From Bacteroidales bacterium (lineage in GTDB: Bacteria; Bacteroidota; Bacteroidia; Bacteroidales; JAAYUG01): a DNA stretch of 41,293 nt. The stretch covers positions 1-41,293 of the forward strand of contig JAAYUG010000169.1 in NCBI GenBank assembly GCA_012517825.1, read 5' to 3'. The translations under genes were made by a program, and so were the position numbers. Below are positions 1-41,293 of the stretch, piece after piece (position 1 is the stretch's first letter; every line of letters starts with the position of its first letter). Under the pieces are notes generated by a model that had not been told where the DNA came from, did not search any database, and saw nothing but the letters and a program-made list of their open reading frames with translations.

Positions 1-311
1 GCATGAAGTGTCAGCCTGATATGTGTTGCATCCGGTTCCGCTTCCTTCATCTGGATCCACAGAAAAAATGCCAGAGCGTGAGGGCCCTCTCCGGTAATTT
101 TAATCAGCCGGAATGGTTCCCGTTCCACCATCCGCAGTCCGGCCATTCCCAGGTTGCTGAGCCTGAAACTGCAGGAATCAGCTTCTGCTTTCCAGTCGGT
201 GAGCATTTCCGATGGAACAAGATGCGTAAAGTTTCTGAAATCGGAAAGGAACGAATAGACATTCTGTGGCGGAGAACTCACCGTTCCCGTGCGGCTTTGC
301 AATTTGATCAT
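1..311 (-). CDS. SRPBCC/START-like family protein (partial, 3' end off window)
   Basis: Reading the minus strand from the ATG at 309-311 gives an open frame of 103 codons that runs off the left edge of the window. It begins MIKLQSRTGTVSSPPQNVYS and continues with a segment containing LSDFRNFTHLVP and a run of hydrophobic strand-like segments. This is the pattern of small SRPBCC (polyketide cyclase/START-like) proteins, which form a helix-grip fold around a hydrophobic ligand pocket. The start lies 21 bp after the pyrE stop on the same strand, so the two are probably co-transcribed. The ligand and role are unknown. The family call rests on recognition of the N-terminal half only. Confidence 0.7.
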   Translation of the reverse strand, partial: MIKLQSRTGTVSSPPQNVYSFLSDFRNFTHLVPSEMLTDWKAEADSCSFRLSNLGMAGLRMVEREPFRLIKITGEGPHALAFFLWIQMKEAEPDATHIRLTLH

Positions 312-332
312 ATAGTATTGTTCAACTGGTAA

Positions 333-965
333 TCAGGGGGTCCACTGAGAAGGATTTTCCCTCCAGCGCCGTAAAACTTCCATCTGTTCCGGCAAGATAT
401 AGCCGGTTCGGCTCGCCTCATCAATCAGCACTTCATAGCTGGAGAGCGTTTCGAGCCGGCAGCCTGCCTTTTTGAAATTGTCGGCCGCTTCAGAAAAACC
501 ATAGGTAAAAACGGCTACCATTCCCAGCACGTGATAGCCTGCTTCGCGGAGAGCATTGTATGCCTTGAGACTGCTGCTGCCAGTAGAAACAAGGTCTTCG
601 ATTACAACCACCTTTCGCCCGGGAAAAACCTGTCCTTCAATTACATTCTCCCTCCCATGATCCTTGGGCGATGACCTTACATAGTTGAAAGGAAGTCCGA
701 GAACCTCGGCAACCAATGCTCCCTGGGCAATTGCTCCCGTGGCAACACCGGCAATAACTTCCACTTCAGGAAACACTTCCCTGATCTTCTGTACAAATGC
801 ATCCCGGATGAAAGTACGTATTTCGGGATACGAAAGGGTAATCCGGTTGTCACAGTAAATGGGCGACTTCCAGCCCGAAGCCCAGGTAAAAGGATTTGCA
901 GGTTCGATGATTATTGCCTTACTTTGCAGTAAGTATCCGGCAATTTTTGTTGCAATGGTTTCCAT
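333..965 (-). CDS. pyrE: Orotate phosphoribosyltransferase
   Basis: PyrE transfers the phosphoribosyl group of PRPP to orotate to give OMP in cytosolic pyrimidine synthesis. With the start at 963-965 the protein has 210 residues, normal for the family, and begins METIATKIAGYLLQSKAI. The frame stays open upstream, but the extra 55 residues would lie inside the divergent NUDIX gene and do not look like PyrE. The PRPP-binding loop is visible as VVVIEDLVSTGSSS, and the segment WASGWKSPIYCDNR is typical of bacterial PyrE. A TACTTTTG -7 box (970-977, minus) sits so close to the ATG that the transcript may have almost no leader. The gene is followed by the SRPBCC gene after 21 bp. Confidence 0.95.
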   Translation of the reverse strand: METIATKIAGYLLQSKAIIIEPANPFTWASGWKSPIYCDNRITLSYPEIRTFIRDAFVQKIREVFPEVEVIAGVATGAIAQGALVAEVLGLPFNYVRSSPKDHGRENVIEGQVFPGRKVVVIEDLVSTGSSSLKAYNALREAGYHVLGMVAVFTYGFSEAADNFKKAGCRLETLSSYEVLIDEASRTGYILPEQMEVLRRWRENPSQWTP

Positions 966-1581
966 GCCCCAAAAGTATGAAGTTTTTTTTAACCGGCGTC
1001 CGGTGATTATTACCAGTGACCCGGATGAAGGCAAAGATGCATCCTTGTATTTCCGGTTCACCGGACGGAAGGAACTTCTGAAAATTCTGCGTTTGTTCGA
1101 AAAATATGAGGATATTCCCTCTCTCACCATCTTTCATCCGAATTTTAAAGACCTCCGCAAAGCGCTGAAATCCTGCTTCAGGATCATCAAGGCTGCCGGA
1201 GGATTGGTCAGAAACCGGCAGGGAGACATCCTGTTCATTCTTCGGAACGGGATTTGGGATCTCCCAAAGGGAAAACTGGAACGCGGGGAAACCTACCAGG
1301 AGGGCGCTCTCCGTGAAGTATCCGAAGAATGTGGAATAAAGGGACTCTCTCACGCTCAGCGCCTGACAACCACTTTTCATGTTTACCGTCTTAACGGCAA
1401 ACCTGTTCTGAAAAAAACCATCTGGTTTACCATGGAGATGAACGGGAATTCCGACACAAAACCTTTGACCATCGAGGGCATTACAGAAGTCAGATGGTTT
1501 GCCCCCTCCGGTCTGCAGGAGCCCTTGTCAAATACTTATCCCAATATTGAGCTGGTACTGAAAAAAGCCGGAATTATCTGA
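964..1581 (+). CDS. NUDIX hydrolase
   Basis: This is a 205-residue protein with a complete NUDIX box at residues 103-125: G103, E109, then REVSEECGI, fitting GX5EX7REUXEEXGU. Such enzymes hydrolyse nucleoside diphosphates linked to another moiety, with Mg2+ held by the box glutamates. The first 70 or so residues form a separate N-terminal region of unknown role. The ATG at 964-966 is chosen because it gives MPQKYEVFF and leaves pyrE intact; an in-frame ATG at 955 is an alternative. The gene is divergent from pyrE and the two start codons overlap by two bases. The substrate cannot be assigned; the pyrE neighbour hints at a nucleotide but does not prove it. Confidence 0.85.
   Translation: MPQKYEVFFNRRPVIITSDPDEGKDASLYFRFTGRKELLKILRLFEKYEDIPSLTIFHPNFKDLRKALKSCFRIIKAAGGLVRNRQGDILFILRNGIWDLPKGKLERGETYQEGALREVSEECGIKGLSHAQRLTTTFHVYRLNGKPVLKKTIWFTMEMNGNSDTKPLTIEGITEVRWFAPSGLQEPLSNTYPNIELVLKKAGII
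970..977 (-). promoter_or_regulatory. Candidate -7 promoter box for pyrE
   Basis: The minus strand reads TACTTTTG, a full match to the Bacteroidota -7 consensus TAnnTTTG. It ends 4 bp before the pyrE ATG, so the predicted transcription start falls at or next to the start codon. The box lies inside the first codons of the divergent NUDIX gene. Confidence 0.45.
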
Positions 1582-1689
1582 CAGGTTAATCCCTTTTTAC
1601 CTTTATTTCAGCCGTAAATGCATATGCTTTCAAGAAAAACATATGAAAGGAATTCCTGAGAAATTCTCTTTCCCTATAATGGATCCGTA

Positions 1690-3408
1690 TCAGTACGTTT
1701 TGATATCTCTGATCTTTAATTGAATTGTGGTAACATCACGGTAGGTGTTTTCATCGAGAGAGTAACAAATATCAAAGGCCCGCCCGTCCTTGATTTCATC
1801 ATAATAATGTGCCATATTGAAGGCTATTCCGGAAATACAGGCTGGGCAACCGTCCTGAATCAGGGTCAGCTTGAGGTGACCACCGGATGAACCGACAATC
1901 CTGGCATCCCCGTTGTAAAGAGCAACATCTTCGGTAATAAAAACAGGATTCATGTTTCCGGGGCCAAAGGGCTCGAACTGCTTAAGAATACGGTACAACC
2001 TCGGAGTAATTTCTTTCAGTTTCAGTTCCGTATCTATTTCAAGGATAGGTATCAGCAACCCCGGTTCGATGGTTTCGCTTACCACCTGTTCGAACCGGTT
2101 AATAAAGGCCTGAAGGGCCTCTTTCCGCATGGTTACACCGGCCGCATACATATGGCCGCCAAAATTCTCCAGCAAATCGGCACATTGTTCCAGCGCATGG
2201 TACAGGTCAAACCCTGGTACCGAACGGGCTGAACCGGTAACAAAGCCATTGGACTCGGTAAGAATCACCGTAGGCCGGTAATAGTGTTCAATAAGCCTGG
2301 AAGCCACTATGCCAATCACTCCCTTGTGCCATGCCGGATTGAAGAGTACCGTAGTTTTTCTGCCCGCAAGTTTTTTATCGTTCTGAAGAATCTGCAGGGC
2401 TTCCTGGGTAATGGTTCCGTCAATATTCCGGCGGGTGCTGTTCAGCCCGTTGATCTGATCACTGATGTCGAGGGCTGTCAAAGGATCTTCACTTATGAGC
2501 AGGTCCACCGAATGTTTTCCTGATTCAATCCGTCCGGCAGCATTAATCCGCGGGCCGATTTTAAATACCACATCCTCAACCGTGATTTCCCTGCCATCGA
2601 TTCCGGCCACTTTGATGATGGCTTTAAGGCCGGTACGGGGCGAACTGTTCAGCTTTTTCAGGCCAAAATAAGTAAGTATGCGGTTTTCGCCCGTCACAGG
2701 CACAATATCCGAAGCGATGCTGACGCTCACAAGATCCAGAAACTCTTCCAGTTCGGAAAAAGGAATTTTATTCCGCTGGGCAAAAGCCTGAAGCAGTTTA
2801 AACCCCACACCGCAGCCCGAAAGTTCCTTATACGGGTAGGCACAATCGGGACGTTTCGGGTCCAGTACAGCCACAGCCGCCGGTATGGTCTCTCCAGCCT
2901 CGTGGTGATCGCAGATAATGAACTCTACTCCTTTCCTTCTGGCATACTCAACCTTTTCAACCGCCTTAATTCCGCAATCGAGTGCTATGATAAGCGACAT
3001 CCCCTTCGAGGCGGCATAATCAATCCCCCGAAGAGAAATACCGTATCCTTCCGTATAACGGTCGGGGATGTAATAGTCAATGGCAGCAAAGCGATTCTTG
3101 AAAAAAAGGTACAACATGGCAACAGCCGTTGTACCGTCGACATCGTAGTCGCCGTAAATGAGGACCTTCTCGCGGTTTTTAATTGCGTTTTCAATACGTC
3201 CGACCGCCTTTTCCATGTCCTTCATTAAAAAAGGATCATGCAGGTTTTCGAGGGAAGGACGAAAGAAGGCTTTTGCCTCCTCAAAGGTCTTAATCCCCCT
3301 CTGAACCAACAGATTGGCAATAGGTTTCTCCATCCCGAGCTGCTCTGCTAACCGTCTGACGTCATCCTCATTTCCATGTTCTTTTATTATCCAGTTCTTA
3401 TTAATCAT
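1690..3408 (-). CDS. recJ: Single-stranded-DNA-specific exonuclease RecJ
   Basis: RecJ degrades single-stranded DNA 5' to 3' in recombination and repair. The 572-residue protein shows the DHH phosphoesterase motifs in order: DYDVDG (87-92), LDCG (143-146) and DHH (167-169), with GPRINAAGRIESG after them and the DHHA1 motif GGHMYAAG further on. These residues coordinate the catalytic metal ions. The length is normal for the family. It is the last gene of a lipA-lipB-recJ minus-strand run, starting 22 bp after the lipB stop. Its 3' end faces the NUDIX gene across a 108-bp gap. Confidence 0.95.
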   Translation of the reverse strand: MINKNWIIKEHGNEDDVRRLAEQLGMEKPIANLLVQRGIKTFEEAKAFFRPSLENLHDPFLMKDMEKAVGRIENAIKNREKVLIYGDYDVDGTTAVAMLYLFFKNRFAAIDYYIPDRYTEGYGISLRGIDYAASKGMSLIIALDCGIKAVEKVEYARRKGVEFIICDHHEAGETIPAAVAVLDPKRPDCAYPYKELSGCGVGFKLLQAFAQRNKIPFSELEEFLDLVSVSIASDIVPVTGENRILTYFGLKKLNSSPRTGLKAIIKVAGIDGREITVEDVVFKIGPRINAAGRIESGKHSVDLLISEDPLTALDISDQINGLNSTRRNIDGTITQEALQILQNDKKLAGRKTTVLFNPAWHKGVIGIVASRLIEHYYRPTVILTESNGFVTGSARSVPGFDLYHALEQCADLLENFGGHMYAAGVTMRKEALQAFINRFEQVVSETIEPGLLIPILEIDTELKLKEITPRLYRILKQFEPFGPGNMNPVFITEDVALYNGDARIVGSSGGHLKLTLIQDGCPACISGIAFNMAHYYDEIKDGRAFDICYSLDENTYRDVTTIQLKIRDIKTY

Positions 3409-3430
3409 GGGAATATCTTACCGCCTGAAC

Positions 3431-4108
3431 TCAAACAAAAGTGAGTTCAAATACGGTTTGTATCTTTTGTCGAAGGACATTCTTTACATAATTAAAATCC
3501 TGAATTTCACCGAGTTCCTTCTCCATGGAAGTTACTCCTTTATCGGTAAATCCGCAGGGGTTAATGTAGTGAAAATAATCGAGATTTGTATTCACATTAA
3601 AGGCAAAACCGTGCATGGTAATTCCCCGGCTTACTCTGACGCCGATAGCGCAGATTTTGCGTGCACGGGAAGAATCAGCGGCATCGATCCAAACGCCCGT
3701 AGCTCCGGTCAGCCTTTCTGCCTTCACAGAAAAATGCTGCAAGGTTTGAATAACCGATTCTTCAAGAAGGTATACATAACGTTTTACCAGAATACCAAGC
3801 CGGTCGAGGTCAAATACAGGATAACCAACTATCTGACCGGGCCCGTGATAAGTAATATCCCCACCCCTGTTGATCTGATAAAACACGGCATCAATCTGCC
3901 GCAGAAACTCATCGCCAATGAGCAGGTTATTGCGGGAACCGCTTTTACCCAGTGTATAAACATGATTGTGTTCCACAAAATACAAATGACCGGGAGAGGT
4001 CTCGCCCTGAAGTTTCTTTTCGCTCATTTTCCTCAGGGTTTCTTCCTGCAGATCCCAGGTTTCTTTATAGTCCTTTCGGCCCAGATCGGTATAAATTACC
4101 TCATACAT
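3431..4108 (-). CDS. lipB: Octanoyl-[acyl-carrier-protein]:protein octanoyltransferase
   Basis: LipB moves octanoate from acyl-carrier protein to the lipoyl domains of 2-oxoacid dehydrogenases and related proteins, the first step of lipoate synthesis. From the chosen start (MYEVIYTDLG) it has 225 residues. The substrate-binding segment RGGDITYHGPGQ (81-92) and the catalytic pair Lys151 (in KICAIGV) and Cys185 (in INPCGF) are present. The frame is open for 14 more codons upstream, but the Met at 4106-4108 matches the family N-terminus and leaves an 8-bp overlap with the end of lipA, which suggests translational coupling. recJ follows 22 bp downstream. Confidence 0.95.
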   Translation of the reverse strand: MYEVIYTDLGRKDYKETWDLQEETLRKMSEKKLQGETSPGHLYFVEHNHVYTLGKSGSRNNLLIGDEFLRQIDAVFYQINRGGDITYHGPGQIVGYPVFDLDRLGILVKRYVYLLEESVIQTLQHFSVKAERLTGATGVWIDAADSSRARKICAIGVRVSRGITMHGFAFNVNTNLDYFHYINPCGFTDKGVTSMEKELGEIQDFNYVKNVLRQKIQTVFELTFV

Positions 4109-4988
4109 TTTGTATCGTTTTTTCCGAACCCACGATATGTTTTTCTGCATGGTAGGAGGAACGCACCAGCGGCCCGCTTTCTACGGCCCGGAATCCCTTT
4201 TCCAGAGCAATCCGCGCCAGATCTTCAAAAACTTCAGGCTTAACGTATTCGGCCACAGGAAGATGACTGGCCGTAGGTGCCAGATACTGTCCGATGGTCA
4301 TTACTGAACACCCGGCTGCGAGCAGGTCGTCCATAGTCTCCAGCACTTCGGGCAGGGTTTCCCCCAGTCCCAGCATGATTCCTGACTTGGCTGTGATTCC
4401 TTTTGATGCTATATATTTCAAAACCGACAGGCTTACATCATAACGGGCAACACTGCGGATGAGAGGGGTTAGCCTTCTTACCGTTTCCAGGTTATGCGAA
4501 ATCACATCAGGCCCCGCTTCAATAACCCGGTCCAGGCTGTCGGTATTCCCCCGGAAATCGGGAATAAGCACTTCCATGGTAACGCCAGGATTCATGGTTT
4601 TCACGGCACGAATTGTTTCAGCCCAGAATGCAGCGCCACCGTCAGGAAGATCATCCCTGTCGACCGAGGTAATAACGCAATGCTTCAATTGCATGGTATG
4701 GATGGCCCGGGCAATTTTTAACGGCTCTTCCGGATCAGGAGGATTGGGCCTTCCCGTTGCCACACCGCAGAATTTACAGCTCCGTGTACAGATATCGCCC
4801 AGGATCATAAAAGTGGCCGTTCCTCTGCTCCAGCATTCGCCGATATTGGGGCAATTGCCGCTCGTACAGATGGTATGAAGATGGTTCCGGTCGACCAGAT
4901 TCCGCACTTTTGAGTACGTTTCTCCTGAAGCCCTTCGCATTTTGAGCCAGGGAGGCAACCGGCGCCGGGGTGAGGTATTGTTATTCAC
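4101..4988 (-). CDS. lipA: Lipoyl synthase (radical SAM)
   Basis: LipA inserts two sulfur atoms into protein-bound octanoyl groups to make the lipoyl cofactor. The 295-residue protein has both expected iron-sulfur sites: the auxiliary cluster CX4CX5C at Cys41, Cys46 and Cys52, and the radical-SAM CX3CX2C at Cys67, Cys71 and Cys74. The conserved C-terminal RSSYHA segment, which supplies a serine ligand in this family, is also there. The gene leads the lipA-lipB-recJ run and overlaps lipB by 8 bp, so the two steps of lipoylation are made together. It is divergent from lysS. Confidence 0.97.
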   Translation of the reverse strand: MNNNTSPRRRLPPWLKMRRASGETYSKVRNLVDRNHLHTICTSGNCPNIGECWSRGTATFMILGDICTRSCKFCGVATGRPNPPDPEEPLKIARAIHTMQLKHCVITSVDRDDLPDGGAAFWAETIRAVKTMNPGVTMEVLIPDFRGNTDSLDRVIEAGPDVISHNLETVRRLTPLIRSVARYDVSLSVLKYIASKGITAKSGIMLGLGETLPEVLETMDDLLAAGCSVMTIGQYLAPTASHLPVAEYVKPEVFEDLARIALEKGFRAVESGPLVRSSYHAEKHIVGSEKTIQNV

Positions 4989-5008
4989 AATTGCTGTTTT
5001 TGAAAAAG

Positions 5009-5016
5009 CAAAGGTA
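5009..5016 (-). promoter_or_regulatory. Candidate -7 promoter box for lipA-lipB-recJ
   Basis: The minus strand reads TACCTTTG, a full match to TAnnTTTG, 20 bp before the lipA start codon. No convincing -33 element was found at the usual spacing. Confidence 0.5.
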
Positions 5017-5127
5017 ATTCATTCTTCAGAAACTGTCCCGGCCTATTCTGGCAGGTAAAATTTCTGCAGGAAGCATCGAAAAGCGAAGTTTTGAAGCATT
5101 TACGCACTGTACTTATTCCTAACATAT

Positions 5128-5135
5128 TATCTTTG
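5128..5135 (+). promoter_or_regulatory. Candidate -7 promoter box for lysS
   Basis: TATCTTTG matches the TAnnTTTG consensus exactly and lies 20 bp before the lysS ATG. A possible weak -33 (CTG at 5107-5109) is 18 bp upstream. With the lipA box it makes the 167-bp gap a divergent promoter region. Confidence 0.55.
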
Positions 5136-5155
5136 CAGCCATTAAATCTTTCGAC

Positions 5156-6886
5156 ATGAATTATACCGAACTCAGCGAACAGGAACTAATTCGCCGTCAG
5201 GCTCTTGAAGAAATCAGAAAAATGGGTATTGACCCCTATCCGGCAGCCTTGTTTGAAGTCAACACAAGCATTGATGAAATCCGCAAAAACTTCAGCCCGG
5301 AAAAAAATAATTTCCAGGATGTGCGGCTTGCAGGAAGGATTATGAGCCGGCGCATCATGGGCAGCGCTTCGTTTGCGGAGATTCAGGATGCTACGGGGCG
5401 TATTCAGCTCTACGTGCGGCGTGAAGATATCTGCCCTCCTGACAATACCGCCCTGTATGATACCCTGTTCAAAAAGCTTCTCGATATAGGAGATATCATA
5501 GGAATCAGTGGGTTTACCTTTATTACCAAAACAGGAGAACTGTCGGTTCATGTTAAGGAACTGAAACTCCTCGCCAAATCACTGCGCCCGCTTCCTGTTG
5601 TCAAGGAAAAGGACGGCAAAGTTTTTGATGCATTCACCGACCCGGAACTACGGTACAGGCAGAGATACGTTGACCTGATTGTTAATCCGCATGTTCGCGA
5701 GGTTTTTGTCAGGCGAACCAGGCTCATCAATTCCATGCGCGAATTTCTGAACAAGCGGGGATACCTTGAAGTGGAGACCCCCATTCTTCAGCCGCTCTAC
5801 GGAGGCGCTGCCGCCCGCCCATTCAAAACCTTTCACAATACACTGGAACAGACCCTGTATTTAAGAATTGCCAATGAGTTGTATCTCAAACGGCTTATCG
5901 TGGGCGGATTTGACGGGGTGTATGAATTTTCAAAGGACTTCCGCAACGAAGGGATGGACCGTTTTCACAACCCGGAATTTACCCAGATTGAACTGTACGT
6001 GGCCTATAAGGATTACCTGTGGATGATGGACCTGGTGGAAGAAATGATCGAAAAAGTAGCCATAGACCTCCACGGCACCACCCAGGTTCAGGTGGGAGAG
6101 CACCTGATTGACTTCAGGCGGCCATGGAAACGCATTACCATGTACGATGCCATCAAGGAAAAAACCGACATCAATATCGGAGAAATGGACGAAAACCAGT
6201 TGCGCGAGGTAACCAGAAAACTGAATATCGAAACGGACGAAACCATGGGTAAGGGAAAGCTGATCGATGCCATTTTTGGAGAACTGGTGGAACCTTTCCT
6301 TATTCAGCCAACCTTTATCATGGATTATCCCATTGAAATGTCGCCCCTGGCCAAGAAACACCGGAGCAAACCGGGGCTTGTGGAACGGTTTGAGGCCATC
6401 TGCAATGGAAAGGAACTGTGCAATGCCTTTTCTGAACTAAATGACCCGATTGACCAGCGGGCCCGCTTTGAGGACCAGCTACAACTGGGTAAACGCGGTG
6501 ATCAGGAAGCCATGGTGCTCGATGAAGATTTTCTCAGAGCTCTTGAATATGGGATGCCTCCTACGGCAGGACTTGGTATCGGCATCGACCGCCTTACCAT
6601 GATCATGACCAATCAGCCGTCTATCCAGGATGTTCTTTTCTTTCCCCAGATGCGGCCGGAAAAGAAGTCTGTGGCCGATCCCACGGAAAAATATACCCAA
6701 GCAGGCATACCCGAAGCATGGGTTCCTGTACTGCAGAAAATGGGCTTTGTACAGGTTTCTATGCTCAAAACCCTTAATCCCAACAAACTGCATCAGGATA
6801 TGTGCGGGTACAACAAGAAAAACAAACTGGACCTGCCGAACCCAAAGCCGGAGGAAGTAAGGGAATGGCTGGGAAAAATCAGTTGA
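5156..6886 (+). CDS. lysS: Lysine--tRNA ligase, class II
   Basis: LysRS charges tRNA-Lys with lysine. The 576-residue protein has an N-terminal OB-fold anticodon-binding domain (roughly residues 55-150) and a class II catalytic core. Motif 2 is visible as [18 protein letters not shown] and motif 3 as [11 protein letters not shown]. After the usual family end (FFPQMRPE) there is an extra tail of about 75 residues rich in Lys, Pro and Asn, ending in [12 protein letters not shown]. To my knowledge similar tails occur in other Bacteroidota LysRS; their role is not known to me. The gene stands alone with its own promoter and no neighbour of related function. Confidence 0.97.
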
Positions 6887-6994
6887 CATCCTATTCTTTC
6901 TTACCCCACTGAATTGGCTTTCTGAAGCAAGTATCTTTCCGGAACAATACTGTTAACTGATCGCATTGATGGAGATGGTACGATCAGTTATGTT

Positions 6995-7019
6995 TATTTT
7001 TGTATATACATTTGCACAT
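6995..7019 (+). promoter_or_regulatory. GntR gene promoter with candidate auto-operator
   Basis: Two -7-like boxes are present: TATTTTTG (6995-7002) and TACATTTG (7007-7014). Overlapping them is TGTATATACATTTGCACAT (7001-7019), which matches 16 of 19 bases of the palindromic site at 7879-7897 in front of the next operon. It keeps the outer TGT...ACA inverted symmetry but is a weaker palindrome. This fits negative autoregulation by the GntR protein encoded 22 bp downstream, which is an inference. Confidence 0.5.
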
Positions 7020-7040
7020 TATTATAAGGTAGTATCCTCC

Positions 7041-7769
7041 ATGGAATATGAAATAGACCATAAGAGTTCCGTGCCACTGCATATTCAGGTAGAAAACCTG
7101 CTGCGGGAAATGATCAAGCAGCCTGAATATAAAAACGGAAAATTCCTGCCCAACGAAGTTGAACTGGCAAAAAAGCTGGGTATTTCAAGAAATACTCTGC
7201 GTCAGGCCACCAACAGGCTTACCTATGAAGGACTTCTTATCAGGAAAAAAGGCGTCGGTACCGTAGTAGCCGATACACGGGTGAATACCCGCCTGAATAA
7301 CTGGTTAAGTTTTTCCCAGGAAATGAAAGCCCTCGGAATACAAATCACCAATTATGAACTAAAAACCTCATGGGAAGAAGCGGATCAGGCATTGGCCGAT
7401 TTTTTCCGCATTCCGCTGAAAAAGCCTGTTTTTAAGCTGGAACGCCTGCGGGGAGGACCTGAGCGACCTTTTGTTTATTTTATCTCATGGTTTCATCCAC
7501 GGGTAGGACTCACCGGAAAAGAAGATTTTACCAAACCTCTTTATGAAATCCTCGAAAAAAATTACGCAACGATAGCCAAGCTCTCAAAAGAGGAAATCAG
7601 TGCTATTGTGGCTGACGATTTTCTTGCCCGTAAACTGCAGCTTAAACCCGGTGACCCCATTTTAAAACGCAAACGCTACGTTTTTGATCCCGGAAGCAGA
7701 CCTATCGAATACAACATCGGCTTTTATCGTGCCGACAGCTTTGTCTATACAGTTGAAAGCGAACGCTGA
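7041..7769 (+). CDS. GntR-family transcriptional regulator (HutC/UTRA type)
   Basis: This is a 242-residue regulator with two domains. Residues about 5-75 form a winged helix-turn-helix, with PLHIQVENLLREMI and then LAKKLGISRNTLRQATNRL followed by a wing (KKGVGTVV). Residues about 95-235 form a UTRA effector domain, which in this family usually binds a small ligand such as a sugar phosphate. The Met at 7041 is preferred over the Met at 6966 because the family starts near MEYEIDHKSSVPLHIQ and because the longer version would run through the promoter boxes. The gene is directly upstream of the sugar-utilization operon on the same strand, and similar candidate operators precede both. A sugar-phosphate-sensing repressor of the locus is the most likely role. 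Confidence 0.9.
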   Translation: MEYEIDHKSSVPLHIQVENLLREMIKQPEYKNGKFLPNEVELAKKLGISRNTLRQATNRLTYEGLLIRKKGVGTVVADTRVNTRLNNWLSFSQEMKALGIQITNYELKTSWEEADQALADFFRIPLKKPVFKLERLRGGPERPFVYFISWFHPRVGLTGKEDFTKPLYEILEKNYATIAKLSKEEISAIVADDFLARKLQLKPGDPILKRKRYVFDPGSRPIEYNIGFYRADSFVYTVESER

Positions 7770-7862
7770 AAAACCGTTTTCCCGATTCATTAAAAACAGG
7801 TATCCTGAAATAATTCTCTGTAAAATATGTTTTATAACACATAATTATCAAACCTAACAATG

Positions 7863-7899
7863 TATCTTTGTAATGATATGTTCATACATTTGAACATAT
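7863..7899 (+). promoter_or_regulatory. Promoter and palindromic operator of the sugar-utilization operon
   Basis: A perfect 9-bp inverted repeat, ATATGTTCA (7876-7884) and TGAACATAT (7891-7899), is separated by the 6-bp TACATT. A -7 box TATCTTTG (7863-7870) lies just upstream, and a second one (TACATTTG, 7885-7892) is embedded in the palindrome itself. Either way the repeat covers the promoter or the transcription start, as a repressor site would. The same core recurs at 7001-7019. The first gene starts at 7934. Confidence 0.6.
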
Positions 7900-7933
7900 A
7901 TAAAATAAAACAAAAACACTTAAACCAGTTTTT

Positions 7934-8818
7934 ATGAAACGTTTAACCAACTACATGCTGCAACTTAGTGTCTTTGCTCTTTTCATTGCCCTGGCAATGA
8001 CCTCCTGCAAAGATGAAGAAGAACCTGTGGCAACTGCCATTAGTATTGACAAAACGGTTACTCCCAAACTGAAGGTAGGGGAAGAAGCAACAGCCACCAT
8101 TACTATCGTAGCCGAAGGAGTAAAAGCCTTTAAGTATTACAAGGTGGTGGACGAAGTGAAGGGAACAGCCGTTGACGTTACCAGTCAGCTGGTAAAGAAC
8201 GGGAATACCTACACGTACAATTTTTCCTACACGGTACAGGAATTTGATGACCTGCATACCCTGGGATTTGAATTTGAAGTGACCGACAAAAAGGATCAGG
8301 TTAAGACAACGGCACTTGTTGTTGATGTATCACTCTCTGTTAAATCCTCTTTTGTCAAATACGACTGGAAAGTTACGGCAAGTGAATGGCTGGGGTTTGA
8401 TGTTCTTGCTCCTCACGATGCTGCCTACACATATCGTTTCCACCAGGATGGCACTTATGATATTGATATGACTGCACAATATGCTGACAGTACACACCAC
8501 TTCTGTTACTGGGTTTATAAAGAAACACCCAACAATGCCGATACAATTGCCATTCTCAGGTTGATACGCAAGCTCAGATCCGGTTCACAAGGCGTTGATG
8601 AGTATTATGATTACAAGATCACCAGTGCTACTGAATCCCAGATGATCATGTACTGGGATATTCCGGTTTTTGGATTGTATGGCATTAAGAACACCTTCAC
8701 CAGCCAGCCAAAAGGAGCTTTCCAGCCTTACGGAACAGTGGAGATGGCCAACGCGGTAGCCAATATTTCAGTACTAAGCTGCAGTACCGTTGATAATAAT
8801 CTTCTTACCATTCCCTGA
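7934..8818 (+). CDS. Surface-exposed lipoprotein of the SusCD locus, unknown fold
   Basis: The 294-residue protein starts with a lipoprotein signal peptide ending in LAMTSC, followed directly by KDEEE. Acidic residues right after the lipidated Cys are a known Bacteroidota signal for export to the outer surface. Residues about 35-135 look like a beta-sandwich of the PKD/Ig kind (alternating Thr/Val strands). The C-terminal half, from about residue 140, is rich in Tyr and Trp (YDWKVTASEWLGFDV) and could bind glycan. It resembles SusE/SusF-like binding proteins in layout but no family is recognised with certainty. It is unusual in coming first in the operon, before susC; SusE-like genes normally follow susD. 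Confidence 0.7.
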   Translation: MKRLTNYMLQLSVFALFIALAMTSCKDEEEPVATAISIDKTVTPKLKVGEEATATITIVAEGVKAFKYYKVVDEVKGTAVDVTSQLVKNGNTYTYNFSYTVQEFDDLHTLGFEFEVTDKKDQVKTTALVVDVSLSVKSSFVKYDWKVTASEWLGFDVLAPHDAAYTYRFHQDGTYDIDMTAQYADSTHHFCYWVYKETPNNADTIAILRLIRKLRSGSQGVDEYYDYKITSATESQMIMYWDIPVFGLYGIKNTFTSQPKGAFQPYGTVEMANAVANISVLSCSTVDNNLLTIP

Positions 8819-8831
8819 ACCTGTGGCGTCG

Positions 8832-8863
8832 GAACAGAGTCTGCCAGACATCAGACTCTGTTC
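8832..8863 (+). other. 12-bp stem-loop between lipoprotein gene and susC
   Basis: GAACAGAGTCTG (8832-8843) and CAGACTCTGTTC (8852-8863) form a perfect 12-bp stem with an 8-base loop. It starts 13 bp after the lipoprotein stop and is not followed by a T run, so it is not a classical intrinsic terminator. It may protect or process the transcript, or set the relative amounts of the lipoprotein and SusC/D messages. The rest of the 180-bp gap (8819-8998) shows no further feature. Confidence 0.6.
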
Positions 8864-8998
8864 TGATGTTCCATTTGCGCTGTGAAGAAAGGCTCTGTTA
8901 TAACCTGCAGCAAGAGACAGTTGCAAGGAATTCCACAGTGCGGGTAGCAATATTTTCCCGGACCACCGTCAAAGTCCACCGTGTTTATTCAACTTATT

Positions 8999-11900
8999 AT
9001 GAAAAAAATCACTTTCCTGCTGGGTCTGCTTTTGACCTTCAGCACAATGTTCGCACAAACCGTTACCATCAAAGGAAGAGTCGTTGACGAAAACAAGTCC
9101 CCGCTTCCGGGTGTATCCGTATTTGTGGAAGGTACAACCATCGGAACAACAACTGATCTGGATGGGAACTTTACCCTTTCCATTGACAGGGCCACCGTTA
9201 AGTATATTACCTTTTCCTTTGTCGGGTACAACAAAGTCAGGCAACCTGTTTCCGAGGGCATTACAGATTATCAGATCATGCTCACGCCGGAAATCACCAA
9301 TCTGGATGAAATTGTTGTAATAGGTTACGGAACTCAGCGTAAAAGCGATGTAACCGTTTCCATATCGTCGGTAAAGGCCAAGGACGTTGCCTCTCCCAGC
9401 GTGCTTTCGCTTGATCAGTCACTGCAGGGACAGGCAGCAGGTGTAGTAGTGTCACAATCGACAGGAAAACCCGGGGCACCGGTATCCATCCGCATACGAG
9501 GAACCACTTCCATTAACGGTTTGAATGAACCGTTGTATGTGATTGACGGGGTGCCTATCATTACCAATGCCTCTGATCTGACCAGCGGGACCATCCAGGG
9601 ATCGGATATCAATCCGCTTGTGGCGATCAACCCGAACGACATTGAATCAATACAGATTCTCAAAGATGCTTCTGCTACGGCCATATACGGTGCCCGTGGC
9701 GCAAACGGAGTAATTCTGATAACAACCAAGCAGGGCACCAAAGGCGACATGCAGGTAACCTTTAACTCTTCGGTCGGCTTGCAGCAAATTACCAAAAAGC
9801 TGGAATTGCTCAATGCCCGGGAACTGGCAGAACTGGGAAATGCTGCCGTAACCGAAGCCCGCAAATACTACCCCGATGTAGCCTATAATACTGCCTTTGC
9901 CCTGCCAAGCCGTTTCGGGAAAGGAACCGACTGGCAGGACGAAATCTTCAGGGTTGCCCCCATGACCAATTACCAGCTTTCATTAAGAGGTGGAAGTGAC
10001 AAAACCTCCTACTATCTGTCAGGCAACCTCGTAGAACAGGAAGGTATTATCAAAAACTCCGATTTTAGCAAAGGCACCTTTCGCCTGAACCTCGACAACC
10101 AGCTATCAGCAAAAGTCAGAACAGGAATCAATATCAACCTTTCGCGCAGTGTCAACAACGGAGTAACAACCGGAGTACCCAATACCCTGTCGAATGTGGT
10201 AACCATGGCTCTTCTTTTCAACCCGGGACAAAATGTTTACGATCCCGATCAGGAAGGAGGGTATACCTATGAAAGCAATACCATTAATAAAGTAGGCAAT
10301 CCGGTGGCCGAAATCAACGAAACCAAAACACGTATTACCACAAGCCGCGTGATTTCTGACGGGTATCTTGACTGGAAGGTCCTGAAAAACCTGACCTACA
10401 AGTTCAAATTCGGTATGGATGCTTTCTTTAACAAAGAACAGCAGTACATCCCCAGCTTTATTAAGAGGGGACAGGAAAAAGGGAAAGGCAATAATGTCAA
10501 TATTGATGGGTACACCTGGTTGATTGAGAATACGCTCACCTACGACCTGGAAGTTCAGAAACACAGGTTCAATTTCCTTCTGGGGCAAACCGCTCAGAGA
10601 TACGTCTCGGAATCGGCCGAAATCGCTGTTGAGCGGTTCAATGACGACCGTCTCGGATACTACGACCTGGGAGCAGCCATTGATAAAACCATTCTCACCG
10701 GGTACAACACATGGAGTATGCTGTCAGGAATTGCCAGGGTTATATACAATTACGACAACAAATATTATCTGACCGCTTCGGGAAGAACTGACGGATCTTC
10801 GAAATTTGGTGCACTGCATAAATTTGGATTCTTCCCTTCGGTTTCTGCCGCCTGGAGAATAAGCAAAGAGCCTTTCATGCAATCAGTCACCGCCATTAAT
10901 GATCTCAAATTTAGAATAAGTGCCGGAACGGTCGGTAATGAGGGGATCCCTCCGGGCAGTTCACTGAGCCTGATGGCCAACCGCCCTTACTTTTTCGGCG
11001 AAGGAGCCAATGCCAAAGTTATCGGAACCTATGTTTACTCTCTCGAAAATCAGGATCTGAAGTGGGAAGTAACAACACAGTATGATGCGGGGCTCGACCT
11101 CAGCCTTTTCGAGTCACGCATTGAATTCATCGCCGAAACCTATCTGAAAAACACCTCCGATCTTCTCCTGTATATCCCTGTAAATACTTCCTCCGGATTT
11201 CAGTTTGTTTGGGCCAATGTTGGCAACTTACAGAATAAAGGAATGGAATTTTCGGTCAACTCTGTCAATCTGAAAGAACAGTTCAAATGGAACACAAGGT
11301 TCAATATATCATTCAACCGGAATAAGGTCACCAACCTGGATAAATCGAGTACCATTTACGGAAATTCCATCATGAATATTGTTGACTGGACGATGATCCG
11401 CGAAGGAGAACCCATAGGCAATATTTACGGATACAAGTCAGATGGCATCATTCAACTGAATGAGGATCCCTCGTCTGTTCCTTTCTTCCCGTCAAAAATA
11501 CCGCGGTACGGCGACAGGAAGTATATTGATAAAAATCATGACGGGAAGCTGACCATTGATGATTACTTCAAACTTGGCAATACGAATCCTGATTTTTCAT
11601 GGGGTTTTAAAAACACTTTCACTTATAAGAATTTTACGCTCGACATCTACACTCAGGGAGATTACGGCAATAAGATTGTTAATTTTAACCGGTTCTTCCT
11701 TGAAAGCTTTGACGGATTCCAGAACAACTCAAAGGTAGCTTTGCAGCGATGGACAGAAACCAATCCGACCAATAAATATCCGCGGGCGAATGCCTCGCCT
11801 CACGGCAATGTTATGTCGGATGTAATTGTTGAAGACGGTTCCTATGCACGCCTGAAAGAGGTGACTCTTTCCTATACCCTTCCGGATAAAATTCTCGGAA

Positions 11901-12082
11901 AACTGCACATCAGAAGCGTTCAGCTTGCTCTCAGTGGCCGTAACCTGTACACCCTTACACGGTACTCAGGTTATGATCCCGAAGTCTCAATTTTCGGAGG
12001 CAGTGTTTATGGGAAAGGTGCCGATTATGGCCCATATCCTATGGCCAAAACATATCTTTTCTCACTCAACGTTACTTTTTAA
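8999..12082 (+). CDS. SusC/RagA-family TonB-linked outer-membrane transporter
   Basis: SusC proteins form the TonB-powered outer-membrane barrel through which SusD-bound glycan pieces enter the periplasm. The protein has 1027 residues from the Met at 8999, normal for the family. It has a signal peptide, a carboxypeptidase-regulatory-like domain (about 25-100, GRVVDENKSPLPGVSV), the SusC signature DEIVVIGYGTQRK, a plug domain with PLYVIDGVP and ATAIYGARGANGVI, and a long beta-barrel ending in an aromatic residue (LNVTF). susD follows after 11 bp. No N-terminal STN domain is seen, so signalling to an anti-sigma factor is unlikely, which agrees with control by the GntR protein. Confidence 0.97.
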   Translation: MKKITFLLGLLLTFSTMFAQTVTIKGRVVDENKSPLPGVSVFVEGTTIGTTTDLDGNFTLSIDRATVKYITFSFVGYNKVRQPVSEGITDYQIMLTPEITNLDEIVVIGYGTQRKSDVTVSISSVKAKDVASPSVLSLDQSLQGQAAGVVVSQSTGKPGAPVSIRIRGTTSINGLNEPLYVIDGVPIITNASDLTSGTIQGSDINPLVAINPNDIESIQILKDASATAIYGARGANGVILITTKQGTKGDMQVTFNSSVGLQQITKKLELLNARELAELGNAAVTEARKYYPDVAYNTAFALPSRFGKGTDWQDEIFRVAPMTNYQLSLRGGSDKTSYYLSGNLVEQEGIIKNSDFSKGTFRLNLDNQLSAKVRTGININLSRSVNNGVTTGVPNTLSNVVTMALLFNPGQNVYDPDQEGGYTYESNTINKVGNPVAEINETKTRITTSRVISDGYLDWKVLKNLTYKFKFGMDAFFNKEQQYIPSFIKRGQEKGKGNNVNIDGYTWLIENTLTYDLEVQKHRFNFLLGQTAQRYVSESAEIAVERFNDDRLGYYDLGAAIDKTILTGYNTWSMLSGIARVIYNYDNKYYLTASGRTDGSSKFGALHKFGFFPSVSAAWRISKEPFMQSVTAINDLKFRISAGTVGNEGIPPGSSLSLMANRPYFFGEGANAKVIGTYVYSLENQDLKWEVTTQYDAGLDLSLFESRIEFIAETYLKNTSDLLLYIPVNTSSGFQFVWANVGNLQNKGMEFSVNSVNLKEQFKWNTRFNISFNRNKVTNLDKSSTIYGNSIMNIVDWTMIREGEPIGNIYGYKSDGIIQLNEDPSSVPFFPSKIPRYGDRKYIDKNHDGKLTIDDYFKLGNTNPDFSWGFKNTFTYKNFTLDIYTQGDYGNKIVNFNRFFLESFDGFQNNSKVALQRWTETNPTNKYPRANASPHGNVMSDVIVEDGSYARLKEVTLSYTLPDKILGKLHIRSVQLALSGRNLYTLTRYSGYDPEVSIFGGSVYGKGADYGPYPMAKTYLFSLNVTF

Positions 12083-12093
12083 TTCCTTCCGCC

Positions 12094-13560
12094 ATGAAAA
12101 AGATGTTCATAGCAATTTCCGCGCTCCTTTTAGCAATTACCAGCTGCAGCGATTTTCTTGATTCGGACATACGGTCTGATTTTAATTACAACAATTATTT
12201 TCAGACTGAAAAAGACCTCGTAACCTTTGCCAACGGCATGTTTGGGGGTCTGATTACCTGGACATGGGAAGGAGGCGGATTATTCTTCAATAATTTCTGG
12301 GTAATTCAGGATCTGGCCTCCGATAATGCTTACGAAACAGGACCTTCCATCGACATGCACGATCTGTCTAACTTCACCTTTGATGCCAACAATGCTCCTC
12401 AGTTTTTCGTGTGGGAACAATCGTACAGTGTTATCAACTCATGCAACGTTCTGCTGAAGGAATCTGAAAAAATAAAAAAGTATTCGAGCGAAGCCGTAAA
12501 AAACCATCTGCAGGGAGAAGCCTACTTCCTCAGAGGAATGCTGTATTTTGAACTGGCAAAGCTTTTCGGAGATGTACCTCTTCAGCTTAAGGCAACAACC
12601 AGCGTGCAGAGCACCATCATTCCCCGCACTCCTGTAGCGGTAGTATATGATTCCATCATTAGCGACCTGAAAAAGGCAGAAGTTTATCTGGCAACCAACC
12701 CTTTTCCCAACAGAAAGGAAGGAATGCCAACCAGTCTGGCCGCATCAACCCTGCTGGCAAAAGTTTATCTTACCCGGGGCGCAATGAACAAAAGCCAGAG
12801 CGATTTTAACCTCTGCAAGACCCAACTCGAAAAGGTTCTCGGCAAATATACCCTCGAACCTGAATTCGCCGATATTTTCAAAATCAGCAATTCCAACAGG
12901 GGTGAAATTATCTGGGCTGTAAACTTCAGTGCCACTCTTGGAGAAGGATGGACTACCAATCAGTTCATTGTGCGGCTGATGCCCACCACCAAATCAGATA
13001 AAGGGGTTCGAAACGGACAGGGATGGGAAAGACCAACCAATTACCTCTATAATCTTTTTGCCAGCAATGATAAACGAAAAGCGGCAACCTTCATCACCGA
13101 ATTTGAGGGAGAAGTGTTCGACGGGCCGTACATCAGAAAATACTGGGATCAGGAAGCAGAAGGAGGCAGGCAGAATGGGGAATCGGACGCTGATTTCATT
13201 TACCTCCGCTACGCCGATGTTTTGCTGATGTATGCCGAAGTACTCAACGAAATCAATAATGGCCCCACTACAGAGGCATACAATGCAATAAATCAGGTGA
13301 GAAACCGTGCCGGCCTAGATGATCTGACACCCGGTCTGGATTATCAGGCATTCAAAAATGCTGTCCTTCAGGAAAGACAAAAAGAATTTGTCATGGAAGG
13401 ACATCGCTGGTACGACCTGGTTCGCATGAACAAGTTGCAGGAACAGGTGCTGCTGGCAAAACCTTCAGCCAACGTCAAATCGTACCATGTACTTTTCCCT
13501 ATTCCACAAAAGGAACTTTATTATAATCCTAAACTTGTTCAGAACCAGGGATATAATTGA
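12094..13560 (+). CDS. SusD/RagB-family glycan-binding lipoprotein
   Basis: SusD sits as a lid on SusC and binds glycan at the cell surface. The 488-residue protein has a lipoprotein signal ending in LAITSC followed by SDFLDSD, the usual SusD start. The middle is helical and TPR-like. The C-terminal family motif QERQKEFVMEGHRWYDLVRM is intact. Spacing to susC (11 bp) is that of a co-translated pair. The binding specificity cannot be read from sequence, because SusD binding residues are not conserved between loci. Confidence 0.97.
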   Translation: MKKMFIAISALLLAITSCSDFLDSDIRSDFNYNNYFQTEKDLVTFANGMFGGLITWTWEGGGLFFNNFWVIQDLASDNAYETGPSIDMHDLSNFTFDANNAPQFFVWEQSYSVINSCNVLLKESEKIKKYSSEAVKNHLQGEAYFLRGMLYFELAKLFGDVPLQLKATTSVQSTIIPRTPVAVVYDSIISDLKKAEVYLATNPFPNRKEGMPTSLAASTLLAKVYLTRGAMNKSQSDFNLCKTQLEKVLGKYTLEPEFADIFKISNSNRGEIIWAVNFSATLGEGWTTNQFIVRLMPTTKSDKGVRNGQGWERPTNYLYNLFASNDKRKAATFITEFEGEVFDGPYIRKYWDQEAEGGRQNGESDADFIYLRYADVLLMYAEVLNEINNGPTTEAYNAINQVRNRAGLDDLTPGLDYQAFKNAVLQERQKEFVMEGHRWYDLVRMNKLQEQVLLAKPSANVKSYHVLFPIPQKELYYNPKLVQNQGYN

Positions 13561-13613
13561 TTCAGCTCTCTGTTCAGCATCATGGTTTGATTGTATTTTT
13601 AAACTGCGTTGAT

Positions 13614-15380
13614 TTGAAACCGAATTTTAACAAGAGACCCTCCGTAAGGGTGACAGAAGACAGTAACGGATGTTTCAGCGGATGGAATGCTATTTTCAAA
13701 ACATTGGAAGCTAAACTGAAGGAACCTAACCATCCAAAAAAAATTGTAGTGGTTGAATGCTATCAGGGTGTTTATTATGACGACCTGCTGAGCATTTTTG
13801 GCAGTCATTTAAAACCCCGGCGCATCATTACCAGCAGGGACTATTTCCTTCCCCCCGGGGAAGTTGAAAGGATTACTTTCCCCGATGTTACTGATGACCG
13901 CATCTTTGGCTATCTGACAAGGCTCAATATGACCGATCTGGTGGACATGGAAAAAGTCAGTAAGTTGAAAAAGGAAGTCGAAGAAGCCGGCGAGGGGCTG
14001 ATTCTTATCTTTGGTTATGGGTCATCGCTCATTTCAGACCGGCCCTCCGTTCTGGTATATGCTGATATGCCACGGTGGGAGATTCAGTTAAGGATGCGGG
14101 CCAACAAAGTGGACAACCTCGGAATGGAAAACAAAGACGATTCCATTGAAGAAAAGTACAAAAGAGGATTTTTTGTTGACTGGAGAATATGTGACCGCCT
14201 GAAAAAGAAACTGATGCACCGGTGGGATTTTATCCTTGACTCAACGAACATGGAAATACCTGTGCTGCTTACCGCCGAAGCTTTCCGCAATGGATTGGAG
14301 AAAACCCTCACCCGGCCTTTCAGTCTTATGCCCTATTTCGATCAGGGGCCATGGGGCGGCCAGTGGATGAAAAGGTTTTGTGGACTTGATCCGGAACCAG
14401 AGAACTATGCCTGGTGTTTCAATTGTGTTCCGGAGGAGAACAGTTTGCTCCTGACTTATGGCGAAGCCGTTTTCGAAACCCCATCTATCAATCTTGTATT
14501 TGCCTACCCGCGTAAATTGCTGGGAGAAGCTGTCCACGCGCGCTTCGGTGATGAATTTCCCATCCGCTTTGACTTTCTTGACACCATGGAAGGAGGGAAC
14601 CTATCGCTCCAGGTGCACCCATTGACCGAATACATTCAGGAAAAATTCGGCATCCATTATACGCAGGATGAAAGCTATTATCTGATAGACGCAGCAGAAG
14701 ATGCATCTGTTTTCCTTGGTCTCAGGGAAGGAATCAATCCCGAAGCCATGATTGAGGAGCTTTACAAAGCCCAGGAAGAAGGTGTGTATTTTGATGCGGA
14801 AAAGTTCGTGGAGCGCTGGCCTGCAAAGAAGCACGACCACTTCCTTATTCCGGGAGGAACAGTTCATTGTTCGGGGAAAAACTGCCTTGTCCTCGAAATC
14901 AGTTCTACCCCATATATTTTTACTTTCAAGCTCTGGGACTGGGGAAGGCTTGGGTTGGACGGAAAGCCACGACCCATTAATATTGAACACGGCCGCCATG
15001 TTATTCAGTGGGACAGAACAACCAACTGGACGAAAAAAAACCTGATAAACCGGGTCAGAAAGATCAGCGAAGGCAACGGATGGTATGAAGAAGCCACCGG
15101 ACTTCATGAACGGGAATTTATTGAAACACGCAGACACTGGTTCACCGGAAAAGTACCCCATAATACCAACGGGGGTGTTAACGTGCTGAATCTTGTAGAA
15201 GGCCGTGAAGCTATCGTTGAAAGTCCTTCCGGAGCATTTGAACCATTTATTGTTCATTTTGCCGAAACCTTCATTGTTCCGGCCTGCGTAGGCGAATACA
15301 CTATCCGTCCCTACGGCGAATCAGAAGGCAAACAGTGCGCTACCATCAAAGCCTATGTAAGAACCTGTATCAATCAATAA
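13614..15380 (+). CDS. Two-domain class I mannose-6-phosphate isomerase-like protein
   Basis: The C-terminal part (from about residue 270 of 588) is a class I phosphomannose isomerase cupin. Its likely zinc ligands are Gln and His in SLQVHP (about residue 331), Glu in QDESYYL (about 352) and His in GTVHC (about 418). Such enzymes interconvert mannose-6-phosphate and fructose-6-phosphate in the cytosol. The N-terminal 200 or so residues (KKIVVVECYQGVYYDDLL, FPDVTDDRIFGYLTRLNM) look like a degenerate nucleotide/kinase-like domain without a GKS/T P-loop. The start is uncertain because no ATG is near. The TTG at 13614 gives a natural N-terminus (KPNFNKRPSVRV); a TTG at 13557 overlapping the susD stop is the alternative. 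It lies between susD and the sugar permease, fitting a catabolic step. Confidence 0.8.
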   Translation: MKPNFNKRPSVRVTEDSNGCFSGWNAIFKTLEAKLKEPNHPKKIVVVECYQGVYYDDLLSIFGSHLKPRRIITSRDYFLPPGEVERITFPDVTDDRIFGYLTRLNMTDLVDMEKVSKLKKEVEEAGEGLILIFGYGSSLISDRPSVLVYADMPRWEIQLRMRANKVDNLGMENKDDSIEEKYKRGFFVDWRICDRLKKKLMHRWDFILDSTNMEIPVLLTAEAFRNGLEKTLTRPFSLMPYFDQGPWGGQWMKRFCGLDPEPENYAWCFNCVPEENSLLLTYGEAVFETPSINLVFAYPRKLLGEAVHARFGDEFPIRFDFLDTMEGGNLSLQVHPLTEYIQEKFGIHYTQDESYYLIDAAEDASVFLGLREGINPEAMIEELYKAQEEGVYFDAEKFVERWPAKKHDHFLIPGGTVHCSGKNCLVLEISSTPYIFTFKLWDWGRLGLDGKPRPINIEHGRHVIQWDRTTNWTKKNLINRVRKISEGNGWYEEATGLHEREFIETRRHWFTGKVPHNTNGGVNVLNLVEGREAIVESPSGAFEPFIVHFAETFIVPACVGEYTIRPYGESEGKQCATIKAYVRTCINQ

Positions 15381-15391
15381 AACTTCTTTGT

Positions 15392-16558
15392 ATGAAAAGT
15401 AACCGGTCACTCAGGTACATGCTCCCAATCTTCATGTCGTTTTATGTCATGGGATTTGTTGATCTTGTTGGTGTTGCCACGGGATATGTTAAACGCGATT
15501 TTGGGCTTTCTGACAGTGTTGCCCAGCTTCTGCCCAGCATTGTCTTTATATGGTTTGCCTTATTTTCCATACCTACCGGCATTTTTCAGGACAGGAAAGG
15601 GAAAAAATTTACCGTTATTCTTGCCATGATGATAACCGGCCTCGGGATGATCCCGCCTCTGATTTATTATTCCTACTTTACCGCTGTGATCGGGTTTATG
15701 ATTATCGGTATCGGAAACACGATTCTTCAGGTTTCGGCCAACCCCTTACTACTGGACTACTCTTCCGATGAAACCAAGGCAGCAAATTTAAGTTTGTCGC
15801 AGTTTATCAAAGCCATAGCCTCCATGCTCGGTCCTGTGATAGTAGCCGGCCTGGCTAAATATACCGGAAACTGGAGGCTGGTATTCCCGCTATATGCCGT
15901 CATATCATTCCTCTCAGCTTTCTGGTTATACTCAATAAAAATTGAAGAATCCCGGCCGGAAAAAGAACCGGCTTCGCTCAAAACCGTTGTACAAATTCTC
16001 AAAAATCCTTTTGTACTCATTATGGTTCTGAGCATTTTCTTCCAGGTTGGATTTGATGTTTCCATGAACTCCAATATCGCCAATTATCTTAAAACCAGGT
16101 ACAGCATAAGCCTTGAAACAGCAAGCCTGGGAATCAGTATTTATTTTGCCTCCCTTATGGCCGGCCGGTTACTCGGCTCTATCCTCCTGAGAAAGGTCAA
16201 TACAAAGATATTTCTTATCACCAGTACGCTGGTTACCCCTGCCGGGTTGTTGGGCATTCTGGCTTCTCCAACGCTCCGGTTTACCTGGATTCTTATATTT
16301 ATCACAGGGCTGGGTTTTTCCAATATCTTCCCGCTGGTATTTGCCCTTACGGTAGAGCGTAAACCGGCCTACGCTAATGAAATTTCGGGCCTTGTCATTC
16401 TGGCGGTCAGCGGTGGAGCAGTTATTCCTCCGATAGCCGGCATACTGACCGAAAAATATGGTGTAACCTCAAGCATTTACGTTCTTATTTTCTGCACACT
16501 TTACACACTGTTTGCAACCTATTATTTATTACGCCAGAAACCTGCAACTAACCAATAA
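15392..16558 (+). CDS. MFS sugar permease, FucP/GluP (FHS) type
   Basis: The 388-residue protein is made almost entirely of hydrophobic segments, consistent with 12 transmembrane helices. The first helix contains MSFYVMGFVDLVGVATGYVKRDFGLS, and helix 4 has GIGNTILQVSANPLL, a signature of the fucose/glucose-galactose:H+ symporter group. A basic inter-helix loop DRKGKK fits MFS motif A. It probably carries a monosaccharide across the inner membrane with protons. The Met at 15392 is used because the upstream extension would overlap the ManA-like gene. The ROK kinase follows 18 bp later, so import and phosphorylation are likely coupled in expression. The exact sugar is not determinable. Confidence 0.9.
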   Translation: MKSNRSLRYMLPIFMSFYVMGFVDLVGVATGYVKRDFGLSDSVAQLLPSIVFIWFALFSIPTGIFQDRKGKKFTVILAMMITGLGMIPPLIYYSYFTAVIGFMIIGIGNTILQVSANPLLLDYSSDETKAANLSLSQFIKAIASMLGPVIVAGLAKYTGNWRLVFPLYAVISFLSAFWLYSIKIEESRPEKEPASLKTVVQILKNPFVLIMVLSIFFQVGFDVSMNSNIANYLKTRYSISLETASLGISIYFASLMAGRLLGSILLRKVNTKIFLITSTLVTPAGLLGILASPTLRFTWILIFITGLGFSNIFPLVFALTVERKPAYANEISGLVILAVSGGAVIPPIAGILTEKYGVTSSIYVLIFCTLYTLFATYYLLRQKPATNQ

Positions 16559-16576
16559 CAGATAAATTGTTATGCT

Positions 16577-17680
16577 ATGACCGATATCTTCAATGACAAC
16601 AGAATTGTTCTGACACTGGATGCAGGCGGCACAAACTTGGTTTTTTCTGCTCTGCAGGGTGGTCGCGAAATTGCAGGACCATTTACCTTTCCTACTCCTT
16701 CAGAAGATCTTGATGCCTGCCTGAAAACCATCATCAAGGGATTCAGAGAAGTGGAACAGCGCATTCCCGGAAAAGCCACAGCTATCAGTTTTGCATTCCC
16801 CGGACCGGCGGATTACAAAAAAGGAATTATTGGCGACCTTCCTAACTTTAAGGCATTTACTAACGGGGTTGCCCTTGGTCCCATGGTGGAAGACCTGTTT
16901 CACCTACCGGTTTTCATCAACAACGACGGCAATCTCTTTGCCTACGGAGAAGCTCTATGTGGTTTCCTGCCGGAATTGAATGCCAGAATTCTGAGCAGAA
17001 GAGGTATAAAACAATTTCATAATCTGATTGGCCTGACGCTTGGAACAGGTTTTGGATGCGGGGTGGTTATCAATAATATCCTGTTGATTGGTGACAACTC
17101 AAACGACACAGGTATCCATAATACCCTCAATAAATTCAATCCCGACTGGAACGCAGAAGAGAGCGTAAGTACCCGCGCCCTGCAACGGGTTTATGCCCAG
17201 GCTTCCGGTCAGCCTTTTTCCGGCAGAATCACTCCAAAAGACATTTTTGAAATCGCCACGGGAAAGTTGCCCGGAAACAAAGAAGCAGCCATTGAAGCCT
17301 ATCGTCAGTTCGGAGAAGCGCTGGGAAGTTCCATAGCCAACATCCTCACGCTGATCGACGGAATTGTAGTTATCGGAGGAGGAATTACAGGAGCCTGGCA
17401 GTTGTTTGCTCCTGCCATGTTCAGTGAAATTAACCGGCCGTACAAACGCTGGGACGGAACTCCTGCAAAAAGGCTTGATGTAAAGGTATACAACCTGGAA
17501 GATGAAAGCATCTTCAACGAATTTGCCATGGGAAACATCCGGGAACTGAAGGTGCCTTATAGCAATCGTATCGTTACCTATGACGAAAGAGCCAGAGTTG
17601 GGATAGGTTTGTCAAAGCTTGGTGCCAGCCGGGCCATAGCACTCGGAGCTTATGCCTTTGCCCTTCAGCAACTTCAATAA
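16577..17680 (+). CDS. ROK-family sugar kinase-like protein lacking the zinc motif
   Basis: This 367-residue protein has the N-terminal ATP/phosphate motif LDAGGTN, the catalytic Asp region FINNDGN, and the second phosphate motif LGTGFGCG, so the actin-like fold appears intact and active. The usual ROK zinc motif CXCGX2GCXE is absent; its place is taken by a segment containing NKFNPDWNAEESVSTRAL. That pattern marks a distinct ROK subgroup that I recall from other Bacteroidota. The start is 18 bp after the permease stop. The likely reaction is ATP-dependent phosphorylation of an imported hexose at C6, supplying the ManA-like enzyme. It has no helix-turn-helix, so it is not a ROK repressor. Confidence 0.85.
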   Translation: MTDIFNDNRIVLTLDAGGTNLVFSALQGGREIAGPFTFPTPSEDLDACLKTIIKGFREVEQRIPGKATAISFAFPGPADYKKGIIGDLPNFKAFTNGVALGPMVEDLFHLPVFINNDGNLFAYGEALCGFLPELNARILSRRGIKQFHNLIGLTLGTGFGCGVVINNILLIGDNSNDTGIHNTLNKFNPDWNAEESVSTRALQRVYAQASGQPFSGRITPKDIFEIATGKLPGNKEAAIEAYRQFGEALGSSIANILTLIDGIVVIGGGITGAWQLFAPAMFSEINRPYKRWDGTPAKRLDVKVYNLEDESIFNEFAMGNIRELKVPYSNRIVTYDERARVGIGLSKLGASRAIALGAYAFALQQLQ

Positions 17681-17730
17681 TTCAGAACTATATGCCTGCA
17701 ATTTTCAATTAACTTAATAAACCATCAGCC

Positions 17731-20058
17731 ATGCAGTATCGCACCTTATTCCTTTCTGCAGCTATTTTAGCAATGGTGGCAGCATGTACCGGAAAAGCGC
17801 CAAAAGAAGATGTATACAAAAACATTCCTTCGCTCGAAGATCTTTCAGGCCTATGGGTATCTACCGACACGGCAGAAATGGAACCTTCCATCAGGAACTT
17901 CCGTGGTCAGGCGCTTGTCAACAGAGACTTAGCCTCAATTAGCTGGTTTGTTTCAGCCCCCTATTCCGGAGGGTATCATACAGGCACTTTGCGGATTAAC
18001 GGAAAAACACCCAGGGTGAATGCCTTCCGCTGGCAACCTTACCAGGCTTTACGAAAAGGACAATTTGACGGCATCGACCTGATGAGTTCCACCAGAATGC
18101 TGTTTGACAAAGACGGCATTATGTGGCAGATTGAGATGAAAAATTCAACCAGTGAACCCAAAAACGTACAAGTGGATCTTGACCTTATCGGTTTTATCAG
18201 CAAGTACGGAGGTGACTGGCAATGGTGGTACCCTTATCCCAAAATGGACGGCAGCGTTACCAAACGCGATGAGGAAGTGGAAAATGTGAGAAAACATCTG
18301 GGTGAAGCGGTTCATCAGAAAGAAGGCTATCAGTGGGAACTGGTAAACGGAAAACCAGCCCTTGTGAAAGCTATGCTGAAATGGCCCACAGATGAAGAAA
18401 TCCTGAATGCAAAGAAGTACCATGCCCAAAACATAAATAATGACATTTATGTTTATGATCGTGAAACAGAGGCAAAAACAGCTTTCAGACTGGTAACAGC
18501 GCCCGATAAACTCATTGCCAGAAACAGCGGAGGTACAGCTTCCTGGAACTGGACCCTGGCTCCGGGTGAAACAAAAATCATCCGGTACGTAATGACATAC
18601 GGAGATGATGAAAAATCACTGCAGAAAAATCTGAATGAATGGACTGCCGACTTTGAATCTTCATTTAACAGCGTTCAGAAAGCGTGGGAAGAAAAATGGA
18701 ATATGATTTTCCGACCCAATAATCCTCTGATTTCAGGATGTTTCCCTGTACTTGAAACCAACGACCAGAAAGTAAAAAAGGTTTACTATGCTGGTCCACT
18801 GACCATGCTGTACCTTATAAATACAAACCTGCCCCAGCATAAAAAAGTTTTTCTTACCGGCGGACCCCGGTGGGGCGCCTCGATAACCTTTTTCTGGGAT
18901 ATCACCCTATGGTCAACACTCTGGGCCGTTGTCGACCCCGTAATGATGAAAGAACACCTTTCTTCCTGGATAAAGATCGACCCGAGCAAATATTACGGGA
19001 AAGACAATTTCGGAGGCAAGGGCGTCGGAAACGGCTATTCGGCCAATTACTGGGCGCTTTTCCAGATGATCCGCGATTATATTGCCGTAACAGGCGATGA
19101 AGGGTTCCTGCAGGATACCATCAACGGAAAGACAGTCCTCGGGCACCTTGAAGAGTATGCCCTGAACTGGAAAAAAATATCATTGTACGGACAGGAAGGT
19201 TGTACAGATGACGTATATAAACTGGCCGATTTTGGCGATGATGAATGGAATCTTCTGGAATGCGTTCCTACATATAAACATATCGTCCCTTCATTCAATG
19301 CAGGATATGCATGGATGATGCGCGAAATGGCCAGAATATATGAAAAGCTTGGAAACCGGGAAAAAGCTGCCGAGATGGACACCTTGGCCTCTGACATGAT
19401 TCAGCGTATCCTCAAACTCTATGCAGGAAACGGGGTCTGGTACAGCCTGTATCCAAACGGTAAAAAGATTGAAGTACGGCATTGCCTCGATTTCTTCTTC
19501 ATTGGCAAATACATTCCGAATGATGTCCCTGAGAATATCAGAAAGGAAATGATTGATTTTCTTTACCGTGAACTGATGGCTGATCATTGGATGAGGGCCC
19601 AGTCGGTAGACGATGTTGCCGCCGCACAATCTGACAGGCCTGACCATGGCCCTCTGGGAGCCTACGATGGCTGGCCGGCTGAAACGATGGATGCCCTCAC
19701 GCAGATGGGTTATCCTCAGAAAGCCCTTGACTTCTACCATGCCATTGAGCCCGTTACCTATGAAGGAATCTGGGCTCAGGCGCATGAACTTTGGGGAGAA
19801 AACAAAAAAACCAGTCATGCCAAAGTCCGGATTGCCGAACGAGGCTGGCATAACAGGGAATCCTCGGGCGGGGTTTCCCTTTCACAGGTCGTTCTGAAGG
19901 ATTTCTTCGGATTCTATCCACAAATTGGCGGGGAAGCTTTGCAGACTCACGGTCCTCTGAAACTGAGCGGAAAATTGTACCACGTTCTGTATAAAAATAC
20001 CTATTATACCCTTGTACTGGATAACGGAAAACCCAGAATGATCAGGGAAAAATTTTAA
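17731..20058 (+). CDS. Lipoprotein (alpha/alpha)6 glycosidase, MGH1/GH63/trehalase-like
   Basis: The 775-residue protein has a lipoprotein signal (LAMVAACTGK), then a beta-rich N-terminal region of about 330 residues, then an (alpha/alpha)6-barrel catalytic region. Motifs resembling those of GH63, GH37 and mannosylglycerate-hydrolase-like enzymes are visible: RWGASITFFWDITLWS (about 383-398, with an Asp in the position of the catalytic acid), DHGPLGAYDGWPAETMDAL (about 637-655) and ELWGENKKTS (about 686-695). These enzymes are usually inverting exo-glycosidases acting on alpha-glucosyl or alpha-mannosyl linkages. Family membership within this clan is not certain. It starts 50 bp after the ROK gene and probably acts in the periplasm or at the surface. 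Confidence 0.75.
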   Translation: MQYRTLFLSAAILAMVAACTGKAPKEDVYKNIPSLEDLSGLWVSTDTAEMEPSIRNFRGQALVNRDLASISWFVSAPYSGGYHTGTLRINGKTPRVNAFRWQPYQALRKGQFDGIDLMSSTRMLFDKDGIMWQIEMKNSTSEPKNVQVDLDLIGFISKYGGDWQWWYPYPKMDGSVTKRDEEVENVRKHLGEAVHQKEGYQWELVNGKPALVKAMLKWPTDEEILNAKKYHAQNINNDIYVYDRETEAKTAFRLVTAPDKLIARNSGGTASWNWTLAPGETKIIRYVMTYGDDEKSLQKNLNEWTADFESSFNSVQKAWEEKWNMIFRPNNPLISGCFPVLETNDQKVKKVYYAGPLTMLYLINTNLPQHKKVFLTGGPRWGASITFFWDITLWSTLWAVVDPVMMKEHLSSWIKIDPSKYYGKDNFGGKGVGNGYSANYWALFQMIRDYIAVTGDEGFLQDTINGKTVLGHLEEYALNWKKISLYGQEGCTDDVYKLADFGDDEWNLLECVPTYKHIVPSFNAGYAWMMREMARIYEKLGNREKAAEMDTLASDMIQRILKLYAGNGVWYSLYPNGKKIEVRHCLDFFFIGKYIPNDVPENIRKEMIDFLYRELMADHWMRAQSVDDVAAAQSDRPDHGPLGAYDGWPAETMDALTQMGYPQKALDFYHAIEPVTYEGIWAQAHELWGENKKTSHAKVRIAERGWHNRESSGGVSLSQVVLKDFFGFYPQIGGEALQTHGPLKLSGKLYHVLYKNTYYTLVLDNGKPRMIREKF

Positions 20059-20080
20059 TCATCGCAAGCACAAAACCGGA

Positions 20081-21484
20081 ATGAAACATACACATTTTAC
20101 TCTCCATCGGTTTTATCTGATCTCTCCGGGGGCCGTAGCTATCACCATAGCCTTCGGACCCGCCATTTCAGCCCAGTATGCCCTGACTCTTGCCCAGGAA
20201 CGGTTCGACAAATTCAATCAGGTAGAAAACGGATGGTGTGCTTCTGACGCTACCATTTCCCTGCCCCTGCCTGACGGAAAAACTCTGTGGCTTTTTGGCG
20301 ACAGCTTTATAGGGGAAAAAACCGGCACCTTCAGCATAAATCCGTCACGCTCACATATGATCAACAATTCGGTTGTTCTGGAAGATGCATCTTCACTGAC
20401 CGCCTATTACCAGGGCACTCTGGCAAACCCCTCCTCTTTTATTCCGGCTGACGGCAATGCCTTTTTCTGGCCAGAGCACGCGGTAATTGAAAACGATACC
20501 CTGAAGGTATTTGCCGTCAGAGTAACCTATTTTAACAACAATAATCCGGGCTTTAATTTCAAGGTAGGAACAACCTGCATTGCATATTACAAATACCCCG
20601 GACTGGCATACATTACCACAAAAAAAATTCCTTCCCTAACCGACACGACCATGCGTTTTGGCGCCTGCATCATCAGAAGCGGTGAATATACTTACATATT
20701 CGGTGTGAAAGACACTACCTCCAGCGGAATGACATGGCCTCTGCTTTATATGGCACGAGTAAGGCAAAGCGTGGATGAACCATGGGAATTTTATACAGGT
20801 TCCGATACCTGGTCAGGAGACTGCCGGAACGCCCGGCCTCTGGGAGACAGGCCCATGAGTGAATCCTTTTACGTATATGAAAAAAATGGTACCTTCTACC
20901 TGATAATGCATGAAATATGGCTGGTGGGAAAACTTTACATCCTGGAAGCGGATAAAATAACAGGCCCCTGGAACAGAGCTTCCTCGGGCGGTAAAGAAAC
21001 CCTGTTCGCGGTTATTAAACCCTATCCCAACCTGTTCAGCTATAATCTCTTCGCCCATCCACAGTTTACTAACGACGGGAAAATACTGATTTCCTTTAAT
21101 GTAAACACTTCTGATTTCTTTTCCATTTACAATGACACAAGAAATTACCGCGCCCGTTTTTACTGGCTTGATGTCGAAAATGCGGCTTCTGCTGTCATCC
21201 CTGACACCTTGTCCCTGCATGATGTTTATCCGAGCTTAGCTGACAACATTCAGGTGAAGGAACAGGGGAGAATTTCCTATTCACCCTTTACCCACTCCCT
21301 TCATATAACAGATGTTCCTTCCCCTTCCGTTTTGTCAGTCTACAGCTCTGATGGACGAAAACTGATGCAGGTTTACATTTCAGGCGACACGTTTGTTCCG
21401 GTTCCCATGTCGCCCTCCCGCTTTTTTATTGTCCGGCTCGAGGGAAAATGGGGTTCTGAAACCAGAAAAATCATTTCATATTGA
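20081..21484 (+). CDS. Secreted DUF5005/DUF4185-like beta-propeller protein with T9SS sorting domain
   Basis: The 467-residue protein has an ordinary signal peptide (ending near AISAQ), a core of about 375 residues, and a C-terminal domain of about 75 residues with the T9SS type A pattern (SVLSVYSSDGRKLMQ, then FFIVRLEG and ETRKIISY). The core shares ordered motifs with the two later paralogs: SDATISLPLPDG and WLFGDSFIG near the start, MINNS, FFWPEHA, YTYIFGVKD, WEFYTGSDTW, and YNLFAHPQF near the end. Repeated short strands with conserved Asp residues fit a five-bladed beta-propeller, the fold of several glycosidase families. A function on glycans is inferred from context. This is the only one of the three predicted to leave by T9SS. 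Confidence 0.7.
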   Translation: MKHTHFTLHRFYLISPGAVAITIAFGPAISAQYALTLAQERFDKFNQVENGWCASDATISLPLPDGKTLWLFGDSFIGEKTGTFSINPSRSHMINNSVVLEDASSLTAYYQGTLANPSSFIPADGNAFFWPEHAVIENDTLKVFAVRVTYFNNNNPGFNFKVGTTCIAYYKYPGLAYITTKKIPSLTDTTMRFGACIIRSGEYTYIFGVKDTTSSGMTWPLLYMARVRQSVDEPWEFYTGSDTWSGDCRNARPLGDRPMSESFYVYEKNGTFYLIMHEIWLVGKLYILEADKITGPWNRASSGGKETLFAVIKPYPNLFSYNLFAHPQFTNDGKILISFNVNTSDFFSIYNDTRNYRARFYWLDVENAASAVIPDTLSLHDVYPSLADNIQVKEQGRISYSPFTHSLHITDVPSPSVLSVYSSDGRKLMQVYISGDTFVPVPMSPSRFFIVRLEGKWGSETRKIISY

Positions 21485-21500
21485 TTTAACACCAGACACC

Positions 21501-22262
21501 ATGAAAAAAACAGTCCTTGTTACCGCTTTTATATTCCTGTTCATAACAGGATCATTCCCTGGAAATGCAAATGAACCAGATATTCTTTCTGCTGCTTCCT
21601 TTGCTCCAATGCAGGTAAAAGATACCACCCAGCTGAGCGCTGAGGAAAAGTTTGCCAAAGACATGGAAGAATGGAATAAAGCCCTGAAAGCTTATTACTA
21701 TCACAAAAAAGAACATTTTGAAACCTTGCCCAAATCAAAGAAAGACATAATTTTTCTGGGCAACAGCATTACCGACAATTGCGAATGGGCTGAACTTTTT
21801 GGCAATCCGCATATAAAGAACAGAGGAATCGGAGGGGATGATACCGAGGGAATCCTCGAAAGGCTCAGCGACATTACCTCCGGCCAGCCCGCCAAAATTT
21901 TTCTGATGATCGGAACCAATGATCTCGCCTTTGGTAAAACGGTAGATTACATTATTGCCAATTACCGGAAAATTATCACACGGATTCGTCAGGAATCACC
22001 CCGCACAAAGATTTATATTCAGAGCGTTCTCCCAACCGATGATGCTATCCACACCAACCGTAAAAATACCGACATCATCCTGATAAATGAAGGGCTGGAA
22101 AAACTGGCCCGGGAATTTTCACTCCCTTACATCGATCTTTTTAGTGCTTTCAAGACGGAAAACAATAAGCTGAACAGGGAATACAGCCTGGATGGACTGC
22201 ATCTGAACGGAAAAGGATATCTGCTCTGGAAAGACGTGATTGCCCGGTACGTCAGGGAATAA
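21501..22262 (+). CDS. SGNH/GDSL-family esterase
   Basis: The 253-residue protein has a signal peptide (MKKTVLVTAFIFLFITGSFP), a charged linker, and an SGNH hydrolase domain. All four blocks are present: GNSIT with the nucleophile Ser (about residue 89), GIGGDD with the oxyanion Gly, GTND (about 139-142), and DGLHLN with the catalytic Asp and His (about 231-236). Such enzymes commonly remove acetyl groups from sugars. The Met at 21501 is chosen because the open frame before it overlaps the end of the previous gene. Its place between beta-propeller paralogs suggests it strips ester decorations so that the glycosidases can act. Confidence 0.9.
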   Translation: MKKTVLVTAFIFLFITGSFPGNANEPDILSAASFAPMQVKDTTQLSAEEKFAKDMEEWNKALKAYYYHKKEHFETLPKSKKDIIFLGNSITDNCEWAELFGNPHIKNRGIGGDDTEGILERLSDITSGQPAKIFLMIGTNDLAFGKTVDYIIANYRKIITRIRQESPRTKIYIQSVLPTDDAIHTNRKNTDIILINEGLEKLAREFSLPYIDLFSAFKTENNKLNREYSLDGLHLNGKGYLLWKDVIARYVRE

Positions 22263-22444
22263 TTGCAGCCGCTGTGTTACAGAGGATATTTTAAAACATT
22301 CGTTTTTTAAGATCCCCTCAGACCATCAAAAAAGAAAAAAGAACCTGTAACGTTAACGTACTGATATATTGCCAAAGTAAAATCCTGAACATTGGCTTTG
22401 ATTATCTGATGAAGACAATTGAGGCAATACCAAAAAGAAAAATC
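22263..22444 (+). other. Intergenic region with 10-bp palindrome
   Basis: This 182-bp stretch (146 bp if the upstream Met at 22409 is the true start of the next gene) is the longest gap in the second half of the operon. It holds a perfect palindrome ACGTTAACGT (22350-22359) and a weak AT-only hairpin with a T run near 22291-22309. No TAnnTTTG box was found. An internal regulatory point is possible but unproven. Confidence 0.3.
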
Positions 22445-23653
22445 ATGAATTACACAATGCCCGTTTGGATATTTCTGGCTTGCAGTCTGGCTGCAGGCAG
22501 TTGCCGGCAGAAAACGGTTGCGGAAAGGCATTGCTCAGAGCCAAGTGATGTTCCTTTTCAATTTAGTGCAGAACCGGCTCCTGAATGGACTGCCCTGATG
22601 GAAAGAACCTCAGGCTGGTTCGGGGCGGATGGTATTTTTTCCATTCCCCTCGACGGTGTGGAAGAACAGGAAATCGCCGGCAAGAAAACGCTTTTCATCT
22701 TCAGCGATACGTATGTAGGCGAAGTTGTCAACCGGGTCCCCCTGCCCTGCAATGTGATGGTAAACAATTCATTGGCCTGGATGAAGGGATTTACACCCGA
22801 CACATCAGCCATCGTATTTGAATACAACAGGGACCGTTCCGGAAAACCTGTAGCCTTCTTTGTTCCGGATAACATAAACAGCAAACCGGGAGAATATTTC
22901 TGGCTGGGAGACGGGTTTATCAACCAGGAAAAAAACAACACACTATACCTTTTTGCCTACCATGTGCACAAAACAGGACCGGGAGTTTTTGACTTTGAAG
23001 CCACCAATGTAACCATTCTTAAAATCAAAAATCCCACCCCCGAAGGCATAACAGATTATCAGCAGATACCCACCGGCCTCGGATTTGTCCACCCTGCCCT
23101 GGGAAGAATATACTTCGGAAGCGGAATTCTGGTAAATACAGAAAAAGCAAAAGCTCCCTGCCCGGATGGCTACGTATATATTTATGGCATAGCCGAAGGC
23201 AAAAAATCTCTTCTGGCAGCAAGGGTGAGGCCGGAAGAATTTGAGGATGTTGACCACTGGACTTTCTGGAACGGATCTGACTGGGGTAAAAATATACATT
23301 CTGTTGCCCCAATAACTGACGGCGTTTCGAACGAACTCAGCGTGACCCCGACAGAGGATGGAAGATACTTCCTCACCTTTACCATTCTTGGAATATCAGA
23401 GAAAATCGGTATCGCTGTTGGGAAAAGCCCTGCAGGCCCTTTCGGAGACACAAAGGAAGTCTATACCTGCCCCGAATACAAGGAAAAGGGCCTCCTCACT
23501 TATAACGCAAAGGCTCATTATCATCTCTCCAAACCCGGCGAACTTCTGGTAAGTTATAATACCATTACCCTGAATTTCTGGGAAGATATCCAGAAGGATG
23601 CAACCATTTATCATCCCAGGTTTGTTAAAATTAAGTATCAGTTAGTTGAATAA
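22445..23653 (+). CDS. Lipoprotein DUF5005/DUF4185-like beta-propeller protein (second paralog)
   Basis: The 402-residue protein starts with a lipoprotein-type signal ending LAAGSC. A Met 12 codons upstream (22409) is an alternative start; the one used gives a normal signal peptide (MNYTMPVWIFLACSL). Motifs align in order with the other two paralogs: GADGIFSIPL and FIFSDTYVGEV, VMVNNS, YFWLGDGF, YVYIYGIAEG, WTFWNGSDW, and YNAKAHYHL. The last motif differs from the AHPQ of the other two, so the second His/Pro site is changed here. No T9SS domain is present. It is predicted to be anchored in the membrane as a lipoprotein. A glycosidase-like role is inferred only. Confidence 0.7.
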   Translation: MNYTMPVWIFLACSLAAGSCRQKTVAERHCSEPSDVPFQFSAEPAPEWTALMERTSGWFGADGIFSIPLDGVEEQEIAGKKTLFIFSDTYVGEVVNRVPLPCNVMVNNSLAWMKGFTPDTSAIVFEYNRDRSGKPVAFFVPDNINSKPGEYFWLGDGFINQEKNNTLYLFAYHVHKTGPGVFDFEATNVTILKIKNPTPEGITDYQQIPTGLGFVHPALGRIYFGSGILVNTEKAKAPCPDGYVYIYGIAEGKKSLLAARVRPEEFEDVDHWTFWNGSDWGKNIHSVAPITDGVSNELSVTPTEDGRYFLTFTILGISEKIGIAVGKSPAGPFGDTKEVYTCPEYKEKGLLTYNAKAHYHLSKPGELLVSYNTITLNFWEDIQKDATIYHPRFVKIKYQLVE

Positions 23654-23711
23654 TTTTACCACCCTGCCGCCTTGCTCTTCACCCTTTCATTACCCCATCA
23701 ACATTTCAATT

Positions 23712-24887
23712 ATGAAACACGTTCTTATGGCCATAAAAACCTCAGGGAAATTTCTTATCATCTTTTCAGTTGTCTTTTTTGCTTCCTGCCAGCGGGGAGA
23801 GGTAACAGTACAACCCGACAAAGAATTTTCTTCTATGTTTTACGCTGATTCCGGAGGAATATTATGTGCCGACGGTATTTTCTCCGTACCCCTGCCGGAT
23901 GGATCCTCTGTGTTTTTTGTTGGTGATTGTTTTGTGGGCAAACTGATGAACGGCGGCATTGATCCGAAAACACCGATGCTGAGAAATGCCTTTAACCTCA
24001 TCGACAAAAACATGGACGGGGCAAAGGCAATTATCGGAGGAACCCTGTCAGAACCACAGACTCTTATGGTGCCTCCCCGTTTGGAAAACGACTCGATTTA
24101 CCGTTGGTACTGGCCCGGCCATGGATTTACAAGAGGAGACACTCTGTTTGTATTTGCCCTGAGCCTTTATAATGACCCCTCCGCAATTAAAACTTCAGCA
24201 AAATCAGAAGAAGAAAAAGATGAAATGGACAAAATGGCGGCGGAAATGTTTGCGTTCAGAATTGCAGAAATTGACCTGCTGTCATACAAACTCCCCGGCT
24301 TTGTTCATCTTGCAACCCATAAAGTGGAATATGATTACAGGAAATACCCGATTGATTTCGGCAACTGCGTGATGATTGACAATGGGTACGTTTACATTTA
24401 CGGCACAAAAAATGAACCGCACTTTTCCAGGATTCATGTGGCAAGGGTTCCTCTGAACAGCAAGGTATTGTATAAAAACTGGGAATTCTTCAACGGTTCA
24501 GGTTGGGATACCAGTATTGCAGTTTCGGCTCCTGTTGAAACCGATATCTCCGTTTCGGAACAATTCAGCATCTTTAAATACCGCAATAAATACGTCCTGC
24601 TAACCATGGAGCGTGCGGGAACGGATATTTACACCTACACAGCCGATACGCCAACAGGAGTGTTTACCAATAAAAAATTCCAGTATCGTCCTCCTGAACC
24701 CGGACAGGATACCACCGGAAGAATTTTTGTTTATAATGCTCTGGCACACCCTCAATACATAAGGAACGACAAACTGCTGGTTTCATACTGCGTCAACTCA
24801 TTCCACGTGAGGGATGTTTACAGGAATGCTGAAAATTACCGGGCCAGGTTTTTGAGAATACCGATGAAAAATATTATCGGTAATTAG
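23712..24887 (+). CDS. Lipoprotein DUF5005/DUF4185-like beta-propeller protein (third paralog)
   Basis: The 391-residue protein has a lipoprotein-like signal ending FFASCQRGE. Shared family motifs are CADGIFSVPLPDG, FFVGDCFVGKL, YWPGHGF, YVYIYGTKN, WEFFNGSGWD and YNALAHPQY. The Met at 23712 is used because the upstream frame overlaps the end of the second paralog. Between the early and middle motifs it carries an unusual Lys/Glu/Met-rich insertion (SEEEKDEMDKMAAEM, about residues 160-175) that may form a helix and is absent from the sisters. It is the last gene of the operon on this strand. No obvious terminator follows before the convergent DUF2007-like gene 98 bp away. Confidence 0.7.
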   Translation: MKHVLMAIKTSGKFLIIFSVVFFASCQRGEVTVQPDKEFSSMFYADSGGILCADGIFSVPLPDGSSVFFVGDCFVGKLMNGGIDPKTPMLRNAFNLIDKNMDGAKAIIGGTLSEPQTLMVPPRLENDSIYRWYWPGHGFTRGDTLFVFALSLYNDPSAIKTSAKSEEEKDEMDKMAAEMFAFRIAEIDLLSYKLPGFVHLATHKVEYDYRKYPIDFGNCVMIDNGYVYIYGTKNEPHFSRIHVARVPLNSKVLYKNWEFFNGSGWDTSIAVSAPVETDISVSEQFSIFKYRNKYVLLTMERAGTDIYTYTADTPTGVFTNKKFQYRPPEPGQDTTGRIFVYNALAHPQYIRNDKLLVSYCVNSFHVRDVYRNAENYRARFLRIPMKNIIGN

Positions 24888-24985
24888 ATTTTCCTTTACA
24901 CCTGCAGGGAATGTTCATTGCAGAATCCCGCAGGGACAAAAATTTCATTCTGCTTTTTGCAGATCAGCGGTCAGATTTATAAAAG

Positions 24986-25225
24986 TTACTGAATGTTCTT
25001 CTCATATTCTTCCACAATGGCTTTTGCTTCCTCAAAATCAGCGTCTGATACAAAAACTTTCACGGCGCCGGCTCCACCGGCAGAAGTGTACCATGGAAAG
25101 AGGGTACCCATTATATCATCTTTCAGAAAACAATAAATGCCGGCACTTTCCAGAATGCTTTTAACAATGGTAGCCTGCGCAGACGTTCCTGCAAAAACCT
25201 CTACCGGATGCACCTCTTTTTCCAT
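24986..25225 (-). CDS. DUF2007-like small protein
   Basis: This 79-residue protein contains VEVFAGTSAQATIVKSILESAGI, then GAVKVFVSDADFEEAKAIVEEYE. That is the pattern of DUF2007 (putative prokaryotic signal-transducing protein), a small ferredoxin-like fold with the typical ending 'V.V...D...A..ll.e'. The Met at 25223-25225 is preferred; a longer frame starts at 25279 but adds residues not typical of the family. A near-consensus -7 box (TACCTTTA on the minus strand, 25248-25255) lies 22 bp upstream of the chosen start, in support of it. Function unknown. It is convergent with the sugar operon. Confidence 0.75.
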   Translation of the reverse strand: MEKEVHPVEVFAGTSAQATIVKSILESAGIYCFLKDDIMGTLFPWYTSAGGAGAVKVFVSDADFEEAKAIVEEYEKNIQ

Positions 25226-25295
25226 AACGTATCTTTTGTCGTTCTTGTAAAGGTAATTATTTATAACCGGATTGCGCATTGGAAGTGAAAACGAA

Positions 25296-25421
25296 CTAAT
25301 GCGCAGTGTGTTCGTCTTTTACGCTGGCATCCGGGCAAACCCCGCTAAAACAAAGTGAAAGCGGCCCGCAGGTCACTTTGAGCAGGTTTTGCTGCGCAAA
25401 GTTGGGTTTATTCTTCTTCAT
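25296..25421 (-). CDS. Possible 41-residue cysteine-containing peptide
   Basis: The minus strand from the ATG at 25419-25421 to a TAG at 25296-25298 encodes 41 residues: a Lys/Asn/Gln-rich start (MKKNKPNFAQQNLLKV) and then three cysteines spaced CX5CX4C (Cys18, Cys24, Cys29) in TCGPLSLCFSGVC, ending in a charged tail. Codon use looks like that of nearby real genes. It ends 70 bp before the DUF2007-like gene on the same strand. A leader-plus-cysteine-core layout could suit a modified peptide precursor or a small metal-binding protein, but no maturation gene is next to it. I do not recognise a family and chance is possible for an ORF this short. Confidence 0.35.
   Translation of the reverse strand: MKKNKPNFAQQNLLKVTCGPLSLCFSGVCPDASVKDEHTAH
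25351..25401. repeat. Overlapping inverted repeats (alternative hairpins)
   Basis: CAAAGTGA (25351-25358) pairs perfectly with TCACTTTG (25373-25380), enclosing the small palindrome GCGGCCCGC. The segment CTTTGAGCAG (25376-25385) can instead pair with CTGCGCAAAG (25392-25401) in a 9-bp stem with one mismatch. The two hairpins share CTTTG and cannot form together. They lie within the possible 41-residue ORF. Confidence 0.4.
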
Positions 25422-25775
25422 CGCACTGAATTAGAATTTTTCTGATGTAATTGGGGTAAATAAAATTTTAAAAATGGGCTTGGCAGAAATGCTCAATCAG
25501 GCGCTTGCTGTTGATATTTTGTTGAAGATTTTACCATCATTTTTTGTCACAAATCCACTCCGGAAGGAACTAATAGGTGGCAGGCATTTTATTCCCTTAT
25601 AAAAAAAAGGAAAATACCGGAGCAGAGAACATGACCCAGGCAATACCAAGAATCACGGGTAAATGCCGGAATCATACATCGGAATCAAAACGAAGCCCGC
25701 CATATTAAAACTATAAGTACGGGTTCAGTTAGTTCAGTATATCATTAATCATAAATCTTTCTAAATCTTTTATTT
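25422..25775. other. AT-rich non-coding stretch
   Basis: This 354-bp gap separates the minus-strand small ORF from the next plus-strand gene. It holds a 42-codon plus-strand ORF (25474-25602) that I do not regard as supported, and a short direct repeat AAATCTTT just before the next gene. No clear promoter box, terminator or RNA gene was seen. Confidence 0.4.
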
Positions 25776-26468
25776 ATGAAAAAATTGATTCTTTTTATTG
25801 TTCTTTTGTCCGGAGCAGGGTGTTGGTACCTTCGGGCTCAAAATGCTCCAACCGGGAAAAACTATATTGGTATTAACACAGTTCCTCTATGGGAAAATCT
25901 TGCAAAAAGAGATACTTTCTCCCCTTTTACAATAATCTATCAAAGAATGCTCAATAACAACAGAGAGCTGGTTGTTGAAACTGATCTCTATTTTAACCAT
26001 CAGCATGAAAGCGATGAGGCTATTTGGGCAACTGAATTTTTCAGAAAACGTGTTATTACCGGTATCAATGTTGGATATTATTTTCTAAGGACGTTGAAAA
26101 GGTTTTCTTTTGCCTGCGGCGCTGGAATAGGGTATAAAATAGAGGCTTTTAATCTGAGAGCAAAAAATTATGCTTCCGGGGTAGAAGGAGAAAGAGCATA
26201 CTTGGTATGGTTTAACCAACACAATCAAACTCAGTTCTTTTCATTTTATCCCTCATGCCGAATACTTTTTCAGTTAAGTCCCAACCTCAGGCTTGAAACA
26301 GAAGCAAAATTGCCTTTTCAATACAGATTAAACAGATTCTGGGGTGTTGAAGAAGAACATTTTTTGGATGGATCAGTCATTAAAAGAAAGTATCTTGAAC
26401 CTTTTAACAACAGTCTAAAGATCGGGATTGTACCCTTATGTACAGTAAACATTTTGTTAAATTTTTAA
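25776..26468 (+). CDS. Putative outer-membrane beta-barrel protein, unknown function
   Basis: The 230-residue protein has a signal peptide (MKKLILFIVLLSGAGCWYLRAQ), then alternating hydrophobic strands with many Tyr and Phe residues, and ends in an aromatic residue (NILLNF), as outer-membrane barrels do. Segments such as ITGINVGYYFL and FSFACGAGIGYKIEAFNL look like membrane strands. No family is recognised. The base composition is clearly more AT-rich than the sugar operon or the housekeeping genes, and the gene pairs with the next one (12-bp gap), so both may have come in together. Confidence 0.65.
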   Translation: MKKLILFIVLLSGAGCWYLRAQNAPTGKNYIGINTVPLWENLAKRDTFSPFTIIYQRMLNNNRELVVETDLYFNHQHESDEAIWATEFFRKRVITGINVGYYFLRTLKRFSFACGAGIGYKIEAFNLRAKNYASGVEGERAYLVWFNQHNQTQFFSFYPSCRILFQLSPNLRLETEAKLPFQYRLNRFWGVEEEHFLDGSVIKRKYLEPFNNSLKIGIVPLCTVNILLNF

Positions 26469-26480
26469 TCTCAGTTTTTT

Positions 26481-27543
26481 ATGAATAAATTGTCAAAAGA
26501 AAGGTTTCAGCCAGGTTCACAGCTTATACTTTTGATTACCATAATAGAATTTCTAATTTTTTCATATTCAGGTAAGAGTCAGACATGGATTAACAAACCC
26601 ACAGAGTGTTGTCCAACTCTTGATGATTATGTTCAATACAGTTATTATATTTATTCAATTTCTCGCAAAAACAACACATGTTTGATTAATTGGAAAATTG
26701 AAAATGGGTATATACTAAACAGCAATGGATACTGGGTACCCGAAATTAACAATTCAAATTTAACTGAAGTAACAGTTAAATGGCAAAATGTTGCATTTGA
26801 TAACATTAATAAACAAATGCCGAAAGGCAAAATTACTGTGACGTTTGCGGGTACAGAGTGCGGATCTTTATCACCTTTAGAAGTAACAATTCTCTCATTA
26901 AACAACTTTCCACCCGACCCGTTTCTTTATCCCGCCATCAATGATAGTATCACCTGGGTATATGGAGTTACCCCTCCGAGAACGACATTGAGCATACCCA
27001 AAATGATTTTTCCAAACAGTTCCAAAAATGTGAATGATTATAAATGGGTTATTCCGGCGGGAATTACAGCTTATGAATACCTGTCTTCCACCCCTCATCC
27101 GGGGCCCTGCGAACTGTTCACCAAGGAAAGCATTGATATAACCACCGATGCCTGCACCTCAGGAGAGATTCGTACTCGCCCAGGCGCATAATGAATGTGG
27201 AACAAGCACTCCCAGAGGTATTGGAGTCTATGTATCTTCTCAAAATTACGGCTTTACGCTTAAACCCAACCCTGCAAACGAAAGTGTTGATGTCCAGATC
27301 GGCAATGAGGGTATGTATTCGGCAGAAACATTAGCCCAGCCAGATTCCATATATTCAGAATTCCTCCGTTCAGAATACTACGAGGTTACCATCTCAAATT
27401 CTTTCGGATTGCAGATATATTCAGATATTAAATATTCCAGGCGCTTTACAATCCCAACAGGATATCTTGCGGAGGGCATTTATCTCGTTGAATTGCGCAC
27501 CAGGAAAGCAAAATTTCAGCAAAAGCTGATAATCAAACATTGA
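26481..27543 (+). pseudogene. Frameshifted secreted protein with T9SS type A sorting domain
   Basis: Two overlapping frames make one protein of about 353 residues. Frame one (26481-27191) has a hydrophobic signal segment (LILLITIIEFLIFSYSG), a Cys-containing N-terminal region and PKD/Ig-like strands, running to TTDACTSGEIR. Frame two takes over near 27171-27178 with VLAQAHNECGTSTPRGIGVYV, which completes the Ig-like domain, and then gives a T9SS domain (LKPNPANESVDV, GIYLVELRTRKAKFQQKLIIKH). Losing one base around 27171-27177, or restoring a lost GT (CGTGTACTC for CGTACTC), would join the frames. It could be a real inactivating mutation, a phase-variable state or an assembly error. AT-rich like its upstream neighbour. 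Confidence 0.75.
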
Positions 27544-27574
27544 TTTTAGGGGCAGTTTATTCAAGATTTTTAAT

Positions 27575-27611
27575 ATCACCTTCTTTACGCTTTTTCCGTA
27601 AAGAAGGTGAT
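27575..27611 (+). terminator. Strong rho-independent terminator
   Basis: A perfect 15-bp stem, ATCACCTTCTTTACG (27575-27589) with CGTAAAGAAGGTGAT (27597-27611), has a 7-base loop and is followed by TTTCTTT. It lies 31 bp after the stop of the frameshifted T9SS cargo gene. It is preceded by T/A-rich sequence on the other side, so it is mainly a plus-strand terminator. The rest of the gap to serA (27612-27861) holds only a promoter box. Confidence 0.85.
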
Positions 27612-27813
27612 TTCTTTATGAGGCATTCCCGGAAAATTGTCTGTTATTAAATTTCTGAAAATCACTTTAAAATGTTAAAAACACAACTTAAACGGTTTTA
27701 TAATAACCAGAAACTGGGTACCTTAAACCCAAATGCATTATCAATAATCATTTTAAAATCCTGAACAATACTAACAAAGTAAAAAAACAGATTATATGAA
27801 CCACTGCATGGCA

Positions 27814-27821
27814 TATTTTTG
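27814..27821 (+). promoter_or_regulatory. Candidate -7 promoter box for serA
   Basis: TATTTTTG matches TAnnTTTG and lies 40 bp upstream of the serA ATG. No clear -33 element was seen at the expected spacing. Confidence 0.45.
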
Positions 27822-27861
27822 TAAATTCGCCGGGTAAACTTTGCAAAAACTATCATACTGA

Positions 27862-29091
27862 ATGCATAAATATTCACTCGACAAGTCCAAAATTAAAGTC
27901 CTTCTGCTGGAAGGAATTCACGAAAATGCCGTTCATTGTTTTCAGAATGCGGGTTATTCCAATGTAACCTGGCTTAAAACGGCCCTGTCAGAAGAGGAAC
28001 TCAGGGAAAAAATCCGCAATGTACATATTATCGGCATTCGGAGCCGTACCCAGCTCACCGCCGACATCATTGCCGAAGCCCGCAAACTTATTACCATCGG
28101 CTGTTTCAGCATCGGCACCAATCAGGTTGATCTTCAGGCCGCCCGCCTTGCCGGCATTCCGGTATTTAATGCTCCCTTTTCCAATACCCGTTCAGTGGCC
28201 GAGATGGTGATTGCCGAAGCCATTATGCTGATCAGGAGAATTCCTGAAAAAAACCACCTGGCCCGCCAGGGGAAATGGGTAAAAAGTGCAAAACACAGTT
28301 ACGAAATACGGGGAAAGACACTGGGAATCATCGGATACGGACACATAGGCTCTCAGGTTTCTATACTGGCCGAAGCTCTGGGAATGAACATTATTTACTA
28401 CGATATTGAGAAAAAACTCAGCCTGGGAAATGCCCGTCCGGTTGCATCACTCGATGAACTTCTCGCCCAGGCCGACATTGTCACCCTCCATGTGCCTTCT
28501 ACCGAACTGACCCATAAAATGATCAGCGCCCCTCAGATAGCCCGCATGAAAAAAGGCAGTTACCTGATCAATGCCTCCCGGGGCGATGTGGTGGATTACA
28601 AGGCAGTGGCAAAAGCCCTTGAATCAGGCCATCTTCTGGGCGCCGCCGCAGACGTCTTCCCTGAAGAACCTTCCTCGGAGGAAGAACCCTTCCGGTGCGA
28701 ACTGCAACACTTCCCCAATACCATTATCACACCCCACATCGGAGGAAGCACCGCCGAAGCCCAGGCCAACATCGGCACCGAAGTGGCCGAAAAACTGGTT
28801 AAATACAGCGATACCGGTTCCACCATCGGTGCAGTTAATTTCGTCGAAATCTCCCTCCCCCCCAACGGAAACAAACAACGGTTCCTCCATATCCACCGGA
28901 ACCTGCCCGGAGTTATGCAGGAAATTAACCACGTTTTCACATCCCATGGCATAAATATTGCCGCCCAGTACCTTCAGACGGATGCCTATGTTGGCTATGC
29001 CATTATCGATACGGACAGTGAGATTGATGACACCATTCTGAAGGAACTGAAAGCGGTTAAACATACCATTCGCGCCCGCATGCTTTACTGA
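27862..29091 (+). CDS. serA: D-3-phosphoglycerate dehydrogenase with ACT domain
   Basis: SerA oxidises 3-phosphoglycerate to 3-phosphohydroxypyruvate with NAD+, the first step of serine synthesis. The 409-residue length is close to that of E. coli SerA. The nucleotide-binding motif GYGHIGSQV (near residue 155), the substrate Arg in NASRGDVVD (near 240), Glu in DVFPEEP (near 270) and catalytic His in TPHIGGST (near 292) are all present. The last 80 or so residues form an ACT domain (LPGVMQEINHVFTSHGINIAAQYLQT), where serine normally binds for feedback inhibition. The gene is monocistronic or runs into pgi, whose own promoter lies in the 70-bp gap. Confidence 0.96.
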   Translation: MHKYSLDKSKIKVLLLEGIHENAVHCFQNAGYSNVTWLKTALSEEELREKIRNVHIIGIRSRTQLTADIIAEARKLITIGCFSIGTNQVDLQAARLAGIPVFNAPFSNTRSVAEMVIAEAIMLIRRIPEKNHLARQGKWVKSAKHSYEIRGKTLGIIGYGHIGSQVSILAEALGMNIIYYDIEKKLSLGNARPVASLDELLAQADIVTLHVPSTELTHKMISAPQIARMKKGSYLINASRGDVVDYKAVAKALESGHLLGAAADVFPEEPSSEEEPFRCELQHFPNTIITPHIGGSTAEAQANIGTEVAEKLVKYSDTGSTIGAVNFVEISLPPNGNKQRFLHIHRNLPGVMQEINHVFTSHGINIAAQYLQTDAYVGYAIIDTDSEIDDTILKELKAVKHTIRARMLY

Positions 29092-29132
29092 CGCGAAGGG
29101 CTCCACGGCTGTTCGAATCAGGATGAATTTCC

Positions 29133-29140
29133 TACCTTTG
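29133..29140 (+). promoter_or_regulatory. Candidate promoter for pgi
   Basis: TACCTTTG matches the -7 consensus and lies 21 bp before the pgi ATG. A near-match -33 element (TTCG, 29112-29115) is 17 bp upstream. Confidence 0.5.
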
Positions 29141-29161
29141 TATTTGTAAAATTCACGCCAT

Positions 29162-30508
29162 ATGACAACAACACTGAAGATTGACATCAGCAAGGTTTTT
29201 GACTATGTGCCGGAACGTCTTGTTTTCAGCCGCAGCAACGAAGCACTGAAAGCGCTGAAAGCACTGTACGACAAAACCGGCAAAGGAAACGATTTTCTGG
29301 GATGGGTGCACCTTCCCTCTTCCATTACCGACAAGCATTTGCAGGAAATCAAAGAATCAGCCCATATACTTCGTAACGAAGCTGAAATTCTGGTAGTAAC
29401 CGGGATCGGCGGATCGTATCTTGGCACCCGTGCTGTTGATGAAGCCCTCTCCCATTCGTTTCAACCCTGGCTGAAAAAAACCGGTTTTCCGCGTCTGGTT
29501 TATGCCGGGCAAAACATCAGTGAGGACTACATGGCCGAACTTCTTGAAATTCTGGAAGACAAGTCATACGCGATTGCGGTTATTTCCAAATCAGGCACTA
29601 CAACCGAACCTGCCATTGCCTTCCGCATTCTCAGAGAGCATCTGGAAAAGAAGGCGGGAAAAGAAGCTGCTGCACGCCGCATTGTTGCCATTACCGATGC
29701 ACGCAGAGGAGCGCTGAAGCAGCTGGCCGATTCCCAGGGCTACAAAACCTTTGTCATTCCTGACGATGTGGGAGGAAGGTATTCGGTCCTCACGCCGGTG
29801 GGACTGCTTCCCCTGGCAGTTGCCGGGCATGATGTTGATGCCCTGGTAAACGGGGCACGCCTCATGGAAAAGGCCACTTCGCCCGATACAGCCTTTGAGA
29901 ACAATCCCTCCGCTTTGTATGCCGCCACACGGAATACCTTGTACCGGCATGGCAAAACCATTGAAATCCTGGCCAGCTTCCATCATAAACTCGTCTGGTT
30001 TGCCGAATGGTGGAAACAGCTCTACGGAGAGAGCGAAGGAAAAGACAATACAGGAATTTTCCCCGCCAGCGTAAATTACACAACCGACCTCCATTCCATG
30101 GGGCAATACGTGCAGGAAGGCATGCGCACGATATTTGAATCGGTTATAACAGTGGAGAATCCCGGGAAAACACTTTTCATACCCCGCGACGAGACAAACC
30201 TTGACGAACTGAATTACATCAGCGGCAAACGCATCGACCAGGTAAACAAAATGGCCGAGCTCGGCACCCTGCTCGCTCACGTTGACGGCGGAGTCCCCAA
30301 TATCCGTATCTCCATCCCCGCCCTCAATGAGGCTTCTGTCGGCGAGCTGATTTACTTTTTTGAAATTGCCTGCGGAATCAGCGGTTACCTGCAGGGTGTC
30401 AACCCGTTTGATCAGCCGGGAGTGGAAGCCTACAAGAAAAACATGTTTGCCCTGCTGGGGAAACCGGGATTCGAAGAATTATCAAAGCTCCTGAAAAAGA
30501 GGTTGTAA
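29162..30508 (+). CDS. pgi: Glucose-6-phosphate isomerase
   Basis: Pgi interconverts glucose-6-phosphate and fructose-6-phosphate in glycolysis and gluconeogenesis. The 448-residue protein is of the shorter bacterial type. The first sugar-isomerase domain has [14 protein letters not shown] and [13 protein letters not shown] (phosphate binding). The second carries [28 protein letters not shown], with the catalytic Glu of the family in the expected region, and the signature [17 protein letters not shown] near the end. It is convergent with the cyclic-phosphoglycerate-synthetase-like gene, with a hairpin between them. Confidence 0.96.
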
Positions 30509-30510
30509 AA

Positions 30511-30550
30511 TTGCAGGGAAAGTGCCTTTTTGCCTGGCACCTTCCCGCAA
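30511..30550. terminator. Bidirectional terminator between pgi and the convergent gene
   Basis: The strand from TTGCAGGGAAAGTGCC (30511-30526) folds onto GGCACCTTCCCGCAA (30536-30550) with one bulge and one mismatch. The loop contains TTTTT. It begins 2 bp after the pgi stop and ends 15 bp before the end of the minus-strand gene, so it can serve both. No strong T run follows the stem. Confidence 0.5.
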
Positions 30551-30565
30551 ATCAGTGAAAACCTC

Positions 30566-31909
30566 TCACTTTAAAAGTCCTTTCCGGGTAAGAAACTCTG
30601 TGATGACTTCTTCCAGATCGGGTTTGCCGATTTCCTGTAAGTCGTAGTAAACCCGTGTACTGGGCTTCTTTATCTTAATAATCCGGTTCAGATCAATCGG
30701 AGTTGCGATAACAACGCTGTCACAATCGGTTTTATTGATGGTAGCTTCCAGATCAGCAAGCTGTTGTTTCCCGTATCCCATGGCGGGAAGCAGGGTTCCT
30801 ATGCCGGGGTAGGTAGCAAAGGTTTCTTTGAGCTTGCCAACGATGTAAGGCCTTGGATCAACCAGTTCGGCAGCACCGAAACGCCTGGCGGCTACCACTC
30901 CGGCGCCAATTTTCATTTCACCGTGCGTCAGGGTTGGCCCGTCCTCGATCACCAGAACACGCTTTCCTCTGATCATCTCCGGATGATCAACCCGGATGGG
31001 CGAAGCACCGTCCACCACAACCGCCCGTGGATTCAGCTTTTCTATGTTTCTGCGCACAGTAAGCACATCCTGATGATCAGCGGTGTCGATCTTGTTGATT
31101 ACCACAACATCGGCAATCCGCAATGTTACTTCGCCCGGATAATACAATACCTCATGGCCGGCACGCAGGGGATCAGCCACAGTAATCATCAGATCGGGCC
31201 TGTAAAAGGGGAAGTCATTATTCCCTCCGTCCCAGAGCACAACATCACATCCCTGCGGGTCATTTTCAGCCGCACGCAGAATAGCTTCATAATCCACACC
31301 GGCATAAATAACATTCCCCCTGATGATATGCGGTTCATATTCTTCCATTTCCTCCACGGTGCAATGATGCTTTTCAAGGTCTTCCAGCAAGGAAAAACGC
31401 TGCACCTTCTGCTCTGCCAGATTGCCGTAAGGCATAGGATGCCGCACTGCCACAACCCGCAATCCCTTTTTCATCAGAATCTCAATAACCTTGCGGGAAG
31501 TCTGGCTCTTTCCGCACCCTGTCCTTACCGCTCCAACCGCAATAACAGGTTTGGAGGAAGGCAGCATGGTTTCTTTCCATCCGGCCAGCACAAAATCAGC
31601 GCCGGCTGCATTGACAATTGCACCCAGCGACATAACTCTTGTATAGGGCACATCACTGTATGAAAAAAGACATACATCAACATCGAGTTTCTTGATCAGT
31701 TCGGGAAGTTCCGACTCATGGTAAATCGGAATTCCTTCCGGGTAGAGTTTCCCTGCCAGCTCAGCAGGATATTTGCGCCCGTCAATATCGGGAATCTGGG
31801 CTGCCGTAAACGCTTTGACCCTGTATGCCTCATGATCGCGGAACAATACATTGAAATTATGAAAATCGCGGCCTGCGGCTCCAATAATGATTACATTTCT
31901 TGCCTTCAT
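30566..31909 (-). CDS. Cyclic 2,3-diphosphoglycerate synthetase-like P-loop NTPase
   Basis: The 447-residue protein starts with a Rossmann-like region (VIIIGAAGRDFHNFN) and then has a P-loop GAVRTGCGKS (126-135), a DGG motif in WDGGNND (226-232) and NKID (272-275), the guanine-specificity-like motif. This layout matches archaeal cyclic 2,3-diphosphoglycerate synthetase and its bacterial homologs. The archaeal enzyme closes 2,3-bisphosphoglycerate into a cyclic thermoprotectant with ATP. Whether the bacterial homologs make the same compound is not known to me. It is a single-gene unit, divergent from acpH and convergent with pgi. A -7 box (TATTTTTG, 31935-31942, minus) precedes it. Confidence 0.8.
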   Translation of the reverse strand: MKARNVIIIGAAGRDFHNFNVLFRDHEAYRVKAFTAAQIPDIDGRKYPAELAGKLYPEGIPIYHESELPELIKKLDVDVCLFSYSDVPYTRVMSLGAIVNAAGADFVLAGWKETMLPSSKPVIAVGAVRTGCGKSQTSRKVIEILMKKGLRVVAVRHPMPYGNLAEQKVQRFSLLEDLEKHHCTVEEMEEYEPHIIRGNVIYAGVDYEAILRAAENDPQGCDVVLWDGGNNDFPFYRPDLMITVADPLRAGHEVLYYPGEVTLRIADVVVINKIDTADHQDVLTVRRNIEKLNPRAVVVDGASPIRVDHPEMIRGKRVLVIEDGPTLTHGEMKIGAGVVAARRFGAAELVDPRPYIVGKLKETFATYPGIGTLLPAMGYGKQQLADLEATINKTDCDSVVIATPIDLNRIIKIKKPSTRVYYDLQEIGKPDLEEVITEFLTRKGLLK

Positions 31910-31934
31910 ATGTTTAGCACTTTTGAACAGTCGT

Positions 31935-31942
31935 CAAAAATA
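31935..31942 (-). promoter_or_regulatory. Candidate -7 promoter box for the cPGS-like gene
   Basis: The minus strand reads TATTTTTG, 25 bp upstream of the ATG, matching TAnnTTTG. Confidence 0.45.
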
Positions 31943-32024
31943 GGCGTTCACAATAAAACTTGACAATATCTCCTTCATGTTAAGAAACATATTATGGAAC
32001 GCAACGTAAAAAAGAAAAAAGCAG

Positions 32025-32055
32025 TTTAATAAATAAACAGACTATGTTACCTTTG
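32025..32055 (+). promoter_or_regulatory. Candidate promoter for acpH
   Basis: TTTA (32025-32028), 19 bp, then TACCTTTG (32048-32055) is nearly the full Bacteroidota consensus TTTG-N19-TAnnTTTG. It lies 43 bp upstream of the GTG start of acpH. Confidence 0.6.
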
Positions 32056-32098
32056 TTAATTACGGTATGATTTTTGCGTATTTTAATAAAAGCCACAG

Positions 32099-32710
32099 GT
32101 GAACTTTCTGGCGCACATATACTTATCGGGTGATTCGGATGACGTAAAATTCGGAAACTTTATCGGGGATTACGTTAAAGGAGCCGACTATAACCATTAC
32201 TCCAGCGAAGTAAGGAAAGGTATCCTCTTGCACCGTGCCATTGATTTTTTCACCGACAGCCATCCGGTGGTGCGCCGCAGCAAATTGCGCTTTGCCAATG
32301 CCTACCATAAATATGCCGGCGTCATCGTCGATATTCTGTACGATCACATTCTTGCGGTAAACTGGAACAAGTTTTATCCGGAAGAGCTTACCTGGTACAC
32401 AGAACGCTTCTATTACCTGGTCGAATCCCGGTTCAATCAGTTGCCCAGGGGAATGCAGGGTTTTATCACTTCCCTGCTGAAAAACGACTGGCTGATGGCC
32501 TACAGCACCCTCCCGGGCATTGAGCGGGTCCTGCGGGGAATGAGCATGAAAACCTCATTGCCCGATGAAACCGATTTTGCCATGAACCTGTTGCGCACAC
32601 AAAGCGACCAGATTGCCGACGAGTTTTTCGAATTCTTCCCCGATCTGATCAATTATGTGGAAAACAACTTTTCGGTAGGGATTATCTCCCCAAAAGAAAA
32701 CCGCGCCTGA
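32099..32710 (+). CDS. acpH: Acyl-carrier-protein phosphodiesterase (DUF479/AcpH family)
   Basis: AcpH-type proteins remove the phosphopantetheine arm from acyl-carrier protein. The 203-residue protein begins MNFLAHIYLSGDSDDVKFGNFIGDYVKG, the classic family N-terminus, followed by the HD-like segment LLHRAIDFFTDSHP and VIVDILYDHILAVNW, whose Asp and His residues are likely metal ligands. The start codon is GTG (32099-32101); no ATG gives the family N-terminus. It ends 6 bp before the stop of the convergent rodA, so the two messages probably overlap at their 3' ends. Confidence 0.85.
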   Translation: MNFLAHIYLSGDSDDVKFGNFIGDYVKGADYNHYSSEVRKGILLHRAIDFFTDSHPVVRRSKLRFANAYHKYAGVIVDILYDHILAVNWNKFYPEELTWYTERFYYLVESRFNQLPRGMQGFITSLLKNDWLMAYSTLPGIERVLRGMSMKTSLPDETDFAMNLLRTQSDQIADEFFEFFPDLINYVENNFSVGIISPKENRA

Positions 32711-32716
32711 CCAGCC

Positions 32717-34141
32717 TCAGCGCAGCATCTCCAGACGGCTGGCATCCAGACGAAGGAAAATAAACAACATCATGGTAAATGCCCAGAGCGAAGATCCCCC
32801 ATAGCTGATAAAGGGAAGGGGTATTCCTATCACAGGAAGCAGGCCTATAGCCATTCCTATATTTACAATAACATGCAACAGGAACACCGAGGCAACGCTA
32901 TATCCGAAGAAACGCCCGAAACGCGACCTCTGCTTCTCGGCCATCTGAAAAAGACGAAAAATCAGCACTGCATACAAACCAAGCACTATTAGTGATCCCA
33001 GAAAGCCCCACTCTTCCCCTATGGTGCAGAAAATAAAATCGGTACTCTGCTCGGGAACAAACTCCCCTTTGTTTTGCGTACCCTTAAGGAAACCTTTCCC
33101 GAAAAATCCACCCGACCCAATAGCTATTTTTGACTGGTTCTGATTATACCCTACCCCCTGAGGGTCCTGCTCAAGGTTCAGCATAATGCGGACACGCTGC
33201 TTCTGGTAGGTATTCAGAAAATGGTCGAAAACATACTCCACCGAGAAGGTAAACAGGATGGAGGCAACGAGGATACCAAGAACCACAAAGACTTTTCTGA
33301 GCCGGTAGCGAAAGGCAAGAAAGGCAATTACTACCAGTCCGGCCGCAAGGCTTACAGTCCATTGCAGGAAGGAAGAAATCCCCAGGTGTCCGATTCGGTT
33401 GATCAGGCTAATGATGATCCAGAATACAACAGGGATAAACAAGCCAGCAACAACTTCTCTCCATTTTTTCTGCCAGAAGTAATAACCGGCAGCCGAGAGG
33501 AGGGCCAGAAGCAATATAATGGTCAGCTTATCCAGAACCAGGGCCAGGAAAAAGAGCATTCCCGCCAGAATGCCAATGATCAGTATGAACGGAGGCATAC
33601 CTTCACGGTACATGGGAATGAGGAATGCCAGAAACACTATTGCCGATCCGGTATCGGGCTGCATAAGGATCAGGAGCATCGGAAGGAGGATCAAAGCTCC
33701 GGCAATCAGTGTTGTCTTCAGCGTATCGGGCTTCAGGTTAAAGGTGCTGTAAAACTTAGCCAAACCAAAACATACCGCAAGTTTGGCGAATTCCGAAGGC
33801 TGGATGTTAAACCATCCGAACGAATACCACGACCGGGCGTTGTTGATTTCCTTTCCGGCTACCAGAACACCGGCAAGTGCCAGCATCCCCAGCCCGTAAA
33901 TGACGTAGGCAAAAAACGTATAAAAGTTGACCTCAATCATAACGGCCGAGAAGGCAAGGAACAAAGCCAGCAGGATAAACAGAAACTGACGGGTGTACCG
34001 GGTGGAAAGGTCAAACAGGGGATGGTAGCTCTCGGTGTACACGGCCGCATAAACATTCAGCCATCCTATTATCAGAAGGATCAGATAAATGGCTGCTGTG
34101 AGCCAGTCAATCTTCGACCATATTTTTCCTCTTTGGGGCAT
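32717..34141 (-). CDS. rodA: Peptidoglycan glycosyltransferase RodA (SEDS family)
   Basis: RodA polymerises lipid II into glycan strands during side-wall growth, working with PBP2. The 474-residue protein has around ten or more transmembrane helices and the SEDS segments GWFNIQPSEFAKLA, LMQPDTGSAIVFL, GSGGFFGKGFLKGTQ, PEQSTDFIFCTIGEEWGFLG and GIPLPFISYGGSS. It is longer than E. coli RodA (370 residues), because of an extra hydrophobic region in the middle, which I understand to be common in Bacteroidota. The first 35 bp overlap the end of the PBP2 gene, so translation is probably coupled. It is the last gene of the cell-shape run. Confidence 0.95.
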   Translation of the reverse strand: MPQRGKIWSKIDWLTAAIYLILLIIGWLNVYAAVYTESYHPLFDLSTRYTRQFLFILLALFLAFSAVMIEVNFYTFFAYVIYGLGMLALAGVLVAGKEINNARSWYSFGWFNIQPSEFAKLAVCFGLAKFYSTFNLKPDTLKTTLIAGALILLPMLLILMQPDTGSAIVFLAFLIPMYREGMPPFILIIGILAGMLFFLALVLDKLTIILLLALLSAAGYYFWQKKWREVVAGLFIPVVFWIIISLINRIGHLGISSFLQWTVSLAAGLVVIAFLAFRYRLRKVFVVLGILVASILFTFSVEYVFDHFLNTYQKQRVRIMLNLEQDPQGVGYNQNQSKIAIGSGGFFGKGFLKGTQNKGEFVPEQSTDFIFCTIGEEWGFLGSLIVLGLYAVLIFRLFQMAEKQRSRFGRFFGYSVASVFLLHVIVNIGMAIGLLPVIGIPLPFISYGGSSLWAFTMMLFIFLRLDASRLEMLR

Positions 34142-35957
34142 TGTAGTAAAGAAGATTTGCGTTTAATACATGCTGTTCAAGCCAGGGGCGGGTAATGGTA
34201 TCAGTAAGAAATTTCTCAATCATAAGGCTTGCAACGGGAGCTGCATAGGTTGCTCCAAACCCGCCGTTTTCAACGTACACCGAAAGGGCAATCTTCGGAT
34301 TGTCCCTGGGCGCAAAGGCAATAAATATGGAATGGTCGGCTCCATGGGGATTCTGGGCAGTACCTGTTTTCCCGCAAATGATGATATCAGGAAGCCTGGC
34401 AATCAGTGCTGTGCCTGTACCCGGGCCATTAACAGCCCCCTGCATCCCGTCAATTATAGGCCCGAACAGGGATGAATCAATGGCTACATAGTGCCTTTCC
34501 CTGAACTTCCTGTTCAATGATTTGTTTTCAATTGCCTTAACACTGTGCGGAATGACGTAAAATCCCCGGTTGGCAATGATGGCCGCATAATTTGCCATCT
34601 GCAGGGGCGTAATACCCAGTTCTCCCTGACCAATTCCCAGCGAAATGATGGTATAGGCATTCCATCGGTTTTTCCCGTAATACCGGTTATAATAGTCCTC
34701 AGCCGGCACAAATCCGCCCAGCTCATTGGGAAGGTCACTCCCCAGAACATTTCCAAATCCGAACGAGGTTACATACCTCCGCCAGGCATTATAAGCTTCG
34801 GTCGAATTTTTGTAATTCCGGTTCTCGATGATATTCCGGAACGTCAAAAAGAAGTACGAATTGCAGCTGTTCTGGATGGCTCCGCGCAGGGCAAGCGGCG
34901 AGGCATGACTGTGGCACCGTTTGAACATCCCTCCTATCTGTATCCCCATATTACAGCCAAATTCGGTTTGCTGGCTTATTACACCCTCCTGAAGCCCTAT
35001 CAGAGCATTCATGATTTTAAACGTCGAACCGGGAGGGTATTTGGCCATAAGGGCCCGGTTAAAAAGTGGCTTAAGTGTATCTTTCGCCAGCCGGGCATAG
35101 TTCCCGGCACGGGCTCTTCCGACCAGAAGGGCCGGATCATATCCCGGCGATGAAACCAAAGCGAGGATCTCACCTGTCTGCGGCTCAATGGCCACAATAC
35201 TGCCCCGCATGTTCTGCATAAGTTTTTCGCCATATTCCTGAAGGGCAAGATCAATAGTAGCATACAGATCTTCTCCCACTACCGCCTCACGGTCAAATTT
35301 CCCGTCGGCAAACGAACCCTTCACACGTCCGTGCACATCTACCAGCAAAACTTCCTGCCCTTTCCTGCCGCGAAGGTCTTCTTCATAAGCCCTCTCTATT
35401 CCACTGATGCCTATATAGTCTCCCATCCTGTAGTAAGGGTCCTTCTTAATTATGGATTTGTCAACTTCACCCACATACCCCAGCAGATGGGCTGAACCGG
35501 AGGTATGGTATTTACGGAGGGTTCGCGGCTGAACGAAGAATCCGGGAAACTTATAGAGCTGTTCCTGAAGCACCGCATACTCCTGAACGGAAATCTGCCG
35601 TACAAATTCCGATGGCTGGTAGCGGGAAAACCGAAAGGCACTGTCAATAGCGCGTTTTGCCCCATCTACCGTGATTCCCAGCATATTGCATAAAGCCGCT
35701 GTATCAAATGCCTGCAACTGGGACGGATTTACCAGCACGTCATACGCCGCCTGATTGGAGACAATCAGCCTTCCTGCCCGGTCGTAAATCAAGCCGCGGG
35801 CAGGATAACGGGTTACTATCCGCTGGCTGTTGCTCTCAGCCGATACCTTGTAGGAACTGTCAATTATCTGTATGTAGAACAGTTTACCGAACAGGGCAAG
35901 GAATCCGGCCGCTGCAAGAATGACAATAAACTTCTTCCTGTTGCTGAACGGATCCAT
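34107..35957 (-). CDS. mrdA: Penicillin-binding protein 2 (transpeptidase)
   Basis: PBP2 crosslinks peptidoglycan in the elongation complex. The 616-residue protein has an N-terminal membrane anchor (FIVILAAAGFLALFGKLFYIQII), a PBP dimerisation/pedestal domain, and the transpeptidase domain. Its active-site motifs are STFK (near residue 310, with the acylated Ser), SCN (near 363) and KTG (near 529). Its start is 2 bp after the mreD stop, and its end overlaps rodA by 35 bp. This places the polymerase and its partner transpeptidase directly together, behind mreBCD. Confidence 0.96.
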   Translation of the reverse strand: MDPFSNRKKFIVILAAAGFLALFGKLFYIQIIDSSYKVSAESNSQRIVTRYPARGLIYDRAGRLIVSNQAAYDVLVNPSQLQAFDTAALCNMLGITVDGAKRAIDSAFRFSRYQPSEFVRQISVQEYAVLQEQLYKFPGFFVQPRTLRKYHTSGSAHLLGYVGEVDKSIIKKDPYYRMGDYIGISGIERAYEEDLRGRKGQEVLLVDVHGRVKGSFADGKFDREAVVGEDLYATIDLALQEYGEKLMQNMRGSIVAIEPQTGEILALVSSPGYDPALLVGRARAGNYARLAKDTLKPLFNRALMAKYPPGSTFKIMNALIGLQEGVISQQTEFGCNMGIQIGGMFKRCHSHASPLALRGAIQNSCNSYFFLTFRNIIENRNYKNSTEAYNAWRRYVTSFGFGNVLGSDLPNELGGFVPAEDYYNRYYGKNRWNAYTIISLGIGQGELGITPLQMANYAAIIANRGFYVIPHSVKAIENKSLNRKFRERHYVAIDSSLFGPIIDGMQGAVNGPGTGTALIARLPDIIICGKTGTAQNPHGADHSIFIAFAPRDNPKIALSVYVENGGFGATYAAPVASLMIEKFLTDTITRPWLEQHVLNANLLYYNAPKRKNMVED

Positions 35958-35959
35958 AA

Positions 35960-36466
35960 TTATTTACGGTAAACCAATGTATCGGTTATTACTATCAGAA
36001 GCACAGTAAACAGGGAACTTAACAGAACCCGGGCCAGGGTGTAAAAAAAGTCCGTCAGCCGGAAAACTTCCAGATAAAAGAGCACGGCATGATGGAGCAG
36101 CACCATAATGATAACATACCTCAGGTACCAGCCGATGCCCATGTTGGTTATATGGGGCCGCTGACTGCTGTCGTATCCGTCGCCCGGAGCAATAAGGGAA
36201 AGAACACCCGGCCTGACAAAAGCGGCAAAAACGGCGGCCGCAGCATGCAGGCCCGGCGTATGCATGAACATATCAACCGTAATACCCAGCAGAAAACCTG
36301 CGGGAATCAACAGCCAGAAGGAAGTGCCAAAAGGAAGAATCAAAAGGAACATGATATAAAGGTACGGATTGATATACCCGCTCAACTGGATATTGTTGAG
36401 AATCCATACCTGAACGAGAACCAGCAGAATAAACGCAAAGCCGTATGAAAGGATGTTTCGTGTCAT
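35960..36466 (-). CDS. mreD: Rod shape-determining protein MreD
   Basis: The 168-residue protein has about five hydrophobic segments (FAFILLVLVQVWIL, YIMFLLILPFGTSFWLLIPAGFLLGITVD and others), as MreD does. The segment GFLLGITVDMFMHTPGLHAAAAVF is typical of the family. MreD is an inner-membrane part of the elongation machinery. It overlaps the end of mreC by 4 bp and is followed by mrdA after 2 bp. Identification rests on the membrane pattern plus gene order, since MreD sequences diverge quickly. Confidence 0.9.
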   Translation of the reverse strand: MTRNILSYGFAFILLVLVQVWILNNIQLSGYINPYLYIMFLLILPFGTSFWLLIPAGFLLGITVDMFMHTPGLHAAAAVFAAFVRPGVLSLIAPGDGYDSSQRPHITNMGIGWYLRYVIIMVLLHHAVLFYLEVFRLTDFFYTLARVLLSSLFTVLLIVITDTLVYRK

Positions 36467-37287
36467 CGCCCGAAAGATGATTCAAGTTGAAGTTGTTCGT
36501 TGCGCAAGCGGTTCCTGATGATGTAAACCCATTGCAGTTTTCTGAAATCATTGGCCAGCAATACATCAACCGAGTAAAAGCTCCCTCCTTCAATCCGGTA
36601 TTTTTCAACAAATCCTATCCACAGCTTTTCAGGAAAAATGGAAGAAAGGCCGCTTGTAACCACAGTATCTCCCGGCATGATGCGGGTATCGTGAGGAATA
36701 TCTTTCAGCACCACCTTTTTATAAGAACGTCCGGGCCATTCAACCGTACCCGGTTCGCGGCTGCCCTTAAGCCTTCCGCTCACCTTCAGGTCGCGGTTCA
36801 GCAACGAAATGACCAGGGAAAAGTGGGGGGAAACCGATACAACGATCCCCACAACGCCCCTGTCGGTGGCTACCGCCATATCAGGTGCTACTCCATCGTC
36901 ACTTCCCTTGTCGAGCGTAAGATAATTGTACTGGCTGGTAACGGAATTGCTCACAACCCTTGCGTGCATGTATTCATACTGGCGCAGGCTTCCCGAATCA
37001 GCCATCGGGATGAACCCTCGGCCCGGTTCACGGAAGGCACTTCGCAGCATACTGCGCAGTCTGGCATTTTCTTCCGCCAGCTGGCGGTTGGTTTCGCGCA
37101 ATGCAAAATATTCGCGGAGTCTGTTCACCCTGGAATAATACCGAAAGGACATCCTCTGCAGTGCATTCACTGCCAGAGGCCGGTGATAATCATTTTTCTG
37201 GAAGAGAATTACAAGAGCTGCCGACTCAAACAAAATAAAGAGAAATACCTGCGAAAAGCGTTTGAGTATCAGGAAAAGCTCTCTCAT
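36463..37287 (-). CDS. mreC: Rod shape-determining protein MreC
   Basis: The 274-residue protein has one N-terminal membrane helix (VFLFILFESAALVILF), a coiled-coil stretch (NRLREYFALRETNRQLAEENARLRSML), then a periplasmic beta-rich domain with DKGSDDGVAPDMAVATDRGVVGIVV and GDTVVTSGLSSIFPEKLWIGFV. This is the standard MreC arrangement; the protein polymerises in the periplasm and activates PBP2-RodA. It starts 24 bp after mreB and overlaps mreD by 4 bp. Confidence 0.95.
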   Translation of the reverse strand: MRELFLILKRFSQVFLFILFESAALVILFQKNDYHRPLAVNALQRMSFRYYSRVNRLREYFALRETNRQLAEENARLRSMLRSAFREPGRGFIPMADSGSLRQYEYMHARVVSNSVTSQYNYLTLDKGSDDGVAPDMAVATDRGVVGIVVSVSPHFSLVISLLNRDLKVSGRLKGSREPGTVEWPGRSYKKVVLKDIPHDTRIMPGDTVVTSGLSSIFPEKLWIGFVEKYRIEGGSFYSVDVLLANDFRKLQWVYIIRNRLRNEQLQLESSFGR

Positions 37288-37311
37288 TCTTTCAGAACAT
37301 AATATAGCGGT

Positions 37312-38334
37312 TTATCGCATCAGAAAAGCAGAGAAACGTTCCAGGTTTTTGAGGGCAATACCCGAGCCACGGGCCACAGCATGCAGAGGATCTTCGGCAA
37401 CATGGAACGGAATATTGATTTTATCGGTAAGACGTTTGTCAAGACCGCGCAGTAATGCACCTCCCCCGGCCAGATAGATGCCCTTGCTTACAATATCGGC
37501 ATAGAGTTCCGGAGGTGTTCTTTCCAGCACCGAAATAATAGCCGACTCGACCTTGGAGAGCGACTTATCGAGGCAATGGGCTATTTCCTGGTAAGAGATG
37601 GGGATTTCAATGGGCATAGCCGTCATCAGGTTGGGCCCCCGCACCACAAAATCAGGAGGCGGATTATCGAGGTCTGGAAGGGCTGACCCGACATTGATCT
37701 TGATATCTTCGGCTGTACGCTCGCCGATTTTGATATTATGCTGGTGGCGCATGTAGGTCTGTATGTCGGCCGTAAATCCGTCACCGGCAATCCGGATGGA
37801 TTCGTTGCAGACAATTCCTCCCAGAGCAATTACGGCAATTTCCGTAGTTCCTCCACCGATATCCACCACCATGCTGCCTTCAGGAGCTTCCACATCAAGT
37901 CCTATTCCAAGGGCGGCGGCCATCGGTTCATAGATCATGTAAACATCGCGGCCTCCGGCATGTTCCGACGAGTCACGCACGGCACGCACTTCTACTTCGG
38001 TACTTCCTGAGGGAATGGATACCACCATCCTGAGAGAGGGGGTAAACAAACGCTGACGGGGGTTGATCATCTTAATCATGCCCCTGATCATCAGTTCGGC
38101 GGCATTGAAGTCGGCAATAACCCCGTCTTTCAACGGACGTATGGTTTTGATATTCTCATGCGTCTTGCCGTGCATCTGACGGGCTTTCTCACCGATGGCA
38201 ATCAGCTTTCCGGTGGTCTGATCAATGGCAACAATACTCGGCTCGTCAACAACTATTTTGTCGTTGTGAATTATAATGGTATTCGCCGTTCCCAGGTCTA
38301 TCGCAATCTCCTGAAATAAGGAAAGAAAACTCAT
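37312..38334 (-). CDS. mreB: Rod shape-determining protein MreB (bacterial actin)
   Basis: MreB forms membrane-bound filaments that guide side-wall synthesis. The 340-residue protein has the actin-fold motifs: phosphate 1 DLGTANTIIIH near the N-terminus, phosphate 2 VDIGGGTTEIAVIALGG (near residue 160), and the adenosine motif LAGGGALLRGLD near residue 290. Length is normal. It starts 64 bp after the purH stop and leads the mreB-mreC-mreD-mrdA-rodA set. A start in the gap was not resolved, so transcription may come from purH or from a weak promoter there. Confidence 0.97.
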   Translation of the reverse strand: MSFLSLFQEIAIDLGTANTIIIHNDKIVVDEPSIVAIDQTTGKLIAIGEKARQMHGKTHENIKTIRPLKDGVIADFNAAELMIRGMIKMINPRQRLFTPSLRMVVSIPSGSTEVEVRAVRDSSEHAGGRDVYMIYEPMAAALGIGLDVEAPEGSMVVDIGGGTTEIAVIALGGIVCNESIRIAGDGFTADIQTYMRHQHNIKIGERTAEDIKINVGSALPDLDNPPPDFVVRGPNLMTAMPIEIPISYQEIAHCLDKSLSKVESAIISVLERTPPELYADIVSKGIYLAGGGALLRGLDKRLTDKINIPFHVAEDPLHAVARGSGIALKNLERFSAFLMR

Positions 38335-38398
38335 ATTGGCTCAATTTGGCTGTAATGTTAATAAAATTTTGATGTTTTCTGGTTCACAGGAAGATAAA

Positions 38399-39925
38399 TT
38401 AGTGTTTAAAATGCCGGTAACCTGTAAAAATCATTGCCAGCCCATGGGCATTGCAGAAGTCAATAGAATCCTTATCGCGCACCGACCCGCCCGGCTGAAT
38501 GACAGCAGTAATGCCTGCCTCATGGGCAATTTCAACCGAATCGGCAAACGGGAAGAAGGCATCGGAAGCCATCACAGCCCCTTTCAGGTCGAAACCGAAA
38601 GAACGGGCCTTTGCAATGGCCTGCCGCAGGGCATCAACCCGCGACGTCTGGCCCACCCCGCAGGCCAGCATCTGCCTGTTTTTGGCCAGCACAATGGCAT
38701 TCGACTTGGTATGCTTCACCAGCTTGTTGGCAAACAGAAGATCCGTAATCTGATCATCCGTTGGCTTCTTTTCTGTAACGTATTTCAAATCTTCCCGGGT
38801 TTCAATGTGCTTATCCCTGTCCTGCACCAGCACTCCGTTCAGCACGGTTCTGAACTGCACGTCCTGCAGGAGAATACTTTTCATGGCCAGAATGATCCGG
38901 TTCTTTTTCTGCCGCAGGATGGCAAGTGCCTCCTCATCATACGAAGGAGCTATGATCACTTCGAAAAAGATCTTGTCAATTTCTGAAGCCGTCAGGCTAT
39001 CGATGCGCCGGTTGGCAATAATCACCCCGCCAAAGGCTGACACAGGATCTCCGGCCAGAGCATCTTTCCAAGCCTGCACCAGATCGGTACGGCTGGCAAA
39101 ACCACAGGCATTGTTGTGTTTGATAATGGCTACCGAGGTTTCTTCAAAATCGCTGATCAGATTCACGGCCGCATCAATGTCGAGCAGATTATTGTGCGAA
39201 ATTTCCTTTCCGTTGAGCTTTTCGAACATTCTTTCAAAATCCCCATAGAAATATCCTTTCTGATGAGGATTTTCCCCGTACCGAAGGGAAACCCCCTGAG
39301 GAATACTTTGTTTGAACGAAGGCAGTTCAAGTTCCTTTGAAAAATACTGATAAATTGCGGTATCATAATGGGAACTTACATCGAATGCCCTGATGGCAAA
39401 CCGCCTGCGCTCTTCCAGAGTAACTTCCCCCTCCCCGTTTTGCAGAATTTCGAGCAGTTCACCATACTGACTGCGTGAAGAAACAACCAGCACATCCTGA
39501 AAATTCTTGGCGGCAGCCCGAATAAGCGAAATCCCGCCAATATCAATCTTTTCAATAATTTCTGCCTCACCGGCACCGGAAAGGACAGTCTCTTCAAACG
39601 GATACAAATCAACAATCACCAGGTCAATGTAAGGCAACTGGTAATCGCTCATCTCCCTCTGGTCGGAAACGTTGTTCCTCCGGGCCAGTATGCCCCCGAA
39701 AACTTTCGGATGCAGTGTTTTCACCCTGCCTCCAAGGATGGAAGGATACCCGGTAAGATTCTCCACCGCAGTAACAGGTACTCCAAGCTCCTGAAGATAG
39801 GTCTGGGTGCCTCCGGTAGAATATATGGTAACACCAAGTTCTTTAAGGTACTGAACAACCGGTTCCAGCCCGTCTTTGTAAAATACCGAAATCAGGGCCG
39901 ACCGGATTTTCTTTTTGTCATTCAT
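38399..39925 (-). CDS. purH: Bifunctional AICAR formyltransferase / IMP cyclohydrolase
   Basis: PurH carries out the last two steps of IMP synthesis: formyl transfer to AICAR and ring closure. The 508-residue protein has an N-terminal MGS-like cyclohydrolase domain (SALISVFYKDGLEPVVQYL, ELGVTIYSTGGT, GRVKTLHPKVFGGIL) and a C-terminal AICAR transformylase domain with the catalytic Lys-His pair in AIIKHNNACG. A -7 box (TATTTTTG, minus, 39948-39955) precedes it. It is upstream of mreB on the same strand; purine synthesis and wall elongation may share one transcript. Confidence 0.97.
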   Translation of the reverse strand: MNDKKKIRSALISVFYKDGLEPVVQYLKELGVTIYSTGGTQTYLQELGVPVTAVENLTGYPSILGGRVKTLHPKVFGGILARRNNVSDQREMSDYQLPYIDLVIVDLYPFEETVLSGAGEAEIIEKIDIGGISLIRAAAKNFQDVLVVSSRSQYGELLEILQNGEGEVTLEERRRFAIRAFDVSSHYDTAIYQYFSKELELPSFKQSIPQGVSLRYGENPHQKGYFYGDFERMFEKLNGKEISHNNLLDIDAAVNLISDFEETSVAIIKHNNACGFASRTDLVQAWKDALAGDPVSAFGGVIIANRRIDSLTASEIDKIFFEVIIAPSYDEEALAILRQKKNRIILAMKSILLQDVQFRTVLNGVLVQDRDKHIETREDLKYVTEKKPTDDQITDLLFANKLVKHTKSNAIVLAKNRQMLACGVGQTSRVDALRQAIAKARSFGFDLKGAVMASDAFFPFADSVEIAHEAGITAVIQPGGSVRDKDSIDFCNAHGLAMIFTGYRHFKH

Positions 39926-39947
39926 GGCATTGGGAAATTAGTGCTGG

Positions 39948-39955
39948 CAAAAATA
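39948..39955 (-). promoter_or_regulatory. Candidate -7 promoter box for purH and the mre run
   Basis: The minus strand reads TATTTTTG, 22 bp before the purH ATG, matching TAnnTTTG. A TTTG lies 11 bp further upstream, too close for a standard -33. Confidence 0.45.
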
Positions 39956-40012
39956 GCAATTCCCTGCAAAACTTTTAAGCGCAAATTGGAAACTATGCCG
40001 CTTGAAGAATAG

Positions 40013-40030
40013 AACCCTTGTATAAGGGTT
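40013..40030. repeat. 7-bp hairpin between the nuclease gene and purH
   Basis: AACCCTT (40013-40019) and AAGGGTT (40024-40030) form a perfect stem with a 4-base loop. It lies about 47 bp beyond the end of the minus-strand nuclease gene. No T run follows on the minus strand, so it is at most a weak terminator. Confidence 0.35.
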
Positions 40031-40076
40031 TGACCCCCTTATTCTGGCTTTTTTCAAATAGTATCACTGCCTTTTA

Positions 40077-40892
40077 CTAATTTTCATTATATCCAAATTT
40101 TCTGGTTTGCAGTACTTCTTTCCACCAGGTCTCTCTTTCAATTATTATCTGGTCGTCAGTTGTTGACTTGTAAATGTCAAGGATTGAGTAGCAAAAATTC
40201 TGTTGTATGTGTTCGAAGGAGAGTTGTTTCAGACCTGCATTACCACCGTGCCCTGTTTCTATATACGATTTCCATCGGCCCAGAATCATATTTTCTCCGT
40301 ACGCCGAGCCAACATACATTTTACCATTTGATTTGTCCGTTATCAGGTAAACACCTTTTTGATTTTGCAGTGCTGTTTTCCAGTTGTCCTTGTCCAAAAC
40401 CCGTTTCAATTCTTCCCAGGTTAAATGCACCTTCTCGTACCCCGGGAAGATGTCGTTGTCAAACGTGTCGGGTAAAATCTGCGAAACATAACATTCGTCC
40501 ATCACAGATTCTGCTTTGCGGATCAACGCCTGAGCCTTGTTCTTAAATTTGACAATCAGACGCCCGATATATTTTTTGTACTCAGGCAAGTCCTCAAATT
40601 CGTAACCAACACCATTGAGTTTGTTCAGGTCCTTTGTCACTTTTCCAACATGAAACAACAACCACAGATCTTCATTCGGCTTTATTTTAACCAGACCAAT
40701 GGTTATGTCTCCAACTTTGTAGGATTTTTGTTTGCTGTAATTCCAATACTGCCCTTCCAGCATCGCTGATACATCAGCATTTCTAAATAGTTCTATCGGA
40801 TTCCAGTTTTGGCGAAACACCAAATTGAAACGGATCTTAACATTATTAAGCTCTTCAAGACGTAAAATGTCGTTTAATTTAATGCTGTCCAT
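40077..40892 (-). CDS. GIY-YIG nuclease-domain protein
   Basis: The 271-residue protein carries a GIY-YIG-type nuclease domain at its C-terminus (about 178-265). The signature appears as GVY (180-182) and YVG (193-195). The catalytic Arg is probably Arg206 (GRWKSY) and the metal-binding Glu is Glu252 or Glu254 (IERETWWKEVL). The N-terminal 170 residues (FRQNWNPIELFRNADVSAML, then GVGYEFEDLPEYKKYIGRL) are an unidentified domain. GIY-YIG enzymes cut DNA in repair, restriction and mobile elements. The gene has no obvious functional neighbour and sits next to an attC-like repeat, so acquisition by transfer is plausible. Confidence 0.8.
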   Translation of the reverse strand: MDSIKLNDILRLEELNNVKIRFNLVFRQNWNPIELFRNADVSAMLEGQYWNYSKQKSYKVGDITIGLVKIKPNEDLWLLFHVGKVTKDLNKLNGVGYEFEDLPEYKKYIGRLIVKFKNKAQALIRKAESVMDECYVSQILPDTFDNDIFPGYEKVHLTWEELKRVLDKDNWKTALQNQKGVYLITDKSNGKMYVGSAYGENMILGRWKSYIETGHGGNAGLKQLSFEHIQQNFCYSILDIYKSTTDDQIIIERETWWKEVLQTRKFGYNEN

Positions 40893-40921
40893 TTTATAAA
40901 ATTTTGGTTCGGTTATATTTA

Positions 40922-41063
40922 ATAACGCTTAGCAATTAACGAAGGCTGGATTGGACCCCTATTAATCGGACTTTTTTACAGACGGTTAAAAATACATAAA
41001 TTTTTCGCTTTCCATTTGTCGTAGCAAGGAACGACCGAAGGTGATTGCTAAACAGATGGTTAT
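40922..41063. repeat. 142-bp imperfect inverted repeat, attC-like
   Basis: The outer arms ATAAC (40922-40926) and GTTAT (41059-41063) pair, and inside them TTAGCAAT (40929-40936) pairs perfectly with ATTGCTAA (41044-41051). The unpaired spacers between arms differ in length (2 versus 7 bases). Two paired boxes on each side with unequal spacers and a non-coding middle is the layout of integron attC sites, but the outer boxes match the R' and R'' consensus only in part and no integrase gene is visible. It begins 29 bp from the start codon of the GIY-YIG gene. Confidence 0.45.
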
Positions 41064-41293
41064 GTAAACCATACAGTGCCGTTCATTAAAACTTCATTTG
41101 ACTTATTTTTAAACCCATATTCCAATTTAAAAAAGTATAATATTATTATGTATTTTGGTGCATGTCATTTTCTCTTTATTTACTTTTTTACACAAAAAAT
41201 ATACTTATTAAAACTCAGATTCTCCTTTCTGTTCTTCCTTAATTATCTGGAAATAACCTTCATCATTTAATCTGTAGGTGCGAAAAGTTTCCA
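41064..41293. other. AT-rich end of window without a supported gene
   Basis: The last 230 bp are very AT-rich. An open frame (41076-41270) encodes 64 residues of low-complexity Phe/Leu/Tyr sequence, which looks like chance. No promoter, RNA gene or repeat was recognised. Confidence 0.4.

Follow-up and report, generated by a model that had tools for sequence, protein, structure and literature searches.

We analyzed a 41,293-nucleotide stretch of a Bacteroidales genome (the window), in which an operon at positions 6966-24887 carries, in this order, genes for a GntR regulator, a lipoprotein, SusC, SusD, an isomerase, an MFS transporter, a ROK kinase, the protein U775, P1, an SGNH esterase, P2 and P3 (Table 1). 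The segment 20081-24887, which the initial annotation had laid out as three propeller proteins, comprises four genes, with the SGNH esterase gene (21501-22262) sitting between P1 and P2, followed by P3. The starts of SGNH, P2 and P3 were set by the ortholog in a same-genus relative, which does not share the longer ORF starts. The 600-aa isomerase matches the solved mannose-6-phosphate isomerases (PMI) 1qwr (7.7e-13) and 1zx5 (2.6e-8). For U775, the predicted model is of low confidence (pLDDT 57.5), too poor to place the protein, and its Foldseek matches (GH94 at the top, then GH63 and GH116) were taken only as a lead, by which U775 is probably a GH94/GH63/GH116-like (alpha/alpha)6 enzyme.

Table 1. 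Genes and features of the operon, in window coordinates; residue equivalents are predicted by alignment.
Feature	Position	Strand	Evidence and remarks
GntR/UTRA regulator	6966..7769	+	Pfam GntR and UTRA; adjoins the cluster at orthologous loci too
294-aa lipoprotein, SusE/F position	7934..8818	+	Without Pfam match; orthologs in equivalent place
SusC-type TonB-dependent transporter	8981..12082	+	TIGR04056, 882.7 bits
SusD-type glycan-binding lipoprotein	12094..13560	+	PF07980, PF14322
600-aa long-form mannose-6-phosphate isomerase, C-terminal type I PMI part	13614..15380	+	Start from same-genus ortholog
MFS sugar transporter	15335..16558	+	PF07690, gluP-like
ROK-family sugar kinase	16577..17680	+	PF00480
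U775, lipoprotein	17731..20058	+	Without Pfam or PDB sequence match
P1, DUF4185/DUF5005-type propeller with C-terminal T9SS type A tail	20081..21484	+	
P1 T9SS type A sorting domain, diverged, residues 395-467	21263..21484	+	All-beta domain in model
SGNH/GDSL acylhydrolase	21501..22262	+	PF13472, 6.3e-28
P2, DUF4185 propeller, predicted lipoprotein	22445..23653 (ORF from 22409; 22445 likely start)	+	PF13810; lipobox region
P3, DUF4185 propeller, predicted lipoprotein	23712..24887 (ORF from 23646; 23712 likely start)	+	PF13810; FFASC lipobox
P3 loop insertion K182-M201	24189..24248	+	Placed by alignment to 8hhv
Nucleophile equivalents of EndoMA1 Asp33	P1 Asp56, 20246..20248; P2 Asp74, at 22628; P3 Asp76, at 23871	+	
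Acid/base equivalents of EndoMA1 Asp51	P1 Asp74, 20300..20302; P2 Asp100, at 22706; P3 Asp94, at 23925	+	
Equivalents of EndoMA1 Glu243	P1 Glu261, 20861..20863; P2 Glu309, at 23333; P3 Glu305, at 24558	+	

Family, fold and active site of the propellers

P1, P2 and P3 are diverged paralogs, as had been proposed, with pairwise BLASTP E values of 8e-19, 2e-31 and 1e-22 and identities of 25-28%, and they are the only members of this propeller family in the genome. They fall in the DUF4185/DUF5005 superfamily of five-bladed propellers, which also includes the GH183 endo-D-arabinanases such as EndoMA1. The motifs first described as shared do occur in order in all three proteins in a three-way alignment, with the exception that the motif given as ADGIFS reads ASDATIS in P1. 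The AHP motif reported as lost from P2 shows only a Pro-to-Tyr change (AHY), and inactivity of P2 through this alteration was rejected, since the His and the Tyr equivalent to the substrate-contacting Tyr293 of EndoMA1 are still there.

Profile searches place the three proteins in the same families rather than in unrelated ones. For DUF4185 (PF13810), P2 (50.7 bits) and P3 (45.7 bits) score above the curated cut-off of 39.5 bits and P1 (27.3 bits) below it, while DUF5005 is matched weakly by all three, in each case below its cut-off. A profile of 40 relatives gave BACOVA_04882 as its best match (4hbs, 3.6e-40), followed by EndoMA1 (8hhv, 1.2e-12). For P1, the least certain family member, the predicted structure (pLDDT 88) had solved DUF5005 and GH183 propellers as its first three Foldseek matches (4hbs at rank 1, 8ic1 and 8hhv at ranks 2-3 with E 1.8e-14), ahead of GH43 and sialidases; GH117 was absent from the top 50. 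A five-bladed propeller like that of EndoMA1 is thereby predicted for P1 from its model and for P2 and P3 from their sequences.

EndoMA1 uses Asp33 as nucleophile, Asp51 as acid/base and Glu243 as a third essential acid (PMC10509167), and two Asp residues 18 apart are likewise essential in DgGH4185b (PMC10115798). By sequence-based equivalence, the catalytic pair and the third acid appear to be kept in P1, P2 and P3, in agreement with the hydrolase-like active site suggested earlier. The spacing between the two Asp residues is 18 in P1 and P3, as in EndoMA1, and P2 has a short insertion between them. In an alignment of 91 relatives, every one of the 90 rows with a letter at the first position has Asp there, and all 91 rows have the second Asp; the third acid, which slips one column for P2 in that alignment and was left uncounted, is an invariant Glu in the three-way alignment, with which the profile alignment to 8hhv agrees. 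The YN--AHP motif aligns with Tyr293-His298-Pro299 of EndoMA1, where Tyr293 stacks on the substrate (PMC10509167). In the alignment to 8hhv, none of P1, P2 and P3 has Arg where EndoMA1 has Arg198; a different, invariant Arg226 lies near this position in the large alignment.

Export routes and clades

The split in export first described, with a T9SS tail on P1 and lipoprotein signals on P2 and P3, was also seen here, and it is conserved across species because the tail and lipobox pattern recurs in the P1, P2 and P3 clades. Taken alone, the tail of P1 is sub-threshold for the T9SS family (E 0.049). TIGR04183 matches 12 of 14 P1 orthologs, the tail looks canonical in orthologs L046-L049, a profile of the P1 tail matches the solved T9SS tail 8glk_D (1.6e-12), and the genome encodes SprA along with 44 T9SS-tail matches. 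These observations point to a real, diverged type A domain and to P1 as a predicted T9SS type A cargo. By a simple pattern that is crude and misses some, no protein of the P1 clade has a lipobox, and all extend about 83-101 residues beyond the propeller. Those of the P2 and P3 clades mostly carry a lipobox by this pattern and end where the propeller ends; P2 and P3 look like lipoproteins.

In a tree of 91 propellers, built by a quick method with SH-aLRT support only, the P1, P2 and P3 orthologs of Bacteroidales loci form three separate supported sets, and relatives of P2 extend well outside Bacteroidales. With every paralog in a separate, old clade whose export route is conserved, the three make up a three-part system passed on by inheritance. 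Phage records held no real relative of P2, and two actinobacterial plasmids (records without annotation) were among the matches.

The insertion noted in P3 is real and about 20 residues long; the loop spans 44-48 residues in each of the 10 rows of the P3 clade versus 20-31 elsewhere, while its richness in Lys, Glu and Met is confined to the closest members of the clade. It could reshape the substrate cleft, because it aligns with the substrate-contacting Trp138/Pro141 loop of EndoMA1 (8hhv).

Conservation and neighborhood of the gene cluster

In a genome scan, upward of a dozen uncultured Bacteroidales proved to carry an equivalent gene set. In most of these relatives SGNH is the C-terminal module of a GH92 alpha-mannosidase fusion, and the window SGNH is 53-67% identical to this module. 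It stands alone, without GH92 fusion, in the window, the same-genus relative, UBA4073 and UBA1064; because their P1 proteins group in a single sub-clade (support 82), the simple reading is a single loss or split of GH92 there. Among the features of a mannose locus, SusC/D, PMI and ROK are present in the window, and the linked GH92 of most relatives is missing from this locus, the only GH92 of the genome being unlinked. In addition, a separate DUF4185 branch adjoins GH38 alpha-mannosidases and U775-like proteins, and a Hymenobacter plasmid carries the order SusC-SusD-ROK-PMI-MFS-DUF4185-esterase-DUF4185; Hymenobacter sp. DG25B has a version of the locus.

The conserved cluster contains no GH172 or fucose isomerase, and no fucose isomerase was found in this genome, whose own GH172 was set aside as a D-arabinan partner since it is unlinked. 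A NanU-like score of SusD was discounted as evidence for sialic acid, given that SusD models cross-match. Some distant relatives adjoin oxidative sugar genes (SDR, SMP-30 lactonase, UxuA or enolase-type dehydratase, FAA hydrolase), which would be compatible with mannose or with some other aldose and were left uncounted.

To quantify linkage, 396 Bacteroidota genomes were sampled, 23 of which had DUF4185 matches. The linkage set likewise comprised 23 genomes, namely 19 of the DUF4185-bearing ones (all but the three weakest and that of the window) and four closer relatives. Of these 23 genomes, 17 have the long isomerase, always as one copy and always no more than 12 kb from DUF4185; in 16 of them the distance is within 10 kb, against 0.14 expected under random placement, an expectation that ignores contig ends. 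GH92 was found within 10 kb of DUF4185 13 times (0.41 expected). The genomes are related rather than independent, so that these counts overstate the number of events, yet the 17 isomerase genomes span twelve family codes. Within 20 kb of DUF4185 in the same 23 genomes, we found none of the 13 GH172 genes and none of the 15 genes with a fucose isomerase C-terminal domain. In one genome, G387, GH172 and fucose isomerase are present but lie 1.04 Mb from DUF4185.

Readings of the locus and comparison with known systems

The reading we favor, with a probability of roughly 0.6, is that P1, P2 and P3 are retaining glycosidases of a mannose-releasing locus, each cleaving a different linkage in one esterified glycan that contains mannose. 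Each would employ an Asp nucleophile and an Asp acid/base, and the three would jointly dismantle the glycan, with P1 exported to the cell outside via the type IX secretion system and P2 and P3 lipidated in a membrane, facing either the surface or the periplasm. The SGNH esterase would take off acyl groups, SusC/D would bring fragments in, and mannose might be freed by U775 and, in relatives, by GH92. The MFS protein would then transport mannose inward, and the ROK kinase and mannose-6-phosphate isomerase would convert it to fructose-6-phosphate. The division of labor on one glycan put forward in the initial annotation is reasonable, because the three proteins belong to one propeller family with a hydrolase-like site and have different export routes conserved across species. 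Its hint of endo-D-arabinanase activity is not supported by the cluster, which has PMI, ROK, an esterase and, in relatives, GH92 or GH38, and neither GH172 nor fucose isomerase. Several points count against the favored reading: mannose could be just one of several sugars in the glycan, neighborhoods give association and not substrate, the window's locus has no GH92, and every DUF4185 enzyme assayed in PMC10115798 and PMC10509167 is an endo-D-arabinanase.

The main rival takes up this last point and holds that the paralogs are true endo-D-arabinanases opening the lipoarabinomannan of mycolic-acid actinobacteria, of which the bacterium keeps only the mannose. All characterized DUF4185 proteins cut the D-arabinan of arabinogalactan or lipoarabinomannan (PMC10115798, PMC10509167), and as lipoarabinomannan combines D-arabinan, mannose and acyl groups, GH92, the esterase and DUF4185 would all fit. 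The missing GH172 and fucose isomerase in the conserved cluster, the zero linkage counts for both, the missing fucose isomerase in this genome, the distant copies in G387 and the lack of a matching residue for Arg198, which holds sugars at -3/-2 in EndoMA1, make it unlikely, although a cluster with neither exo-enzymes nor an isomerase for D-arabinose, in a genome where no fucose isomerase was found, counts against use of D-arabinose and not against an endo cut. A still less probable proposal is that the propellers act on furanose side chains, such as galactofuranose, of a galactomannan from fungi or bacteria and so open it to alpha-mannosidases; GH183 enzymes are retaining and act on furanosides, the catalytic pair is kept and alpha-mannosidases are neighbors, but no galactose-specific genes recur in the cluster and D-galactan was left uncut by tested DUF4185 enzymes (PMC10115798). 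A role as glycan-binding pseudo-enzymes for one or two of the three, which the strong divergence of the paralogs and the Pro-to-Tyr change in P2 might suggest, is highly improbable in view of both catalytic Asp residues and the third Glu in all three and the retention of the Asp pair in 90 of 90 and 91 of 91 relatives.

Extending the favored mannose-glycan reading, we tentatively propose, at slightly less than even odds, that most Bacteroidota DUF4185/DUF5005-type propellers form an undescribed mannose-glycan-cutting glycoside hydrolase branch, with three paralogs differing in linkage and export in one conserved locus and U775 beside them as a second, unassigned enzyme family. To our knowledge, GH183 is known only for cutting mycobacterial-wall D-arabinan, and the cluster hints at an undescribed activity in this enzyme family. 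Should most of its relatives in Bacteroidota work within mannose loci, labeling DUF4185 proteins automatically as endo-D-arabinanases would be a mistake in their case, and the propellers and U775, two enzyme groups with no activity assigned so far, would gain a short list of candidate substrates. The locus also offers a clear case of paralogs divided between T9SS secretion and lipoprotein export, a division maintained over many species.

In the open-access papers covered, DUF4185 enzymology is limited to D-arabinanases (PMC10115798, PMC10509167), and we found no account of this locus type there. GH43 and other five-bladed propeller hydrolases share the general fold with the three proteins; GH43, among the next Foldseek matches, is far weaker, and it is inverting, with the acid placed differently (PMC10509167). 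BACOVA_04882 (PDB 4hbs; DUF5005, putative hydrolase) is the best profile and fold match, although the three score below the DUF5005 cut-off, and the literature found reports no function for it. The GH183 endo-D-arabinanases (EndoMA1, 8hhv/8ic1; DgGH4185a/b; Rv3707c) resemble our proteins in the DUF4185 domain (above the cut-off for P2 and P3), the five-bladed propeller, the Asp pair and the equivalents of Glu243 and Tyr293, and differ from them in being distant in sequence (17% in structural alignment), in the Arg198 position and in their GH172 and fucose isomerase partners, in whose place a mannose-type cluster stands here. The D-arabinan locus PUL42 of Dysgonomonas gadei is, like the present one, a Bacteroidota utilization locus with DUF4185 enzymes (PMC10115798); it includes GH172 and fucose isomerase, whereas the locus described here, free of D-arabinose genes, pairs its propellers with PMI, ROK and an esterase.

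U775 and an apparently interrupted gene

U775, the lipoprotein encoded just before the first propeller paralog (P1), is strongly conserved, with 66-92% identity among near relatives, and is represented by two ORFs instead of one at loci L050 and L091. It matched nothing in Pfam or among PDB sequences; its predicted structure, of low confidence, resembles GH94, GH63 and GH116, and U775 may possibly represent a hydrolase family without assignment so far. Downstream of the third paralog (P3), two ORFs overlap in different frames; 26481-27543 looks like a single secreted-protein gene interrupted by a frameshift. A same-genus relative lacks the stretch 25776-27543 between P3 and the following gene.

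Features of the window and of related loci
Feature	Locus	Position	Remark
U775	window	17731-20058	lipoprotein
Upstream overlapping ORF	window	26481-27191	
ORF with terminal T9SS tail	window	27148-27543	tail match 31 bits
Sulfatase (PF00884, SGSH_C)	L028	15388-16953	genome G042
URO-D proteins (PF01208) and GH29 alpha-fucosidase	L043	244-4205	flanking orthologous locus, genome G009
Oxidative sugar pathway genes	L084	6185-9895	
Oxidative sugar pathway genes	L094	2337-7762	
Oxidative sugar pathway genes	L054	5865-9656	
Oxidative sugar pathway genes	L085	11686-15458	
Hymenobacter sp. DG25B plasmid locus	L069	2235-13038	

Gene neighborhoods of related loci

In G042, the sulfatase lies between the P1 ortholog and the GH92-SGNH fusion, a hint that the glycan may be sulfated in that case. 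The G009 locus itself contains a third URO-D protein. In more distant Bacteroidota, relatives of P2 and P3 adjoin oxidative sugar pathway genes, comprising a UxuA or enolase-type dehydratase, SMP-30 lactonase, SDR and FAA hydrolase.

A plasmid-borne counterpart

The Hymenobacter sp. DG25B plasmid, with the order SusC-SusD-ROK-PMI-MFS-DUF4185-esterase-DUF4185, carries a named version of the window's locus outside Bacteroidales.
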